From Bradyrhizobium sp. CCBAU 051011 (GTDB lineage Bacteria; Pseudomonadota; Alphaproteobacteria; Rhizobiales; Xanthobacteraceae), in assembly GCF_009930815.1 (NCBI RefSeq), contig NZ_CP022222.1, positions 6,180,501 to 6,244,500 of the forward strand: a stretch of DNA of 64,000 bases, given 5' to 3'. The notes beneath the pieces were generated by a model. That model saw nothing but the letters and a program-made list of their open reading frames with translations. It did not search any database and had not been told where the DNA came from. The translations under genes were made by a program, and so were the position numbers. Positions within the stretch are counted from its first letter, which is position 1, and every line of letters starts with the position of its first letter. Positions 1 to 64,000 of the stretch are shown here, in pieces.

Positions 1-2
1 GG

Positions 3-668
3 CGCGCGGGCGGCGCGATCGCGCTGCATGTGAAGAAAGGTTATCGCGTCAAGATCGCCTGCCTATCCTTCGGAGAGCGCGGCGAGAGCCAGTTCGCCTG
101 GAAGGAGGCGGGCGCGACGATGGAGAAGGTGAAGGCCGGAAGGCGCGACGAGGCGCAGCGCGCAGCGGAGATGCTGGGGGCGGAAATCGAATTCTTCGAT
201 GCCGGAGATTACCCGCTGCGGCTGACGGATAAGCATTTCGACCGCATGGTCGATATCTACCGCGAGCTCAACCCGTCCTTCGTACTGACCCACGCACTGG
301 AGGATCCCTATAATTTCGATCACCCGAACGCCGCGCACTTTGCCCAGGAAACCCGCGTGGTCGCGCAGGCGATGGGCCATAAGCCCGGCGCCAAATACAC
401 CTACTCCGCGCCGCCGGTGTTCCTGTTCGAGCCGCACCAGCCGGAGATGTGCAATTTCAAGCCGCAGGTGATCCTCAACATCGATGAGGTCTGGGAGATC
501 AAGCGGAAGACGTTCGAGATCCTCGCCGCGCAGAAACATCTGTGGGCCTATTACGAGCGCGTCGCGCTGCAGCGGGGCGTGCAGGGCGGCCGCAACACCG
601 GCAAGCCGATGACCTATGGCGAGGCCTATCAGCGGCTGTTCCCGATGGCGATGGAGGAACTGGCATGA
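3..668 (+). CDS. PIG-L/LmbE-family protein, GalB-like 4-oxalomesaconate hydratase (5' end outside window)
   Basis: The reading frame is open to the left edge (codon at position 3), and the residues before the GTG at 30 read as continuous protein, so the gene starts outside the window; 221 residues are visible. Seen: a PIG-L-type core with the GERGES segment, a GRRDEAQ helix and the NFDHPN metal-binding loop. The N-terminal AHPDDE-type motif would lie upstream. Most PIG-L proteins are zinc deacetylases, but Pseudomonas GalB of this fold hydrates 4-oxalomesaconate to 4-carboxy-4-hydroxy-2-oxoadipate. The next gene, overlapping by ATGA, encodes the aldolase that cleaves that product, so GalB-like hydratase is preferred over deacetylase. 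The role is inferred from fold and neighbour. Confidence 0.75.
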
Positions 669-1357
669 AGACCGTCGTCGTCCGCAACATCAAGCGCACC
701 GATGCTGAACTCGTGAAACGGCTCGGTGCGCTCGGCGTCGCCACCGCGCATGAGGCCTATGGCCGCTTCGGGCTGATGAAGCCGTATCTGCGCCCGGTGT
801 GGAGCGGGGCCGAAGCCGCCGGCACCGCCGTGACCGTGCTGGCGCAGCCCGGCGACAACTGGATGATCCATGTTGCGGTCGAGCAGTGCCAGCCCGGCGA
901 TATCCTGGTGGTCGGCTGCACGACAGACAATACCGACGGCATGTTCGGCGACCTGCTCGCGACCTCGCTGATGGCGCGCGGCGTCAAGGGGCTCGTCATC
1001 GATGCCGGCGTCCGCGACGCCAAATCGCTGCGCGAGATGGGCTTTCCGGTGTGGTCGAAGGCGATCTCGGCCAAGGGCACGGTGAAGGCGACGCTGGGCG
1101 CGGTCAATGTGCCCGTGGTCTGCGCCGGCATCAATGTCAAGCCAGGCGATGCCGTGGTCGCCGATGACGATGGCGTGGTCGTGATCGGGCGCAAGGACGC
1201 TGCCGACGTGGCCGCCAAAGGCGAAAAGCGCGTCGCCGACGAAGACGGCAAGCGCCAAAAGCTCGCCGCCGGCGTGCTCGGGCTCGACATGTATAATATG
1301 CGCGAGCCGCTGGCGAAGGCCGGCCTCGTCTATGTCGACGCGCTGGAGGAGGACTGA
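665..1357 (+). CDS. 4-carboxy-4-hydroxy-2-oxoadipate (CHA) aldolase / oxaloacetate decarboxylase family
   Basis: 230 residues; the ATG overlaps the upstream TGA (ATGA), so the two genes are translationally coupled. The protein belongs to the RraA-like class II pyruvate aldolases (LigK/GalC/ProA). The metal- and pyruvate-binding residues are visible: Asp96 in GDLLATS and the Arg117-Asp118 pair in AGVRDAK, 22 residues apart as in the Pseudomonas HMG/CHA aldolase. The family cleaves CHA to pyruvate and oxaloacetate in the cytoplasm, the last step of the protocatechuate 4,5-cleavage and gallate pathways. The pairing with a GalB-like hydratase supports this over an RraA (RNase E inhibitor) role. 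Confidence 0.88.
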
Positions 1358-1358
1358 G

Positions 1359-2210
1359 GTGGCGATGCGCCTGCGCACCTTGCTCGGCGACCATCCAGGC
1401 ACGACCGCGCTCAAGAACGGCTCGATCAGATCCGATCTGGTCGAATTCGACTTCGCGCAGTATTCGCCGACCAACAAGGGCTTCAAGCCGATGGTCCGCG
1501 AAGGCGCGTTCGACGTCTCGGAGATGGCGATCGTCACCTACCTGATGGCAAAATCGTTCGGCAAGCCGATGGTGCTGCTGCCGGAAGTCGTGCTGGCGCG
1601 GTTTCAGCATGGCCATGCGCTCTACAATACGAAGGCAGGAAAGCTCACGCCGCACGACCTTGCGGGCAGGCGCGTCGGCATTCGCTCCTTCACCACCACG
1701 ACCGGGGCCTGGCTGCGCGGCATTCTCGCCAATGATTACGGTGTCGATCTCGATTCGATCGAGTGGGTGACGTTCGAGGACGCCCATGTCGCCGAATACA
1801 AGGACACGACCAAGCGGGCGCCGGCGGGAAAGCAGATCGTGCAGATGCTGATCGACGGCGAGCTCGACGCGGTGCTCGGCGAAAAATCCGATCATCCCGA
1901 TTTGGAGCCGCTGTTTGCCGATGTCGAGGCCGAGGAGAGAGCCTGGTTCGACAAGCACGGTGTGGTGCCGATCAACCATATGGTCGTGGTGAGCCGGAGA
2001 TTGTCGGAAGAACATCCGGACGCGGTGCGGGAGGTCCATCGCCTGCTCACCGAATCCGCCGCCGCTGCACCAGCCGGGCCGCGTTTCAGCCGAGACGAAA
2101 TGCAGCGGTCGCTGCAGCTGATTATCGATTACTCCGCGCAGCAAAAGCTCATTCCGCGCGCATTTGCCGTCGACGAACTGTTCGACGACGTAACGCGCGC
2201 ATTGCGCTAG
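1359..2210 (+). CDS. 4,5-dihydroxyphthalate decarboxylase-like protein (periplasmic-binding-protein fold)
   Basis: 283 residues. A GTG start at 1359 is chosen because GGAGGAGG ends 6 nt before it; ATG 1365 is the alternative. There is no signal peptide, so the protein is probably cytoplasmic although the fold resembles ABC substrate-binding proteins. Segments typical of Pht5-like proteins are seen: FDVSEMAI near the N-terminus, RVGIRSFTTTTG in the middle and DAVLGEK further on. Pht5 converts 4,5-dihydroxyphthalate to protocatechuate. In an operon with a CHA aldolase and a ring-cleaving dioxygenase a decarboxylase on an aromatic acid is plausible, but the same family is often annotated only as an ABC substrate-binding protein. 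The exact substrate cannot be read from sequence. Confidence 0.7.
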   Translation: MAMRLRTLLGDHPGTTALKNGSIRSDLVEFDFAQYSPTNKGFKPMVREGAFDVSEMAIVTYLMAKSFGKPMVLLPEVVLARFQHGHALYNTKAGKLTPHDLAGRRVGIRSFTTTTGAWLRGILANDYGVDLDSIEWVTFEDAHVAEYKDTTKRAPAGKQIVQMLIDGELDAVLGEKSDHPDLEPLFADVEAEERAWFDKHGVVPINHMVVVSRRLSEEHPDAVREVHRLLTESAAAAPAGPRFSRDEMQRSLQLIIDYSAQQKLIPRAFAVDELFDDVTRALR

Positions 2211-2223
2211 AGGGAGAAGTGCA

Positions 2224-3174
2224 ATGACCCCCGAGCCGATCTTCGATCTCGCCCATCTCGGCCATATGGAATTGCTGACACCGAAGCCGGACGAGAGCCT
2301 GAAATTCTTCGTCGACGTCATGGGCATGACGGTTAGCGGTCAGAAGGGCGAGTCGGTCTATCTGCGCGGCTGGGACGATTACGAGCGCTATTCGCTCAAG
2401 CTGACGGCATCAAAGACGTCAGGCATGGAGCACATGGCGTTGCGCGCGCGCAGCCCGCAGGCGCTGGAGCGCAGGGTCGCCGCGCTGAAGGGATCCGGTT
2501 TCGACATCGGCTGGACCGATGGCGATATGGGGCAGGGGCCGGCGTTCCGCTGCCGCGACCCCGATGGCCATATCGTCGAGCTCTATTACGAGACCGAATG
2601 GTATCAGGCGCCACCGGAACTGAAGCCTGCACTGAAGAACCAGGCGCAGCGGTTTCCCGCGCGCGGCGTCAACGTCCGCCGGCTCGATCACCTCAATTGC
2701 CTTGCGGTGGACATCAAGGCCAACCGGCTGTTCTTCGAGAGCTATCTCGGCTTGCGCACCACCGAGCAGATCGTGCTCAACGACGGCACGGAAGCCGCGA
2801 TGTGGATGACGATGTCGAACAAGAGCTACGACTTCGCCTATACCCGCGATCATTACGGCAGGTCCGGTCGCTTCCACCACGTCACCTACGCTCTCGACAG
2901 CCGCGAGGAAATCCTGCGTGCCGCCGATATCTTTCTCGACAACGGCATCCATATCGAGACCGGCCCGCACAAGCACGCGATCCAGCAGACCTTCTTCCTC
3001 TATGTCTACGAGCCCGGCGGCAACCGCGTCGAGGTCGCCAACGCCGGTGCCCGCCTGATCCTCGCACCCGACTGGAAACCGATCGTCTGGACCGAGGAGG
3101 AACGAAAGAAGGGCCAGGCCTGGGGCCTGAAGACGATCGAGTCGTTCCACACCCACGGCACGCCGCCGGTGTGA
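2224..3174 (+). CDS. Extradiol catechol 2,3-dioxygenase (VOC family)
   Basis: 316 residues, preceded by AGGGAGAA at good spacing and 13 bp after the decarboxylase-like gene. Two tandem vicinal-oxygen-chelate modules are visible (about residues 10-125 and 150-275). The Fe(II) ligands of type I extradiol enzymes are in place in the second module: His156 (RLDHLN), His219 (RFHHVTY) and Glu270 (GGNRVEV), with spacing like XylE. The family opens catechols by meta cleavage in the cytoplasm. The combination is unusual because protocatechuate or gallate 4,5-cleavage, implied by the two first genes, is normally done by type II LigAB/GalA enzymes; see findings. Confidence 0.9.
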   Translation: MTPEPIFDLAHLGHMELLTPKPDESLKFFVDVMGMTVSGQKGESVYLRGWDDYERYSLKLTASKTSGMEHMALRARSPQALERRVAALKGSGFDIGWTDGDMGQGPAFRCRDPDGHIVELYYETEWYQAPPELKPALKNQAQRFPARGVNVRRLDHLNCLAVDIKANRLFFESYLGLRTTEQIVLNDGTEAAMWMTMSNKSYDFAYTRDHYGRSGRFHHVTYALDSREEILRAADIFLDNGIHIETGPHKHAIQQTFFLYVYEPGGNRVEVANAGARLILAPDWKPIVWTEEERKKGQAWGLKTIESFHTHGTPPV

Positions 3175-3256
3175 ACGACCGGTGAACTCCACCTTGCGCC
3201 TGCAATGTCACGCACCATCTTGATGCGACGGTATGAACGGCATTTTGAGGTAGTCG

Positions 3257-4465
3257 ATGGTGCGGCACGTGGATTTCACCAGCGAGGCCTTCTTTCGTAA
3301 TCCCGAGGCGGGCGTTGCCCAACTGCGCGCGCTTGGCCCCGTCGTTGCAACGCGGTTTCCGATCATCGGCCGCGTCTGGGTCACCACGACCTACGAGGCG
3401 GCTGCACACGTACTGAAGGACAGCGCGACGTTCACGTTGCGCAAGGAAGGTGGTGCGCTGGTCGGATTGCCCTGGTGGATGCCGCGCGTCATCGGCACCG
3501 TCGCCAACAACATGCTGACGATGGACGAGCCGGATCACACGCGGCTGCGCGACATCGTCGACGAAGCATTCCGCCGCCGTGCCGTGCTCGACATGGAACC
3601 TCATATCCGCGCCATCGCCGATCGTCTCGCCGACGAATTGTTTGCGGCGGGCAGTCCAGCCGATCTGGTGCAGCGTTATGCGCGGATGCTGCCGCTGGCG
3701 GTGATCTGCGAGTTGCTCGGCCTGCCGCCGGCGGACCGGCCGAAATTCATCGCCTGGGCCAACTCGCTCGCGCATCTCACCAACGCGTTCAGCTTTCTGC
3801 GGCTGATCGGCGGACTGTTCAAAATGCGTCGCTATCTGCAGGAACGGCTGCAGGCGGCGCGCGAGGAGGGCGGCGAAGGATTGATCGCCGAACTGGTGCG
3901 CGTCGAGAAGGAGGGCGGACGCATCACGCCGGACGAGATGGTCGCGATGGTGTTCCTGCTGCTCAACGCCGGCTCCGAGACCACGACGCATCTGATCAGC
4001 GGATCGGTTTTCGAACTGCTGAAGGATCCGGCCAGGCGCGAATGGCTCGCGGCGGACTGGAGTCGTGCCGGCCTTGCGGTGGAAGAATTCCTGCGTTTCG
4101 TCTCGCCGGTGCAATTCTCAAAGCCGCGCTACGTGCGCCGGGACGTCGATCTCGAAGGCGTGAAATTGAATAAGGGCGATCGCGTCATGGCGATGCTCGT
4201 CGCCGCCAATCTGGACCCGCAGGCGAACGAATGTCCAGAACGGCTCGATCTCGAGCGGCGGCCGAACCGGCATTTGTCGTTCGGCACCGGCATCCATTTC
4301 TGTCTCGGCCATCAGCTCGCGCGCATCGAGGGGATTTGCGCGCTGCAGGCGCTGTTCACGCGCTGGCCCGGATTGAAGCTGGTCGTCGAGCCGTCACAAG
4401 TTCATTGGCGGAGACGGCCCGGCATCCGCATGATCGCGGCGCTGCCGGTTGCGGCGGCGGATTGA
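3257..4465 (+). CDS. Cytochrome P450
   Basis: 402 residues, a normal length for a soluble class I bacterial P450. Seen in order: the I-helix AGSETT (238-243) for oxygen activation, the K-helix ExxR pair Glu277-Arg280, and the haem loop SFGTGIHFCLG with the axial Cys349. No membrane segment is present, so the protein is cytoplasmic and needs a ferredoxin and reductase encoded elsewhere. It starts 82 bp after the dioxygenase on the same strand and may be cotranscribed; hydroxylation or O-demethylation of an aromatic feeding the upstream genes is a reasonable but unproven role. Substrate specificity cannot be inferred. It ends facing gpdQ, with 128 bp between the two stop codons. Confidence 0.93.
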   Translation: MVRHVDFTSEAFFRNPEAGVAQLRALGPVVATRFPIIGRVWVTTTYEAAAHVLKDSATFTLRKEGGALVGLPWWMPRVIGTVANNMLTMDEPDHTRLRDIVDEAFRRRAVLDMEPHIRAIADRLADELFAAGSPADLVQRYARMLPLAVICELLGLPPADRPKFIAWANSLAHLTNAFSFLRLIGGLFKMRRYLQERLQAAREEGGEGLIAELVRVEKEGGRITPDEMVAMVFLLLNAGSETTTHLISGSVFELLKDPARREWLAADWSRAGLAVEEFLRFVSPVQFSKPRYVRRDVDLEGVKLNKGDRVMAMLVAANLDPQANECPERLDLERRPNRHLSFGTGIHFCLGHQLARIEGICALQALFTRWPGLKLVVEPSQVHWRRRPGIRMIAALPVAAAD

Positions 4466-4593
4466 GAAGCGCGGCTGGAAGGCTGAAGCCTGCCTAACGT
4501 CCTCCCACGACCAGTCTTGCGATTTTGCGCGATAAGCTGCGATCCCGTTCGGTTTCGCAACGCTCGATGGGTGCCGGTACGAAACGCGCCATG

Positions 4594-5421
4594 CTATCGC
4601 TCGAGCAGACCGTCGAGCGCGGCCTTGTCGTGCAGCGAGAAGCGCGGGCCGGCGTATAGGAACGGGCATTGGTGGATCACGATCTGTCCGCCGGCAACAG
4701 TGACATGCGAATAATCGGGCGGCTCGTGCGAGCCAGGGATGTGGCCTTCGGTTTCCAGATCGAACGCGACCTGATGCGCCAGCGCGCGCTGGATGTGGAA
4801 GGGTATGCCGTTCCAGATACCCGCGATCGGCCGGTGCAGATGGCCCATGAACAGATAGTCCGGCCGGCGCGTCCGCGCGATCACCTCCCATTCCGCCTCG
4901 GGATTGGCGAGGCGAATGGTGTCCATATAGCATAAGCCGGTGTCAAAGGGCGGATGGTGCTGGAACAGCAGCAGCGGCCGGTCGGTCGGCGCAGAGCGCA
5001 GCGCCTGCTCCAGGAAGTCGAGGCGATCGGCGCAGAGTAGGCCTTCATGATTGGGCGCGGCCTCGTTCAGCGTATCCAGCGTGACGACCGTCGCTTCATC
5101 GAACACCTGCATGGCTTGAACGAACCCACCGGCGCCACGCTTTACGCCGGGAAAGTAGCGCGCAAAGGCGTCGCGCCGGTCGTGATTTCCCATCAACAGC
5201 ATGGTTGGCGCGTTGAGGCCGGAGAGCACATCGGCGAGATTTTCGTAAGCTGCATCCTCGCCCCAATGGGCGAGGTCGCCGGTAATGATGACGAAGGCGG
5301 TGTCGCGGTGCTGACGGTTGATGCAATCGACCGCAGCCGCAAGCCGTTCGGCGGGATCGAGGCCATAGATCTTGCGGCCGCGCGCGACAAAGTGAGTATC
5401 GGTGAGGATGACGAATTTCAT
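4594..5421 (-). CDS. GpdQ-like binuclear metallophosphodiesterase (glycerophosphodiesterase)
   Basis: 275 residues, almost the exact length of Enterobacter GpdQ, and the N-terminus matches its DTHF..RG..YG pattern. All metal ligands of the calcineurin-like fold are visible: Asp8, His10, Asp49 (GDL), Asn79-His80 (GNHD), His155 (HHPP), His194 and His196 (GHLH). The family hydrolyses glycerophosphodiesters and related phosphodiesters to glycerol 3-phosphate and an alcohol. It is the last gene of the ugpCAEB-like operon, 9 bp after the substrate-binding gene, so it probably processes the imported diester in the cytoplasm (no signal peptide). A cyclic-nucleotide phosphodiesterase (CpdA) is less likely given the neighbours. 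Confidence 0.85.
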   Translation of the reverse strand: MKFVILTDTHFVARGRKIYGLDPAERLAAAVDCINRQHRDTAFVIITGDLAHWGEDAAYENLADVLSGLNAPTMLLMGNHDRRDAFARYFPGVKRGAGGFVQAMQVFDEATVVTLDTLNEAAPNHEGLLCADRLDFLEQALRSAPTDRPLLLFQHHPPFDTGLCYMDTIRLANPEAEWEVIARTRRPDYLFMGHLHRPIAGIWNGIPFHIQRALAHQVAFDLETEGHIPGSHEPPDYSHVTVAGGQIVIHQCPFLYAGPRFSLHDKAALDGLLER

Positions 5422-5430
5422 CGTACCAGC

Positions 5431-6711
5431 TCAGCGCGCCGTTCCGGTGGTCTTCGGCAGCAGCTTCTGGACGTCGGCCGCCATGTCGGCCAGCACCGCA
5501 TCCGGCTCCTTTGCCCGCGCGCCCGTGACCACCGAGTTGAGGTGATCCTTGATCACATCGGTGATCTTCAGCCCGTTGTCGCCGGGGAAGGCATACCATT
5601 TGGTGAGCAGCGCGAGCTGGCTCACGGCGGTGTAGTTGTTCGGATTCTTGACGTAGAAGTCCTTGAGATAGACCTCGTTGGCGACCTTGTTCGGCGGCAT
5701 GTAGCCGGTGGTCTCGGCCATGATCGCCGCGCCCTTCGGTCCGGTCCAGAATTTTACGACTTCCCAGGCGGCATCGCGCCTGGCCTTGTCCTTCGACAGG
5801 ATCAGCACGACATTACCGCCTGCCGGCAGGCGGCCGTTCGGTGATACCACGTCCGGGAAGGTGTGGGTCTTCAGCGCGAACTTGCCGGCGACCATCTGGG
5901 TGACCTTGTTGAGGTCGGACGTCGAGGTGATGTGGAAACCTGTCTTTCCGGCGGCGAAGGCGGCGCGCATCGCCGGCTGATCGAGATTGGGCATGCCACC
6001 CTCGGTGACGAGGCGGGCGAGCATGCGGATCGCGAACTGTCCTTCCGGTCCGTTGAACGCGACGCGGGTCTCATCCGCATTGAGCATGGTGCCGCCGCGC
6101 GAGAACACCGGCGCCTGCCACAGCCAGTTGCCGGTGATATCCCATGCATAGGTGACGCCGTTGATGTCGTTGCCGAGCGCCTTGATCTTCTTCGCCAGCG
6201 CCATCAGCTCAACCCAGGTTTTCGGCAGATTGGCGGCATCGCCGCCGGCCTGCTTCACCAGGTCGAGATTGACATAAACGATGGGGAGCGAAATCGCGAA
6301 GGGCAGGGCATAGACCTTGCCGCTGGCGGTGCCGATGTCGAACATCGCCTGGTGAAAACCCTGCTTGTCGAAATCCTTTTCGGCCGCGATGTAGTCGTCG
6401 AGCTGGGCCGGGATGTTCTTGTCGACGAGAACGCGGATCCGGTTGAGGCCCTGGAAGCTGACGTCCGGCATCTGGTTGGTGACGGCCTCGCGCAGCACCT
6501 TCTGCGTTCCATCCTCGTAGGACTCGTACGGCGCGCGCATCGTCACCTTGATGTTCGGCTGAACCTTTGCAAATTCCTCCGAGATCTTCCTGTGAGTCTC
6601 GGTGAACAGCTCCGGATAGGGATACTGCATGACTATTTCGGTCTGCGCTTGCGCTAGCGACGCACTGGCCACAAGCGACAGCGCAGCTGCCGCGATCCAA
6701 GATTTCAGCAT
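5431..6711 (-). CDS. Ugp-type ABC transporter periplasmic substrate-binding protein
   Basis: 426 residues. The start at 6711 is chosen because it begins a clear Sec signal peptide (MLKSWIAAAALSLVASASLA) preceded by GGGGGAG; a longer upstream extension lacks both. It is an extracellular solute-binding protein family 1 member with the UgpB pattern: MQYPYPE after the signal, PFAISLPIVYVN in the hinge, AGGNVVLILSK, and GYMPPNK and WYAFPGDNGLK near the C-terminus. UgpB binds sn-glycerol 3-phosphate and glycerophosphodiesters. The neighbouring GpdQ-like enzyme fits such a ligand. A paralogue with the same motifs lies at 26742-28031. Confidence 0.88.
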   Translation of the reverse strand: MLKSWIAAAALSLVASASLAQAQTEIVMQYPYPELFTETHRKISEEFAKVQPNIKVTMRAPYESYEDGTQKVLREAVTNQMPDVSFQGLNRIRVLVDKNIPAQLDDYIAAEKDFDKQGFHQAMFDIGTASGKVYALPFAISLPIVYVNLDLVKQAGGDAANLPKTWVELMALAKKIKALGNDINGVTYAWDITGNWLWQAPVFSRGGTMLNADETRVAFNGPEGQFAIRMLARLVTEGGMPNLDQPAMRAAFAAGKTGFHITSTSDLNKVTQMVAGKFALKTHTFPDVVSPNGRLPAGGNVVLILSKDKARRDAAWEVVKFWTGPKGAAIMAETTGYMPPNKVANEVYLKDFYVKNPNNYTAVSQLALLTKWYAFPGDNGLKITDVIKDHLNSVVTGARAKEPDAVLADMAADVQKLLPKTTGTAR

Positions 6712-6742
6712 TGAAGACTCCCCCTTTGTTTGAGATGACGCG

Positions 6743-7579
6743 TTACTTGATTCCGGTGAGTGCGATGCCCTCGACAAAGCGGCGCTGGGCGAACAGGAAA
6801 GCGACCAGCAGCGGCGCGATGATCACCATCGCGGCCGCCATCAGCGCCCCGTAATTGGTGCCGGCCTCGGCATTGCGGAAGTGCGCGACCGCCAGCGGTG
6901 GGGTGCGCAGATGCTCGCTGTTGAGCACGATCAGCGGCCAGAAATAGTCGTTCCAGTGCGCCACCACGGAGAAGATGCCAAAGGCGGTCACCGCCGGGAT
7001 CGCGGCCGGCAGCATCACCCGCCAGACGATGCCGAACTCGGAAATGCCGTCCATCCGCGCCGCATCGACGAGATCGTCGGGCACGTTGCGGAAAAACTGG
7101 CGCATCAGAAAGATGCCGAACACGGAAATGGTGAAGGGCAACACCAGCGCGGCATAGCTGTCGAGTACCCCGAGCTTGTGCAGGAGCAGGAACACCGGAA
7201 TGGCGGTTGCCTGTGGCGGGATCAGGATGCCGAACAGTACCAGCGCAAACAGCGCATTGCGGCCGACGAAGCGCAGTTTTGCCAGGGCGTAGGCCGCGGG
7301 CAAGGCGACCAGCAACTGCAGGACGAAGATCGAGACGGTGACGATCACGCCGTTGAGCAGGAAGCGCCAGAGATTGGCTTTTGCAAACGCCGTCTGCAAA
7401 TTTTCCCACAGTGCGAAATGCCGCGGGATGAGATGCAGCTCGCTGGAGAACACTTCCGACGGCGGCTTCGATGCCGTGGAGATCATCCAGACAAACGGCA
7501 GCAGCATCGCGACGGCGCCCGCGATCAGCAGGATGTGGCGAGTGACCGACCAGAGCGAGAGTTTCGCAGGCGTCGTCAT
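6743..7579 (-). CDS. Ugp-type ABC transporter inner-membrane permease (UgpE-like)
   Basis: 278 residues, MalG/UgpE type, with about six membrane segments and the EAA loop around LVDAARMDG followed by RVMLPAAIPAV, which contacts the ATPase. The ATG overlaps the stop of the UgpA-like gene by 4 bp (7576-7579). It ends 31 bp before the substrate-binding gene. The C-terminal FLFAQRRFVEGIALTGIK is the usual end of the family and recurs, slightly changed, in the second ugp operon at 25881-26723. With the UgpA-like protein it forms the membrane pore. Confidence 0.92.
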   Translation of the reverse strand: MTTPAKLSLWSVTRHILLIAGAVAMLLPFVWMISTASKPPSEVFSSELHLIPRHFALWENLQTAFAKANLWRFLLNGVIVTVSIFVLQLLVALPAAYALAKLRFVGRNALFALVLFGILIPPQATAIPVFLLLHKLGVLDSYAALVLPFTISVFGIFLMRQFFRNVPDDLVDAARMDGISEFGIVWRVMLPAAIPAVTAFGIFSVVAHWNDYFWPLIVLNSEHLRTPPLAVAHFRNAEAGTNYGALMAAAMVIIAPLLVAFLFAQRRFVEGIALTGIK

Positions 7580-8517
7580 GCGTATTGCACGCCGCGGTCG
7601 GCGAGCCTCGACTTGATGAGTGTGAGCAGCAGGATGAAGGTCAGGAACACCACGGCGAGCGCCGCGCCGTAGCCGGAGCGGAAGAACTCGAATCCTTCCG
7701 TGTACATGCTGTGGATCAGCACCTCGGTGGATTTCGACGGCCCGCCCTTGGTCAGCACATGCACGGTGTCGAATACCTGGAAGGAGCGGATGCCTGATAT
7801 CACGACCACGAAGGTGGTCACGGGCCGCAGCAGCGGCCAGGTGACCAGCCGGAAGCGCGCCCAGGCGCTGGAAGCGCCGTCGATCTCGGCGGCCTCATAG
7901 AGCGGCTTTGGGATCGAGACGAGACCGGCCAGGAACAGCACCATGTTGAAGCCTGCCGCCTGCCAGACGCCGATCGCGCACAACACGTAGAGCGCGGTGC
8001 TGCGGTCCTGCAGCCAACTCGGGCCGGCAACGCCGATCTCGCGCAACACGCCGTTCACCAGGCCGAACTGCGGATGCAGCATGAACTCCCACACCACGGC
8101 CATCGCGATCAGCGTGGCCATGACCGGCAGGAAGTAGATGGTGCGATAGAGGCTGCGCAGGCTGGTGCCGCTCTGGATCAGCAGCGCGATCGCGAGGCCC
8201 GCGGTCACCGCACCGGGCACCACGATGCCGACATAAACCAGCGTGTTGCGCAGCGAGATCCAGAATACCCTGTCGGCGAACATCTCGTGGTAGTTGGCAA
8301 GCCCGATGCAGGACAGGCTCGGTGCGCCGAGCTGATAGTCGGTGAAAGACAGTGCGATCACGCCGGCCAGCGGGCCGAGCAGCATCATCAGCATCAGCGT
8401 CAGCGCCGGCGCCACCAGCCCATAGGGCGTCAATGGCAAGCGGCCGCGGCGCGGCGCCGCCGCCGGGACGGAAAGGCGGATGGCTACGCCGTCGATGGTG
8501 GCCGCGTTGTCAGACAA
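7576..8517 (-). CDS. Ugp-type ABC transporter inner-membrane permease (UgpA-like)
   Basis: 313 residues, MalF/UgpA type, with a cytoplasmic N-terminal tail, about six membrane segments, an extracellular loop after the first helix with SFTDYQLG, and the EAA loop LYEAAEIDGASSWAR-like before FRLVTWPLLRPV. It overlaps the ATPase gene by 8 bp and the UgpE-like gene by 4 bp, so the three are translationally coupled. The C-terminal motif GGPSKSTEVLIHSMYTEGF is conserved with the paralogue at 24952-25884 (GGPNYASEVLLHRFYTESF), which indicates that the two operons are duplicates. Confidence 0.92.
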   Translation of the reverse strand: MSDNAATIDGVAIRLSVPAAAPRRGRLPLTPYGLVAPALTLMLMMLLGPLAGVIALSFTDYQLGAPSLSCIGLANYHEMFADRVFWISLRNTLVYVGIVVPGAVTAGLAIALLIQSGTSLRSLYRTIYFLPVMATLIAMAVVWEFMLHPQFGLVNGVLREIGVAGPSWLQDRSTALYVLCAIGVWQAAGFNMVLFLAGLVSIPKPLYEAAEIDGASSAWARFRLVTWPLLRPVTTFVVVISGIRSFQVFDTVHVLTKGGPSKSTEVLIHSMYTEGFEFFRSGYGAALAVVFLTFILLLTLIKSRLADRGVQYA

Positions 8518-9661
8518 CGGCGCGCTCCCTGATCCGCTCGGGCTGCTCTGCCGTCACGTCGATGCGTTTGCCCGCGCTGTTGAAGGCGCGCACAGCATCG
8601 GCAGCGAAGTTGAAGGAGAGGTGGCTTCCGATATCGGGCAGCCGCCTGACGTCGTTGACACGTGCGACCAGCCGCGCCTCGGTGCCATGCAGGCCGATAT
8701 GCACGAACGCTTCCGCGCCCATGTTCTCGACATGGACGACGGCGCCCGAGAACGGACCATTGCCGAGCTCGATCCGCTCCGAGCGGACGCCGATGCGGCA
8801 GTTCTCCGGCGGCTGAGAGCTGGCTAGCCGAAGGACGTGGCCAAAAACCTCGATCCGGCCGTCGTCGCGGATCCGGCCCGGCATCATGTTGATCTTCGGG
8901 CTGCCGACGAATTCAGCGACCCTGACGTCGCGAGGGTTGTCGTAGATCTCGGCGGGCCTGCCGACTTGCACCAGCTCGCCGCCGATCATCACGGCAAGGC
9001 GGCTCGACATCGTCATCGCCTCGGCCTGGTCGTGCGTCACGTAAATGAAGGTGCTTTTCAGGCTGCGATGCAGCTCCGCCAGCTCGGCGCGCATGTGGAC
9101 GCGCAATTTGGCGTCGAGGTTGGAAAGCGGCTCGTCGAACAGGAACGCCTCGGGTTGGCGCACCATGGCACGCCCGACAGCCACGCGCTGGCGTTGACCG
9201 CCGGACAATTGTGCGGGCTTGCGCTGCAAGAGGTGGGAGATTTCGAGTTGGGCCGCGACCTTTGCGATATCGGCGCGAATGCTCCGCTCTTCGCGGCGGC
9301 GGCTGGGCAGCAACGAACCGAGCAGCGGCAGGCGCTCGACGGTCGATAGGCGGCGCATGCGCAGCGGCACCGCCATGTTGTCGAAGGCGCTCAAATGCGG
9401 ATAGAGCGCATAGGACTGGAACACCATCGCGAGATTGCGCGCGCTCGGACGGATGCCGTCGACGATGCTGCCGTCGATGGTCACCTGGCCCGCGCTCTGC
9501 GGCTCAAGGCCGGCGATGATGCGCAGCAGGGTGGACTTGCCGCAGCCTGAGGGACCGACCAGCGAGAGGAATTCGCCGTTTTCGATGGTGAGATCGATAC
9601 CCCCCAGCACTTCGGTGGCATCGAAGGACTTCCGGATACCGTTGAGTTCAATCCGCGCCAT
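8510..9661 (-). CDS. Ugp-type ABC transporter ATPase (UgpC/MalK family)
   Basis: 383 residues and the first gene of the minus-strand operon. The nucleotide-binding domain carries Walker A GPSGCGKST, the Q-loop FQSYALYPH, signature LSGGQRQRVAVGRAM, Walker B FLFDEPLSNLDAKLR and the switch HDQAEAMT. A C-terminal TOBE/regulatory domain follows from about residue 245 (PKINMMPGRI). An insertion after the Q-loop (SLLPSRRREERS, about 110-125) is also present in the paralogue at 23834 and is absent from typical MalK proteins. It energises uptake of the organophosphate bound by the operon's substrate-binding protein. Confidence 0.93.
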   Translation of the reverse strand: MARIELNGIRKSFDATEVLGGIDLTIENGEFLSLVGPSGCGKSTLLRIIAGLEPQSAGQVTIDGSIVDGIRPSARNLAMVFQSYALYPHLSAFDNMAVPLRMRRLSTVERLPLLGSLLPSRRREERSIRADIAKVAAQLEISHLLQRKPAQLSGGQRQRVAVGRAMVRQPEAFLFDEPLSNLDAKLRVHMRAELAELHRSLKSTFIYVTHDQAEAMTMSSRLAVMIGGELVQVGRPAEIYDNPRDVRVAEFVGSPKINMMPGRIRDDGRIEVFGHVLRLASSQPPENCRIGVRSERIELGNGPFSGAVVHVENMGAEAFVHIGLHGTEARLVARVNDVRRLPDIGSHLSFNFAADAVRAFNSAGKRIDVTAEQPERIRERAVV

Positions 9662-9718
9662 TTCGCGTATCTGTCCCCGTGCGTCCCATTGCGTTGCGCA
9701 CAGGGTTAGGCGGACGGT

Positions 9719-9736
9719 CTGACAGTCACATAACGT
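9719..9736 (-). promoter_or_regulatory. Weak candidate Pho box upstream of the first ugp operon
   Basis: Read on the minus strand, ACGTTAT-GTGA-CTGTCAG resembles the Pho box layout CTGTCAY-N4-CTGTCAY. The downstream half matches 6 of 7 bases but the upstream half only 4 of 7 (10 of 14 overall). It lies 58 bp before the ATPase start at 9661 and in the region shared with the divergent LysR gene. Location and operon function make PhoB control plausible, but the match is poor by itself. Confidence 0.25.
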
Positions 9737-9816
9737 TCAAAGGCCAATCTTATGCTGGACCCAAGAAGTCCTTTTGGCCGTGTTTGAAACGTCGGGACGT
9801 CGGCCGCAACCTGGGA

Positions 9817-10752
9817 ATGTGCGCTGTGGCGTTGACTTGGTCCCGCGTGCGCGCGGTCAATGCGGTATTCGAGACCGGCACATTTGCTGCTGCAGCACGC
9901 CGGCTAGGGGTTTCGCAGCCGGCGGTGGCCCAGCTCGTGCGCGAGCTGGAGGCCGAATACGGTGTGGCGCTGTTCGACCGACACGGACACACGCTGATCG
10001 CGACGACGCTTTGTCGCAGGCTCTATGCTGCGACCAACAAGGTACAATCGATCGAAGCCGAAGCGCTCGCGATCCTGCAGCAGCGTGACGAATTGTCGGG
10101 CGGCGAGTTGCGCATCGGGCTCGGCAACGCCATGCCCGGCATGTTGCTGATCGCGACCTTTCGAAAGCTGTTCCCGAAGGTCCAGATCAGCATCGAGATC
10201 GGCAGTTGGTCGACCATTGTCGCCGCGGTGGTGGACCAGCGGGTCGATGTTGCCGTGCTGCCCGAAGTCCCCGACGACAGCCGTTTTCGCCGCGAAGCCT
10301 GCATCCAGCAGCGCGTGGTGGCGATGTGCCATCCGGGCTACGCGCTGGCCAGCCAGGCCCCGGTTGCGATCATGAACCTGATGGAACATCCGCTGGTGTT
10401 TCGCTCCCGCGACTCCTCGGCACAGCGCACGGTGGATAAAGCTTTCCGGCTGGCGGGGCTGCGCCCGACGCCTGCGATCGTCGTCAATACGCGGGAAGGC
10501 ATGCTGGAGGCGGTAGCGAACAAGCTCGGCATAGGCTTCGGCTGGGAGCATGGCTCGAGCCGCGTTGACCGTATCGCGAAGGTCTTGATTGCCGAGATGG
10601 AAGCGGAGTCGCCGGAATACATCTTTTCCCTCGCGGGTAAACGAGGGCGGCTGGTGGAGCTGTTCTTCCACGCGCACCGCATGTCGGCCTATGGGGACGC
10701 CATAGGCTTTCCCGCGCCGGCTGTGGACGGGTTACGTCTCAGCCCTTCATGA
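9817..10752 (+). CDS. LysR-family transcriptional regulator
   Basis: 311 residues with start ATG 9817; the open frame continues upstream but the extension has no LysR character and only this start gives the family's usual length. The winged helix-turn-helix occupies about residues 8-65 (FAAAARRLGVSQPAVAQLVRELE), followed by a LysR substrate-binding domain with GELRIGLGNAMPG. It is divergent from the ugp/gpdQ operon (155 bp between starts), the usual arrangement for a LysR protein that controls its neighbour. The effector is unknown. An alternative is that it acts on distant genes. Confidence 0.85.
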   Translation: MCAVALTWSRVRAVNAVFETGTFAAAARRLGVSQPAVAQLVRELEAEYGVALFDRHGHTLIATTLCRRLYAATNKVQSIEAEALAILQQRDELSGGELRIGLGNAMPGMLLIATFRKLFPKVQISIEIGSWSTIVAAVVDQRVDVAVLPEVPDDSRFRREACIQQRVVAMCHPGYALASQAPVAIMNLMEHPLVFRSRDSSAQRTVDKAFRLAGLRPTPAIVVNTREGMLEAVANKLGIGFGWEHGSSRVDRIAKVLIAEMEAESPEYIFSLAGKRGRLVELFFHAHRMSAYGDAIGFPAPAVDGLRLSPS

Positions 10753-10874
10753 GTGTAAGGCCTACGCCGCAGCTTCGTAGAATTGCACTGGGATCGGAGA
10801 AGGACATAGCGAGCACTCCGGCAACTCACGCCGCGGAACGGAAATGTCCGCGCGATTCCGGTACCTGCGGGCTC

Positions 10875-11351
10875 CTATTCCGCGCCAGTTGTCTTCAGAA
10901 GCTGCGCGACTTCCATCAATTTTCGACGTAGGCGCTCATCGGCAATGCCGAAGTAGAGTTCGAGAAGCTGACGCGACTCTCGCTTCGTAACGAGTTCACT
11001 CCAATCCTGCGCTTCGGCGGTTTGCTTCGATTCGGCGGACGGTCGTTTCTTGCTTTCCAACTCGTCGAAGAACCATGTGATCGGGACGGCAAGTTGCGCG
11101 GCAATGCCGTAGAGTCTTGACGCGCTGATACGGGTTTCCCCGGCTTCATACTTTTGGATGAGCTGCGACGTCAGACCAAGACGCCTAGCCAGTTCGTCCT
11201 GACTCAAGCCGAGGAGGTTGCGCCGAAGACGTAGCCGCTTCCCCACGTGCTCGTCGACATGGGTCGGCTTTTTCGACGAGACCCCCATTTTGGCGCCGCG
11301 TCTGTTCGGCATGCGGGATTTCGATTTCTTCTCGGAAGATTCAGAAGGCAT
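10875..11351 (-). CDS. XRE-family helix-turn-helix regulator (PraR-like)
   Basis: About 158 residues if translation starts at ATG 11351; ATG 11288 is possible because the first 21 residues are basic and unstructured, and neither start has a strong ribosome site. The HTH_3 domain (HVGKRLRLRRNLLGLSQDEL then TSQLIQKYEAGETRISASRL) closely resembles the short rhizobial regulators of the PraR/PhrR type. The C-terminal third (ITWFFDELE, then RLRRKLMEVAQLLKT) also fits that family. It is divergent from the hypothetical gene at 11516, and its upstream region carries three copies of a TCAACT motif which may be its operator. Confidence 0.8.
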   Translation of the reverse strand: MPSESSEKKSKSRMPNRRGAKMGVSSKKPTHVDEHVGKRLRLRRNLLGLSQDELARRLGLTSQLIQKYEAGETRISASRLYGIAAQLAVPITWFFDELESKKRPSAESKQTAEAQDWSELVTKRESRQLLELYFGIADERLRRKLMEVAQLLKTTGAE

Positions 11352-11384
11352 CAAGCACCGCGGTTGAATTCTCGCTCGGTACAA

Positions 11385-11443
11385 TCAACTGGAATGGTGG
11401 AAATGGCATATCAACTCCTGGGCGGTATTATCAACTAGAATTA
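11385..11443 (+). promoter_or_regulatory. Cluster of TCAACT-type motifs between the XRE gene and gene 11516
   Basis: Three direct copies begin at 11385 (TCAACTGGAAT), 11411 (TCAACTCC) and 11431 (TCAACTAGAATTA), with start-to-start spacing of 26 and 20 bp; an inverted TCAAC (GTTGA) is at 11364-11368. The segment is AT-rich compared with its surroundings. The same motif recurs at 13815, 13841 and 13881 in front of the phosphonate operon. Short direct repeats near an XRE gene suggest an operator cluster; the assignment is inference. Confidence 0.5.
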
Positions 11444-11515
11444 TGTCATGCGGGTTACAAATGCACGGATTATTAGGCCTCAACCACACGATGTGAGAAT
11501 GGCGGGACGAAATCC

Positions 11516-12298
11516 ATGCAAGAGCCTCTTCCGAAATCGGGACGCCTACCCACTCAACTCAAGATCAAACACGGGCCGGTGGGCCTGCTCGGGAGGTTCT
11601 TCCTCTGGGCCGACACCGCTGCAAGGGATCTGGGAGTGACGCTGTCCTTTGCCAGCCTGCAGGATCTCATCGAAGCCAATAAAGCCAACTCCGATAGCTG
11701 GCGCCCGCTTGTGCCGGTGTTTGACGAGGCTTTGGGCGGCGTTACGCCGGAGACAGCCTTTGTCCTGATCGGGCGGAACAAGCATGGGGAGGTCGTCACA
11801 ACCCAAGCGGCGCGCATCTATGATTGGCCGGGAACGTCTCTCAAGGACGAGGCCGCTTCGCTGCGAATGTTCTTTGCCGATCCCGATGCCGCATTCGCGC
11901 GTGGAGATCGCTGTAAGATCACCACGCCGATTGCCGAGAAAATCAGCGGGCGCGTCGTCTTTTCCGGTGCCGTCTGGTATCGGCGTGATTTCAGAGGCAA
12001 GGACCTTGCAACCATCCAGTCGCGCATTGCGCGGGCATATGCCTTCACACGCTGGAATAGCGATTTCACGATCGGCATGATGGCCGATGCCGTCATCGCC
12101 GGCGGCCTGGCAGAGCGTGCCGGATACACGAAGATCGAGCATAGCTGCATTGAACTTGTGGCGTCGCCGCTTGGCGCGATGCGTTGCGGGCTGGGCTGGA
12201 TGCAGTCTGACGAACTCCTTGCCGATCTCGCCGCAATCATGGACCGGGTGAATGCTCCTGCCATTGGGCCCCGCATTGCCGAGGACGCAAATCACTGA
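11516..12298 (+). CDS. Hypothetical protein, weak GNAT-like features
   Basis: 260 residues, no signal peptide or membrane segment. I do not recognise the family with certainty. The second half contains YRRDFRGKDLATIQSRIARA, reminiscent of the acyl-CoA-binding RGxG loop and helix of N-acetyltransferases, followed by a helix and ERAGYTKIEHS, which also fits the end of a GNAT fold. The stop codon overlaps the start of the SnoaL-like gene (TGATG), so the two are translationally coupled. It is preceded by the TCAACT motif cluster and may be controlled by the divergent XRE regulator. Confidence 0.6.
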   Translation: MQEPLPKSGRLPTQLKIKHGPVGLLGRFFLWADTAARDLGVTLSFASLQDLIEANKANSDSWRPLVPVFDEALGGVTPETAFVLIGRNKHGEVVTTQAARIYDWPGTSLKDEAASLRMFFADPDAAFARGDRCKITTPIAEKISGRVVFSGAVWYRRDFRGKDLATIQSRIARAYAFTRWNSDFTIGMMADAVIAGGLAERAGYTKIEHSCIELVASPLGAMRCGLGWMQSDELLADLAAIMDRVNAPAIGPRIAEDANH

Positions 12299-12693
12299 TG
12301 TCGCAAGGCGTGGCGGTATTAAATAATCAAACCTTTCGTCCCGAGGATTCAGAAGGGCTTGTCAAAGCGCTGTTCGGTTGCATCGACGGCAGGGACTGGG
12401 CAGGGCTTTCCGAATTTCTCCACGACGAGGCGATCTACGAACGACCGGGTTATGAACCGTTCGTCGGAAAGCCGGCTATCCTGGACTTTTACCTGACGAA
12501 ACGGATTATTTCGCTCGGCCAGCATCGCGTCGAGAGGGTGCTGAGCGACGGCGCAAACATTGCGTGCTGGGGCAGCTTTTCCGGCGTTGCCAAGAATGGG
12601 CGCAATCTCAGCATGCGATTTGCGGATGTCTACCGCATCAGGGAAGGGCGGATTGATCTACGCCGGACATTCTTCGACAGCCCGGCGATCTAG
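12298..12693 (+). CDS. SnoaL-like / NTF2-fold protein
   Basis: 131 residues with the length and pattern of the nuclear-transport-factor-2 superfamily: an N-terminal helix pair (LVKALFGCIDGRDWAGLSEF), YERPG.EPFVGKPAILDFY, and a final strand-rich half ending DVYRIREGRIDLRRTFFD. Members are small cone-shaped proteins that act as isomerases, cyclases or subunits, often in secondary metabolism; the specific activity cannot be stated. It is translationally coupled to the gene before it. Its last 36 bp overlap the 3' end of the convergent gene at 12658. Confidence 0.75.
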   Translation: MSQGVAVLNNQTFRPEDSEGLVKALFGCIDGRDWAGLSEFLHDEAIYERPGYEPFVGKPAILDFYLTKRIISLGQHRVERVLSDGANIACWGSFSGVAKNGRNLSMRFADVYRIREGRIDLRRTFFDSPAI

Positions 12694-13539
12694 GGCGGAT
12701 TGTTGCTTCCAGAAGTCAACGGCCGATGCGCCGAGAAGGCATGTTCCCCCGTTTCCCTTGCACGTGAACGGCAAGATGAGACGCTGATAATGGCAGTGAA
12801 TGCTGTCGTTCCTGTCTGGCCGTCTGATCGTGGCGTTCACCTCGTCCAGGCGCGGCACCAGCGTCTCCTGGACACGGCGGTAAATGCCTTGCACCCACTG
12901 GCCGTAATTGTAATCCGGTTGTTCTTCCATAGGCAGGCCTCGCGCATTCTTCCGCCAGGTCTCGCCAAAGATCTCAAAGCCAGGTCCGACCTCGGTAATG
13001 GTCAGGCGGCCATCCACGGGCTCGACGAGTATGAAGCGCCCACGAAGCGAATCGGGCAACACGTCGGCCAACTTCGCTGAATCGTAAACCTGCTTGGAAT
13101 CAATCCAATGCGCGAAAAGTGATGCAAGTGCTTTGTCCGCGCTGGCAAGCATTTCGAGCGGCAGCTCTCTGCCCGCGAACGCGCGAGAAGTTTTCGGATG
13201 GCTCGCAGCAGTTTGCTCGGCAAAGTAGGCGATCGTCTGCGCGAAACTCGGGACCAGCTTCTCGACGAACTGACCCGGGTGGGAAATGATGGTGCGCTCG
13301 ACCCCCATATCAGCGAGGCAGTATAGAGCTGCGGCGATGCTCGTCTGGGACACCGTTTCGGGCTGAAATCGGATGCGCGCCGCATTGGGAGCGATTTTCG
13401 TGACCGCCACATATCCCAGATTTTCGACGAGGTAGGTCAGAAAATCGAAATCAGGAAGTGAGCAGTGCAGGGAACTTCGCAAGGCCGAGGATCGTGCGTC
13501 CCATGTGCGGCCGTGGTCATCCAGAACGATAGTTTGCAT
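12658..13539 (-). CDS. Hypothetical protein with a PAS-like C-terminal region
   Basis: 293 residues from ATG 13539, which follows GAGGG; a TTG 18 bp upstream is less likely. The N-terminal 120 residues are of unknown type. The region from about 165 to the end (RFILVEPVDG, GPGFEIFGETW, then YQRLILPF) has the layout of the PAS_5-type domain found in many alphaproteobacterial proteins of unknown function. There is no kinase or output domain, so a signalling role is only a possibility. The gene runs away from the motif cluster at 13815-13886 and could share it with the phosphonate operon. Confidence 0.6.
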   Translation of the reverse strand: MQTIVLDDHGRTWDARSSALRSSLHCSLPDFDFLTYLVENLGYVAVTKIAPNAARIRFQPETVSQTSIAAALYCLADMGVERTIISHPGQFVEKLVPSFAQTIAYFAEQTAASHPKTSRAFAGRELPLEMLASADKALASLFAHWIDSKQVYDSAKLADVLPDSLRGRFILVEPVDGRLTITEVGPGFEIFGETWRKNARGLPMEEQPDYNYGQWVQGIYRRVQETLVPRLDEVNATIRRPDRNDSIHCHYQRLILPFTCKGNGGTCLLGASAVDFWKQQSALDRRAVEECPA

Positions 13540-13814
13540 GCGACCCTCACCCGTCAACCCGGAGCAAAGTCGTCCATTGAGCGCTTATTATTTGGCGAAG
13601 TTGCGTCATCTTAACCGCACTCGCTACGCTAGACATCAAAATTCGATGGATGATTGGCTTCACGCTTTGGTGACGGCGTTCTTCTGCGTCCGCTTGCCGC
13701 AGTCGTTGTCCCAAATCTGGATGCGCGTAGTCAGGGAGCGAATCCCTTCCCGGTTGCAGTGATTTGAGTGCGCGCACAAAACGGCGGCGTCTGCTCCGGC
13801 AACAGTTACGCATA

Positions 13815-13886
13815 TCAACTACAATTAGATTTTTTTCACGACAACTAGAATTAGATATTGACGACGAGATGAAATGAGTGACAACT
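13815..13886 (+). promoter_or_regulatory. Second cluster of ACAACT/TCAACT motifs upstream of the phosphonate operon
   Basis: This 381-bp intergenic stretch (13540-13920) has no gene. It holds TCAACTACAATTAGAT at 13815, ACAACTAGAATTAGAT at 13841 (26 bp apart, the same spacing as the first pair near 11385) and ACAACTATTGG at 13881. The two longer copies contain CTAnnnnTAG symmetry or a close variant. Position, 35 to 106 bp before the PEP mutase start, suits an operator-promoter region. This links the XRE gene and the phosphonate operon as one possible regulon; no experimental support is known to me. Confidence 0.5.
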
Positions 13887-13920
13887 ATTGGTGGTCAATG
13901 GGACGCTCAAGGAGTTCGGC

Positions 13921-14871
13921 ATGCAACCGCAAAAACAGTCCATCGTCGCGAACGGCCATCATCACCACGCCACGTCGCAAGCGGCGCACAAGCTTCGCAA
14001 CCAGATCAGCTGCAATCACGAGCTCTCATTCCTGATGGAGGCCCACGACGGTCTGTCGGGCGCCATCGCCGAGCGCGCAGGCTTCAAGGGACTCTGGGCA
14101 TCCGGCCTTTCAATTTCGTGCTCGCTCGGCTACCGCGACGCCAACGAAGCTTCCTGGACCCAGCTCGTTGATGTCGTCGAGCGCATGGTGGACTCGACCG
14201 ACCTTCCGGTGCTTGTCGACGGCGATAGCGGCTTTGGCAATTTCAACAATGCGCGCCTTCTGGCACGCAAGCTACAGCAGCGCGGCGCCGCCGGGGTTGC
14301 GCTGGAGGACAAGGGCTTTCCCAAGATGAATTCGTTCGTCGGCGATCGGCATCCGCTTGCCGATACCGGCGAATTCTCGGGCCGGCTGCGCGCCGTGAAA
14401 GATACGGTAGGCGACGACCTGGTCCTCGTCGCCCGGATCGAGGCGCTGATTGCTGGCCACGGGATGGACGAGGCGCTTACGCGCGCCCATGCCTATGCAG
14501 AGGCCGGAGCTGACGCCATCCTCATTCATTCGCGCAAGAGCGTGGCGGACGAGGTCCTCGCCTTCACCGGCGCCTGGCAGAACCGGCTTCCCGTCGTGAT
14601 CGTCCCCACCAAATACTATCGGACGCCCGTCTCCGCCTATCGCGAAGCCGGCATCTCCACGGTGATCTGGGCCAACCACTCGATGCGGGCGGCGATCGCC
14701 GGGATGAGAGACATTTGCGGCCGCATTATCGCCGAGGAAAGCATCGCCGGCATCGAAGGCGAGGTCGCCACGCTCGACGAGGTCTTTGGTCTGTTGCGCT
14801 ACGGCGAACTCGCTACTGCCGAGGAGCGCTACTTGCCGACGTACAACGGAAATGGTCACGCGAAAGCGTGA
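13921..14871 (+). CDS. pepM: Phosphoenolpyruvate mutase (PEP phosphonomutase)
   Basis: 316 residues. Start ATG 13921 follows AAGGAG at 6 nt; an upstream TTG (13888) is rejected. It catalyses PEP to phosphonopyruvate, the entry step to nearly all natural C-P compounds. The diagnostic mutase motif EDKxxxxxNS is present as EDKGFPKMNS (129-138), which separates true mutases from isocitrate lyases and oxaloacetate hydrolases of the same superfamily. The metal-binding DGDSGFGN (100-107) and the early active-site segment around FKGLWASGLSIS (55-66) also fit. A short basic, His-rich N-terminal extension (HHHH at 13-16) is unusual. It is the first gene of the operon, with the decarboxylase that pulls the unfavourable reaction two genes later. 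Confidence 0.95.
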   Translation: MQPQKQSIVANGHHHHATSQAAHKLRNQISCNHELSFLMEAHDGLSGAIAERAGFKGLWASGLSISCSLGYRDANEASWTQLVDVVERMVDSTDLPVLVDGDSGFGNFNNARLLARKLQQRGAAGVALEDKGFPKMNSFVGDRHPLADTGEFSGRLRAVKDTVGDDLVLVARIEALIAGHGMDEALTRAHAYAEAGADAILIHSRKSVADEVLAFTGAWQNRLPVVIVPTKYYRTPVSAYREAGISTVIWANHSMRAAIAGMRDICGRIIAEESIAGIEGEVATLDEVFGLLRYGELATAEERYLPTYNGNGHAKA

Positions 14872-14927
14872 TTCTCCGGTCCCTCTATCCCACAGCGTAG
14901 AGCCCTTCGAACGCGGAGATTCGTACC

Positions 14928-16004
14928 ATGCTTCAATCAACACTGGCGGCCTCAATACCAAGCCAGCTTCCTGCACCTGACATCGCCCAGGTGATCCAAT
15001 GGCGCGATAGTTCCTATGCGGCCGACCTTTATATCGCGGCGGTCTCGTGGCTCGATCTCTTCACCTATCTCGACGAGACACCGGCGACCGAAGCGGAGAT
15101 GCGCGGCCATTTTAAGATCAAGGAACGGCCGACGCGAACCATGATCAGGCTGTTTGAGTCCTGGGGACTGCTCGACAACGTCGACGGCAAGCTTCTCGCT
15201 TCAGCATCTGCGCGGCGCTACTTGAGCCGCAACTCGAGCGAGAACATTTCCTCCTACATCGCCGTCATGAAGTACAAATCGTCTGTCCGGGAGATTTACG
15301 ACGTATTACGCCTGGACACACCTGATACGTGGTATGTCGAGCGTGGTGACGCGACCAACTTCGACGAGCTGATGCAAACCGACGATTTCGCCGATCTGAA
15401 TACGCGCGGAATGGAGGAGCGCGGGCGGATTTTTGCTCCCGACCTCGTGCGCCTGCTCGATTGTACGCACGACACGGCTGTCCTGGATGTGGCAGGTGGA
15501 TCCGGAGTCTATTCCGCGCACCTGCTCAACCGGTATCCCAATCTGTCGGCGATGATATTTGAACGTCCTCCGGTCGACCAGCTCGCCACGCAATGTCTTG
15601 CCGAGCGTAAGCTGACGGCACCGAGAGCGCGCGTGATCGCCGGAGACATGTTTGTCGATCCGTTTCCGCAGACCACTTCGCTCCATCTCTATTCGCATGT
15701 CCTCCACAATTGGGGACCGGAGAAAGTGCGGCTGTTGCTGGACAAGTCGTACCGAAGCTTGCTGCCTGGCGGCCGGGTAGCCGTCTTCAGTTGTCACCCG
15801 GACGACCGGGGCGGGCGTCCCGCGCCGGTGGAGGAGGCCGAATATTCGGTCCTGCTGACCACCAGCTACGAGGGCTGCTGTTACAGTTTCGAGGACATGC
15901 GTTCCCTCATGGAAGGTGCAGGCTTTCAGCACGTCGACTATCGCAAGTCGATTTGCAACCGAAGTCTGATCACGGCGCGAAAGATCGCCGGCAGCTCCAA
16001 CTGA
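14928..16004 (+). CDS. SAM-dependent O-methyltransferase (acetylserotonin/hydroxyneurosporene O-methyltransferase type)
   Basis: 358 residues in two domains: a winged-helix dimerisation domain (about 20-110, with ERPTRTMIRLFESWGLL) and a Rossmann methyltransferase domain with SAM motif I LDVAGGSG (186-193), GDMF (239-242) and HVLHNW (257-262), the typical catalytic-base region. The family O-methylates small hydroxylated or acidic metabolites in the cytoplasm. It sits between the PEP mutase and phosphonopyruvate decarboxylase genes, 56 bp after the former, so a phosphonate intermediate or product is the likely acceptor. Methylation of a carboxylate or a phosphonate oxygen are both possible; sequence alone does not decide. 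Confidence 0.85.
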   Translation: MLQSTLAASIPSQLPAPDIAQVIQWRDSSYAADLYIAAVSWLDLFTYLDETPATEAEMRGHFKIKERPTRTMIRLFESWGLLDNVDGKLLASASARRYLSRNSSENISSYIAVMKYKSSVREIYDVLRLDTPDTWYVERGDATNFDELMQTDDFADLNTRGMEERGRIFAPDLVRLLDCTHDTAVLDVAGGSGVYSAHLLNRYPNLSAMIFERPPVDQLATQCLAERKLTAPRARVIAGDMFVDPFPQTTSLHLYSHVLHNWGPEKVRLLLDKSYRSLLPGGRVAVFSCHPDDRGGRPAPVEEAEYSVLLTTSYEGCCYSFEDMRSLMEGAGFQHVDYRKSICNRSLITARKIAGSSN

Positions 16005-16132
16005 ACAAGAGCTCTATCCGGACAAAATCCGAAGGGCTTCGCCTGATCCTGCTGCCGTCGATGCTGACGGCAGCCACCGCTGCGCGCTGTCCGGCGCGAG
16101 GAAAAATATCGCCTGTGGGAAGGGAATCCAAA

Positions 16133-17299
16133 ATGACCATGTCGACAACGACGCTCCTGGGTCTGCTGAAGCAGCAGAAGTATGAGTTTTTTTCCGGGGT
16201 ACCTTGCTCGAATTTCGCTGATCTGTTCCAGCAGGTCGCCTTGGACAAGGATATCACGTCAGTCCCAGCGTCGAACGAAGGCAGCGCGCTGTCGTTCGCC
16301 GTCGGCGCGACGCTGGCGGGGCAACGAAGCGTCGTCGCCCTGCAGAATTCCGGACTGGGAAACATCATCAATCCGCTGACGTCGCTGGTCCAGATCAACT
16401 GCATTCCAACGCTGCTTCTGGTCTCCGTGCGGGGACTCACCGACGAGCCCGAGGACGAGCCGCAGCACCGCATCATGGGCGCCAATACCCATGCATTGCT
16501 CGATCAATTGGCAATCCCGTGGAGCGAGTTCGACGGGACGCCGCAGGGGTTCATGGCGACGCTCCGGAAGGCCGAAGAGGCATTCGAGCGATCGGTCTCG
16601 TTTGCGATTCTGGTTCGCAAAGGTCAGCTGTCGGCGGGCCTCGGCGTCGTCGCCAACGGCGAGCAACAAGTGGAGCGCTATCCACTCAGCGTCGGATGCG
16701 CCCTGGAGATCATCAGCGAAGCCCTGCGGCCCACCGATCTCGTCGTCTCGACGACCGGGTTCATCTCCCGGGAGCTGTTTCGCGTGAGCGACCGTCCAGA
16801 GAATTTCTACATGCAGGGATCGTTGGGCCATTGCAGCGCGGTGGCTGCCGGCGTCGCGCTCGCGCATCCATCACGCCGCGTGGTCGCGCTGGATGGCGAT
16901 GGTGCCGTGCTGATGCATATGGGAGTGTTATCCACGATCGGGTACGCATCTCCCCGAAATTTCCTGCACGTCGTGCTCGATAACGAAGGCTACGTCTCGA
17001 CAGGGAAGCAGGACTCCACCTCGGTCACTTCCTCGCTGGAAGCCGTCGCCGCGGCTTGCGGGTACCGCGCGGTCTGCCGGTGCGTAACCGGCGCCGAATT
17101 GGGCGAGGCGGTTGCGCGAAGCCTGTCGACCGAAGGGCCGCACTTCCTGCTTTGCAAGGTCAATCAATCGCATTCGCGCTCGCTACCCCGGGTGACGTCT
17201 CGTCATAGCCCGGAGGAAAACAAAGAAGCGTTCCAGATCGCGCTGAACCAGGCGGAGGCCTTCGATCTGCAAGCCGTACCAGCGGGAGTGGCCGGGTGA
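16133..17299 (+). CDS. ppd: Phosphonopyruvate decarboxylase (TPP enzyme)
   Basis: 388 residues; start ATG 16133 follows AAGGGA at 7 nt. The open frame continues upstream, but that part overlaps the methyltransferase gene in another frame and is not protein-like. The enzyme decarboxylates phosphonopyruvate to phosphonoacetaldehyde. Seen: the N-terminal SGVPCSNF loop, the conserved Glu49 (SNEG) that activates thiamine diphosphate, the family segment QNSGLGNIINPLTSL (71-85), and the TPP/Mg site GDG (255-257) with Asn284 in VLDNEGY. These distinguish it from acetolactate synthase and match Ppd/AepY/Fom2 proteins. The stop codon overlaps the next GTG start. Confidence 0.95.
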   Translation: MTMSTTTLLGLLKQQKYEFFSGVPCSNFADLFQQVALDKDITSVPASNEGSALSFAVGATLAGQRSVVALQNSGLGNIINPLTSLVQINCIPTLLLVSVRGLTDEPEDEPQHRIMGANTHALLDQLAIPWSEFDGTPQGFMATLRKAEEAFERSVSFAILVRKGQLSAGLGVVANGEQQVERYPLSVGCALEIISEALRPTDLVVSTTGFISRELFRVSDRPENFYMQGSLGHCSAVAAGVALAHPSRRVVALDGDGAVLMHMGVLSTIGYASPRNFLHVVLDNEGYVSTGKQDSTSVTSSLEAVAAACGYRAVCRCVTGAELGEAVARSLSTEGPHFLLCKVNQSHSRSLPRVTSRHSPEENKEAFQIALNQAEAFDLQAVPAGVAG

Positions 17300-18450
17300 A
17301 ACATCAGGCGGTCGATAGGCTGACCAGCTTCCGCTGCCTCTCATTCGCGGTCATCCTTTGCGGCACGAACTGGGTTGCGATCAGGAATGTCTTGCAGTCT
17401 TCGCCGCCGCTGTTTTTCACCGGCGTCTGTTTGCTCGGCGGGGCGATCGCGGTCGGCGTTGTCCGCCTGTGTGTTGAATACCCACTCCAGAGCGGTTGTG
17501 AAGGGAACGGCAGGCTTGTCGCGCTGGCTCTCCTTCGAATGGCCGGAGGCCTCGGGCTGGCTTTTGTCGGCTTGCAGTATTTCGATGTCGGCACCAGCGC
17601 CCTGATCTTCTATACGATGCCCTTGTCGCTCGTCGCCATTGAATGGACGATCGATCGCCAAATGCAATCGCTCCTCGATCTCGTCGCATTGACCTGCGGC
17701 ATGCTTGGTCTCGGGATGCTGGCGTCGGGTACGGTGCCGGTGGAGACACCTTATGACATCCTGGGCCTCGCGTTGCTTTCAATGGCGGCTTTCAGCTGGG
17801 CGCTGGGAACATGGATTCATAAACGCGCTCCCAGCGACATCAATGTGTGGAACCGTACCGTCTTTCAACTGGCGACCGCAGGGGGCATTGTCATCGTTGC
17901 GTCGTTGCTGCTGGAACGTCGGCTTGACTGGACTCTGTTGCCGATACTTGCCTGGCCTATCGCATTGAACTTGATCGTGGTGACCGGATTGGCATTCGTC
18001 GCTTGGTACCGCGCGCTCAGCCGTATTTCCTCGCATATCGCATCTCAGAGCCTCGTTCTCATCCCTGTCGTCGCGCTGGTTGCGGCTGCCGTCTTGCAAC
18101 GGGATACTCCGATCACGTGCGTCGTGGTTGCCTGGGTTCTTATGATCGTTGGCGTCGCCTTCGCAGTTTGGCAGCGGTCAAGGGCGCCACTCGCTGTGAG
18201 TACGATGTCACGCGCCTGGAAACCTGCGATCGTCAGCGAACACCACATGGAGCCACGCGATGTTAGATCCGACACGTGTCTGTCACCCGATGAAGATCGC
18301 AGGAGAGGATGTTCTTTCGGATTCGTTCATCGACGTGCGGAACCCGTTTACCGATCAGGTAATAGCTGCGGTGCCGCAGGCGCGTCCCGAGCACGCTCGG
18401 CGGGCCTTCGCGATCGCCCGGGCATTCCGTGCCAAGCTCACAAGGCGTGA
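17296..18450 (+). CDS. EamA/DMT-family transporter, probable phosphonate exporter
   Basis: Start GTG 17296 overlaps the decarboxylase stop. About ten membrane segments form two EamA repeats (for example VVALIPVVALVAAAVLQRD-like segments late in the protein, with DVGTSALIFYTMPLSLVAIEW in the middle). Family members mostly export metabolites. The last 60 or so residues after WQRSRAP are not membrane-like and overlap the next gene by 191 bp in another frame; the genuine transporter probably ends near residue 300 functionally and the tail exists because no stop codon occurs. The position inside the operon suggests that it exports the operon's product. Confidence 0.82.
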   Translation: MKHQAVDRLTSFRCLSFAVILCGTNWVAIRNVLQSSPPLFFTGVCLLGGAIAVGVVRLCVEYPLQSGCEGNGRLVALALLRMAGGLGLAFVGLQYFDVGTSALIFYTMPLSLVAIEWTIDRQMQSLLDLVALTCGMLGLGMLASGTVPVETPYDILGLALLSMAAFSWALGTWIHKRAPSDINVWNRTVFQLATAGGIVIVASLLLERRLDWTLLPILAWPIALNLIVVTGLAFVAWYRALSRISSHIASQSLVLIPVVALVAAAVLQRDTPITCVVVAWVLMIVGVAFAVWQRSRAPLAVSTMSRAWKPAIVSEHHMEPRDVRSDTCLSPDEDRRRGCSFGFVHRRAEPVYRSGNSCGAAGASRARSAGLRDRPGIPCQAHKA

Positions 18451-19696
18451 GCGGGCGCGGATCCTCCTGGCCACGGCAGAGGCGATCGAAGCAAACCGGG
18501 ACCGGCTAGCGCATCTCATTACATCGGAAAGCGGCCTGTGTTTGAAAGACTCGCTGCATGAAGCCGCGCGGGCCAGGGATGTCTGGTCCTTTGCAGCGCA
18601 AGCCGTGCTCCGGGACGATGGAGAGATTTACGCGGGCGACATCGGAGGAGGGGCGCAGGCTAGACGCATATTCGCGACAAGGACACCGCTCCTTGGCGTC
18701 ATCTCAGGAATTACTCCCTTCAACCATCCCCTGAATCTCGTCAGTCACAAGCTCGCTCCGGCGATCGCGACCAATAATAGGACCGTGCTGAAGCCGGCCG
18801 AGGCAACGCCTTTGACCGCGCTTGCTCTTGCCGAGCTGGTTTATGAGGCGGGCCTGCCGCCGGAAATGTTGTCGGTGATTACCGGCGATCCGCATTCGTT
18901 GGGAGATGCGATGATCAATGATCCGGACATCGACCTGGTGACGTTCACCGGGTCGGTAGCGGCCGGAAAGAAAATCGCCGAACGGGTGGGATACAGAAGG
19001 CTGGTGCTCGAGCTCGGCGGGAATGATCCTCTGATCGTATTGGGTGACGCCGATCTCGACCGCGCAGCCCGATTGGCGGTGCAGGGCGCGACCAAGAATT
19101 CCGGGCAACGCTGTACCGCCGTCAAACGGGTCTTGGTCGTCGATGATGTCGCCGATCGCTTTGCCGAAACGACCCTCTCTCTAATGAGGCGCCTCAGGGC
19201 AGGAGATCCCATGGATCCCGACACGGATGTGGGGACGGTCATCAACGCGAAGGCGGCGTCGATCATTGCCGGACGCGTCGAAGCCGCAATTGAGCGCGGC
19301 GCCCGTTTGCTGCTCGGCAATACTCCCCACGGCGCGCTCTACCCGCCGACACTGCTGGACCATGTTGCGCCCGATTGCGAGTTGGTGCGCGAAGAGACCT
19401 TTGGTCCTGTCCTGCCGATCATTCGCTGCCCCGATGACATCGAACACATCATCGCCATCGCCAACTCGACGGCCTTCGGTCTTTCGGCGGGGTTGTGCAC
19501 AAACCGGCTCGACGCCATCACCCGCTTTGTCGATGCCCTCGACGTCGGCTGCGTCAACGTATGGGAAGTTCCGGGATACCGGACCGAGCTGACACCGTTC
19601 GGCGGCATCAAGGATTCCGGCCTCGGCCATAAGGAGGGCGTGCTGGAAGCCATGAAGAGCTTTACGAATATCAAAACCTACTCGCTGCCGTGGTGA
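18260..19696 (+). CDS. phnY: Phosphonoacetaldehyde dehydrogenase (PhnY-like)
   Basis: 478 residues of the aldehyde dehydrogenase superfamily: Asn155 (TPFNHP), Glu251 (LELGGNDP) and the nucleophile Cys285 in NSGQRCTAVKR. Several stretches match Sinorhizobium PhnY as I remember it, including VTFTGSV, VNxWEVPGYR, SPFGG/TPFGGIKDSG and the C-terminal MKSFTNxKTxSLPW. PhnY oxidises phosphonoacetaldehyde with NAD to phosphonoacetate. It is normally catabolic, together with PhnW and PhnA; here the aldehyde would come from the PEP mutase/decarboxylase pair, and no phnW gene is present in the window. The first 191 bp overlap the transporter frame. Confidence 0.9.
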   Translation: MLDPTRVCHPMKIAGEDVLSDSFIDVRNPFTDQVIAAVPQARPEHARRAFAIARAFRAKLTRRERARILLATAEAIEANRDRLAHLITSESGLCLKDSLHEAARARDVWSFAAQAVLRDDGEIYAGDIGGGAQARRIFATRTPLLGVISGITPFNHPLNLVSHKLAPAIATNNRTVLKPAEATPLTALALAELVYEAGLPPEMLSVITGDPHSLGDAMINDPDIDLVTFTGSVAAGKKIAERVGYRRLVLELGGNDPLIVLGDADLDRAARLAVQGATKNSGQRCTAVKRVLVVDDVADRFAETTLSLMRRLRAGDPMDPDTDVGTVINAKAASIIAGRVEAAIERGARLLLGNTPHGALYPPTLLDHVAPDCELVREETFGPVLPIIRCPDDIEHIIAIANSTAFGLSAGLCTNRLDAITRFVDALDVGCVNVWEVPGYRTELTPFGGIKDSGLGHKEGVLEAMKSFTNIKTYSLPW

Positions 19697-19704
19697 GGCA
19701 AACC

Positions 19705-20754
19705 TCAATCCAGCAGTTTGGACGCGGCCGCTTCGTCGGTGACCAGGACCTGGCAGAAGCCAGCCAACAGGCCGGCGCGAATAATGGGGACCTTGTGCTC
19801 GCCGCCGGCCGCGAGAATCCGATGCCTGATCTGGAGCACATGCTCGATCGGCGGATTGATCGTCCGCTGCACCAGGGGGTGACGCAGCGGCTTGCCTGAC
19901 GAATCGAGGTAGTGACCGCAGATATCGCCGACGGCGCCCGCTTCAAGCAACGAAGCCCAGGTTTCCCGAGAAATGACCTCGTATTCGAGCGCCTTCGATT
20001 GCTCGGAAAGGTCAATCGCGCTCAACAGCGCCACGTCGAGGGAGGGCACCATGGCGAGCACGGTGCGTACGGGCTCACTGGCGACGAGGATGTCCTTCAA
20101 CTCGGCAGTCTCGGCGAACATTGGCGCGGTCAGATAATAGCATCGCGCGCCGAGCGCCCGGGCGATCATGGTCGCATTGTCATATGGATTGATCGGCGCG
20201 CTTTCGGCCAACCCGCCGGACATCAGCACCACGCGGGTGCCGTCTCCAGATCGCTGCGGCAGGTTTTGGGCCGCGGCATTGATGGTGCCTCCCCAGGTGA
20301 TTCCCAGCGACCCCGACGGCGGAAGGCACTCGGCGACGTATCGCGCAGCGGCGGCGCCGACGAAAGAACGCACGTCGGTGCCGCCCATGGGGACCGGGAC
20401 CACGATCGCGTGACGTAGATTGAATTTGCGGATGAGCTCTTCTTCAAGCTCGGTGCGTAGGCCCGCCGGGTCGGCGATCGTGATTTGAACGAAGCCGCTT
20501 TCCCGGGCGTCACCAAGGATCCGGTTGACGCGCTTGCGGGTCATCTTCAGCCGCTGCGCGATCGCGTCCTGGGTTTGACCTTCCCTGAAATAGTACCAGC
20601 AGATTTTGGCCACCAACGCGGCCTCGGCTCGACCATCCCCGGCTTCGCCTTCGTTTGATGCCGCTTGCGGGCCTCGAATCAACACGCCCGATCCTCCGAT
20701 CAGCTTCAGGATCCGCTGTTTGCCTGTTTCCGGGTCGGAATGGCAAATCTTCAT
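19705..20754 (-). CDS. SorC/DeoR-type sugar-binding-domain transcriptional regulator
   Basis: 349 residues from ATG 20754 (a TTG 12 bp earlier is less likely). After a 40-residue lead there is a helix-turn-helix (DAIAQRLKMTRKRVNRILGDARESGFVQI, key residues only) and a C-terminal SorC effector domain with GITWGGTI, VLMSGGL and a final KVPIIRAGLLAGF. Such proteins bind phosphorylated small molecules. The gene is convergent with phnY (8 bp apart) and points away from phnA, so it could control either operon; a phosphonate such as phosphonoacetaldehyde or phosphonoacetate is an attractive but unproven effector. Confidence 0.85.
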   Translation of the reverse strand: MKICHSDPETGKQRILKLIGGSGVLIRGPQAASNEGEAGDGRAEAALVAKICWYYFREGQTQDAIAQRLKMTRKRVNRILGDARESGFVQITIADPAGLRTELEEELIRKFNLRHAIVVPVPMGGTDVRSFVGAAAARYVAECLPPSGSLGITWGGTINAAAQNLPQRSGDGTRVVLMSGGLAESAPINPYDNATMIARALGARCYYLTAPMFAETAELKDILVASEPVRTVLAMVPSLDVALLSAIDLSEQSKALEYEVISRETWASLLEAGAVGDICGHYLDSSGKPLRHPLVQRTINPPIEHVLQIRHRILAAGGEHKVPIIRAGLLAGFCQVLVTDEAAASKLLD

Positions 20755-20755
20755 A

Positions 20756-20798
20756 CTTGTCCACAAGTCCCAAATGTGCCCGTGTCGTCACAAATGTG
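20756..20798. promoter_or_regulatory. Candidate operator of the SorC-type regulator
   Basis: Directly upstream of the regulator start are a perfect inverted repeat CTTGT-CC-ACAAG (20756-20767) and two CAAATGTG copies at 20771 and 20791, the second extended to CACAAATGTG with CACA/TGTG symmetry. The 20-bp spacing puts the two copies on about the same face of the helix. They lie in the 95 bp between the regulator and the truncated gene at 20849. Binding is inferred from position and symmetry only. Confidence 0.4.
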
Positions 20799-20848
20799 TT
20801 ACGTGGGACCTCTATCTGTCCGCCGAGCTTGGAAACAGGAGATCGTCC

Positions 20849-21103
20849 ATGCGTCGGCTGATCATCGGGTCATTACTTTTGTGCGGCTGGGCAACGTCCG
20901 CCCTCGCGCAATTTTCCGACAGCAAGATCGTGATCGGGGTGATGGGTGATCAAAGCGGCGTTGTCGCGGATGTCGGCGGACCCGGATCGATCTTGGCTGC
21001 CCATCAGAACAAGCCCGACATCGGGGCCTTCGCAACGACTTCGATGTTTACAGGTTCTGCGCTGTCGCCCTGCGCGGCGTGCTCTGCGATCTCAGCCGTC
21101 TGA
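20849..21103 (+). pseudogene. Truncated branched-chain amino acid ABC substrate-binding protein (livK-like) remnant
   Basis: An ATG preceded by AGGAG opens a Sec signal peptide (MRRLIIGSLLLCGWATSALA) and then QFSDSKIVIGVMGDQSGVVADVGGPGS, key residues of which are the usual N-terminus of family 5 solute-binding proteins. After about 48 residues the homology stops and the frame continues into unrelated sequence to a stop at 21103. The other roughly 350 residues of the protein are missing. From 20998 to 21265 I see no further gene. The remnant marks a deletion or rearrangement between the phosphonate biosynthesis operon and the phnA operon. Confidence 0.75.
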
Positions 21104-21265
21104 TCAACTCTACGTTCGGGATGATGTGATCGCCATTCGCGACAATGAACGCCAAACCAAGTCGCTCCGGCGCGGCGCTCATTGGTTGCCAGGGCGGCGA
21201 CCGGAATCCTCTGCCCATGGCCGCGTGGCTCGCAGACGCTGTAACCCTCAACGACAAGTCTTCCC

Positions 21266-22552
21266 ATGAACAAACCTGATCGAATCCTGACCGCCACCTA
21301 TCGCGCGGAGAGACCTCCGGTGAGCGTAAACGGCCGCACCTATGCGTGGCCGAAACATCCGGCTGTGGTCATCTGTTTCGATGGCTGCGATCCTGCCTAT
21401 ATCGAGGCTGCCAGCGCCGCTGGCGCCATCCCTGCCATCGACCGGATGCGGCGCGAAGGTTTTGCCGCCTCCGCGCTCGCGGCAATGCCGACATTCACCA
21501 ACCCCAATAACGTGTCCATCGTCTGCGGTGTGCCGCCCGCGGTTCACGGCGTCTCCGGCAATTTCTATCTCGACCGCGACACCGGCGCGGAAATCATGAT
21601 GGTGGACGCTACCCCTGTGCGGGCGCCGACCATTCTGGCAGCGTTCTCGCAAGCAGGTGCCATGGTTGCCGCCGTTACCGCCAAGGACAAGCTGCGCAAG
21701 GCGCTCGGTCATGGGCTCGACGGTATCGCTTTCTCGGCCGAGAAGGCCGACGAGGCGACCGATGCGGAGAACGGCATCTCCGCCATCGGTGCGCTGGTGG
21801 GGCGGGGAGCGCCAGACCAGTATTCCGCCGATCTTTCCTTGTTCGTGCTCGATGCCGGAATTCGGCTGCTTGAAACCCGCCGGCCGGACCTGATTTATCT
21901 GTCGCTTTCCGATTATGTGCAGCACAAGCATGCGCCGGATGCGCCCGAAGCGATCGCCTTCATGCGCGCGGTGGACCAGCGGCTCGCCTGCATGATTGCG
22001 CTCGGCGCCTGCCTCGGGATCGTCGCCGACCATGGCATGAACGACATGGCCCACCAGAGCGGCGAGCCGAACGTCGTCTATCTCGGCGACCTCCTGGATG
22101 CCGCCTTCGGCGTGGGCGCAACGCGTGTCATCTGCCCGATCACCGATCCCTTCGTGCGTCACCATGGCGCGCTGGGCGGCTTTGTCCGTGTCCATCTGCA
22201 ACGGACGGACCCTTCCGCCACCGCGGTGTTGAACTTCATTCGGCAGATTCCCGGTGTCTGCATGGCCGCTTCGCGTGAGGAGGCATGCCTGCGCTTCGAG
22301 CTGCCTGAAGATCGCGAAGGCGACATCGCCGTGGTGGCAAGGTCGGGCGTCGCCCTCGGCGCCCACGCAAGCGATCACGACATTTCGCAGCTATCGGGCA
22401 AGCGGCTGCGTTCTCATGGCGGGCTCGCCGAACAGGTGGTGCCGTTCATCCTCTCTCACCCGCTGAAGGCCGGACGGGTTGAGGGCGGGGCAGGGAAATC
22501 GCTCCGCAACTACGATGTCTTTTCGGTTCTACTCAACGAAGTGAAAGTCTGA
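21266..22552 (+). CDS. phnA: Phosphonoacetate hydrolase
   Basis: 428 residues of the alkaline phosphatase superfamily. PhnA cleaves the C-P bond of phosphonoacetate to acetate and phosphate, using two zinc ions. The residues known from Sinorhizobium PhnA are all present with matching spacing: Asp39 (CFDGCDP), nucleophile Thr78 (PTFTNPNN), Asp216 and His220 (LSDYVQHKH), Asp255-His256 (ADHGMN) and His384 (LRSHGG). There is no signal peptide, so it acts in the cytoplasm. The next gene starts 2 bp after its stop. It is the first gene of a seven-kb operon with a ugp-type importer, which suggests that its substrate, or a precursor of it, is imported. Confidence 0.95.
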   Translation: MNKPDRILTATYRAERPPVSVNGRTYAWPKHPAVVICFDGCDPAYIEAASAAGAIPAIDRMRREGFAASALAAMPTFTNPNNVSIVCGVPPAVHGVSGNFYLDRDTGAEIMMVDATPVRAPTILAAFSQAGAMVAAVTAKDKLRKALGHGLDGIAFSAEKADEATDAENGISAIGALVGRGAPDQYSADLSLFVLDAGIRLLETRRPDLIYLSLSDYVQHKHAPDAPEAIAFMRAVDQRLACMIALGACLGIVADHGMNDMAHQSGEPNVVYLGDLLDAAFGVGATRVICPITDPFVRHHGALGGFVRVHLQRTDPSATAVLNFIRQIPGVCMAASREEACLRFELPEDREGDIAVVARSGVALGAHASDHDISQLSGKRLRSHGGLAEQVVPFILSHPLKAGRVEGGAGKSLRNYDVFSVLLNEVKV

Positions 22553-22554
22553 CT

Positions 22555-23841
22555 ATGCCTCGTGCTATCCTCGTCATCCTCGATGGTCTTCGCCGCGATC
22601 TCGTGACGCCGCAGACCACGCCTCGTCTTGCCGCCTTCGCCGAGCGTTCCGAGCAGTTCGCCGCCCATCGCACGGTGTTTCCGTCCTGCACGCGGGTGGT
22701 TTCAGCGAGCCTTGCGACGGGTTGCTATCCGGCGCGCCACGGCTTGCAGGGCAACACGATGGCGCTCATGGAAGACGGCCGCCTCGTTCGGCACGACGCG
22801 GGTCGTCCGGATTTCCTCCAGCACAAGCGGCGTGTCACGGGTCGCTCGCTGGCCGTGCCAACCCTGGCCGAGCGCTTAACGGGCAGCGGCGGTGCCATTA
22901 TCTTCAGCAACGTTTCACCAGGAGCGGCCTATGCGCACGATCCGGATGGATTTGGGCGGGTCTATCATCGCGCCGGATCGTTCGGTCGCGACCGCGTCCC
23001 GCTGCCGGAAGACGAGCAGCTTCGCGTCACGCTGGACGTAGAAGGCGACCGGGCAATGACCGAGCGCTTCATCCGCGAAGCGGTGTTGCTCCCGTCGGAT
23101 CCTCCGGCGCTTGCGGTGCTGTGGCTTGGCGAGCCGGACGCCACGCAGCACGCTTTGCCCATGGGATCACCCGGTCATCTTGCGGTGCTGGCAGAAGCAG
23201 ACCGCAATGCCGGGCGCGTCATGGACGCAGTCGCCACGCTCGCCGACAGAGACGATGTTCTCTTGCTGATAGGATCGGATCACGGCCATCAGACGGTGAC
23301 CGGCGTCATCGACATCGACGAAGAACTGGTCACTGCCGGATTGAAGGAAAGCCTTGAATCGACCGACGTGGTCGTCGCCTCGAACGGCACCTCCGCGCTG
23401 CTCTACGTCCATCCCGATTTCGTCGCGCGCACGCCGTTGGTCGGCGATTTCCTCGCCAGTCAGGAATGGGTGGAAACCGTTTTCGATGGCGGCGCGCTGG
23501 CGTCGGTGGGGCAGGGCCGGGATCACGGCCTCGCTTTTGCGGTCTCAATGCGCGCGAGCGATGAGCCCAATGCCTACGGCGTCGCCGGCACCAGTCTCGT
23601 CGCGGAACGTGCCGGCAACAAGGCAGATATCCTCGGCAGCGGCCAGCACGGTGGCCTCGGTGCCGGCGAGCAAGCGCCTTTTCTCATGATCGACGGCTCG
23701 GGCTTCAGCCCTGGCATGGCGAGGCAGGAGCCCTCCTGCATCACCGACATTGCGCCAACCATTCTTACGCATCTCGGGCTTCCCGCCTCCGGAATGGATG
23801 GGCGTGCACTCCAGGCGGTTCGGGGAGGTCGCAATGGCTGA
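22555..23841 (+). CDS. Alkaline-phosphatase-superfamily phosphodiesterase/nucleotide pyrophosphatase-type hydrolase
   Basis: 428 residues, type I phosphodiesterase/nucleotide pyrophosphatase pattern: Asp10 (LDGLRRD), nucleophile Thr46 (FPSCTRVVS), Asp195 and His199 (GEPDATQH), Asp242-His243 (GSDHGHQ) and a late GQHGG. No signal peptide is visible. The family hydrolyses phosphodiesters and phosphonate monoesters. Placed between phnA and the ABC transporter genes, with 2-bp spacing before it and an 8-bp overlap after it, it may remove an ester group from an imported phosphonate before PhnA acts. A glycerophosphodiesterase role, parallel to GpdQ in the other ugp operon, is the main alternative. 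Confidence 0.82.
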   Translation: MPRAILVILDGLRRDLVTPQTTPRLAAFAERSEQFAAHRTVFPSCTRVVSASLATGCYPARHGLQGNTMALMEDGRLVRHDAGRPDFLQHKRRVTGRSLAVPTLAERLTGSGGAIIFSNVSPGAAYAHDPDGFGRVYHRAGSFGRDRVPLPEDEQLRVTLDVEGDRAMTERFIREAVLLPSDPPALAVLWLGEPDATQHALPMGSPGHLAVLAEADRNAGRVMDAVATLADRDDVLLLIGSDHGHQTVTGVIDIDEELVTAGLKESLESTDVVVASNGTSALLYVHPDFVARTPLVGDFLASQEWVETVFDGGALASVGQGRDHGLAFAVSMRASDEPNAYGVAGTSLVAERAGNKADILGSGQHGGLGAGEQAPFLMIDGSGFSPGMARQEPSCITDIAPTILTHLGLPASGMDGRALQAVRGGRNG

Positions 23842-24955
23842 GATCGAACTCCGCCACATCGAGAAGAACTATGGCGAAACCGCCGTGGTGAAAGGCGTGT
23901 CGCTGAGCATTCGGGATGGGGAATTTCTCACCCTGGTGGGCCCGTCCGGATGCGGGAAATCCACCTTGCTGCGGATTATCGCCGGGCTAGAGTCGCAGGA
24001 TAGCGGTGAGGTCGTGGTCGGCGGCCGCTGTGTGGACGACAAGCGCCCCAAGGAGCGCGACGTCGCCATGGTATTTCAGTCTTACGCGCTCTATCCCCAT
24101 CTTAGCGTTTTCGACAACCTCGCCATGCCGCTGCGAACGCGGCGCTTGAGCTTCGGCCAGCGGCTGCCATTGGTGGGCCGTGCGTTGCCGGGACGAGGCG
24201 ATGTTGAAAGAGCCATCCGGGTCGAGATCGAGCAAACAGCTTCCATGCTCGACATCGCCCATCTGTTGAACCGCAAGCCGGGCCAGCTCTCCGGTGGTCA
24301 GCGCCAGCGTGTCGCGCTGGGCCGCGCGATGGTGCGGGATCCCGCCGTGTTCCTGATGGACGAGCCGCTGTCCAATCTCGACGCCAAATTGCGGGTGCAA
24401 ATGCGTGCGGAAATCATCGCGCTACATCGCCGTCTCGGCGTCACCTTCGTGTACGTCACCCACGATCAGGCAGAAGCGATGACGATGTCCGACCGCGTCG
24501 CCGTGATGATGGACGGCGAACTGCTTCAGGTCGATCGACCGGAGCGGCTCTATCGCGACCCAGAGGACCTGCGGGTTGCCGAGATGATCGGCAGCCCGAA
24601 GATCAACGTGGTTTCTCGCGCCCATTGGACATCTTTGGGTGCGTCGCTTCCTGCAGGCGTTCATCGCAACACGGCGTACCTCGCGTTTCGTCCAGAGGCC
24701 GTCGGAATAGTCGCGTCCGGAGATGGAAGACTCAATGGCGTCGTCGCCAGCGTCGAGAATCTCGGTTCCGATATCTTCCTGAACGTGACGCTGGCAGACG
24801 GGCAGGGCACCGTCGTCGTGCGTACGCATCCCGACGCATCGCGTTGCGAAGCGGGCCGTTCGATCGGTCTACAGATCGACCCGGCCTGCTTGCTGCAGTT
24901 TGATAATGCGGGCAGGCGCCAGCGCCAGGCCGAGCAGGTGGAGGCTGCGGCTTGA
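23834..24955 (+). CDS. Ugp-type ABC transporter ATPase (second system)
   Basis: 373 residues from ATG 23834, inside the end of the preceding gene (8-bp overlap). Walker A GPSGCGKST, FQSYALYPH, signature LSGGQRQRVALGRAM, Walker B FLMDEPLSNLDAKLR and HDQAEAMT are present, followed by a TOBE-type regulatory domain. It shares the rare insertion after the Q-loop (LPGRGDVERA region) with the ATPase at 8510-9661, which supports duplication of a whole operon. It powers uptake by the permeases encoded next. Confidence 0.93.
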   Translation: MAEIELRHIEKNYGETAVVKGVSLSIRDGEFLTLVGPSGCGKSTLLRIIAGLESQDSGEVVVGGRCVDDKRPKERDVAMVFQSYALYPHLSVFDNLAMPLRTRRLSFGQRLPLVGRALPGRGDVERAIRVEIEQTASMLDIAHLLNRKPGQLSGGQRQRVALGRAMVRDPAVFLMDEPLSNLDAKLRVQMRAEIIALHRRLGVTFVYVTHDQAEAMTMSDRVAVMMDGELLQVDRPERLYRDPEDLRVAEMIGSPKINVVSRAHWTSLGASLPAGVHRNTAYLAFRPEAVGIVASGDGRLNGVVASVENLGSDIFLNVTLADGQGTVVVRTHPDASRCEAGRSIGLQIDPACLLQFDNAGRRQRQAEQVEAAA

Positions 24956-25884
24956 CAGCGCTTGACCACGATCGCCAACGCAGGGCCGATGCCAAAGCAA
25001 GCGTCGCGAAGAGATCGGGGGAGCACGGGCTTGCCTGGCTCGCCGTAACGCCGGCATTGCTGCTGTTGATCGGACTTCTGTTCGGCCCGGTCGCGGCGGT
25101 CGTGCTTTTCTCGCTGACGGACTGGCAGCTGGGATCATTCACTTTTAACTTCATCGGTATCGCGAACTTCAGGGCGCTGTTCGCGGACCCGACCTTCTGG
25201 AAGGCATTGACCAATTCGCTGGTGTATGTGGCCATCGTCGTGCCGGGCACGGTGCTGCTCGGTCTCGTCGTGGCTCTGCTCATCGAGGCCAGTCCCGGCC
25301 TGCGTGGTTTCTACAGGGCAGCGCACTTTCTTCCTGTGATGTCCACGATGTCGGCCATGGCGATCGTTTGGGGCACCATGCTGCATCCGACGATCGGGCT
25401 GGTGAATCGCGCCCTGGGCGTGATGGGTATTTCCGGAGTTAACTGGCTTCGCGATGAGCGCACGGCGCTGCTCGCTCTCGCCTTGATCGGCATATGGCAA
25501 GGCTTCGGTTTCGCCATGGTGCTGTTCGTATCCGGCCTGAAGGCTGTCCCGCAGCAGCTCTACGACGCGGCCGCCATTGACGGCGCCGACGGCATTCTGG
25601 ACCGGCTGCGTTTCGTGACGTTGCCCATGCTGGGACCGGTCACCATGTTCGTCGTCATCTTGACGGCGACGCGGTCCTTCGAGGTCTTCGACAGTGTTCG
25701 CGTTCTGACCCAGGGTGGGCCGAACTATGCATCCGAAGTGCTGTTGCATCGATTCTACACCGAGAGCTTCGATTTCCTCCGCATGGGATATGGCGCAGCG
25801 CTCACCGTGGTCTATCTCGCAATCATCGTGCTGCTTACGCTGACGCAGGCGCGGCTTCTCGAACGGCGGGTCCATTATTCATGA
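24952..25884 (+). CDS. Ugp-type ABC transporter permease, UgpA-like (second system)
   Basis: 310 residues; the start is TTG 24952 overlapping the ATPase stop (TTGA), a weak start that probably relies on coupled translation. MalF/UgpA-type membrane protein with about six helices, LTDWQLGSF in the first periplasmic loop and the EAA loop YDAAAIDGADGILDRLRFV. The closest relative in the window is the gene at 7576-8517. It overlaps the next permease gene by 4 bp. Confidence 0.92.
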   Translation: MTALDHDRQRRADAKASVAKRSGEHGLAWLAVTPALLLLIGLLFGPVAAVVLFSLTDWQLGSFTFNFIGIANFRALFADPTFWKALTNSLVYVAIVVPGTVLLGLVVALLIEASPGLRGFYRAAHFLPVMSTMSAMAIVWGTMLHPTIGLVNRALGVMGISGVNWLRDERTALLALALIGIWQGFGFAMVLFVSGLKAVPQQLYDAAAIDGADGILDRLRFVTLPMLGPVTMFVVILTATRSFEVFDSVRVLTQGGPNYASEVLLHRFYTESFDFLRMGYGAALTVVYLAIIVLLTLTQARLLERRVHYS

Positions 25885-26723
25885 TCGCCCGCTTTCCAGA
25901 CCGGCGGTTCGCTGGCCGGGTTGCCCGGCATTCGATTCTGATTCTCACCGCGGCTTTCGCGCTGCTGCCGTTCGTCTGGATGGTGAGCCTGTCGCTCAAA
26001 CCGCCGGAAGAGATTTTTCAGTCCGACTTCCGCCTTTGGCCGACGGCCTTTCATGGGGTCGAGAACTACCGCGTCGCGCTAACCGCGGCGCCGATGTTCC
26101 GCTTCCTGTTAAACGGATTGCTGGTGTGCACGGCGATCTTCGCGCTGCAACTCCTTGCCTCCATTCCCTGCGCCTATGCACTTGCGAAGCTGCGTTTTCG
26201 CGGCAGGAACACCTTGTTCTCCGCAGTGCTGGTCGGCCTGCTGCTGCCGCCTCAAGCTCTCGCCATTCCACATTTCGTCCTGTTGAACGTGTTTGGGTTG
26301 CTGGACACTTATGCCGCGCTGATCCTGCCGTGGGCGATCTCTACTTTCGGCATTTTCCTGCTGCGGCAGTTCTTTCGGTCCATACCCGACGAGATCATTC
26401 ACGCCGCCCGCCTCGATGGACTCGGCGAGTTCGAGATCATCTGGCGCATCATGATCCCCATGACAGCGCCGGCGTTGGCCGCCTTTGGCATCTTCTCGGT
26501 CGTGGCCCATTGGAACGACTTGTTCTGGCCGCTCATCGCGGTGCGCCGCGAGGAAATTTCCACGCCTGCGCTCGGCATCCTGCTCTTCCGTGACGATGAA
26601 GCCGGGCAATTCCTGGGTCCGCTGATGGCGGGCGCCGTGATTATCGTAGCCCCACTTCTCATTGCATTCCTGATCGCGCAGCGCCGCTTCATCGACGGCC
26701 TCGCTGTAACAACCATGAAGTAA
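25881..26723 (+). CDS. Ugp-type ABC transporter permease, UgpE-like (second system)
   Basis: 280 residues, ATGA overlap with the UgpA-like gene. MalG/UgpE family with about six membrane segments; EAA loop IIHAARLDGLGEFEIIWRI and C-terminus FLIAQRRFIDGLAVTTMK. These stretches are near-copies of those in the permease at 6743-7579. It completes the membrane part of the second importer. It ends 18 bp before the substrate-binding gene. Confidence 0.92.
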   Translation: MIARFPDRRFAGRVARHSILILTAAFALLPFVWMVSLSLKPPEEIFQSDFRLWPTAFHGVENYRVALTAAPMFRFLLNGLLVCTAIFALQLLASIPCAYALAKLRFRGRNTLFSAVLVGLLLPPQALAIPHFVLLNVFGLLDTYAALILPWAISTFGIFLLRQFFRSIPDEIIHAARLDGLGEFEIIWRIMIPMTAPALAAFGIFSVVAHWNDLFWPLIAVRREEISTPALGILLFRDDEAGQFLGPLMAGAVIIVAPLLIAFLIAQRRFIDGLAVTTMK

Positions 26724-26741
26724 TCCAAATGGAGACCGCCC

Positions 26742-28031
26742 ATGCTTGATCAAATCGTAACCCGGCTAAGTTCCGTGCTGGCCGGGGCCGCTGCCCTCAC
26801 GGCAATTGGCGCCACCTCCACGCGGGCGGAGGTCACGCTCGATGTGCTCTACACCACACCCGGTACCTTCAATGCGCTGCATCAGGACTTGGCCAAGCGT
26901 TTCACCGAGGCGCACTCCGACATCAAGGTGAAGTTCCGCAATCCCGCAGCGAGCTACGAGGAGGCCGCGCAGCAGATCCTGCGCGACCAGATCACTGGTC
27001 GACTGCCCGATGTGGCTTTCAACGGGATCAACCAGATCGGCCTGTTCGTGGATCGGGGACTGGGCGCGCCGCTTGATGGCTTCGCCGCGGCAGATGGAGG
27101 GCTTGCAGAGCTTGGCTATTACCCGACGCTCGCGGAGCTCGGAAAATACAAGGGCAAGCTCTACGGCCTGCCGTTCGCCGTCTCGACGCCGGTGCTCTAC
27201 GTCAATGCTGATCTGCTCGCAAAGGCCGGCACCGATGCGTCGGCGCTTCCAAGGACCTGGCCAGAGCTTACGGCTCTGGGCAAGACCATCGAGGCGAAAG
27301 CGGGCACTGCGGCTACCGGTTTCTATTATCAGTGGGAGCAAACCGGAAACTGGCTGTTCCAGTCGCTGGTGACGAGCAAAGGCGGCCGCATTCTCAAAGC
27401 TGACGGGTGCAGCATCGCCTTCGATGACGCACACGGCATGTGGGCGCTGAAGACGCTCGAAGATTTCGGTAAGTCGGGCATGCCGAATCTCGGGCTCGGT
27501 CAGGCCCGGCAATCATTCGTCGCCGGCAACATCGCGATGCTCGCTGATTCCACATCCTATGTGGCCGCGGCCGAGCGGCAGATCGGTGGTCGATTCCAGT
27601 TCAAGACCGTCGCGTTCCCGCTCGCTGTCGCCGACGGACGCCTTCCCGCAGGCGGAAACGTCGCCATGGTTTTCGCAAAGGACGCCGAACGCCAGAAGGC
27701 CGCCTGGAAATATGTAAAGTTCGCCACCGGTCCGGTCGGCCAGACCGCGATGGTCAATTCCACCGGCTATATGCCCGGCAACGAGATCGCCGTGAAGACG
27801 CCGGACCTGCTCGGCGCTTTCTACGCGAGGAGCCCCAACCACCTCACCAGTATCCAGCAGTTGCCGTTGCTGACGGAATGGGCGTCCTTTCCAGGCGATA
27901 ATTCGCTGAAAATTATTGAGGTGATCAAGCACCATATGGAGAGCCTGGTCACAGGCAAACGTACGGCGGTGCAGGTCATGCCTGAGCTGGTTAAAACCGT
28001 GTCCGACCTTCTGCCGAAGTGCGGCGGCTAG
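26742..28031 (+). CDS. Ugp-type ABC transporter substrate-binding protein (second system)
   Basis: 429 residues with a Sec signal peptide (about residues 1-29, ending TSTRA before EVTLDVLY). UgpB-type features are seen: PFAVSTPVLYVN, AGGNVAMVFAKD, NSTGYMPGN and EWASFPGDNSLKI. It is clearly paralogous to the protein at 5431-6711 but the ligand-pocket regions differ. UgpB homologues bind glycerol 3-phosphate or its diesters; in this operon, with PhnA and a phosphodiesterase, a phosphonate ester is a possible ligand. A strong hairpin terminator follows the stop codon. Confidence 0.88.
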   Translation: MLDQIVTRLSSVLAGAAALTAIGATSTRAEVTLDVLYTTPGTFNALHQDLAKRFTEAHSDIKVKFRNPAASYEEAAQQILRDQITGRLPDVAFNGINQIGLFVDRGLGAPLDGFAAADGGLAELGYYPTLAELGKYKGKLYGLPFAVSTPVLYVNADLLAKAGTDASALPRTWPELTALGKTIEAKAGTAATGFYYQWEQTGNWLFQSLVTSKGGRILKADGCSIAFDDAHGMWALKTLEDFGKSGMPNLGLGQARQSFVAGNIAMLADSTSYVAAAERQIGGRFQFKTVAFPLAVADGRLPAGGNVAMVFAKDAERQKAAWKYVKFATGPVGQTAMVNSTGYMPGNEIAVKTPDLLGAFYARSPNHLTSIQQLPLLTEWASFPGDNSLKIIEVIKHHMESLVTGKRTAVQVMPELVKTVSDLLPKCGG

Positions 28032-28068
28032 TCTTGAACGAACTGACATCGGTGAGAGGGAGCAAATT

Positions 28069-28098
28069 GTCGCAGCAGTGATGCTGCGACTTCCTTTG
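28069..28098 (+). terminator. Rho-independent-type terminator after the phnA-ugp operon
   Basis: A perfect 9-bp stem GTCGCAGCA (28069-28077) and TGCTGCGAC (28082-28090) closes a GTGA tetraloop and is followed by a T-rich TTCCTTTG. It lies 38 bp after the substrate-binding gene stop, so it should end the operon transcript. The rest of the gap to 28305 shows no gene. Confidence 0.75.
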
Positions 28099-28305
28099 CG
28101 GATGTCGGCATGAGGCGCCCTGGCCGATTCGCCGCCGCCGCCGTCGCTGCAACTGAGCGGAAATTCGCCGGATCGCACGGTCGTGTGCGTGCAAGCCGTA
28201 GGTTGAACGCGGAAAACCCAACCGCTGGTTCGCCCAAAGTTCTGCGCCGAGATAGCCAGCGGAGGCGCTCGCCATCTCGGTGGAAGACTTGCAATGGTTA
28301 AGAAA

Positions 28306-28323
28306 CCGTCACCGCGCTGTAAT
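28306..28323 (+). promoter_or_regulatory. Candidate Pho box upstream of the giant secreted phosphatase gene
   Basis: CCGTCAC-CGCG-CTGTAAT matches the Pho box layout CTGTCAY-N4-CTGTCAY at 12 of 14 specified bases with the exact 4-bp spacer. It begins 142 bp before the start codon at 28448, within a 416-bp intergenic region that otherwise holds only the terminator. It suggests activation by PhoB under phosphate starvation, which would suit a nuclease/5'-nucleotidase. Confidence 0.5.
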
Positions 28324-28447
28324 TAACGCCATCCTACATTCCGCGCGCTGACGCTCCCTGTCGTCGCCAATAACAATTCTTCAATGCTGCGCGCGGTCCC
28401 CCTGCGCGCGCGACGGTTTCCTTTTGTCATTTCGCATGGAGATATCA

Positions 28448-31400
28448 ATGGCTCTGGTTCCCGGTTCGATCGCCTTCATCGGTTACAACGCTGATGGCAG
28501 CGATGGTTTCGCGTTCATCGTTATCGATACGATCGATCCGGGTCAGGTCATTTACTTCAGCGACAATGAGTGGAACGGCAGCGCGTTCAATACGGGTGAG
28601 GGTGGTTTCTCCTGGACCAATGGCGCCTCCGCGCTTACGGCCGGAACGGTCGTCGAATTCCTGAGCACGTCGGCGACAAAATCCGTCAATATTGGCACGG
28701 TTTCCGCGGGATCGATTGCACTCGGCAATTCGGGCGAGTCGATCTATGCCTTCACCGGCTCCTCGCTGACCGCGCCGACCACGTTCCTCGCCGCTGTCAC
28801 CAACAACAACGGCGGCTTCAACGGTGCGACCACCAGCGGGATGCTGACCAACACCGGCCTGACCGCGGGCTCCACGGCCTTGGTGCTGCCCGGCACCAGC
28901 GGGGCCGACGTGGCCGTCTACAATCCGGAGACGGCAGGAACCACGTTCGCCTCGCGCGCAGATGCTCTGGCGGCATTCAATGCCGGCTCCAATTTCGTGA
29001 CGCAGGACGCCAGCGGCGACCAGGACGCCGACAATGTGACGCCGGACGGGCCGTTCCGGACCGATCCGCAATCGCCGATCGCCGGTATGATGTTCACTAT
29101 CGGCGCGTCGCAGCAACCCCAGGCGGTCGCGTTCGCGGCCGGCTCGGTGTCGGTCTCACAGGCCGAGGGCAACACCGGCACGACGGCTTTCACCTTCACG
29201 GTGGAGCGGACGGGAGGTACGGTTGGCGATATCAGCTTCAGCGGCCAGGTTTCCTCGGCCGCGGCGGACGCTGCCGATTTCAGCGGCCAGGTTTCGGTGC
29301 CTTTCGCCTTCAGCGGCACGATCCCGGCAGGCCAGACTTCGGCGGTCGTGACCATCCAGGTCGCCGGCGATGCCGTCGTCGAAACCAGCGAGGCGTTCAC
29401 CCTGACGCTGCAGACGGTCGCCAACAACAATGCCGCCATCACCGTAGCTCTCGGTGCGCAGGCCACCGCGACCGGCACGATCCAGAATGACGATGCGGTC
29501 GCGCCGGGCAACGTGATCAACGGCATCACCATCCTCGACGAAGCGCCATCGCTTGCTGGTGCTACGCCGGCGCCGGTCGCAAGCAATGCGATTCAACTCG
29601 TTCGTCTCGACAATTTCACCCCGGCGGCCGGCACCAATGCCGAGGTCGTGACCTTCGACGCCACCACCGATCGCGCGTTCGTGCTCAATACTATCGGCAA
29701 CAAGATCGACATCGTCGGCATCAGCGCCAGCGGCGCTACCAGTTCCGTCGGGTCGATCGACCTCACCGCACTTGACGGTTTCGGCGGCGCCAACTCGGTC
29801 GCCGTCAAGAACGGCGTGCTCGCGGTCGCCATCACCAGCGATCAGCCCGGCGGCAATGGTTTCGTCGCGCTGTTCGATACCAATGGTGTTCTGATCAAGA
29901 CGGTCGAAGTCGGCGCTGGTCCGGACCAGATCGTCTTCACTGCGGACGGATCGAAGCTTCTGGTCGCGAACGAGGGCGAGCCGTTCACGGTCGGACCGAA
30001 CGTGGTCAATCCGGAAGGCAGCGTGTCGGTCATCAGTCTCGCCGGGGGCGCGGCCAATGCAGCCGTTGCGACCACGATCGAATTCGACGGGCTCAATGGT
30101 TTTGAGAACGTTCTCAAGCAGGCCGGCGTGAGCGTGCTCACCGGTCAGGCCGCCGCCGCCGACATCGAGCCGGAGTACATCACCGTCTCTCCGGATGGGT
30201 CGCGCGCCTATGTCACGCTTCAGGAAGTCAATGCCGTCGCGGTGATCGATCTCACCAACCCGGCCGCAACAAAACCGATCGCCATTCTGCCGCTCGGTGG
30301 CGTCGATCACAATCTCGCCGGCAACGCGTTCGACGGCAGCGACCGCGATGGTACTGCGAACCTGCGTACGGCTGATGTGATCGGCCTGCTGCAGCCGGAT
30401 GCGATCGCAAGCTATTCGGTCGGCGGCTCCACCTATTTCATTACCGCCAACGAAGGCGATGCGCGCGTCAATCTCGACGATGAAGCCAATCTTGCCGATC
30501 TGACGCTCGACCCGACAGCCTATGCAAATGCGGCTGCGCTTCAGAACAACACCACAGGCCTCGGCCGGCTTCGTGTCCGCCAGGATCTCGGCGATACCGA
30601 TGGCGACGGCGATATCGATCAGATCTACGCCTATGGCGGCCGCGGCATCTCGATCTTCAAGCAGAATGCCGACGGCACCATCACCAAGGTACGCGAGAGC
30701 GGCGGCGAGTTTGAGGCAATCATTGCCCGTGACTTCGCGGCCCGCTTCAACATCGACACCGCCGAGGGCGGCGGAGGCGGCGCCACAGACAACCGTTCCG
30801 ACAACAAGGGGCCGGAGCCGGAAGGCATCGATATCGGCGTTATCAACGGCCGAACCTATGCCTTTGTCGGCCTGGAGCGCGTCGGGGGCGTCATGATCTA
30901 TGACGTCACCGATCCGGCAAATGCCAGCTATGTCGGTTACCGTCCGCCGCTTACGGGCGAGGGCAACGCCCCGGAAGTCACCAAGTTCATCAGCGCCGAG
31001 GATTCGCCGACCGGCACAGCGCTCGTGCTGACGGCGAACGAGGGTAATTCGACCGCGGGCTTTGCCGGCTCCGGTCTCACAGTCTACGCGGCGCTGCCAC
31101 AGGGTTACGCCCAGGAAGTGCGCGTGGCCTCGTCCTCGCTCACCGTCTCGCACAATGAGGGTAACAGCGGCGCGACCGCCTATTCGTTCGTCATCGAGCG
31201 CACCAACGGCACCATCGGCTCCGTCGATGTGTCGCTCCAGCTCGCCTCGAATGCCGCGAATGCGACGGATTTCGCCGGCGGTGCCGCCCTGCCGCAGATC
31301 ATCAACGCGACGATCCCCGCCGGTCAGTCGTCGGTAACGGTTACCGTAAATGTTGCGGGCGACGCGGTATTCGAAGCCAACGAAACCTTCACATTGACCG

Positions 31401-34400
31401 TGACCGGCGCGTCGACGACGCAGGAAGGCGTCACCGCCGCGGTCAGCGCCACCCAGGCGGTCGCGACCGGCACGATCCAGAACGACGATATGATGCATAT
31501 CTACGACGTTCAGGGTGCGGGACACCGCTCGGCGTTCGTCGGCCAGCAAGTGACCGTGCGCGGCATCGTCACCGCTATTGACGCGTCCGGCACGGAGAAT
31601 GGCGGCAACAACCCTGTCGGTTATTACATTCAGGACGCGGTCGGCGATGGCGACTATCGCACCTCAGACGGCGTCTTTGTCTTCCTGGGCACCGGTGCCG
31701 GTGTCTCGATCCCGAGCGGAATCGTCGTCGGCGCGGAGGTGCAACTAACCGCAACCGTCAGCGAGTTTGCCAGCACGAACCAGTTGTCGACGACGCAGCT
31801 CAACCCGGTGGCAGGCACGACCAGCGTGCTGTCTACCGGCAACGCGCTGCCGACGGCCGTGAGGGTCGGCGATGTCGACAACCTCGCAACGGGCCTCGAG
31901 CGCAAACCAGCACTGGTGTCGCTCGGTGACGATGATGTCGATACCGCTCCTCCGGCCGGCACCTATGATCCGGTGAATCAGGGATCGGATTTTTGGGAGT
32001 CCCTGGAAGGCATGCGCGTCACGCTTGAAGACGTGCGCGTCACCAGCCCCTTCCATTCGGCGTTTGACGAGCAGTTCGTCACCCCCAACGTTGGCACCAA
32101 CGCCTCGACCAATTCGCGTGGCGGCCTTACCATCAGCGACACCACGCCCGGAACGACGCAGCCGGCCGACAAGGTGTTCGACTTCAATCCAGAGCGCATT
32201 CAGCTGGACGATGAGGCGGGTGTTGCGCTGCCCACCAGCCTCCAGACCGGCGATCGCCCGGGCGATGTGACCGGCGTCGTCAACTACGCCAACGGCCAGT
32301 ATGAGGTCAACACAACCGAGGCTTATGGTCCGGTGACGGCCGCGAACCTGCAAAAGGAAACCACGACCATCGTGGAGAATTTCGACCGGATTCGCGTTGC
32401 GACCTTCAACGTCGAGAATTTGGCGCCGGTCGGCCAACCGGTCGATGGTGCGCCGACGCCGGCGAGCAAGTTCGCCGGTCTTGCGGACGCCATCGTCAGC
32501 AACCTCAAGGCACCCGAAATCATTGCGCTCCAGGAGGTGCTGGACAATGACGGTGCCACCAGCTCGAGCACCACAAGTGCTTCGCAAACCCTGTCGCAGC
32601 TCATCGACGCCATTGTCGCCGCCGGCGGACCGCGTTATGTGGCTATCGACTCGCCGCCGATCGACAACATTGGCGGTATCCCCGGCGGCAATCAGCGCGT
32701 TGCCTATCTGTACGTTCCAGAGGCGGTTTCGCCGACCGCGCGCAATGGCCTGACCGATATCGTCACCGATGCGGATGGCGTAAAGGTGCAGCAGTTCGCG
32801 AGCGCCAACCAGATCGGGCAGGGCAATACCGACTTCACCGCCACGCGCAAGTCACTGCCGATGGAATGGTCGCCCGTGGGCTACACCGACGAGCAGGGCG
32901 GCACATTCTGGACCGTCAACAACCATCTCTCCTCGAAGGGCGGTTCGGCGCCGCTTTACACCACGTTGCTGGACCTGCCGCTTTATGCCGATCCGATCAA
33001 TGGCTCTGCGCAACAGACCGGTACGTCGAACGAGCGTGAAGGGCAGGCTGAAACGATCAACGCGTTCGTCGATGGCCTGCTGGCCAATGGATCGGCGACC
33101 GATGATCGTATCGTCGTGCTGGGTGATCTGAACGACTTCCAGTTCTTCCCGGTCGTTGATCTCATCACGGGTGAGTTGACCCGGACTACCGCCAACCCGG
33201 ACGGAACCCCCAGTATCTTCGCGCCCGGCACCGCCGTGCTTTCGGAACTGATCAGCAAGCTCCCCGTAAACGAACGCTATTCCTACAATTTCGATGGCAA
33301 CGCGCAGGCGCTGGATCACATCCTGGTGTCGAACAACATGTTTGACAGCGCTCAGTTCGATATCGTGCACATCAACTCGGAGTTCATCGACCAGCTTTCC
33401 GATCACGATCCCTCGGTGTCGTCGCTCGTAATGTCGCGTTCGGCTGCGATCGCAACCGCTGGCAATGACGTGTTCGACCAGGCTGCGTATACCGCCAAGT
33501 TTGGCGCGCGCGGCAGTCTCGCCGGCAACGACACGATCGACGGCCTTGGCGGCGACGATCGCATTGTTGCCGGTCGCGGCAATGACGTGATCGACGGCGG
33601 CACCAATGGAGCGGCCGGCGACGTGGCGATCTACTCGGGCGCGCACAGCAACTATACGGTCACGGTGCAGGGTGGCTCCTTCGTCATCACCGACAAACGC
33701 GTTGGTCCGTGGGATGGTGTTGACACCGTCACGAATGTGGAACGGTTCGAGTTTGCAGACCGCACGCTAACGGCGGCGCAATTGCTCGATGCTTCTGGGC
33801 CCGTACTCACCGCGGCGACACCCGCTGACAACGCGACCGGGGTTGCTACCGGCAGCAACATCGTTCTGACCTTCGACGAAGCCGTTGCTGCAGGTACCGG
33901 AAATATCGTCATCAGCAACGGCGCAGGAGACACACGCACGATCGCGATCAATGATGCCTCGCAGGTCACGATCTCCGGCAACACCGTCACCATCAATCCA
34001 GCGGCCGATCTGGCGGCCGGGGGCGCCTACGACGTCACGCTGGCCGCGGGCGTGATCACCGACATTGCCGGCAATGCCTTCGGCGGCATCGCGCAGAACG
34101 CTCTCGACTTCACCGTCGCGGCGCCGCAGACCTACAAACTCCAGATTTTGCATGCGTCCGACTTCGAGGCAGGTCTGAAGGCGATCGACGACGCGCCGCG
34201 CTTCGCAGCCATCGTGGATCGACTTGAGGACACGTTTACCAACTCGATCACGCTGGCGTCGGGCGACAACTACATTCCCAGCCCGTTCTTCAATGCGGCC
34301 AGCGATCCGGCCTTGGCCTCGTTCTTCCCGCCGAGCATCGGCCGCGCCGACATCCGCATCCTGAACTCGATCGGGATCGAGGCGTCCGTGATAGGCAACC

Positions 34401-37400
34401 ACGAGTTCGATCCGGGCCCGCGCGATGTGCAGAATCTCATCCGTCCCGTCGCTGATCCCGATGGCGCCGGCCCGCTTGGAGGCTACGAAGGAACACAATT
34501 TGCATATCTCGCCGCCAACCTGAATTTCGCCGGCGAGCCGGATCTGGCGCCCAACGCCCAGACCGCGCCGCTGACGGAAGCGACGTTCGGTGTCGCTGCA
34601 AGCGGAGGTCGCCGCATCGCGCCATCGACCATTCTCGAGGAAAACGGCGAGAAGATCGGCGTTGTCGGCGTCACCACTCCGGTGTTCGAGGACATCACGA
34701 CGCCGGGTGGCGTCCGGATCATCGGCCCGCGTACACTGGAAACCGATGCCGACTTCATCGCGCTTGCAGCGGTTATACAGCCGGCGATCGATGCCGTCAT
34801 CGCCCAGGGTGTAAACAAGGTCATTATCGTTTCGCAGCTGCAGGAACTGGAGAACGAGCAGAAACTCATCACCTTCCTGAAGGGCGTCGACGTAGTGATC
34901 GGCGGCGGCTCGAACACGCTGCTCTCCGACGGCAACGACGTTCTCCGTCCCGGCGATGTCAGCGAAGGTGAGTACGCGCAGATCATCACCAACGCCGAAG
35001 GCAAGAACACTGTTCTGGTCAACACGGACGGCAACTACAAATATGTCGGCCGGCTGGTGCTCGAGTTCGATGCCAACGGCGACATCATCCCGGCCAGCCT
35101 CGATCCGAGCATTAATGGCGCCTATGCCACTGACGATGCGGGTCTGGCGCGGGTCTACGAAGGCACCGGCATCGATCCGTTCGCCGAGGGGTCGCGCGGT
35201 GACGCCGTGCGCGATATCACCACCGTGATCGACGGCATCATCACCCAGAAGGATGCCGTCACTTTCGGCCGTACCGACGTTTACCTTGAGGGCCGGCGTG
35301 GTGAGGTGCGCTCGCAGGAAACCAATCTTGGTAACCTCTCCGCTGATGCCAACCTGTGGTACGCCAAGTCTGGCTACGACAGTGCCGTCCAGGTATCGAT
35401 CAAGAACGGCGGCGGCATCCGAGACTCGATTGGCTCGATCAGCTCCGAGGGCGATGGCGCGGAACTGCCGCCGGCTGCAAATCCGGAGGTTGGCAAGGAA
35501 GCCGGCGAGGTCAGCCAGCTCGACATCGAGAACTCCCTGCGCTTCAACAACGCGCTCAGCCTTGTCACGTTGACGCCGCAGCAACTGCTTGAAGCTCTTG
35601 AAAACGGTGTTTCCAACCCGGGCGGCATCTTCGCCCAGGTTGGCGGCCTCCGGTTCAGCTACGATCTGACCCGCGTTGCAGGGGATCGGATTCGCTCGGT
35701 CACCCTGGTCGATGAAAATGAGCACGTGATCGCGGTTGTTGTCGCCGACGGCGAGGTGGTTGCGGACGCTCCGGCGGCGATCCGCATGGTGACGCTGAGT
35801 TTCCTGATCGGTGGGGCAAACCCCAACGCTCCGGGAGGGTTCAACCGGCCTGACGGCTTCCGGTTCGCCGAGTACATCGCGGCCGACCCGGCGTTTGCCA
35901 ATCGTGTCGACCTGTCTCCGGACAATTTGCCGGCAGACGACGTGGCGGCCCGTACCGGCGCTGCCAAATTCACCGACAACGGCTTCGAGCAGGATGCGCT
36001 GGCCGAATATCTCGCGGCGAAGTTCTCGGATACTCCGTACGCGCAGGCGGATACGGCTCCGGCCCAGGATCAGCGCATCCAGAATCTGGTTGCAAACGGC
36101 GGTAACGACACCGTTCTGCCGATCATGGGAACTGACGGTGAGGATGACCTCTCCGGTACGGCCGCAAAAGACTCGATCTTTGCCAAGGATGGCGACGATC
36201 GCGTCCGCAGCCTCGGCGGCGACGATCTCGTGCTCGGCGGCGGCGGTGATGACGTCATCGAGGGCGGCGACGGCAACGATCGGGTGGACGGCGGCGAGGG
36301 CAACGACTTCGTCTTCGGCGACGCGGGTAACGATACCGTGCTCGGCGGTGCCGGCGACGATCGTCTTCGCGGCAATGACGGCCACGACATGCTGATCGGC
36401 GGCATTGGCAATGACCATGCCAACGGTGGCGCGGGTTCTGACACTTATGCCTACAAGCTAGGCGACGGTTCTGACATCATTACCGAAGCTGCGAATGCGC
36501 CGGCTGATACCGATACGTTGGCGTTCGTTGATCTCAATGCTGCGAACGTCACGTTCCGCCGGTTTGGCAACGACACCCTGATTGAGCTGTCCAATGGCAG
36601 CGTGGTCACGTTGAAGGATCAGCGGGTGGGCGGCGGCGTCGAAAAGGTGACGTTCGCCAACGGCCAGGAACTCGATCGCAGCGGCATCAACGGCGCGATC
36701 GTCAATCGCGGGCCGGTAGCTGTTGACGACACGGCAGTTGCGGTAGCGGAAGACGCCGCGGCGTTCGTCATCCCGTTCGCCGACATTCTCGGCAACGATA
36801 CCGATGCCGATCTTGACGCACTCTCGATCTCGGCGCTCGCCAACGTCGTGGGCGGCACGGCAGAGATCGTGGCCGGTGGCATCCGGTTCACGCCGGCCGC
36901 CAACTTCAACGGACCCGCCTCGTTCGAGTACACCCTGAGCGACGGCCACGGCGGTTCGGATGTCGGCAAGGTCAACTTCACTGTGACCCCGGTGAACGAT
37001 GCGCCGGTCACGGTGGCCGACGTCGGCACGGCGGGTGAGAACGAAGCCAAATCGTTCGATCTCCTGGCCAACGACACCGACGTTGAAGGCAACCTGCCGC
37101 TCGGCTTGGTGGCCCTTGAGGTGACCGGTGTCGACGGCATCAGCCTGACCAATGCGCAGGCGCAGTCGGCGTTTTCGATTGCCCCGAACGGCCAACTGCA
37201 GTTCACCCCGGGGAGTCTGTTCGACGGATTGAACGACGGACAGAACGCCACGGTCTCGCTCCGCTATACGGCCGCCGATAGCTTGAACGCCGAGTCGACC
37301 GGCACGTTCACGCTGACGGTCACTGGTGAAACCGACGCCAATGTGGTCAACGGAACCAACGGCACTAACCTTCTGCCCGGAACCGACGGTGTTGATCTGG

Positions 37401-37867
37401 TCAATGCCGGCGGCGGCATGGACTTTGTCTTTGCCCAGGGCGGCAACGACACGGTGCATGCGGGCGAGGGCAACGACTTCGTGTTTGGCGGCGCCGGCGA
37501 CGACACCCTGAACGGCAATGGCGGGCGCGACAACCTGTTCGGCGAAGACGGCAATGACACGCTGAACGGTGGAGCGGGCAACGATTTGCTCTATGGCGGC
37601 TCCGGCAGCGACACCTTCGTGTTCCAGTTCAGCAATGACGGGGCCGGGCGCGACATCGTGTTCGATTTCCGTGCAGGCTCTGGTCCGGACCACGACGTCG
37701 TTCAGCTCGACCAGTCGAAGTTTGCCGACTTCAGCGCCCTGATGGCTTCCAGTGCGTTGCAGGACACGCAGATCGGCGTCCAGATCGAATACAATGACGG
37801 GTCGAGCATCACACTGCTCGGCGTCAACAAGGCAAGCCTGACGGTGGATGATTTCAAGTTCGCCTAA
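28448..37867 (+). CDS. Giant secreted calcium-binding nuclease/5'-nucleotidase (ExeM/NucH-type endonuclease fused to UshA-type phosphatase, RTX)
   Basis: 3139 residues from ATG 28448 (GGAG 6 nt before it). No Sec signal, as expected for a type I secretion substrate. Order by approximate residue: N-terminal beta domain 1-220; Calx-beta 225-350; choice-of-anchor-I beta-propeller 380-890; second Calx-beta 890-1015; NucH-type OB-like domain 1017-1308; endonuclease/exonuclease/phosphatase domain 1311-1665 with LQEV (1361), GDLND (1557) and SDHDP (1651); RTX-like and SbsA-type Ig region to 1895; metallophosphatase with HASDF (1901) and GNHEFDPG (1983); 5'-nucleotidase C-domain with NGGGIRD (2319); RTX nonapeptides 2580-2665; cadherin/VCBS-like repeats 2755-2960; RTX 2975-3055; C-terminal secretion signal ending DDFKFA. 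It probably degrades extracellular DNA and dephosphorylates the nucleotides, scavenging phosphate. The matching secretion genes follow. Confidence 0.93.
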   Translation: MALVPGSIAFIGYNADGSDGFAFIVIDTIDPGQVIYFSDNEWNGSAFNTGEGGFSWTNGASALTAGTVVEFLSTSATKSVNIGTVSAGSIALGNSGESIYAFTGSSLTAPTTFLAAVTNNNGGFNGATTSGMLTNTGLTAGSTALVLPGTSGADVAVYNPETAGTTFASRADALAAFNAGSNFVTQDASGDQDADNVTPDGPFRTDPQSPIAGMMFTIGASQQPQAVAFAAGSVSVSQAEGNTGTTAFTFTVERTGGTVGDISFSGQVSSAAADAADFSGQVSVPFAFSGTIPAGQTSAVVTIQVAGDAVVETSEAFTLTLQTVANNNAAITVALGAQATATGTIQNDDAVAPGNVINGITILDEAPSLAGATPAPVASNAIQLVRLDNFTPAAGTNAEVVTFDATTDRAFVLNTIGNKIDIVGISASGATSSVGSIDLTALDGFGGANSVAVKNGVLAVAITSDQPGGNGFVALFDTNGVLIKTVEVGAGPDQIVFTADGSKLLVANEGEPFTVGPNVVNPEGSVSVISLAGGAANAAVATTIEFDGLNGFENVLKQAGVSVLTGQAAAADIEPEYITVSPDGSRAYVTLQEVNAVAVIDLTNPAATKPIAILPLGGVDHNLAGNAFDGSDRDGTANLRTADVIGLLQPDAIASYSVGGSTYFITANEGDARVNLDDEANLADLTLDPTAYANAAALQNNTTGLGRLRVRQDLGDTDGDGDIDQIYAYGGRGISIFKQNADGTITKVRESGGEFEAIIARDFAARFNIDTAEGGGGGATDNRSDNKGPEPEGIDIGVINGRTYAFVGLERVGGVMIYDVTDPANASYVGYRPPLTGEGNAPEVTKFISAEDSPTGTALVLTANEGNSTAGFAGSGLTVYAALPQGYAQEVRVASSSLTVSHNEGNSGATAYSFVIERTNGTIGSVDVSLQLASNAANATDFAGGAALPQIINATIPAGQSSVTVTVNVAGDAVFEANETFTLTVTGASTTQEGVTAAVSATQAVATGTIQNDDMMHIYDVQGAGHRSAFVGQQVTVRGIVTAIDASGTENGGNNPVGYYIQDAVGDGDYRTSDGVFVFLGTGAGVSIPSGIVVGAEVQLTATVSEFASTNQLSTTQLNPVAGTTSVLSTGNALPTAVRVGDVDNLATGLERKPALVSLGDDDVDTAPPAGTYDPVNQGSDFWESLEGMRVTLEDVRVTSPFHSAFDEQFVTPNVGTNASTNSRGGLTISDTTPGTTQPADKVFDFNPERIQLDDEAGVALPTSLQTGDRPGDVTGVVNYANGQYEVNTTEAYGPVTAANLQKETTTIVENFDRIRVATFNVENLAPVGQPVDGAPTPASKFAGLADAIVSNLKAPEIIALQEVLDNDGATSSSTTSASQTLSQLIDAIVAAGGPRYVAIDSPPIDNIGGIPGGNQRVAYLYVPEAVSPTARNGLTDIVTDADGVKVQQFASANQIGQGNTDFTATRKSLPMEWSPVGYTDEQGGTFWTVNNHLSSKGGSAPLYTTLLDLPLYADPINGSAQQTGTSNEREGQAETINAFVDGLLANGSATDDRIVVLGDLNDFQFFPVVDLITGELTRTTANPDGTPSIFAPGTAVLSELISKLPVNERYSYNFDGNAQALDHILVSNNMFDSAQFDIVHINSEFIDQLSDHDPSVSSLVMSRSAAIATAGNDVFDQAAYTAKFGARGSLAGNDTIDGLGGDDRIVAGRGNDVIDGGTNGAAGDVAIYSGAHSNYTVTVQGGSFVITDKRVGPWDGVDTVTNVERFEFADRTLTAAQLLDASGPVLTAATPADNATGVATGSNIVLTFDEAVAAGTGNIVISNGAGDTRTIAINDASQVTISGNTVTINPAADLAAGGAYDVTLAAGVITDIAGNAFGGIAQNALDFTVAAPQTYKLQILHASDFEAGLKAIDDAPRFAAIVDRLEDTFTNSITLASGDNYIPSPFFNAASDPALASFFPPSIGRADIRILNSIGIEASVIGNHEFDPGPRDVQNLIRPVADPDGAGPLGGYEGTQFAYLAANLNFAGEPDLAPNAQTAPLTEATFGVAASGGRRIAPSTILEENGEKIGVVGVTTPVFEDITTPGGVRIIGPRTLETDADFIALAAVIQPAIDAVIAQGVNKVIIVSQLQELENEQKLITFLKGVDVVIGGGSNTLLSDGNDVLRPGDVSEGEYAQIITNAEGKNTVLVNTDGNYKYVGRLVLEFDANGDIIPASLDPSINGAYATDDAGLARVYEGTGIDPFAEGSRGDAVRDITTVIDGIITQKDAVTFGRTDVYLEGRRGEVRSQETNLGNLSADANLWYAKSGYDSAVQVSIKNGGGIRDSIGSISSEGDGAELPPAANPEVGKEAGEVSQLDIENSLRFNNALSLVTLTPQQLLEALENGVSNPGGIFAQVGGLRFSYDLTRVAGDRIRSVTLVDENEHVIAVVVADGEVVADAPAAIRMVTLSFLIGGANPNAPGGFNRPDGFRFAEYIAADPAFANRVDLSPDNLPADDVAARTGAAKFTDNGFEQDALAEYLAAKFSDTPYAQADTAPAQDQRIQNLVANGGNDTVLPIMGTDGEDDLSGTAAKDSIFAKDGDDRVRSLGGDDLVLGGGGDDVIEGGDGNDRVDGGEGNDFVFGDAGNDTVLGGAGDDRLRGNDGHDMLIGGIGNDHANGGAGSDTYAYKLGDGSDIITEAANAPADTDTLAFVDLNAANVTFRRFGNDTLIELSNGSVVTLKDQRVGGGVEKVTFANGQELDRSGINGAIVNRGPVAVDDTAVAVAEDAAAFVIPFADILGNDTDADLDALSISALANVVGGTAEIVAGGIRFTPAANFNGPASFEYTLSDGHGGSDVGKVNFTVTPVNDAPVTVADVGTAGENEAKSFDLLANDTDVEGNLPLGLVALEVTGVDGISLTNAQAQSAFSIAPNGQLQFTPGSLFDGLNDGQNATVSLRYTAADSLNAESTGTFTLTVTGETDANVVNGTNGTNLLPGTDGVDLVNAGGGMDFVFAQGGNDTVHAGEGNDFVFGGAGDDTLNGNGGRDNLFGEDGNDTLNGGAGNDLLYGGSGSDTFVFQFSNDGAGRDIVFDFRAGSGPDHDVVQLDQSKFADFSALMASSALQDTQIGVQIEYNDGSSITLLGVNKASLTVDDFKFA

Positions 37868-37891
37868 CGGACTGAATTGACTTGTGAATAG

Positions 37892-37917
37892 AAGGGGGGC
37901 GCCTGCGCTCCCTTTCG
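37892..37917 (+). terminator. Hairpin between the giant gene and its secretion genes (possible partial terminator)
   Basis: AAGGGGGGCG (37892-37901) pairs with CGCTCCCTTT (37906-37915) through a CCTG loop with two G-U wobbles. The run of T after the stem is short (TTTC), so termination may be partial, giving less transcript for the secretion genes than for the secreted protein, as in other RTX operons. Confidence 0.45.
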
Positions 37918-37919
37918 TC

Positions 37920-37937
37920 ATGTCAGATAACTGTAAC
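37920..37937 (+). promoter_or_regulatory. Candidate Pho box upstream of the type I secretion genes
   Basis: ATGTCAG-ATAA-CTGTAAC matches CTGTCAY-N4-CTGTCAY at 11 of 14 bases, 42 bp before the TTG start of the ABC gene. The downstream half shares CTGTAA with the box before the giant gene. The match is modest; the recurrence in both places where it would make sense raises its value. Confidence 0.35.
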
Positions 37938-37978
37938 AATCAGCGGCTAAGGCGCTACTGAAGAAGTGAGCGTCAATC

Positions 37979-39733
37979 TTGGGCACCAGCGCAAATCAAC
38001 CCGGTCACGCCGGCTCGGAGCTTGACGGCGCGCTGTCGCAATGCCGATCCGCCTTTATCGCCATCGCCGGGTTCAGTGCGATCCTCAATATTCTGGCGCT
38101 CACCGGCTCCATATTCATGATGGAGGTCTACGATCGCGTGTTGCCCAGCCGGAGCGTTCCGACGCTGATCGGCCTCCTGATCCTGGCGATGACGCTCTAT
38201 GTTTTTCAGGGCCTGATGGATGCGCTTCGCGGCCGGCTGCTGGTCCGTATCGGCATGCGGCTCGATCAAATCATGTCGGATCGTGTCTATTCGACGGTGA
38301 TGCGCCTGCCCATCCAGGCGCCGAAACGCGGCGCGTCGATCCAGCCGCTGCGTGATCTCGACACCATCAGGAGCTACTTGTCGGGGCCGGGGCCGACCGC
38401 CTTCTTCGATTTGCCGTGGGTACCGTTCTATCTCGCGATCTGCTTTGCCTTTCATGTCTGGATCGGCGTCACCGTGCTTGCAGGTGCGCTCGTTCTGGTA
38501 TCGCTGACGTTGCTGTCCGAACTGCTGGCGCGGAATTCGTCGCTCGATTCGAACCGGGTCGGCAATGAGCGGGCGCGGCTTTCCGAGACCAGCCGGCGCA
38601 ATGCCGAAGCCTTGACGGCACTCGGCATGACAGGTTGGGTCTCGCGTCGCTGGCAGACCCTAAATCGCCAGTTCCTGTCGGGGCTCAACCAGTCGAGCGA
38701 CCTTGCCGCGGGGCTCAGCGCGGTCGGCCGCTCGTTCCGCATGATGCTGCAATCGGGTGTGCTGGCTGTCGGCGCCTATCTCGTCATCAATCAGCAGGCG
38801 ACGGCCGGCGTCATCATTGCCTCGTCAATCCTGTCGGCCCGTGCGCTCGGTCCGGTCGATCTCGCGATATCGCACTGGCGCAGTTTCGTCGGAGCCCGGC
38901 AGGCGCGCCAGCGTCTCAATCAACTTCTCGCCTTGCTGCCGATCCAAAGGGCGCCGACGGCGTTGCCCAGGCCGCAGCGAAGTCTCAACGTCGATAATGT
39001 CAGTGCTGCACCGCCGGACGTGCAGCGGGCGGTTGTGCAGGAACTGACCTTTGCGCTGAAGGCCGGCAGTGGTCTTGGGGTCATCGGTCCGAGCGCGTCC
39101 GGGAAATCGTCGCTGGCGCGCATTCTGGTCGGGCTGTGGACGCCGGCGCGCGGAACTGTCCGGCTCGATGGCGCGACCCTTGATCAATGGATGCCCGACG
39201 ACCTTGGCCGGCACATTGGCTACCTTCCCCAGGACGTCGAACTGGTCGAAGGCACAATTGCCGAAAATATCTCGCGGTTCGATCCTGAGGCCTCGCCTGA
39301 CGGCATCATCGCGGCCGCCAGAGCCGCGGGCGTCCACGAACTGGTTCTGGGTCTGCCATTGGGCTACGACACCCCGATCGGCGAGCAGGGATCGGCGCTG
39401 TCAGCCGGCCAGCAGCAGCGCGTTGCGCTGGCGCGGGCCCTGTATGGCGATCCGTTCCTCGTCGTGCTCGATGAGCCGAATTCAAATCTCGATGTCGAAG
39501 GCGACGAGGCATTGACGCAGGCCATTCTCAATATCAGGGCCCGCGGCGCAATCGTGATTGTGGTGGCGCATCGCCCGAGCGCGCTCGCCGGCGTGGATTA
39601 TGTGCTGGCGCTCAACGGCGGGCGGCAGCAGGCATTCGGTCCCAAGGACGAGGTGTTGGCAAAGGTGTTGCGGCGTGATGCTGCGCCTGCCGCCCCGAAA
39701 ATCGTTCACGCAGCGGCGCAGGGACGGCCATGA
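37979..39733 (+). CDS. Type I secretion system ABC permease/ATPase (PrtD/AprD type)
   Basis: 584 residues. The start is TTG 37979: a stop codon lies 12 bp upstream in frame and there is no early ATG, so a weak start is forced. An exporter membrane domain with about six helices (residues 25-310) begins with the family's FMMEVYDRVLPSRSVPTL segment; the ATPase domain has Walker A GPSASGKSS (about 370), signature LSAGQQQRVALARAL (about 475) and Walker B LVVLDEPNSNLD (about 495). No peptidase C39 domain. It should export the adjacent giant RTX protein without a cleaved signal. The outer-membrane TolC-type partner is not in the window. Confidence 0.92.
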   Translation: MGTSANQPGHAGSELDGALSQCRSAFIAIAGFSAILNILALTGSIFMMEVYDRVLPSRSVPTLIGLLILAMTLYVFQGLMDALRGRLLVRIGMRLDQIMSDRVYSTVMRLPIQAPKRGASIQPLRDLDTIRSYLSGPGPTAFFDLPWVPFYLAICFAFHVWIGVTVLAGALVLVSLTLLSELLARNSSLDSNRVGNERARLSETSRRNAEALTALGMTGWVSRRWQTLNRQFLSGLNQSSDLAAGLSAVGRSFRMMLQSGVLAVGAYLVINQQATAGVIIASSILSARALGPVDLAISHWRSFVGARQARQRLNQLLALLPIQRAPTALPRPQRSLNVDNVSAAPPDVQRAVVQELTFALKAGSGLGVIGPSASGKSSLARILVGLWTPARGTVRLDGATLDQWMPDDLGRHIGYLPQDVELVEGTIAENISRFDPEASPDGIIAAARAAGVHELVLGLPLGYDTPIGEQGSALSAGQQQRVALARALYGDPFLVVLDEPNSNLDVEGDEALTQAILNIRARGAIVIVVAHRPSALAGVDYVLALNGGRQQAFGPKDEVLAKVLRRDAAPAAPKIVHAAAQGRP

Positions 39734-41043
39734 TGACCGGCACCAGCGAAATCGACGCACGCCCGTCAATCCGGCGCCATATCGTTTTCGGACTGGCCGC
39801 GGTTATGCTCGTTGCCGGAGGCATCGGCGGATGGGCTGCGACCACGGATATTTCGGGGGCGTTGATCGCAGCTGGAAGCGTGGTTGTGGAGTCGAGCGCA
39901 AAGAAGGTGCAGCACCCGACCGGCGGCGTGGTCGGTGAGATCGCCGTGCCCAATGGCAAGACCGTCAACGCCGGCGATTTGCTGTTGCGGCTGGACGAGA
40001 CGATGACGCGGGCGAACCTGCAGATCGTTTCGAAAACGCTGGACGAGATGACCGTGAGGCGGGCGCGGCTGCGCGCCGAACGCGACGGTGCCCGCGAGGT
40101 CGCCTGGCCCTCCGAATTTCGCGGCAGGCGCGACGAACCGGGCATTCTCGAGTTGATGGCTGACGAGGAGCGCCTGTTTCAGCTCCGCAACACCACGCGC
40201 CTTGGCCAGAAGCGGCAATTGGGCGAGCGGATCGCGCAGCTGACCCAGGAAGCGTCCGGCGTCGCCGCGCAGCAGGCGGCGAAATCCCAGGAAATTTTGC
40301 TGGTCGAGCGCGAGCTGAAAGGCGTTCGCGAACTGTGGGAAAAAAATCTGATCCAGATCAACAGGCTCACGACGCTTGAGCGGGAGGCGGCGCGGCTCGA
40401 TGGCGACCGCGCTCAACTCGTGGCAGCGGAAGCCCAGGGCCGCGGCAAGATCGCTGAGATCGAGCTGCAGATAACCCAGATCGATCGCGAACTGGCGAGC
40501 GAAGTCGGCCGCGAGTTGCGCGAGATCGACGGCAAGGCGAACGAGTATGCGGAGCGAAAGGTCGCGGCCGAAGACCAGTTGCGTCGGACGGACATCCGCG
40601 CGCCGATTTCCGGCACGGTGCACGAGTTGAATGTTCATACCGTGGGCGGCGTGATCAGCGCCGGCGAGCAGCTCATGCTGGTCGTGCCCGCCTCGGATCG
40701 GCTCACGGTGGAAGCCAGGATCGCGCCGCAGGATATCGATCAGGTCAAGATCGGACAGGCCGCAGGCTTGCGCTTTTCCGCCTTCAATCAGCGCACGACG
40801 CCGGAGATCAGCGGCACCGTCAGCCGCGTCTCGGCAGATGTGACTGCCGAGCAAAGAACCGGAATGACCTACTACACGGCGCGGATTGCGATAGAGCCGC
40901 ATGAAATCGCGCGTCTCGGAGACGTCAAGCTGGTGCCGGGAATGCCGGTCGAGGTCTTCATCAAGACCGGCGATCGTACCGTGGGCTCTTATCTGACCAA
41001 GCCGCTGTTTGATCAGGTGGCGCGGGCCTTTCGCGAGCGCTGA
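39730..41043 (+). CDS. Type I secretion system membrane-fusion protein (HlyD/PrtE family)
   Basis: 437 residues, ATGA overlap with the ABC gene. One membrane anchor near residues 18-40, a lipoyl half-motif (QHPTGGVVGEIAV), a long coiled coil (about 90-270, rich in E, R, Q and A), the second half-motif DIRAPISGTVHEL and a beta-barrel region ending near the C-terminus with LVPGMPVEVFIKTGDRT, the typical HlyD signature. It bridges the inner-membrane ABC protein to the outer-membrane channel. With the preceding two genes it makes a dedicated secretion unit. Confidence 0.93.
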   Translation: MMTGTSEIDARPSIRRHIVFGLAAVMLVAGGIGGWAATTDISGALIAAGSVVVESSAKKVQHPTGGVVGEIAVPNGKTVNAGDLLLRLDETMTRANLQIVSKTLDEMTVRRARLRAERDGAREVAWPSEFRGRRDEPGILELMADEERLFQLRNTTRLGQKRQLGERIAQLTQEASGVAAQQAAKSQEILLVERELKGVRELWEKNLIQINRLTTLEREAARLDGDRAQLVAAEAQGRGKIAEIELQITQIDRELASEVGRELREIDGKANEYAERKVAAEDQLRRTDIRAPISGTVHELNVHTVGGVISAGEQLMLVVPASDRLTVEARIAPQDIDQVKIGQAAGLRFSAFNQRTTPEISGTVSRVSADVTAEQRTGMTYYTARIAIEPHEIARLGDVKLVPGMPVEVFIKTGDRTVGSYLTKPLFDQVARAFRER

Positions 41044-41332
41044 TGGCAGATTTGCTCGAAAATTGGGGCAGACGAATGCAAGCTGTGAATGGGTTCCAAT
41101 GGCAGCCAACCTTGTAGTGTCGCGGCCGCCGTTGTCTTTTTATCGTCCGCTATCAATATGATCCGACGGATATAGCCTTATTCCTGGAGGTTGCCCATTG
41201 AGGGGCGACCATTGCTGGCGGTATCCGCATCCAGCGTCGGCCCGGCTTCCCGTAATTTTACTGTCACGAACCTTTTCCGGGTTTCAGCATTTGCTAGGAT
41301 GGGCTGCTCGGGGCCCTAGACGGGGGTGTCTA

Positions 41333-41500
41333 ATGACGGGACTTGCTCAATTGGCTGTAACACCACGTGACCGCTTTCTTGAGGCGGCACAAAAAGAGCT
41401 CGCCGCCTTCGAGCGACGAGAACGCGAATTTTCCAAGCAGGAACGCAAAGAGCGGGCGGCAGAACTGCGGATCCCCGCCGAAAAGTTTGAGCCACACTAG
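41333..41500 (+). CDS. Small hypothetical protein
   Basis: 55 residues from ATG 41333, strongly charged (KELAAFERREREFSKQERKE) and probably one long helix. No family is recognised. The start is uncertain because there is no clear ribosome site and the frame is open further upstream, but the upstream part looks non-coding. A terminator 57 bp downstream of its stop supports a real transcript. Confidence 0.4.
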   Translation: MTGLAQLAVTPRDRFLEAAQKELAAFERREREFSKQERKERAAELRIPAEKFEPH

Positions 41501-41557
41501 GCAGGGGCTTTTAACAGAAGTTGACCGTCTCCTGAGATGCATCAAGGGATGAACTTT

Positions 41558-41587
41558 GGCCGCCTTCCGGGGCGGCCTTTGCATTTT
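41558..41587 (+). terminator. Rho-independent terminator
   Basis: GGCCGCC (41558-41564) pairs with GGCGGCC (41571-41577) over a TTCCGG loop and is followed by TTTGCATTTT. It is a convincing intrinsic terminator for the small ORF at 41333. The remaining sequence up to the tRNA at 41853 holds nothing that I can identify. Confidence 0.75.
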
Positions 41588-41852
41588 AGCAACCCGGCGC
41601 CCAGATGCACGCGTCGTCCAGCGTGGACCGGATTGTCCAGTTCGACTTGGTTCGGATTATTGATTGAGCTGGGTCATCATTTCGATTTTCAGGACAAGCA
41701 CACGCGCAGCCTCAAGACGAGCGATGCCCGCATCGCGCGCAGCCGGGCGGGTAGGACGGCACGATCTGGCTCCCGTGGACCACGGTGTCGGACCATCGAC
41801 TGCCGGCGGATCGGTCGATCTAAGCTGTCAGATTGTTGTGCTTTTCGGAGTC

Positions 41853-41926
41853 TGGCTGGGGAACCTGGATTCGAACCAAGACAAACAGAGTCAGAGTCTG
41901 TTGTGCTACCGTTACACCATTCCCCA
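41853..41926 (-). tRNA. tRNA-Gln(CTG)
   Basis: On the minus strand a full cloverleaf can be drawn: acceptor TGGGGAA/TTCCCCA, D-stem GTGT/GCAC, anticodon stem ACAGA/TCTGT with loop CTCTGAC (anticodon CTG), T-arm CTTGG-TTCGAAT-CCAGG, discriminator G and an encoded CCA. Length 74 nt. The anticodon reads CAG (glutamine). A truncated arylsulfatase lies just behind its 5' end. Confidence 0.95.
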
Positions 41927-42145
41927 ATGGATTATCCAATATAATCAATAGTTTATTTGATTATCTGGATAGATTGCCGGCGGCGGGATCCGGACAAATC
42001 ACCGCGCCAAAGGTTGGCGTCGTTCTACCCGCTTGGTCCTGTCTTTGGCAAGCGTGGAAGAGGGCGCATTTTGGGCTTCCGCCATTCGGGTTTGAAGCAT
42101 TGGAAGCTCAAGCGGCCGTCACTTCTTGCGCCTTTGACGCCATCG

Positions 42146-42463
42146 GGCGCCCACCGGCTCGGCGTGCATGTCGAGCGCTTGGTCCGCAAGGAACCGCCGG
42201 CCAAGGGCTCCCGCACCGGCCTGACGGCCTACACGCTCCTGATCGACGGCGAGCCGGCGGGCTCGATCCAGACCCAGCTCGCCTTCAACAATTTCATCTC
42301 ATGGTCCGGCCTCGACATCGGCCGCGACCGCTCCAGCCCGGTCTCGCATTACGAGGCGCCGTTCGAATTCACCGGCCAATTGCTGCGGGTGACGGTCGAC
42401 ATGCATGAGGACCAAAAGCTGGACGGCGAGGGAGTTGGGACGGCGGAGATGGCGCGGCAGTAA
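42146..42463 (+). pseudogene. C-terminal remnant of an arylsulfatase
   Basis: The last 80 or so codons read as the conserved C-terminal beta domain of alphaproteobacterial arylsulfatases, for example SGLDIGRDRSSPVSHYEAPF followed by FTGQLLRVTVDMHED and a final EGVGTAEMARQ. The catalytic domain with the formylglycine site (CxPxR), normally about 500 residues upstream, is absent. The frame can be extended to 41957 but the extra residues do not look like sulfatase. The truncation lies next to tRNA-Gln, which suggests an old insertion or deletion at the tRNA. Confidence 0.65.
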
Positions 42464-42472
42464 CCGCCGCAC

Positions 42473-42581
42473 CGTCATTGCGAGCGCAGCGAAGCAATCA
42501 GCGAGCGCGGAGGCATGGATTGCTTCGTCGCTTCAGCGCAAAATTGCTTTGCAATTTTGTCGCGAGCTCCTCGCAATGACG
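42473..42581. repeat. Intergenic palindromic repeat element, copy 1
   Basis: The element has inverted ends (CGTCATTGCGAGC ... GCTCCTCGCAATGACG) and internal GAAGCAATC / GGATTGCTTCGTCG inverted segments, plus a perfect internal hairpin CAAAATTGC-TTT-GCAATTTTG at 42539-42559. The same ends and core occur at 61765-61882. Elements of this kind are common between genes in Bradyrhizobium. It separates the arylsulfatase remnant from the convergent IalB gene and may act as a bidirectional terminator. Confidence 0.8.
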
Positions 42582-42592
42582 TGGAGAGAGCG

Positions 42593-43147
42593 CTACTTGA
42601 TCTTCTCATACGCTGACGCAAAGTCCGCGAGCGGCATCGGGATCGCAATCGTTTCCTTGGCGAGATTCTGGAACGAGACCTTCAACTGTTTGCCGGATTT
42701 CAACGCGGTGAGCATCTCGGGCGCGATCTGGAGGTTGGCGTAGCAGCCGCGGGCCTCGCAGGTCTGGATCTGCAGGTCGGACGCCTTGCCGTCATCGACC
42801 TGGAGCTTGGCGCCGGCCGGCAGATTGAGCCCGAGCGGTAGCTGGACGAGGCCGACCGGCGCGCGGGTTTCGGCTGATACGCGGATGTTGATCAGCACGA
42901 TCAACTGGCCGGTCTTGGTCAGAACGGCGCTCTGCTCGATCGCGCATTCCAGCGGCGCACCGCGGCTGGCGCTGCTGCACCGCGCAATCCAGCCAGGAGG
43001 GGCGGGCATATTCGCTCCCTCGGCCGCAGCCGGCGTTGCTTGCGCGACAGGTGAGGGGTTCTTGGCTCTGGGTGCCTGGGCGTGGCTTTGCGCGCAAAAA
43101 GAGAATAATATCGCGATTGCAATCGTAAGCTTTACAGCAATTGTCAC
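42593..43147 (-). CDS. Invasion-associated locus B (IalB) family protein
   Basis: 184 residues with a Sec signal peptide (IAIAILFSFCAQSHAQA near residues 9-25), so it is periplasmic or envelope-located. The IalB pattern is visible: WIARCSSASRGAPLECAIEQ, a central hydrophobic LVQLPLGLNLPAG segment, the CEARGCYANLQI cysteine pair and a final KQLKVSFQNLAKETI. The family was named for erythrocyte invasion in Bartonella; in soil bacteria its role is unknown. It stands alone between the repeat element and the RND pump. Confidence 0.88.
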   Translation of the reverse strand: MTIAVKLTIAIAILFSFCAQSHAQAPRAKNPSPVAQATPAAAEGANMPAPPGWIARCSSASRGAPLECAIEQSAVLTKTGQLIVLINIRVSAETRAPVGLVQLPLGLNLPAGAKLQVDDGKASDLQIQTCEARGCYANLQIAPEMLTALKSGKQLKVSFQNLAKETIAIPMPLADFASAYEKIK

Positions 43148-43203
43148 GATCCAGCTCCGAAATGAACATCATTCGGATGTGCTGGTTGCAACCTAAAGTC
43201 AAG

Positions 43204-46200
43204 TCATTCGGCCGCCTGCTTGACCGATCCGTGGGTGTGCGAATGCACATCATGGTTAGGATTGGACGAACGTCCCCACTGCGCAAACGCGTTGGAAAGC
43301 CGGTCGAGATAGAGATAGACCACCGGCGTGGTGAACAGCGTCAGCGCCTGGCTGACCAGCAGCCCGCCGACCATGGCATAGCCCAGCGGCTGCCGGATTT
43401 CCGAGCCCGTTCCGGTGCCGAGCATCAGCGGCACGCCGCCGAGCAGCGCTGCCATCGTCGTCATCATGATCGGACGGAAGCGCAACAGCGCCGCCTTGCG
43501 GATCGCGGCTTCGGGCTTCAGGTTCTCGTCGCGCTCGGCCGTGATGGCGAAGTCGACCATCATGATGCCGTTCTTCTTCACGATGCCGATCAGCAGCACG
43601 ATGCCGATCAGCGCGATCAAGCTGAAGTCGAACCCGAATAGCATCAGGATCGCGAGCGCGCCGACGCCGGCGGACGGCAGCGTCGACAGGATCGTGATCG
43701 GGTGGATGTAGCTTTCGTAGAGGATGCCGAGGATCAGATAGACCACCACCAGCGCGGCAAGGATCAGCAGCGGCACGGTGCCAAGCGACTGCTGAAACGC
43801 CTGCGCGGTGCCCTGGAAGCTCGAATTGAGCGTTGCCGGCGCGCCGAGTTCGACCATCGCCTTCTGCACCGCGTCGGTGGCCTGTCCCAGCGCCACGCCC
43901 TGTGCGAGGTTGAAGCTGATCGTGATCGCCGGAAACTGGCCCTGATGGCTGATCGATAGCGGCCGCACCGGCACGCTGGTCCAGGTCGCAAAGGTCGACA
44001 GCGGCACCTGGTCGCCAGTCGTAGGCGATTTCACGTAGATCTTGTTCAGCGTGTCGAGGCTGCCCTGCAGCTCCGGCAACACCTCCAGCACCACCTTGTA
44101 GGTGTTGAGCTGGGTGAAATACTGCGTCACCTGGCGCTGGCCGAACGCATCATACAGCGTATCGTCGATCAGCTGCGGCTGGATGCCGTAGCGCGCGGCG
44201 GTATCGCGGTTGATCTTGAGCTCCAGCGTGGTGCCGTTGGTCTGCTGGTCGGTGGCGACGTCGCGCAGCTCGGGCACCGTCTGCATCTTCGCCAGAATCT
44301 TCGGCGCCCATTCGTTCAGCTCGGCGAGGTCAGCGTCCTGCAGCGTGAACTCGAACTGGGTTCGCGTCGGCCGGCCGCCGAGCCGCACATCCTGCGCCGC
44401 CTGCATATAGAGGCGGGCGCCTTCAACTTTCTCCAATTGGGGACGGAGGCGCGCGATGATCTGCTGCGCGTTCGCCTTTCGCTCCTCGCGTGGCTTCAGC
44501 GTGATGAAGAGACTGCCATTGTTCCCGGCGCGCCCGCTGCCGCCGATCAACATCGCGACCGAGGCCACGTCCGGGTCGGCCTGCACGATCTTTCCGAGTT
44601 CCTCCTGACGCCGTTTCATCTCGGCAAAGGAGATGTCTTGGCTGGCTTCCGAGGTGGCCGTGATCAGGCCGTTATCCTGCTGCGGGAAGAAGCCTTTTGG
44701 GATGATGACGAACAGGTAGACCGACAATCCAAGCGTGGCGAAGAAAACCATCAGCGTCGTGAGCTTCCAACGCATCGCTAGATCGAGGCCCCGCTCATAG
44801 ACGCGCAGCATCGCATCGAAGCCGCGCTCGCTCCATTGATAAAACCGGCCATGCCTGGTTTCCCCGTGCGCGCGCAGGAAGCGGGAGGCCATCATCGGCG
44901 TCAGCGTCAGCGACACGATCATCGACACGAAGATGGTCATGGCAAGCGTCACCGCGAATTCGCGGAACAGCCGCCCGATGATGCCGCCCATCAGCAACAA
45001 CGGGATCAGCACCGCGACCAGCGAGATACTGATCGAGACGATGGTGAAGCCGATCTCGCGGGCGCCCTTGAAGGCGGCGGCGAGCGGCTTTTCGCCTTCC
45101 TCGATATAGCGCGTGATGTTTTCCAGCATCACGATGGCGTCGTCGACCACGAAGCCGACCGCAATCGTGAGCGCCATCAGCGAGAGGTTGTCGAGCGTAT
45201 AGCCGAACACCCACATCAACGCGCAGGCGCCGAGCAGCGCCAGCGGCACCGTGACCGTCGGGATCACCGTGGCCCAGAAGCTGCGCAGGAAGATGAAGAT
45301 CACCATCACGACCAGCGCAATGGTCAGGAGCAGGGTGAACTGTACGTCCTCCACCGCGGCGCGGATGGTCTGGGTGCGGTCGCTGATCACCTCGATCTTG
45401 ATCGCCGGCGGAATGGCTGCCACCAGCCGCGGCAGCGTCGCCTTGATCTTGTCGACGGTCTCGATGACGTTGGCGCCGGGCTGCTTGAAAATCACCAGGA
45501 ACACGCCGCGCTTGCCGTTGGCCCAGGCCGCCTGTTTGGCGTCTTCCGGCCCGGTGACGGCCTGGCCGATATCGCGGATCCGCAACGGCCCGCCGTTGCG
45601 GTAGGCAATGATGACGTCGTTCCAGTCCTTCGAGTCTGGCAATTGGTCGTTGGCGTAGATGGTGTAGGCGCGATGCTCGCCGTCGATATTGCCCTTGGGG
45701 CTGTCGACGGTCGTGATCGCGATCTGGCTGCGCACGTCCTCCAGCGAGAGGCCCTTGGCGACGAGTTTGGCCGGGTCGATCTGGATGCGGATCGCCGGTT
45801 TCTGCTGGCCGCCGATGATGACCTGGGCAACACCCGAGATCTGGCTGATCTGCTGCGCAAGCTGGGCGTCGACGGCATCGCTCACGGTCGTCAGCGGCAG
45901 CGTGTCCGAGGTCGCGGACAAGAGCAGGATCGGCGAGTCGGCCGGGTTGACCTTGCGATAGGTCGGCGGCGAGGGGAGGCTCTTCGGCAACTGGCCGCTG
46001 GCGGCGTTGATTGCGGCCTGCACGTCGTTGGCGGCTGCGTCGATCGGGCGGTTCAGATCGAACTGGATCGTGATCGCCGCCGTGCCGAGATAGCTGGTCG
46101 AGGTCATCTGCGCGACGCCGGGAATCTGCGCGAGCTGACGTTCCAGCGGCTGCGCCACGGATGACGCCATGGTTTCCGGGCTGCCGCCGGGTAGCGACGC

Positions 46201-46350
46201 GGAAACCTGAATGGTCGGAAAATCGACCTGCGGCAGCGGCGCAACCGGCAGCAGCGGATAGGCCACCAGGCCGATGAACATGATGCCAGCCATCATCAGC
46301 GAGGTGCCGATGGGATAGCGAATGAAGGGCGCGGAGATTCCCTCGCTCAT
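43204..46350 (-). CDS. RND multidrug efflux transporter, inner-membrane subunit (MdtB/MdtC type)
   Basis: 1048 residues, the normal length of the hydrophobe/amphiphile efflux family. The N-terminus PFIRYPIGTSLMMAGI and the LPQVDFPTI segment are typical of MdtB/MdtC-like proteins. The proton-relay pair lies in GFVVDDAIVMLENI in TM4, and two large periplasmic loops and twelve membrane helices are present. It takes up protons and exports drugs or metabolites through an adaptor and TolC. The adaptor gene overlaps upstream by 4 bp (46347-46350). No outer-membrane component or local regulator is adjacent. Confidence 0.94.
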   Translation of the reverse strand: MSEGISAPFIRYPIGTSLMMAGIMFIGLVAYPLLPVAPLPQVDFPTIQVSASLPGGSPETMASSVAQPLERQLAQIPGVAQMTSTSYLGTAAITIQFDLNRPIDAAANDVQAAINAASGQLPKSLPSPPTYRKVNPADSPILLLSATSDTLPLTTVSDAVDAQLAQQISQISGVAQVIIGGQQKPAIRIQIDPAKLVAKGLSLEDVRSQIAITTVDSPKGNIDGEHRAYTIYANDQLPDSKDWNDVIIAYRNGGPLRIRDIGQAVTGPEDAKQAAWANGKRGVFLVIFKQPGANVIETVDKIKATLPRLVAAIPPAIKIEVISDRTQTIRAAVEDVQFTLLLTIALVVMVIFIFLRSFWATVIPTVTVPLALLGACALMWVFGYTLDNLSLMALTIAVGFVVDDAIVMLENITRYIEEGEKPLAAAFKGAREIGFTIVSISISLVAVLIPLLLMGGIIGRLFREFAVTLAMTIFVSMIVSLTLTPMMASRFLRAHGETRHGRFYQWSERGFDAMLRVYERGLDLAMRWKLTTLMVFFATLGLSVYLFVIIPKGFFPQQDNGLITATSEASQDISFAEMKRRQEELGKIVQADPDVASVAMLIGGSGRAGNNGSLFITLKPREERKANAQQIIARLRPQLEKVEGARLYMQAAQDVRLGGRPTRTQFEFTLQDADLAELNEWAPKILAKMQTVPELRDVATDQQTNGTTLELKINRDTAARYGIQPQLIDDTLYDAFGQRQVTQYFTQLNTYKVVLEVLPELQGSLDTLNKIYVKSPTTGDQVPLSTFATWTSVPVRPLSISHQGQFPAITISFNLAQGVALGQATDAVQKAMVELGAPATLNSSFQGTAQAFQQSLGTVPLLILAALVVVYLILGILYESYIHPITILSTLPSAGVGALAILMLFGFDFSLIALIGIVLLIGIVKKNGIMMVDFAITAERDENLKPEAAIRKAALLRFRPIMMTTMAALLGGVPLMLGTGTGSEIRQPLGYAMVGGLLVSQALTLFTTPVVYLYLDRLSNAFAQWGRSSNPNHDVHSHTHGSVKQAAE

Positions 46351-47513
46351 TCGCCGGGAACCTTCGCCTGATCCGAACTGGCGACTGCCGTCGTCACCAG
46401 CGTGCCCGGCTGAACCTTGAACTGGCCCGCCGCGATTACCTGCTCGCCGGGCGAAAGCCCGTCATCGACCACGGAGCGGCCGTCGATCGAGCGCATCACC
46501 TTGATCTTACGGAGTTCGGCCTTGTTCTCCTTGTTGACCAGATAGGCGTAAAGACCATCGGGTCCATGCTGAACGGCGTCGTCGGGAATCACGGTGGCGT
46601 CCTTCAGCGTCGCAATGAGCAGCCGGGTCGAGACCGACTGGCCCGGCCACAGCGCGTGATCCTTGTTGTCGAACACGGCCTTGAGCCGGACGGTTCCGCT
46701 CGACGTGTCGACCTGGTTGTTGATGAGCGCGAGCGTGCCGGTGGAGAGCACGCGTTTGCCGTCGGTGGAGAGCGCGATCGTCTTGGGAGGGGAAGCCGCG
46801 AGCGCGGCCTTGATATCCGGCAACTGGTCTTCCGGCGCGGTGAAGATCACGGCGATCGGCTCGATCTGGGCGATGGTCACGATGCCGGTCTGCGTCGCGG
46901 CATTGACGATGTTGCCGACGTCGACCTGACGCAGCCCGACGACGCCGGAGATCGGGGCCTTGACGGTGGCGTAATCGAGCTGGGTCTGCGCGGTCTCGAT
47001 CATCGCTGCATCAGCTTGGATCTGCGCGGTGAGCTGCGCGACCGTGGAGCGCTGCGTGTCGGTCTGTTGCCGGGTCGCGAATTCGCCGAGCTTGGTATAG
47101 CGCTGCAGGTCGAGGCTGGCGTTGGCGAGGTTGGCTTCGTCCTGCGCCTTCTTGGCCTTGGCCTGATCGAGCGCAGACTGGAAAGGCCGCGGATCGATCT
47201 CGACCAGCGTGTCGCCTTCCCGAACGACCTGTCCTTCCTGAAAAGCGATCCGGTTGATCTGGCCGTCAACGCGAGTGCGGACGACGACGGTGTTGAATCC
47301 CTGCACGGTGCCGAGACCGGTCAGATAGACCGGAAAATCGGCCTTTTCGACCGTGGCAATCCGCACCGGAACGGCGGCACGGGCGGGCGCGGCCTTCTGC
47401 GCTTCAGCTTGCGCCGGATGGTCTCCACTCTGGAATCGCTGCCAGCCGAGGTAGCCCAGCGCGGCGATCGCTACGATCAGCAAAGCCCAACGGATGGTGC
47501 GCGACCTCGACAT
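46347..47513 (-). CDS. RND efflux periplasmic adaptor (MdtA type)
   Basis: 388 residues with an N-terminal membrane anchor (WALLIVAIAALGYLGW), a lipoyl domain split by a coiled coil (VRTRVDGQINRIAFQEGQVV ... YATVKAPISGVVGLRQVDVG) and a beta-barrel domain near APEDQLPDI. It is the first gene of the two-gene efflux operon and links the RND pump to the outer-membrane channel. Nearly 600 bp upstream have no intact gene. Confidence 0.94.
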   Translation of the reverse strand: MSRSRTIRWALLIVAIAALGYLGWQRFQSGDHPAQAEAQKAAPARAAVPVRIATVEKADFPVYLTGLGTVQGFNTVVVRTRVDGQINRIAFQEGQVVREGDTLVEIDPRPFQSALDQAKAKKAQDEANLANASLDLQRYTKLGEFATRQQTDTQRSTVAQLTAQIQADAAMIETAQTQLDYATVKAPISGVVGLRQVDVGNIVNAATQTGIVTIAQIEPIAVIFTAPEDQLPDIKAALAASPPKTIALSTDGKRVLSTGTLALINNQVDTSSGTVRLKAVFDNKDHALWPGQSVSTRLLIATLKDATVIPDDAVQHGPDGLYAYLVNKENKAELRKIKVMRSIDGRSVVDDGLSPGEQVIAAGQFKVQPGTLVTTAVASSDQAKVPGE

Positions 47514-48087
47514 GATTCATCGATTTCCGGAAGTTCCCCAAGTCCTCCGATATAACGTTCGCGCGTTCGCCCTGTACAAACACTAAGGCTTGAGAATCCT
47601 AAACAATAGGAAAGGTTGGCCGCCGCGGTGGGCGGCTCGCTGCGTCGCGTACTTCGGCGTGAGTTGCGCACAGGGATGACGTCCGGATTCTGATTGTGGG
47701 ACTGATTGCGCGTGTTGCAATCGCCCCATCCCCTGCGCTTCCTCACCGGCCCTCAAAGCTGTCGTGAGGGCATCAGCATTGCCGCCATGGATCGACGGTC
47801 GGCGAACCGTTCCGCTGATGAAACCACCGGCACGGTTTGGTTGGTGAAAGCTGGACGAACAATCAGCGCCTGACTTTCCAGGATTTCCCGGCGGTCTTTA
47901 GAATGCTTGTAAGGGAGGTTAACAGGAACCGGAACGCAAAACTGTTGGTCACCAAACCTGACAAACGAGCTCGGCTACGATGTGCTCTGACCGGAGCGCG
48001 ACGCCATTCGTGTTCCTGGCGCCTGGACGAAGCGTGAGCATGGTGCTCTCGGGCACGGTTCTAGACAAATTCTAAGGGGCAGTTGGA
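47514..48087. other. Gene-poor stretch
   Basis: In 574 bp I see no convincing coding region, RNA or repeat. It contains the promoter side of the efflux operon at its left end and a GCCGCC/GGCGGC hairpin near 47620-47640. Short open frames here have no recognisable content. It may be decayed sequence that once belonged with the piuC pseudogene, for example a siderophore receptor, but no receptor motif was found. Confidence 0.5.
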
Positions 48088-48720
48088 ATGCTGGTCCGCA
48101 TCGCCAACGTACCGAGCGACTGATGTGGTGGACTTCCGCCGCATCATGGTCGCGGCCGTGTGGAAGATGGCCGCTCCACCGCAGGCGCGGAGCGCCTACG
48201 CGCGGCCGTCGAGGGCTAACGACGCCGATCGCCAGTCCAGAATTCATCTCGGCGGCGACCCCGGCTGCATTTCGTCCCGCCGCTGTTTAACCGCTACGCG
48301 GCCTCAGACGGCCACCAATTCGGCCTTCATGTCGACAACGCGGTGAGGGGAGATCGCCTCACGGGATTGCAGATCCGGACCCACCTTTCAGTGACGCAGT
48401 GCCCGTCGGAACCGGACGAATACGACGGTAGCGAAGTGATAGTGGAGGACCTCTATGACTTACATGAAATCAAGCTCGGGGCCTGGGGCCTCATGCATTA
48501 TCCTGCGTCTAGGTCGCATCTGGTTACGCCGGTCGCACGAGGTATGCATGTAGCGTCTTTTTTCTGGCTGCAGAGCATGGTACGGGATGGCCACGCCCGC
48601 AGCCTCGTCTTCGATCTCGATATCGCGATCCAGGCCCTGGTAGAGCGGCTCGGGCGAGACGACCCTGAAACGGTCAAATTGACCAATCGCAACCTGATCC
48701 GCTACTGGGCCGAAGAATGA
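48088..48720 (+). pseudogene. piuC: Degenerate piuC (PKHD-type Fe(II)-dependent hydroxylase)
   Basis: Pieces of PiuC appear in order but in different frames: MLVRIANV at 48088, DFRRIMVAAVW near 48130, EDGRSTAGAER in the next frame near 48165, then one continuous frame from about 48265 to the stop at 48720 with PPLFNRY, the iron-binding GLHVDNAV (HxD), [14 protein letters not shown], the second His in SHLVTPV and [10 protein letters not shown]. At least two frameshifts and a deletion of about 25 residues break it, so no full hydroxylase can be made. The last frame runs into the exbB start (ATGA), showing its former operon with exbB-exbD-tonB. Confidence 0.85.
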
Positions 48721-49670
48721 ACAAGATGACTCTTTCTCGCGTGACGACATTGGTGATGATCTCGGCGCTGGCGATGCTGTCGCTGGCGGTGCCGTCGTCC
48801 GCCCAGCAGGGCATGGCCCCTCCTGTAGCGCCAACGGCCCAGCAGGCGCCCGCCGTATCGCAATCGCAGCCTCCGGCCGCGCTGCCCCAGGCAGCGGCTC
48901 CGCAGGCCGCGCCTTCGGACGCGGCTGCGACGCCGGCCGAGCGCGAGGGTAAATTGCTGAAGGCGGCGGCCGCGGAGCTCAAGGAATTGTCGCCTTGGTC
49001 GATGTTCAAGTCGGCCGACGTGGTGGTCAAGGCGGTCATGATCGGCCTTGCCTTTGCTTCGCTGGTGACCTGGACCATCTTCATCGCCAAGATGCTTGAG
49101 CTGACCGTGGTTCAGCGCAAGGTGCGCTCGGCGCTGGCCAAGATCGCGGACGCGCGGTCGCTGGCGGAAGCGCAATTCGCGCTCGGCGCCAGGGGCAGCG
49201 TGCTGGCGTCCTTCCTTGCGGCAGCAATGCGCGAGGCGCGGCTGTCGGCGGGCATATCGAGCGATGCCGGCATCAAGGAGCGCGCCGCATCGAGCTTTGC
49301 CGAAATCGTGCGCGCCGAAGCGCGGCGTATCAGGCTCGGCATGGGCCTTCTGGCAACCATCGGCGCGACATCGCCCTTCGTCGGCCTGTTCGGCACCGTC
49401 TGGGGCATCATGAACAGCTTCATCGGTATTTCGAAATCGCAGACCACGAACCTCGCCGTGGTGGCGCCCGGCATCGCCGAGGCGCTGCTCGCGACCGCCA
49501 TCGGATTGGTTGCTGCAATCCCCGCCGTTATCATCTACAATCACTTTTCTCGCGTGACCAAAGGCTACATGGAGTTGGTCAGCCGCGCATCGGGCGCTGC
49601 GGCGCGGCTGTTGTCGCGCGATCTTGACCGCACCCATGTCAGTTCGCATTCCCGTACGGCGGCGGAGTAG
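48717..49670 (+). CDS. exbB: ExbB-type proton channel of the TonB system
   Basis: 317 residues, MotA/TolQ/ExbB family. An N-terminal signal-like helix (residues 8-28) and a long Pro/Ala/Gln-rich stretch precede the core, as in rhizobial ExbB proteins. The core has three membrane segments, including [19 protein letters not shown] and [20 protein letters not shown]. The ATG overlaps the stop of the piuC pseudogene. With ExbD it converts proton flow into force on TonB for iron-siderophore or haem uptake. Confidence 0.93.
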
Positions 49671-49673
49671 GCG

Positions 49674-50138
49674 ATGGGCGCCTCAATCGCAGAACATGAC
49701 CACGATGACGACAGCGATTTTGCGGAATCGCATGAGATCAATGTCACGCCCTTTATCGACGTCATTCTCGTTCTCCTGATCATCTTCATGGTCGCGGCGC
49801 CGCTGTCCACCGTCGACCTGCCGATCGATCTGCCGACATCGACCGCAACTCCGCAGAAGAAGCCGGACAAGCCGACTTATGTCAGCATTAAGCCGGACCT
49901 CTCGATTGCGATCGGGGAGGATTTGGTCAAGCGGATCGATCTGGTGCGCTCGTTAGATGCGATGCCGGACAGCAAGGATCGTCATATCTTCATTCGCGCC
50001 GATCGCGCGGTACCCTACGGGGAGTTGATGGTCGTGTTGGAGATACTGCGCTCCGGCGGCTACTCGAAAATCAAACTGGTGGCGCTGGAAGGCGTTCCTG
50101 ATGCGGCGGCGGCGCAGGCAGCGCCGGCAGCGCCTTGA
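49674..50138 (+). CDS. exbD: ExbD-type TonB-system subunit
   Basis: 154 residues, 3 bp after exbB. One membrane segment (INVTPFIDVILVLLIIFMVA) carries the conserved Asp of the ExbD/TolR family (PFIDV), followed by a periplasmic domain with DLPTSTATP, SIKPDLSIAIG and VPYGELMVVLEILRSGGYSKI. It forms the proton channel with ExbB. Its end overlaps the tonB start by 4 bp. Confidence 0.94.
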   Translation: MGASIAEHDHDDDSDFAESHEINVTPFIDVILVLLIIFMVAAPLSTVDLPIDLPTSTATPQKKPDKPTYVSIKPDLSIAIGEDLVKRIDLVRSLDAMPDSKDRHIFIRADRAVPYGELMVVLEILRSGGYSKIKLVALEGVPDAAAAQAAPAAP

Positions 50139-50920
50139 TCGGCCTTGACGAACATAAGCCATCCCGGCGGCTCTGGATTTTTGCCGCCGTGACGGCACTT
50201 GCGCTTCATGCCGGGGGAGCGGCGCTGGCCATCGCGCATTTGCAAGCTGAAGTAGACGCCGACGATGCCGTAGGTGCGTCGGCGATCGAGGTTGGAGTTG
50301 AACTTGCATCGGCCAACCGTGAAGACATCAACCTGCCTCCCGGTCCGGATACCGAGGCTGCCGTAGCATCGCCGCAACTCGCCGAACAAGAGGCCGAGGT
50401 TAAGGACACCGAACTGCCGCAGGACAAGCCGACCGACGTCGATGATGCGGACCGCGCGGTGACACCGAACAAATCGGAAAAGCCGAAGGAGGAGGATACG
50501 AAGCTTGCAGCGGTGCAGACGCAAGCTTCGCCGGAATCAGCGGCGCAAGAGGCAATGGCAACGCCTAACCTTGACGGGCGTCGTGAAGACACGGCCAAGG
50601 CGCCGAAATTGGGCATCGGCAAGAGCGTCGAGCTCGCGAAAGTGGCGTGGGAAAAGAAGGTTGTTGCTCATTTCAAGAAGTTCCTGATGTTTCCGGACGG
50701 CGCAAAGGTGAAAGGCGCGGCGTTGAAGCTCGAGCTTGAGTTTGACCGCACGGGTCACGTTCTTTCAGTTAGCGTCGCCGAAGGTTCTGGTCTGAGCGCT
50801 TATGACGAAGCTGCTCTGAAAATGGTCCGACGGGCGGATCCTGTACCGAAGCCGCCGCCGTTGGTCGCAGATCTAGGGTTGACTCGCACTTTGCCTGTCA
50901 CGTTCAAGGACGCAAAATAA
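50135..50920 (+). CDS. tonB: TonB-family energy transducer
   Basis: 261 residues; start TTG 50135 overlapping the exbD stop. An N-terminal membrane anchor (WIFAAVTALALHAGGAALAI) precedes a long acidic/proline-containing linker (about 60-165; many E, D, K and P) and a C-terminal TonB domain with VVAHFKKFLMFPDGAKVKG, LELEFDRTGHVLSVSVAEGS and DEAALKMVRRADPVPKPP. It transmits energy to outer-membrane receptors. No receptor gene lies in the window, so it serves receptors encoded elsewhere. Confidence 0.92.
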   Translation: MIGLDEHKPSRRLWIFAAVTALALHAGGAALAIAHLQAEVDADDAVGASAIEVGVELASANREDINLPPGPDTEAAVASPQLAEQEAEVKDTELPQDKPTDVDDADRAVTPNKSEKPKEEDTKLAAVQTQASPESAAQEAMATPNLDGRREDTAKAPKLGIGKSVELAKVAWEKKVVAHFKKFLMFPDGAKVKGAALKLELEFDRTGHVLSVSVAEGSGLSAYDEAALKMVRRADPVPKPPPLVADLGLTRTLPVTFKDAK

Positions 50921-51042
50921 GTCGATAGTTCTGCTTTGCCAGTGATGTCGGGCATGATCGCCGACGAAGGTCTGACCTTCACCCCGCCGGTGATCTTCCG
51001 TGTCAAGAACAAGAGATGACGCCGCGCATTCTCTCCATCGTG

Positions 51043-52494
51043 CTAGATCGGATAATGCTGCGGTCCGGTCTCGATCGTGATCCAGCGCAATTCCGTGAAT
51101 TCGGCGATGCCGGCCTTGCCGCCGAAGCGGCCGTAGCCTGACGCCTTGACGCCGCCGAACGGCATCTGCGCCTCGTCATGAACGGTCGGACCGTTGACAT
51201 GGCAGATGCCGGAGTCGATCCGCTTGGCGACCTCGAATGCGCGGGCGATGTCGCGGCCGAACACGGCGGCCGACAGGCCATACTCGGTGTCGTTGGCGAC
51301 GCGAACGGCTTCGTCCACGCCGTTGACGCGCACGACAGAGACCACCGGACCGAACGACTCCTCGCCATAGATGCGCATCGACGAGTTGACGCCGTCGATC
51401 ACGGTCGCCGACATCAGCGTGCCCTCGCTGCGTCCGCCGGCAACGACCTTGGCGCCCTTGCTGACGGCGTCGTTGATCAAGGCCTGGATGCGGGCCGCCG
51501 CATCGGTGCCGATCAGCGATCCCAGCGGCGCATTGCCCTTGCGCGGATCGGCCGCGACCAGCGATCCGGCTTTCGCCGCGAGCCTGGTCACGAATGCGTC
51601 GGCGATCTTCTCGTCGACGACGAGGCGCTCCGTCGACATGCAGATCTGGCCCTGGTTCATGAAGGCGCCGAAGGCTGCGGCGGCTACCGCTGCGTCGATA
51701 TCGGCATCGTCGAGCACGATCATCGGCGCCTTGCCGCCGAGTTCGAGTAGCGCCGGCTTCAGATACTTCGCCGCCACCTGCGCGATGATGCGGCCGACGC
51801 GGGTCGAGCCGGTGAAATTGACGCGGCGCACGGCGGGATGGCCGATCAGCATTTCGATCAGGGCAGGGGCATCTTCCGGCGCGTTGGTGATGACGTTGAG
51901 CACGCCCGGCGGCAGGCCGGCGTCGCGCAGGCATTCGGCGATCAGCCGGTGGGTGCCCGGGCAGATCTCGGAGGCCTTCAGCACCACGGTGTTGCCGCAG
52001 GCCAGCGGCAGCGCAATGGCGCGCACGCCGAGAATGACCGGTGCGTTCCACGGCGCCATGCTCAGCACCACGCCCGCCGGCTGGCGCACGGCCATGGCGA
52101 TGCAGCCCGGCTTGTCCGAGGGAATGACCTCGCCCGCAATCTGCGTGGTCATGGCGGCGGCTTCGCGCAACATGCCGGCGGCAAGGTGGACGTTGAAGCC
52201 GGCCCAGCCCGCGGTCGCGCCGGTTTCTGCTGCCATCAGCTCGATGAACTGCGGCGCCTTCGACGCCAGCAGATCGGCAGCCTTCAGCAGGATCGCGCGC
52301 CTTGCGTTCGGGCCGGTGGCGGACCATGCGGGGAAAGCGGCCGCGGCGGTGTCGGCCGCGCGCTTCGCATCCGCGATCTGGGCTGCCGCAGCGCGGCTTG
52401 CGACATCACCCGTGACGGGGTTGAGCCGATCGAACGTCGCGCCGTTTGACGCCGGGACATCCTTGCTCTCGAGCAGCAGCGTGATTTCGTGCAT
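51043..52494 (-). CDS. Aldehyde dehydrogenase (vanillin/salicylaldehyde dehydrogenase-like)
   Basis: 483 residues with the catalytic Asn150 (APWNAP), Glu251 (LELGGKAP) and Cys285 (NQGQICMSTER) of the NAD(P)-dependent superfamily. The MNQGQICMST segment and the short C-terminus (FTELRWITIE) resemble aromatic aldehyde dehydrogenases such as vanillin and salicylaldehyde dehydrogenase. It is last in a liv-type ABC transporter operon, 24 bp after the LivF-like gene, so it probably oxidises an aldehyde derived from the imported compound, perhaps an aromatic acid precursor. Substrate is not determined. Confidence 0.85.
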   Translation of the reverse strand: MHEITLLLESKDVPASNGATFDRLNPVTGDVASRAAAAQIADAKRAADTAAAAFPAWSATGPNARRAILLKAADLLASKAPQFIELMAAETGATAGWAGFNVHLAAGMLREAAAMTTQIAGEVIPSDKPGCIAMAVRQPAGVVLSMAPWNAPVILGVRAIALPLACGNTVVLKASEICPGTHRLIAECLRDAGLPPGVLNVITNAPEDAPALIEMLIGHPAVRRVNFTGSTRVGRIIAQVAAKYLKPALLELGGKAPMIVLDDADIDAAVAAAAFGAFMNQGQICMSTERLVVDEKIADAFVTRLAAKAGSLVAADPRKGNAPLGSLIGTDAAARIQALINDAVSKGAKVVAGGRSEGTLMSATVIDGVNSSMRIYGEESFGPVVSVVRVNGVDEAVRVANDTEYGLSAAVFGRDIARAFEVAKRIDSGICHVNGPTVHDEAQMPFGGVKASGYGRFGGKAGIAEFTELRWITIETGPQHYPI

Positions 52495-52518
52495 GACATT
52501 CTCCTTCGGGCGGTGGCG

Positions 52519-53256
52519 TTACGATGACGGTGTGGCGGTGGCCGGCGGCACGCCGCCGAGATAGGCCCGCTGGACGGCGGGATCGGACTTCAGATGATCG
52601 GCGCTGCCGTGGCCGACGATGATGCCGTTTTCGAGCACATAGCCGCGGTCGGCGATCCGCAAGCTTTCCTGCGCGTTCTGCTCGACGAGCAGCAATCCGA
52701 CGCCGGCCTCGCGTACCCGCAGCAGGGTGGCGAACAATTCCTGCACCATGGCAGGCGAGAGACCGAGCGACGGCTCGTCGAGCAGCAGAATATCCGGATT
52801 GGACATCAGGGCGCGGCCGATCGCGAGCATCTGCTGCTCGCCGCCGCTCATGGTGCGCGCGATCTGGGCGGCGCGTTCGCGCAGGCGCGGAAACAGCGAA
52901 AACACCTGCTCGCGCCGCGCCGCTTCGCCCTCGCGAGCGCGCTTTGGATTGGCGCCGAGCAGGAGGTTTTCCTTCACCGTCAGATCGCCGAAGATGCCGC
53001 GGCCCTCGGGCACCAGCGCCAGTCCGCTTTCGACGATGTCGTGCGGGGGAAGCACGGATATGTTACGGCCGCCGAGGCTCACCTGCTTGCCGGGCAGCGT
53101 ACGCACAACGCCTGCGATGGCTTTCAGGAGCGAGGTTTTGCCGGCGCCATTGGCGCCGAGGATCGTGACGATCTCGCCGCTGTTGACATGGAGCGCGACG
53201 CCGTCGAGCGCGCGGTGCAGGCCATAGGCGAGGCTGAGATTTTTGACCTCAAGCAT
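52519..53256 (-). CDS. Liv-type ABC transporter ATPase (LivF-like)
   Basis: 245 residues from ATG 53256 (MLEVKNLSL), the normal start for the family; a longer frame is ignored. Walker A GANGAGKTS, signature MSGGEQQMLAIGRAL, Walker B ILLLDEPSLGLSP, and the LivF-type LVPEGRGIFGDLTV. It overlaps the LivG-like gene by 8 bp. One of two ATPases of a hydrophobic-amino-acid-type uptake system. Confidence 0.93.
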   Translation of the reverse strand: MLEVKNLSLAYGLHRALDGVALHVNSGEIVTILGANGAGKTSLLKAIAGVVRTLPGKQVSLGGRNISVLPPHDIVESGLALVPEGRGIFGDLTVKENLLLGANPKRAREGEAARREQVFSLFPRLRERAAQIARTMSGGEQQMLAIGRALMSNPDILLLDEPSLGLSPAMVQELFATLLRVREAGVGLLLVEQNAQESLRIADRGYVLENGIIVGHGSADHLKSDPAVQRAYLGGVPPATATPSS

Positions 53257-53998
53257 CCGCAGCCACTCCGCCGAGGTAGGCCTTGACGACCGCGGCATCG
53301 CTCAACACGTCCGCGGTGGCACCCTCGGCAATCTTGCGTCCGCTGCTCATGACGATGCAGCGGTCGCACAGGGCGCGCACCGCAGCCATCACATGCTCGA
53401 CCAGCACGATGGTGATCCCTTCCGCCTTCAACGACCGGATCAGATCGATGCCGATTGCCAGCTCGGAGGGATTGAGGCCGGCGAGCCATTCGTCTAGCAG
53501 CAGCAATCGCGGCTTCGCGGCGAGGGCGCGCGCGAGTTCCAGGCGCTTGCGGTCGATATAGGTGAGGTCGGCCGCGGGCCGCCGGCCGTGCCCGGCAAGG
53601 CCGACGCGATCGAGCAGCGTATCGATCCGAAGCTCGGCTTCGGCGGCGGGCAGATGGGGTCTCTGGAACGCCAGCCCTGCCTTGATGTTCTCGTGGCAGT
53701 CCATGCCATCGAGCACGCGGACGAGCTGGAATGTCCGGGCAAGGCCAAGCCGCGCGATCCGGTACGACGCAAGGCCCGCGATGTTCTGGCCCATCAGGCG
53801 GATGGTGCCGGCATCGGGACGCAACACGCCCGATATCAGATTGAGCGCTGTCGTCTTGCCCGACCCGTTGGGACCGAGCAGGCCCATGATCTCGCCTTGT
53901 CCGACCGAAAAGCCGAGATCGTTCACCGCGACCAGCCCGCCGAACGCGCGCCGCAGGCCGTCGATTTCGAGCACGGTCGTTTGGGTGCCCTGGCTCAT
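53249..53998 (-). CDS. Liv-type ABC transporter ATPase (LivG-like)
   Basis: 249 residues from ATG 53998. Walker A GPNGSGKTT, the LivG-type segment FQLVRVLDGM and the Walker B LLLLDEWLAGLNPSE, in which the usual catalytic EP is EW, as seen in other LivG proteins. The signature region reads ADLTYIDRKRLELARALA; the expected LSGGQ is degenerate, a known trait of the LivG side (often LPYGxQR). The open frame continues upstream through the permease gene in another frame but is not coding. It overlaps the LivM-like gene by 4 bp. Confidence 0.9.
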   Translation of the reverse strand: MSQGTQTTVLEIDGLRRAFGGLVAVNDLGFSVGQGEIMGLLGPNGSGKTTALNLISGVLRPDAGTIRLMGQNIAGLASYRIARLGLARTFQLVRVLDGMDCHENIKAGLAFQRPHLPAAEAELRIDTLLDRVGLAGHGRRPAADLTYIDRKRLELARALAAKPRLLLLDEWLAGLNPSELAIGIDLIRSLKAEGITIVLVEHVMAAVRALCDRCIVMSSGRKIAEGATADVLSDAAVVKAYLGGVAADA

Positions 53999-54939
53999 GC
54001 GGCTACCCGTTGCGTGGTTTTGCCGGCAGACGTCGTCGACAGCTTCTCGAACAATCCGGCCACGCCCCGCGGCAGCATGTAGACGATCAACAGGAAGATG
54101 CAGCCGAGGATGATCGTGAACGTGTTGGGAAAGCGCGCGCTCAACAGTTCGAACAGCAGCGTCAGCGGCACGGCGCCGAGCACCGGCCCCCACAGCCGGT
54201 GCGCGCCGCCGAGCAGCGCCATGATCAGCACCTGAAACGAGATCATCGAATTGAAGGCGATCGACGGCTCGATATAGGTCCAGCGCGGCGCCATGATCGC
54301 GCCGACCAGCGTCATGACCGTGGCGCTGATCGTGAACAGGGCGACTTTTGCGAAGGTGGTATTGATCCCGCAATGCTTTGCGACGGTCTCGTCCTCGCCG
54401 ATCACGCGCAGCGCAAAGCCTAAGCGCGAGCGCGCGATCAGCCAGCCCAGCAGGAACACCGCGGCGGTCAGCACCAGCAACTGCCAGTAAATATCGGCCT
54501 GGGTGATGTTGACGAAGACATAGCGTCCGAGCACGCGCGACTTGTTGACCTCGAACCAGACCACGAGCTGGCGGATCAGCTCGGTGAGACCAAAGGTAAA
54601 GATGACGAAGTAGACGCCGCTCAGGCGCAGCGTCGACAGCCCGACGATGGCGGCGACAATGGCGCCGAGCGCCGCGGCGGTCAGCAGCACCAGCGGCCAG
54701 GGCAGGATTTCGCCGAGCACCGCGACGGTATAAGCCCCGACGCCAAAGAAGGCGGTCGTGGCCAGCGAGACATAGCGGGTGGGCCCTGAGAACATACCCC
54801 AGGCCGTCGCCAGCACGGTGTATTGCAGCAGGCTGATGGCAAGCGCGAGATAGTAGGCGTTGCCGAGACGGGGGACGAAGGCCAGCAGCGCGATTGCTGC
54901 CAGCGAAAGGAAGCCGAAGCCAGCGATACGCGCGCTCAT
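53995..54939 (-). CDS. Liv-type ABC transporter permease (LivM-like)
   Basis: 314 residues with eight to ten hydrophobic segments and the LivM motif RSRLGFALRVIGEDETVAKH-like region, in which the ExxA-type contact with the ATPase lies. It overlaps neighbours on both sides by 4 bp. It forms the membrane channel with the LivH-like protein. Confidence 0.92.
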   Translation of the reverse strand: MSARIAGFGFLSLAAIALLAFVPRLGNAYYLALAISLLQYTVLATAWGMFSGPTRYVSLATTAFFGVGAYTVAVLGEILPWPLVLLTAAALGAIVAAIVGLSTLRLSGVYFVIFTFGLTELIRQLVVWFEVNKSRVLGRYVFVNITQADIYWQLLVLTAAVFLLGWLIARSRLGFALRVIGEDETVAKHCGINTTFAKVALFTISATVMTLVGAIMAPRWTYIEPSIAFNSMISFQVLIMALLGGAHRLWGPVLGAVPLTLLFELLSARFPNTFTIILGCIFLLIVYMLPRGVAGLFEKLSTTSAGKTTQRVAA

Positions 54940-55805
54940 CGCGTCGCCCTGCCAAACAGGCCGGCCGGCTTCACCAGCAGCACGGCGAGAAACAGCGCGA
55001 AATTCACCGCAAGCGTAAGCCCGGGATCGACATAGGAGGCAACCAGCGCCTCGCTGAGGCCAAGCGCCAGCCCCGCGATCAGGCAGCCCAGCATGTTGCC
55101 GACGCCGCCCATCACCACGACGATCAACGCTTTCATGGTGAAGACCACGCCGGATGATGCGCTGAAGGTGAGGAATGTGCTGACCAGCACGCCGGCCGCG
55201 GCGACCAGCGCGCCGCCGAGCGCAAAGGTCAGGGCGGACGCCTGCGGCACATTGATGGCGACAAGCTGGGCCGCGAAGGGATCGACGGCAACCGCGCGTA
55301 TCGCCGTGCCGGCGCGGGTGCGTGTCAGCGCGGCATAGAGCGCGAGCCCAAGCACGATGGTGATGCCAAGCGCGGTGAGGCGGTTGGCGGCGACCGTCTC
55401 ACCGAGAAACTGCACCGGGAAGGCCAGGAACGAATAGCTGTAATAGGCTCCGCCGAACAGTGCCAGCATCGAGCCCTGAATGACGAAGGTGAGCCCGAAG
55501 GTAGCGAGAATGCTGTCGACCTCGAGCGCGTCGCGGTTCGGCGCGCGGCGCACCAGCGGGGTCAGCAGTATCTTGTAGATCGCAAAATTGAGCACGAAGG
55601 CGAGGGGAACGACCAGCGCCAGTCCGACAAAGGGACTGACGGCCCAGCCCGTGAACAGCCAGTGCGATGCAAAGGCGGCGGCGATCAGGAACTCGCCGTA
55701 GGATAGGTTCATGATGCGCGCAACGCCGTACTGGAGCGTGAGCCCCATGGCGATGAGCGCATACATGCCGCCCAGCATCAGGCCGGTCAGAATGGCGTTG
55801 GTCAT
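54936..55805 (-). CDS. Liv-type ABC transporter permease (LivH-like)
   Basis: 289 residues from ATG 55805 (MTNAILTGLMLGGMYALIAM); an upstream extension in frame is rejected because it is Arg/Ser-rich and overlaps the substrate-binding gene region. The LivH pattern is visible: IMNLSYGEFLIAAAF, TRTRAGTAIRAVAVDPFAA and KALIVVVMGGVGNMLGC. It lies 31 bp after the substrate-binding gene and overlaps the LivM-like gene by 4 bp. Confidence 0.92.
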   Translation of the reverse strand: MTNAILTGLMLGGMYALIAMGLTLQYGVARIMNLSYGEFLIAAAFASHWLFTGWAVSPFVGLALVVPLAFVLNFAIYKILLTPLVRRAPNRDALEVDSILATFGLTFVIQGSMLALFGGAYYSYSFLAFPVQFLGETVAANRLTALGITIVLGLALYAALTRTRAGTAIRAVAVDPFAAQLVAINVPQASALTFALGGALVAAAGVLVSTFLTFSASSGVVFTMKALIVVVMGGVGNMLGCLIAGLALGLSEALVASYVDPGLTLAVNFALFLAVLLVKPAGLFGRATR

Positions 55806-55836
55806 GGCTTGGCCGGCCGCCTCGCTGTCTTGAACG

Positions 55837-57063
55837 TTACGGCGCCACCCACGCCGGCTTCGGCACGATCGCTTTGCGCGCGCCTTCGTTGCCGGCCGGC
55901 GCGATGCCGTAGAACTCGCCATCCTGCCACTGGCCGACCCACCAGTAGCGCGTCGGCATGTTGTTCTCGAGCTTGACCTTGCCGATCACGGTGTCGAATG
56001 AGCCGGTCTGCAGATCCTTGATGACAGCGGCGCGGTCGACCTTGCCGACGCGTTCGATCGCCTGCTGCAGCATCTGCAGGCTCGCATAAGTCACCGCGCT
56101 CGCCCAGCGGTCCGGCTCGGCGCCGTTGGCGGCGGAGGCCTTGTGGCGAGCGAGGTAGTCCTTGATCGCCGGACTGTCGCCGCTCCAGCCGCCGATGCCC
56201 ATCACGCCTTCGGTGTTCTTGCCGAACTTTTGCTTGTAGAGCGGGAAGGCGGTGCCGACGCCGGTATAGAACACTTTTGGATTGAGGCCTGCGATGCGCG
56301 ATTGCTCGGTCAGCGCCAGCGTATCCGGCGGGTAGCTGAAGGCGATGAAGACATCGGGATTGAGCGCCTTGATCTCGTTGACGATCGGCGCCAGGTCTTG
56401 CGTGCCGATCGGATAGGTCTTGTCGTAGGCGAGTTTGAACTTCGCATTGGTGAGCGCCGGCCGCGCCGCCCCGGACAGATCGATGCCAAAACCGTCGGCG
56501 ATGCTGACCATCGCCACCGTGTCGCCGATCTTCTTTTCGTCACGCAATTTGTTCAAGAGTTCGACCAGCGATTTGGCGGCATCCGCTGACGTGCCGAGCA
56601 GCCAGAAACTGTTGGGCCAGCGCTTGGCGAGTTCCGGCGCGCGATCGGTCACGGCGGTTGCGGCGAGGTGCGGATAACCTTCGCGGTTCAGCGTCGGTCC
56701 AACAGCCAGATTAAGGCCGGTGCCCCAGGGCGGCAGAATGAAATCGACCTTGTCCTGGTTGATCAACCGCTCGAGCGCGCGCACGGCCTCTTCGGCGTTG
56801 GAGCGGTCGTCATATTGCACCACCTCGATCGGGACGCGCTTGTCGCCGAGCTTGATACCACCGGCGGCATTCACTTCCTTCACCCACAATTCGTAGTTGG
56901 GAATGGTGGTGACGGCGGCGCCGCCGGTATTGGGGCCGGTGCGCGAGATCGCGTAGCCGATCTTGATCGAGGTTTGCGCTTCGGCGATGGCGGCGAGGCC
57001 GATGGTGGCGGCGCAAGTTGCGGCCGCCAGCAAGGCGGCACGGCGCGTCAAAAATGTCGTCAT
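55837..57063 (-). CDS. Liv-type ABC transporter substrate-binding protein
   Basis: 408 residues, family 5 periplasmic binding protein with a Sec signal peptide (residues 1-29, ending AIAEA before QTSIKIGYAISRTGPNTGG). The usual VVQYDDRSNAEEAVRALERLI and WGTGLNLAV segments follow. It is the first gene of the liv-type operon. Ligand specificity cannot be read, but the terminal aldehyde dehydrogenase suggests an aromatic or other carboxylic compound rather than an amino acid. Confidence 0.9.
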   Translation of the reverse strand: MTTFLTRRAALLAAATCAATIGLAAIAEAQTSIKIGYAISRTGPNTGGAAVTTIPNYELWVKEVNAAGGIKLGDKRVPIEVVQYDDRSNAEEAVRALERLINQDKVDFILPPWGTGLNLAVGPTLNREGYPHLAATAVTDRAPELAKRWPNSFWLLGTSADAAKSLVELLNKLRDEKKIGDTVAMVSIADGFGIDLSGAARPALTNAKFKLAYDKTYPIGTQDLAPIVNEIKALNPDVFIAFSYPPDTLALTEQSRIAGLNPKVFYTGVGTAFPLYKQKFGKNTEGVMGIGGWSGDSPAIKDYLARHKASAANGAEPDRWASAVTYASLQMLQQAIERVGKVDRAAVIKDLQTGSFDTVIGKVKLENNMPTRYWWVGQWQDGEFYGIAPAGNEGARKAIVPKPAWVAP

Positions 57064-57232
57064 GTTCTCCTCCCGGGTGATGCGACCGGCGCCATTGAAC
57101 TGGCGCTCATGATCGTCCTGACGTTAGGGGACGTTCCGGGAGGCTTGGAATTGGACGAAGCCGGGGAAAGATTGTACTTTTCTGGCAAACGCCCCGGTTC
57201 ACTGGCGGCGGATTGTCTCAGGAGGCGGGGGC

Positions 57233-58144
57233 ATGTCGGTATCACCAGGACTGAATGGACTGCCGGTCGGCATCGCACTGGCGGTGCGTGCGGAGGCATT
57301 TTCGGCGGCGCTGGCGGCCAGATCTTGGGTGATCCGCCAGAGGTCCGAGCGGCGGGCGCATCTGTTGCTGCTGCAATCGGATTGTGGCCGTGCATCCTGG
57401 CACGGGACCAGTGTTGCGATGGAAGCGCCGACGCTGCTTTGGCTGCCAGGCAGCACCGATGCGACGATCGAAGTGGGTCCCGGCGCGGACGGCTTCCTGC
57501 TATCGGTCGACGACGATTTCCTGATCAAGATTATTGCCGGCACGGCCGAGGCGCTGCATCTGCGCAGGACCACCGAGCGCGTCGCGCTGATATCAGGCGA
57601 AGCGCTTCCGCCCTCTCTGGATACGGTCGCCGAATCGTGCCGGGCCATCGTGGCTGAGCTGCGTGCGCCCGGCTTTGGCGGCGCGACACTGATCTCTTCG
57701 CATCTGCTTCTGCTATGCCTGCAGCTCTGGCGGCTCAGCGCCTCGCATGACGAGCGTCACGAGGTTGCGGCGCGCGGCGGCGGTCCGGCGCTGGTTGGCA
57801 ATTTCCTGCAAATGGTCGAACTGCATTACCGCGACGGCTGGCCGGTGGCGCGCTATGCGGACGCGCTCGGCGTCACGTCCGACAAGCTGCATGCGCATTG
57901 CCAGCGCGAGAAAAGCTGTGGCCCGCGCGCGATCATTCACGAGCGCCTGGTCCGCGAAGCCTGCACGCGCCTGCAGCAGCTCGATCTTCCCGTCGAGCAG
58001 ATCGGATACGGATTGGGTTTTCGCGATCCGGCTTATTTCAACCGCTTCTTCCGCAAGTACCGCGGCGCATCGCCGGGAAACTATCGCCGGCAGATAAGGC
58101 TCGAGCACGCACGCAGCGGTCCGTCCTATGCGGCGTGGCCATGA
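57233..58144 (+). CDS. AraC-family transcriptional regulator
   Basis: 303 residues from ATG 57233 with AGGAGG in front. The C-terminal 100 residues contain both AraC helix-turn-helix units (VARYADALGVTSDKLHAHCQ, key residues, and LPVEQIGYGLGFRDPAYFNRFF) ending in RGASPGNYR. The N-terminal cupin-like ligand domain has HGTSVAMEAPTLLWLPG. It is divergent from the liv-type/aldehyde dehydrogenase operon (169 bp between starts) and is its probable activator. Confidence 0.92.
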   Translation: MSVSPGLNGLPVGIALAVRAEAFSAALAARSWVIRQRSERRAHLLLLQSDCGRASWHGTSVAMEAPTLLWLPGSTDATIEVGPGADGFLLSVDDDFLIKIIAGTAEALHLRRTTERVALISGEALPPSLDTVAESCRAIVAELRAPGFGGATLISSHLLLLCLQLWRLSASHDERHEVAARGGGPALVGNFLQMVELHYRDGWPVARYADALGVTSDKLHAHCQREKSCGPRAIIHERLVREACTRLQQLDLPVEQIGYGLGFRDPAYFNRFFRKYRGASPGNYRRQIRLEHARSGPSYAAWP

Positions 58145-58168
58145 GTACGCTGGTGTTAAGCGGCTGTG

Positions 58169-58600
58169 TCAGCGCCAGTATAAGCGGATGCTGACATAGA
58201 CAATGGCGAGGCAGGCAAAGATCAGCGCCACCGGAAGCCGTGGTTTGGTCTGAGGTCCGGATGCGGCAGGTTTGGGCCGCGGCGGCGGCCGTCGGAACGC
58301 TGTGACGTTGCCTGCCTCCTTGACCGGCTCGGCCGCGCGCGAAGGCAGCTCGGGCGGCGTTCCGGAGCCGCCCATCTCGGCATAATAGCTCTTGTACATG
58401 AGCTGGATGGTGGCCTCGGACGCGTCCGCCTCGGTCATCCTCGCCAACAATTGCCGGTAGCCCTCGAGAAAGCTTTGCGCCTCGGCGGGCAGGGCGGAGA
58501 AGCCGTTAAGCTTGGCCAGCATTTTCCAGGTCGCGAAATCTGCCCTCGCGCGGGTATCGGCGCGTCGCGCAATCAACATATCGGCAGCTTTTGTCGCCAT
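58169..58600 (-). CDS. Hypothetical protein with C-terminal membrane segment
   Basis: 143 residues. The N-terminal half is helical and charged, the middle is Pro/Arg-rich (RRPPPRPKPAASGP), and the last 20 residues form one membrane segment (LPVALIFACLAIVYVSIRLY), so it is probably tail-anchored. I do not recognise the family. It lies 40 bp after the M50 protease gene on the same strand and may be cotranscribed with it. Its stop is 24 bp from that of the convergent AraC gene. Confidence 0.65.
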   Translation of the reverse strand: MATKAADMLIARRADTRARADFATWKMLAKLNGFSALPAEAQSFLEGYRQLLARMTEADASEATIQLMYKSYYAEMGGSGTPPELPSRAAEPVKEAGNVTAFRRPPPRPKPAASGPQTKPRLPVALIFACLAIVYVSIRLYWR

Positions 58601-58640
58601 GGCCCGGGTCGGTTCTTCCCTGTGTTGTTCTATCTGAAGA

Positions 58641-59321
58641 TTAAGCGTTGCCGGTGATGAAGAGAAGCGCGCTCATCACATATCCGATAAGAGTCCGCAG
58701 TATCGCCGAAATAACATCAAGATTTAGGCCGAGCTGCGTCCCGATGACGGGAAGCAGGATCAAAAGACCGAGCAGGATCAGCATCCCGTACGGTTCCACG
58801 CGCGACAGCGGGTAAGCCAGCACCCGCGGCAGCAGCCCGACGGCGACCCGGCCGCCATCCAGCGGCGGGATCGGCATCATGTTGAAGATCGCCAGCACGA
58901 TATTGAAGAAGAACATGTTTTTGAGGTTGTCCGCGGTCCATTTGGCGGCGTCTGCCGGCACCAGCGGCATGGCATGGAAGGCAAACGCTGCGATCGTCGC
59001 CAGGACGATGTTGGTGGCGGGGCCGGCCAGCGCCACCCAGACCATGTCGAGCCGGGGATGGTTAAGGTTTCGGAAATTCACCGGGACCGGCTTGGCGTAG
59101 CCGAACAGGAACGGCGAATGCGCCAGCAGCAGCACGCCCGGCAGAATCACGGTCCCGAACGGATCGATATGCTTGAAAGGGTTGAAGCTGACCCGGCCAA
59201 GCTGCCAGGCGGTATTATCGCCGAGTTTGTATGCCACGAAGGCGTGCGCGGCCTCGTGGAAGGTGATGGCGATCAGGACGGGGAGCACCCAGACCGAAAT
59301 GCCGTAGAGCGTGATGTTCAA
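58641..59321 (-). CDS. Site-2-protease-type M50 zinc metalloprotease
   Basis: 226 residues, about six membrane segments. The active-site helix has HEAAHAF (HExxH, about residues 22-28) and the distal metal ligand lies in MMPIPPLDGGR. There is no PDZ domain, so it is the short type common in bacteria rather than RseP. It cleaves membrane proteins within the bilayer; the target is unknown. No regulator or anti-sigma factor is next to it. Confidence 0.9.
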   Translation of the reverse strand: MNITLYGISVWVLPVLIAITFHEAAHAFVAYKLGDNTAWQLGRVSFNPFKHIDPFGTVILPGVLLLAHSPFLFGYAKPVPVNFRNLNHPRLDMVWVALAGPATNIVLATIAAFAFHAMPLVPADAAKWTADNLKNMFFFNIVLAIFNMMPIPPLDGGRVAVGLLPRVLAYPLSRVEPYGMLILLGLLILLPVIGTQLGLNLDVISAILRTLIGYVMSALLFITGNA

Positions 59322-59371
59322 GCGGTCTGCCCCGGTTTGCGCGTCGAAGCCGCTAGCCTAGCACGCCCGCG

Positions 59372-59764
59372 TCACTGGGGAACCGTCTCCTGATATTGCG
59401 GCAGGCCGTCATCAAGCCGCACCCACGCCATCTTTTCCGAGACCCAGATGTGCTCAGTCGGCGCAAAGGCGTTGCGGTCGTCGAAGGCGGCGAGCGCCAC
59501 GCCGACGACGGTGCCGTTGGTGCGCCGGGAAAACAGCCTTGTCCCGCAAACCCTGCAGAATACCCGGTCGAGCGCTTCCGACGACGGATAGCGCGCGGTA
59601 TCACCCGAGACGGTCAAATTCCGCTGGTCGAACAGCGCACGGGCAAAGAACGGCGAGCCCATCGCCTTCTGGCAGTTGCGGCAATGGCAGATCCGGACGT
59701 TGACCGGCTCGCCCTCGGTCTTGAACCTGACCGCGCCACACAGGCATCCGCCTTCTCTGGTCAT
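59372..59764 (-). CDS. GFA/CENP-V-fold zinc protein
   Basis: 130 residues from ATG 59764 (MTREGGCLCGAVRF). The zinc-binding cysteines of the GFA family are present: CLCGAV, CHCRNCQK and CRVCGTRLF. The family was named for glutathione-dependent formaldehyde activation, but most members, including this one, have no established function. It is a single gene between the protease and the RidA gene. Confidence 0.9.
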   Translation of the reverse strand: MTREGGCLCGAVRFKTEGEPVNVRICHCRNCQKAMGSPFFARALFDQRNLTVSGDTARYPSSEALDRVFCRVCGTRLFSRRTNGTVVGVALAAFDDRNAFAPTEHIWVSEKMAWVRLDDGLPQYQETVPQ

Positions 59765-59819
59765 TGTGTCTCCGCGGCTGCATTCACCGTTCTGGCGGTT
59801 GATATCCTGGTGAGACCCG

Positions 59820-60209
59820 TCACGCCTCGGCAATGGCTTCTATTTCCAATAGCCAGGCTTCGTCGAAAATGCCTGCAATGATAACGGTGAGCGCGGGGGC
59901 GTGCCCACCCAAAGCCTCCTGTCGCGCTTGACGGTTTTCGAGCGCGTATTTTCTGTCGGACAGGAAGATCGTAACCTTCACCAGATTGCCGATCGTCATG
60001 TCTGCGGCTTCGAGCTGTGCAAGGACGTTGGCCCATACAAGCTTCGCTTGTTCAGCAAAGCTGTCCGGCACCGCGCCGCCGCGAGCCATGGGAATCTGAC
60101 CGCTGATGTAAAGCCGCCGGATGCTGTTCGTTGTTTCCACGGCCTGGGAATAACCGCCGACCGCCTCAGGGGCTGACTCGGCGTTTATCGATCGAAGTTT
60201 CAACGGCAT
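59820..60209 (-). CDS. RidA/YjgF-family enamine/imine deaminase
   Basis: 129 residues from ATG 60209, the usual RidA length. Family segments visible: GGYSQAVETTNSIRRLYISGQIP, AKLVWANVLAQLEAADMT with VKVTIFL, and ALTVIIAGIFDEAWLLEIEAIA; the usual catalytic Arg before the GLP/VAG motif is not present in its standard place (the segment reads HAPALTVIIAG). Such divergent RidA proteins may have altered function. It is the last gene of the sugar-acid operon, 35 bp after an SDR gene. Confidence 0.85.
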   Translation of the reverse strand: MPLKLRSINAESAPEAVGGYSQAVETTNSIRRLYISGQIPMARGGAVPDSFAEQAKLVWANVLAQLEAADMTIGNLVKVTIFLSDRKYALENRQARQEALGGHAPALTVIIAGIFDEAWLLEIEAIAEA

Positions 60210-60244
60210 TGTTTCTGGTCCAGCTATTTGCAGCCGTCGGTCGG

Positions 60245-60991
60245 CTAATAAGTTGCTCGTCCGCCGGAAATGTCGAACACCGCCCCGGTCGAAAACGCGC
60301 AATCCTCCGACGAAAGCCATGCCACCATCGCCGCGAGTTCTTCCACCAGGACGAAACGCGCCTTCGGAATTTTCGACAGCATGAAGTCGATGTGCTGCTG
60401 CGTGAGCTGATCGAAGATCGCGGTTTTCGCCGCCGCCGGCGTTACCGCGTTGACGAGAATGTCGTGCTGCGCGAGCTCCTTGCCGAGCGACTTGGTCAGC
60501 GCGATCAGGCCGGCCTTCGAGGCCGAATAATGCGCCGCGTTCGGATTGCCTTCCTTCCCGGCGATCGAGGCGATGTTGACGATGCGGCCGTATTTCTGCT
60601 TGAGCATCGCCGGCACCACCGCCTTGCAGCAGATGAAGGGACCGTCGAGATTGATGCGCATCACCTTGCGCCATTCGTCGAGGTCGGTTTCCCACACGGT
60701 GGCGTTGACGCCGGCGATGCCGGCATTGTTGACGAGGATATCGATCTTGCCGAGCGCCTTCAGCGTCTCGTCGCGGGTTTTCTCGACGGCGGCGAGGTCG
60801 GAGACGTCGACCTTGAACGCCGAGACGGCCGGGCCGATTTCCTTGGCGGTCTTTTCCGCAAACGGCCGGTCGTGATCCCAGATCGCGACCTTCGCGCCTG
60901 ACGCGACGAAGCGCTCGGCGATCGCGCGTCCAAAACCCTGCGCCCCGCCGGTGACAACGGCGCAACGGCCGTTCAGATCGATCTTGTTCAT
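60245..60991 (-). CDS. Short-chain dehydrogenase/reductase (sugar or sugar-acid dehydrogenase)
   Basis: 248 residues, classical SDR: nucleotide motif TGGAQGFG, NNAG, catalytic Ser in NIASIAG, and YSASK. It is 11 bp after the next SDR gene on the same strand. Its place in an operon with an IlvD/Edd dehydratase suggests oxidation of a sugar at C1 or of a keto-sugar acid. FabG-type reductases are alternatives in general, but the context argues against fatty-acid synthesis. Confidence 0.85.
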   Translation of the reverse strand: MNKIDLNGRCAVVTGGAQGFGRAIAERFVASGAKVAIWDHDRPFAEKTAKEIGPAVSAFKVDVSDLAAVEKTRDETLKALGKIDILVNNAGIAGVNATVWETDLDEWRKVMRINLDGPFICCKAVVPAMLKQKYGRIVNIASIAGKEGNPNAAHYSASKAGLIALTKSLGKELAQHDILVNAVTPAAAKTAIFDQLTQQHIDFMLSKIPKARFVLVEELAAMVAWLSSEDCAFSTGAVFDISGGRATY

Positions 60992-61002
60992 TGGGCTTTC
61001 TC

Positions 61003-61737
61003 CTACAACGTCCAGCCGCCGTCGATGACGTGCGCGACGCCCGTCGTGAACGCACTCTCATCGCTGGCGAGATAGACGGCGAGCGAGGCGATCTCCTCGG
61101 CGGTGCCGAGCCGTCCCATCGGCTGTCGCGCGATGAACATCTCGCGGCCGTTGGGACCTGCAGCCGCCGCGCGATCGAGCATCGACGGGGTTTCGACGGT
61201 GCCGGGGCAGATGCAATTGCATCTGATACCCTTGGCGATGAAGTCGGTGGCGACCGAGCGCGTCAGCGCGGCGACCGCGGCCTTGGTCGCGCCGTAGACG
61301 TAGCGGTTCGGCGCGGCCTTGAAGACGCCGGCGGCGGACGAGATGTTCACGATCGTGCCGCGGCCATTTTCCAGCATGGCCGGCAGGAATGCGCGGATCG
61401 TGCGGTGCATCGACTTGACGTTGAGGTCGAACGAAAAATCGAAGTCTTCGTCGGAGCAATCCAGCACCGTGCCGTGATGCACGAAGCCCGCGGCATTGAG
61501 CAGGATGTCGGTCTGGCCGGCGCGTTTGGCCATGGCGGCGACCGCTGCGCTGTCGCGCACGTCGAGCCTGGCCACTTCTGCGATCCCTTCGCCCTTGAGC
61601 GCGGCGAGCTTGGCCTCGTCGATATCGGTGGCGAACACGGTTGCGCCTTCACGCGCAAAAGCCACCGCGCAGGCGCGGCCGATGCCGACGGCGGCCGCGG
61701 TGACGAAAGCACGCTTGCCCTTCAGGCGGTCTGACAT
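61003..61737 (-). CDS. 2-keto-3-deoxy-L-fuconate dehydrogenase-like SDR
   Basis: 244 residues from ATG 61737. The nucleotide motif is TAAAVGIG instead of TGxxxGIG, and AGFVHHGTVLDC, FIAKGIRCNCICPGTVETPS and YLASDESAFTTG strongly resemble human DHRS6/BDH2 and bacterial 2-keto-3-deoxy-L-fuconate dehydrogenases. Catalytic Tyr and Lys lie in YVYGATK. With the neighbouring dehydratase it would be the second step of a non-phosphorylating deoxysugar pathway: dehydration of the aldonate, then oxidation. Confidence 0.82.
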   Translation of the reverse strand: MSDRLKGKRAFVTAAAVGIGRACAVAFAREGATVFATDIDEAKLAALKGEGIAEVARLDVRDSAAVAAMAKRAGQTDILLNAAGFVHHGTVLDCSDEDFDFSFDLNVKSMHRTIRAFLPAMLENGRGTIVNISSAAGVFKAAPNRYVYGATKAAVAALTRSVATDFIAKGIRCNCICPGTVETPSMLDRAAAAGPNGREMFIARQPMGRLGTAEEIASLAVYLASDESAFTTGVAHVIDGGWTL

Positions 61738-61764
61738 GTTTTTCTTCTCCTTGTTTCCTCTTTT

Positions 61765-61882
61765 GTCATTGCGAGGAGCAAAGCGACGAAGCAATCCAGA
61801 TCGTTTCCGCAGGGGGATTTCTGGATTGCTTCCGCCTTCGCTCCTTGAGCTACGGCGGACAAGTCGCTGCGCTCGCAATGAC
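61765..61882. repeat. Intergenic palindromic repeat element, copy 2
   Basis: GTCATTGCGAGGAGC at the left and GCTGCGCTCGCAATGAC at the right are inverted ends, with GCGACGAAGCAATCCAGA and TCTGGATTGCTTCCGCC as the inner inverted pair. It shares ends and core with copy 1 at 42473-42581 but has a different centre. It fills nearly the whole gap between two genes of the sugar-acid operon, so it is transcribed and could form an internal hairpin in the mRNA. Confidence 0.8.
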
Positions 61883-61891
61883 GGCGTTTGC

Positions 61892-63712
61892 CTAATGATT
61901 ATCCCGCGCCACGCCGACCGTGCCGGCAATATTCTGATAGCGCGTGGCGAGCTCCATGCAGGCGCCGGTGGCCTGCTGGCCGACGGTCGAGCGATAAACC
62001 TCCTGCCACGGCGTCTGGTTGGCCGGGTAGGGGAAGCCGCCCTTGTCCTTCAATTCGGCGCGACGCTTCTTCAATTCGTCGCTTGATATCAGGATGTTGG
62101 CGTCGCCCTTGTTGAGGTCGATGCGAACCTTGTCGCCGGTCCGCAGGATCGCCAGCCCGCCGTCGGCGGCGGCTTCCGGCGAGGCGTTGAGGATCGAGGG
62201 CGAACCCGACGTGCCGGACTGCCGTCCGTCGCCGATGCAGGGCAGCGAGAGAATACCGCGTTTGATCAGCGCCGCCGGTGGCTGCATGTTCACGACCTCG
62301 GCGCCGCCGGGATAGCCGATCGGCCCGGCGCCGCGGATGAACAGCACGCAGTGCTCGTCGATATTGAGCGAGGGATCGTCAATCCGGTCGTGATAATCCT
62401 CCGGTCCCTCGAATACGATGGCGCGGCCTTCGAATGCATTCGGGTCTTTCGGATTGACCAGATAGCGCTCACGGAATTCCTTAGAAATCACGCTGGTCTT
62501 CATGATCGCGGAATCGAACAGGTTGCCGCGCAGCACCAGGAAGCCGGCGTCCTTCACCAGCGGCTTGTCGTAGCTCCAGATCACGTCGCCGTCGGGCTTG
62601 GGCGCCTCGCGACAGTTCTCGCCGATGGTGCGGCCGTTGACCGTGACGGCATCTTCATGGATCCGCTTCTGCGCCATCAATTCGCGCACCACCGCCGGCA
62701 CGCCGCCGGCGCGATGATATTCTTCGCCGAGATAGAAGCCGGCCGGCTGCATGTTCACCAGCAGCGGAATGTCGTGACCGTGCTTCTGCCAGTCGTCGAT
62801 CGAGAGCTCCACGCCGATATGCCGCGCCAGCGCGTTGATGTGGATCGGCGCGTTGGTCGAGCCACCGATCGCCGAATTCACAGCGATGCAGTTCTCGAAC
62901 GCCTTGCGGGTCAGGATGTCGGAGGGTTTGAGGTCCTCCCAGACCATCTCGACGATCCGTTTTCCCGTCTCATAGGCGATCTGGCCGCGCTCGCGATAGG
63001 GCGCGGGGATCGCCGCGCATCCGGGCAATGACATGCCGAGCGCTTCCGCCAACGAATTCATCGTCGAGGCCGTGCCCATCGTGTTGCAATGGCCGACCGA
63101 TGGGGCCGAGGAGGCCACAATTTCAATGAATTCGTTGTAGTCGATCTCGCCGGCGGCAAGCCGCTCGCGTTGTTTCCAGACGATGGTGCCAGACCCGGTG
63201 CGTTCTCCGTTGAACCAGCCGTTCAGCATCGGGCCGCCGGAAAGCACGATCGCGGGCAGATTGACTGTCGCCGCCGCCATCAGGCAGGCCGGCGTGGTCT
63301 TGTCGCACCCGGTGGTCAGCACCACGCCGTCGAGCGGATAGCCGAACAGCACTTCGACCAGGCCGAGATAGGCGAGGTTGCGGTCGAGCGCCGCCGTCGG
63401 CCGCTTGCCGGTCTCCTGGATCGGATGCGTCGGAAATTCCATCGCGATGCCGCCGGCCGCGCGAATGCCTTCGCGTACCCGGTGCGCCAGCTCGAGATGA
63501 TGCCGGTTGCACGGCGAGAGGTCATTGCCGGTCTGGGCGATGCCGATGATAGGCTTGCCGGACTGCAATTCCTCGCGGGTCAGGCCGTAATTCAGATAGC
63601 GCTCGAGATAGAGCGCCGTCATGCCCGGATTGTGCGGGTTGTCGAACCACTCGAGGGAACGCAGCCTGCGGCCCTTACCGTTGGTGGCAGTCTTGTTGTC
63701 GTTCTTTTTCAT
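61892..63712 (-). CDS. IlvD/Edd-family sugar-acid dehydratase (L-arabinonate/L-fuconate/xylonate type)
   Basis: 606 residues from ATG 63712, preceded by GGGAGGAA. The cysteines of the Fe-S cluster are present in [21 protein letters not shown] and [10 protein letters not shown]; the Mg-binding and C-terminal barrel segments ([16 protein letters not shown]) are typical of sugar-acid dehydratases rather than IlvD itself. It dehydrates an aldonate to a 2-keto-3-deoxy acid. The downstream SDR resembles 2-keto-3-deoxy-L-fuconate dehydrogenase, which favours a deoxy-aldonate such as L-fuconate or L-rhamnonate as substrate. Confidence 0.9.
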
Positions 63713-63903
63713 TGGTTCCTCCCGCACTGCAAATCCGGTGAGCGGTTCAAATCGAGGCAGCGCTTGCACAATGCTGAAAATTTCATCCGCTGCAAACGCA
63801 CTCGCCCGCGCCAATCGGTTTCAGGTCAATCAATCCTAATTCGCCCCAAAAGGTAGCGCTACCATTTTCGCCACCCGCTGCGACCTTCTGTCTGACGTCA
63901 TCG

Positions 63904-64000
63904 TTACGTCGTTTGCGGCATCGAGCTTTCGCGCACCATGAGCTGAAAGCCGAGGTCGAGCACGGGCTCTCGCGGCCGGCGGCCTTCGATCGCATCGATC
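63904..64000 (-). CDS. LacI-type transcriptional regulator, C-terminal end only
   Basis: Only the last 31 codons are in the window, starting outside it. They read IDAIEGRRPREPVLDLGFQL followed by MVRESS and end at a TAA at 63904. This is the common ending of LacI/GalR regulators (helix, then ... GFQLxVRxSS). The gene runs in the same direction as the dehydratase operon (192 bp before it) and probably controls it. Confidence 0.6.
   Translation of the reverse strand, partial: IDAIEGRRPREPVLDLGFQLMVRESSMPQTT

Follow-up and report, generated by a model that had tools for sequence, protein, structure and literature searches.

Predicted operons for phosphonoacetate synthesis and, adjoining it, phosphonate salvage in Bradyrhizobium

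Introduction

Apart from the tailoring of cell surfaces, most phosphonate synthesis known in bacteria yields bioactive products. Surface tailoring itself is held to account for the greater part of bacterial phosphonate synthesis in the available text of one account (PMC6697681). What, then, is made by a Bradyrhizobium operon that combines PepM, Ppd and PhnY with an O-methyltransferase and a transporter, and what do the phosphonate breakdown genes next to it do? We addressed these questions in a window (the whole stretch of DNA analysed, 64,000 nucleotides) of Bradyrhizobium sp. CCBAU 051011 and in a survey set of 265 Bradyrhizobium genomes, the window's own included.

Genes of the synthetic operon

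Five genes form the first operon (operon 1), at the positions and on the strand assigned to them in the original prediction:

13921..14871, plus strand: PepM, phosphoenolpyruvate mutase (TIGR02320; 1m1b alignment)
14928..16004, plus strand: MT, SAM O-methyltransferase of family 2 (PF00891 Methyltransf_2, 83.5 bits)
16133..17299, plus strand: Ppd, phosphonopyruvate decarboxylase (TIGR03297)
17296..18450, plus strand: EamA-family transporter, presumed exporter (PF00892; the tail past about residue 300 overlaps phnY)
18260..19696, plus strand: PhnY, phosphonoacetaldehyde dehydrogenase of the MT-linked lineage (TIGR03250; 4i3t; tree)

In a profile search of the window, PepM, Ppd and PhnY each scored above the curated TIGRFAM cut-offs. 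PepM (332.3 bits, cut-off 319.6) was aligned to PepM 1m1b over 279 residues with the EDK-x5-NS motif retained (as EDKGFPKMNS), and its ATG start is preceded by AAGGAG; a phosphonopyruvate hydrolase was ruled out by a TIGR02321 score of 193 bits against a cut-off of 374. Ppd (336.6 bits, cut-off 312.5), which starts at ATG 16133, is the sole full-length match of its kind in the genome. PhnY (715.8 bits, cut-off 635.7; match to 4i3t, E 6e-176) is the single family member above cut-off genome-wide. Its Arg104, Arg284 and Arg441 align with Arg111, Arg293 and Arg450 of 4i3t, which we take to be the phosphonate-binding residues, and Cys285 is likewise aligned with its counterpart.

These results, together with the Pfam matches of the transporter and of the MT that lies between PepM and Ppd, upheld the gene identities proposed originally. 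The description of the genes as mostly overlapping held for two of the four junctions, Ppd/EamA (4 bp) and EamA/PhnY (191 bp), but gaps of 56 bp and 128 bp separate PepM from MT and MT from Ppd. The longer overlap stems from the EamA tail, which is missing in several relatives. The predicted lack of a 2-AEP aminotransferase was also borne out, as no PhnW was found above the cut-off genome-wide (best 99 bits, cut-off 401). These gene assignments lend good support to a route that leads from PEP to phosphonoacetate: PepM would convert PEP to phosphonopyruvate, Ppd would convert this to phosphonoacetaldehyde, and PhnY would oxidize the aldehyde to phosphonoacetate. The three genes belong to one conserved unit, and phosphonoacetate is the expected product, in agreement with the earlier view of phosphonoacetate or a methylated derivative as the product.

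Occurrence of the MT-containing core

The order PepM-MT-Ppd-EamA-PhnY recurred in 14 of the 265 genomes, the window's included (full loci; 11 close and 3 divergent), more than a chance arrangement would explain, and it was kept down to identities of 58% for Ppd and 49% for EamA. In the divergent-clade genome G617, PepM, Ppd and PhnY likewise exceeded the curated cut-offs. MT was present in 24 genomes, i.e., these 14 and 10 with a shorter gene set, nine of which were without PepM and all of which were without EamA within the stretches examined. It stood immediately ahead of Ppd in 24/24 and was accompanied by PhnY in 23/24; the association counts for MT, PhnY and PhnA ignore shared ancestry, and the Fisher values computed from them, which take no account of phylogeny, do not serve as proof. 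One MT (G639) had its N-terminus spread over two frames. The presence table was built with tblastn for the examined stretches only (E 1e-15, identity limit 40%, with higher limits of 50% for LivG, LivF and the phosphodiesterase, 65% for PepM and 70% for the Ugp genes).

In a phylum-wide sample of 398 genomes, MT was detected at E 1e-45 in two, the window's own and G171, and 72,556 plasmid records contained no MT match at E 1e-40. PepM-MT-Ppd was also present in G072, a member of another family of the same order, and distant MT relatives (~35-47% identical) were common in the protein collection.

The adjoining salvage operon

PhnA is separated from PhnY by a divergent regulator gene, beyond which a second operon (operon 2, 21266-28031) encodes PhnA, a phosphodiesterase-family enzyme (PDE) and an importer:

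19705..20766, minus strand: sugar-binding regulator of the SorC/DeoR type, oriented divergently to the salvage operon (PF04198, 184.6 bits)
20849..21028, plus strand: LivJ-type substrate-binding protein, truncated remnant (near-full-length LivJ in 12/14 full loci)
21266..22552, plus strand: PhnA, phosphonoacetate hydrolase (TIGR02335, 584 bits, cut-off 407.6; 3szy, E 3.5e-119)
22555..23841, plus strand: PDE, type I phosphodiesterase/nucleotide pyrophosphatase family (PF01663, 104 bits; weak ENPP7 match, E 5.6e-6)
23837..26723, plus strand: ABC importer of the UgpC-UgpA-UgpE type (confined to the close clade)
26742..28031, plus strand: UgpB-type solute-binding protein of the Ugp-type importer (PF13416, 130 bits)

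The original prediction had overlooked this operon, as well as co-conserved genes upstream of pepM (10875-13557). PDE belongs to a broad family, relatives of which (29-32%) also lie near other pepM loci.

In related loci, a Liv-type importer, an amidase, PhnA and PDE adjoin the synthetic operon. This set is taken to be the older plan, from which the window has lost the importer and the amidase, so that the full loop as first built could not run there. UgpC was found in 10 of the 11 close loci (the G352 stretch stops before it) and in none of the three divergent ones. PhnA was present in all 14 full loci, although split over two frames in G445, and the salvage operon holds its position in two diverged clades. 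A recent accident was considered as the origin of the adjoining PhnA and rejected: PhnA was seen in one of nine MT loci with short flanks, but further out in 14/14 once longer stretches were used.

Amidase-linked PhnA occurred in 15 of the 24 MT genomes (13 full loci, G449 and G599) and in none of the 18 PhnA loci examined, out of 42 in genomes that do not belong to the MT set. The amidase is frameshifted in one of the 13 full loci, and G599 has a frameshifted copy; G449 has three copies, and its salvage copies are without LivG, LivF and LivHM genes. Eight of the 10 shorter-set genomes were without PhnA at E 1e-40, so reclaiming would not be obligatory.

Upstream genes and candidate operators

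Upstream of pepM lie the following genes:

12661..13557, minus strand: X299, PAS-like C-terminal domain, divergent from pepM (all 14 full loci)
12298..12693, plus strand: SnoaL-like protein (PF12680; 11/14 full loci)
11516..12298, plus strand: X260, GNAT-like fold, no Pfam family (14/14 full loci)
10875..11384, minus strand: XRE-type regulator (PF01381), accompanying X260 (14/14 full loci)

X299 is split across two frames in G552 and G578, and paralogues are present elsewhere. The AF2 model of X260 (pLDDT 86.5) gave 8gxk as its best Foldseek match (E 7.5e-7, TM 0.44/0.58); the gene is inverted and relocated in the divergent clade. We tentatively set aside the notion that X260 and X299 are unrelated neighbours, as both recur in every full locus, although X299 has the paralogues just mentioned.

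Two candidate operators were identified:

13816..13856, plus strand: direct repeat CAACTA(C/G)AATTAGAT, which lies ahead of pepM in two copies 26 bp apart, a candidate for the operon 1 operator
20789..20798, plus strand: palindrome CACAAATGTG, candidate SorC operator, sole copy in the window

Just two direct-repeat sites occur in the window; AACTAGAATTAGATATTGACG is exact in 10 of 11 close alignment rows, and the variant CTACCAGAGTTAGTAATTGA is found in 3/3 divergent rows. At the candidate SorC operator, GTCACAAATGTGT is present in all 13 aligned rows (G460 left out), and ACAAATGT also precedes LivJ in L212 and L214. With two different conserved candidate operators, the synthetic and salvage operons are apparently controlled separately.

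Comparison with known systems

Several known systems share parts of this locus. The phnWAY pathway of 2-aminoethylphosphonate catabolism (Sinorhizobium meliloti type) has the PhnY and PhnA families in common with the window, whose genome however has no PhnW above the cut-off and whose PhnY stands beside PepM and is of another lineage. Rhizobial PepM-nucleotidyltransferase-CDP-alcohol transferase clusters contain a related PepM (~69-82% identical among the loci compared). Among 80 loci, 60 had a protein cluster with a nucleotidyltransferase as its tested member, 43 one with a CDP-alcohol phosphotransferase and 26 one with an aminotransferase-fold protein; tblastn of these loci detected no MT, no PhnY and, with one exception, no Ppd. 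Rhizopine/opine systems (mos/moc) have linked operons for making and using a compound, which are controlled separately; the likeness is in idea only and the chemistry is unrelated. An origin in the symbiosis island was set aside, with nodC at 8.15 Mb and nifH at 8.39 Mb, ~2 Mb from the locus at 6.19 Mb.

The original prediction, which found no match among the common clusters for lipid or glycan decoration or for antibiotics, was incomplete in that clusters making phosphonoacetate are known. In Streptomyces, the cluster for O-phosphonoacetic acid serine likewise reaches phosphonoacetate by way of PepM, Ppd and a PhnY-like dehydrogenase (PMC12723261). Unlike in the window, Ppd is there encoded by two genes, and the clusters come from actinobacteria; in the available text of that paper, methyltransferase appears once, in a reference, and an adjoining PhnA operon is not mentioned (PMC12723261). 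For B. roseum (roseus) S12-14-2, an MT carrier described as free-living, pepM, ppd, "pdh", an O-methyltransferase and transporters have been named, very probably the same locus (G489 is the corresponding genome); in this account the pathway leads on to 2-HEP and methylphosphonate, and PhnA, the amidase and SorC are not mentioned in its section 19 (PMC10708946).

Proposed model and alternatives

We consider it probable, if far from certain, that the two operons form one phosphonate module, in which operon 1 makes, masks and exports a phosphonoacetate derivative and operon 2 reclaims its conjugates. The sequence shows which genes are present, how they are ordered, that they are conserved together and that PhnY is of a separate lineage; the MT substrate, export, the regulator sites and the action of operon 2 on the operon 1 product are what we infer. 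MT would mask either the product or an intermediate by methyl esterification of the phosphonate or the carboxylate, and EamA would export the masked product. Operon 2 would have a SorC-type regulator of its own and would serve uptake and reclaiming of phosphonoacetate conjugates. In its ancestral form, uptake would proceed through a urea/amide-type (Liv) importer, the amidase would free phosphonoacetate from an amide, PDE would remove an ester, and PhnA would split phosphonoacetate into acetate and phosphate. The amide branch has decayed in the window, which retains PhnA, PDE and the Ugp-type importer. Genes apparently for making and export beside genes apparently for uptake and breakdown hint at a private phosphorus-bearing metabolite.

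A different reading, which we regard as rather unlikely, is that operon 1 exports a methylated phosphonoacetate for a purpose of its own, such as a growth inhibitor or signal, and that the PhnA operon performs ordinary scavenging of environmental phosphonates, the two being adjacent because both concern phosphorus. The shorter-type MT genomes without PhnA favour it, as do nearby genes for Ugp importers, for a metallophosphoesterase and for a giant secreted protein that has nuclease and nucleotidase domains, and a G449 salvage copy that sits apart from MT, next to a gene for phosphonopyruvate hydrolase. However, the salvage operon kept its position in both diverged clades, and amidase linkage of PhnA was confined to MT genomes among the loci examined.

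It is improbable that MT is merely co-transcribed and acts on an unrelated substrate. The fold of MT gives no hint of its substrate, and its solved relatives (nearest 5i2h, E 4e-34) are by name O-methyltransferases of aromatic or polyketide-type products; yet its invariant place before Ppd, its rarity elsewhere in the phylum and the PepM-MT-Ppd order in G072 argue against such independence. DhpI, whose structure is presumably in the PDB, was absent by name among the 59 PDB matches to MT, and a literature search for FzmB and for methyl esters of phosphonates returned nothing useful.

In the PhnY tree, the 23 rows from MT loci, grouped with moderate support (93/91), are separate from the 10 phnA-linked rows (99/99). 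The high-scoring, catabolic PhnY class occurred in 33 Bradyrhizobium genomes, all with PhnA and none with MT; on its sequence, the window PhnY belongs to a lineage distinct from this one. That PhnY instead serves a catabolic PhnA pathway as in phnWAY, so that synthesis would end at EamA and yield phosphonoacetaldehyde or its methylated form, is very improbable: PhnY and PhnA are the classical catabolic pair, and those 33 congeneric genomes carry both, but the tree, co-occurrence (nine genomes have MT-Ppd-PhnY without PhnA in the examined stretches), gene order (SorC stands between PhnY and PhnA) and the lack of a PhnW above the cut-off led us to set it aside.

Within the two-operon model, we tentatively suggest a phosphonate "opine", an idea more apt to fail than to hold: phosphonoacetate masked as a methyl ester and/or amide would be unusable by most neighbours, exported, and reclaimed by kin that carry the SorC-Liv-amidase-PDE-PhnA operon, with recovery of phosphorus, carbon and, from the amide, nitrogen, and separate control would let it work as a store of phosphorus that is private yet exchangeable. 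Such a pairing of making and using agrees with the gene content and linkage, yet 8 of the 10 shorter-set genomes are without PhnA.

Implications

PepM-Ppd-PhnY is already known from Streptomyces, and some of these genes have been named in B. roseum, where a different product was proposed; what is new is the MT-Ppd-PhnY core with a linked, apparently separately controlled salvage operon. This rare core offers a handle for finding such clusters. If the model is true, one locus would both make and reclaim a phosphonoacetate derivative that is soluble and exported; this would be a testable private phosphorus currency in a genus that is common in soil and nodulates legumes, and PhnA would gain a natural soil substrate.

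Synthetic operon, salvage operon and their surroundings

All five genes of the synthetic operon named in the original prediction, PepM (PEP mutase), MT (a family-2 SAM O-methyltransferase), Ppd (phosphonopyruvate decarboxylase), the transporter EamA and the dehydrogenase PhnY, were found as stated; the overlaps proposed between them hold at two of the four junctions and are absent from the other two. In profile searches, PepM, Ppd and PhnY each scored above the curated NCBIfam equivalog cut-off, and MT and EamA were clear members of their Pfam families. PepM keeps the EDK-x5-NS motif and could be aligned with the solved PepM 1m1b. Alignment of the window PhnY with the solved PhnY chain 4i3t, which we take to be the Sinorhizobium enzyme, was nearly end to end (E 6e-176), and Cys285, Arg104, Arg284 and Arg441 matched Cys294, Arg111, Arg293 and Arg450 of 4i3t, residues that presumably bind the substrate. 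Conserved pocket residues are mentioned, without being named, in the available part of PMC12723261. Directly downstream of the synthetic operon, a SorC-type regulator faces a second, salvage operon. The features are as follows.

Salvage operon: PhnA, 584 bits (cut-off 408)
Salvage operon, other genes: phosphodiesterase-family enzyme (PDE); Ugp-type importer and its binding protein
17296-18450: EamA frame, extending 191 bp into phnY; the tail is variable, the gene stopping in several relatives before phnY or only a few bases from its start
28424-37867: 3147-residue protein adjoining the phosphonate operons, with choice-of-anchor I, endonuclease/phosphatase, 5'-nucleotidase C-terminal and cadherin-like domains and RTX repeats; it may be a giant nuclease/nucleotidase that is secreted
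4594-9661: a second importer operon of the Ugp type, carrying a calcineurin-like phosphoesterase gene and divergent from that of a LysR regulator; it lies in a phosphorus-rich region

The genome is a single contig of 9.1 Mb, with one PhnY above cut-off, one full-length Ppd match and no PhnW above cut-off. Its second pepM (G000:C1:8290045-8290953; loci L002, L003 and L005) is broken by stops and sits at 8.29 Mb, between the positions of nodC and nifH, both of which lie about 2 Mb from the phosphonate locus.

Distribution in Bradyrhizobium

Among 265 Bradyrhizobium genomes, including the window's own, PepM relatives (E 1e-60) occurred in 114 and MT (E 1e-70) in 24, and all 24 MT genomes had a PepM match (E 1e-60) somewhere. 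We examined the MT neighbourhoods of all 24, and in 14 the five-gene order is kept (full loci). In 12 of these 14, the salvage operon reads LivJ-LivG-LivF-LivHM-amidase-PhnA, followed by PDE wherever the fetched stretch extends far enough (that of G352 ends within PhnA); the protein domains of these genes were examined in G617. The remaining two full loci, those of G460 and the window, have lost the Liv genes. The amidase is retained but frameshifted in G460; of the Liv and amidase genes, the window preserves just a remnant of the LivJ N-terminus and some short traces at the DNA level. Genes split over two frames were PhnA (G445), the MT start (G639) and X299 (G552 and G578). Of the co-conserved genes upstream of pepM in the window, X260 and XRE recurred in 14/14 full loci and SnoaL in 11/14, the X260/SnoaL/XRE block being inverted and downstream of PDE in three divergent genomes. 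The X260 model (pLDDT 86.5) has a GNAT-like fold (Foldseek E 7.5e-7, TM only 0.44/0.58), and the C-terminal part of the X299 model (pLDDT 80.7, pTM 0.63) matches PAS/LOV domains (best E 4.6e-5).

The other ten MT genomes carry a shorter set: MT and Ppd together in all ten, with PhnY alongside in nine. In the tenth, G572, where the contig is 10 kb long, PhnY is represented by a piece of only 38% identity and the MT match is split in two. EamA was absent from the fetched stretch in all ten, and PepM lay within it only in G537. No PhnA match (E 1e-40) was found in eight of the ten. Of the remaining two, G449 has three amidase-PhnA-PDE copies (L212, L213 and L214) away from MT; the amidase is frameshifted in one copy, SorC and LivJ accompany two, beside which LivG, LivF and LivHM were not found, and one copy adjoins genes for a phosphonopyruvate hydrolase (409 bits against a cut-off of 374) and for a protein of aminotransferase fold. 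In G599, a frameshifted amidase-PhnA copy is next to a similar mutase-family gene.

Upstream of the shorter set in L179, L180, L182 and L185, an opposite-strand gene resembles CaiB-type CoA-transferases (by profile in L179, where all family scores were below cut-offs, and by eye in the others); a possible role of its product is activation of phosphonoacetate as a CoA thioester. In another family of the order, G072 (L161) has PepM-MT-Ppd at the end of a contig, with identities of 71, 67 and about 54%.

Of 61 PhnA matches in the genus, 42 lay in genomes other than the 24 with MT. Amidase-linked PhnA occurred in none of the 18 such loci examined (L198-L206, L208-L211 and L216-L220), although in one of them an amidase match of 27% identity lay some two kilobases away, and L220 was only 3.1 kb long.

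Two lineages of PhnY

PhnY above cut-off was present in 57 of the 265 genomes and fell into two classes. The high-scoring class (33 genomes, 771-816 bits) had PhnA in 33/33 and MT in 0/33; the lower-scoring class (24 genomes, 651-726 bits) had MT in 23/24, the exception being G458, whose divergent PhnY is 54% identical. A tree of 38 rows (14 from full loci, nine from the shorter set, ten of the 33 high-scoring proteins, G458 and, as outgroup, four other dehydrogenases of the window's own genome) separated the ten phnA-linked rows, supported at 99/99, from the 23 MT-linked rows, whose support of 93/91 falls just short of strong. Branches were long for the outgroup rows and for G458, whose placement is unsure. 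On this evidence, the window PhnY appears to be dedicated to the synthetic set.

Candidate control sites

Two copies of CAACTA(C/G)AATTAGAT, 26 bp apart, were detected upstream of pepM. The downstream copy is unchanged in 10 of the 11 close rows and can still be recognised in all three divergent rows; a scan of nine shorter-set stretches found no such site. The region separating SorC from the salvage operon holds GTCACAAATGTGT, an exact match in 13/13 aligned rows; G460 was excluded, its Liv genes being lost. In G449, ACAAATGT precedes LivJ in two of the three copies of the operon. Each of the two motifs occurs in the window at its own promoter only, a pattern that fits separate control of the two operons, with the sites as candidate operators.

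Relation to known systems

In the 80 best named PepM loci, MT was present in nine. Protein clusters whose tested member was a nucleotidyltransferase, a CDP-alcohol phosphotransferase or an aminotransferase-fold protein were present in 60, 43 and 26 of the 80, and were absent from the MT loci; they represent a different system, and a commoner one. Rhizobial clusters combining pepM with these three families are widespread (L076-L147 except L081), and no description of them was met in the available portions of the literature found.

The PepM-Ppd-PhnY route to phosphonoacetate is already known in Streptomyces, according to the available part of PMC12723261, and that of PMC10708946 lists the B. roseum genes with another product assigned. 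Neither the MT-Ppd-PhnY core nor the amidase-PhnA operon linked to it was found described in the open-licence literature searched, PMC6697681 and PMC9381506 included; subscription papers are mostly outside it.

Proposed pathway

From the three enzyme families, a route from PEP through phosphonopyruvate and phosphonoacetaldehyde to phosphonoacetate follows, catalysed by PepM, Ppd and PhnY. MT could methylate the phosphonate or the carboxylate group, and EamA would be the exporter. Given linkage and apparent exclusivity, we infer that the salvage enzymes act on the product of the synthetic operon; the salvage genes match successive hydrolysis of an amide, then an ester, then the C-P bond.
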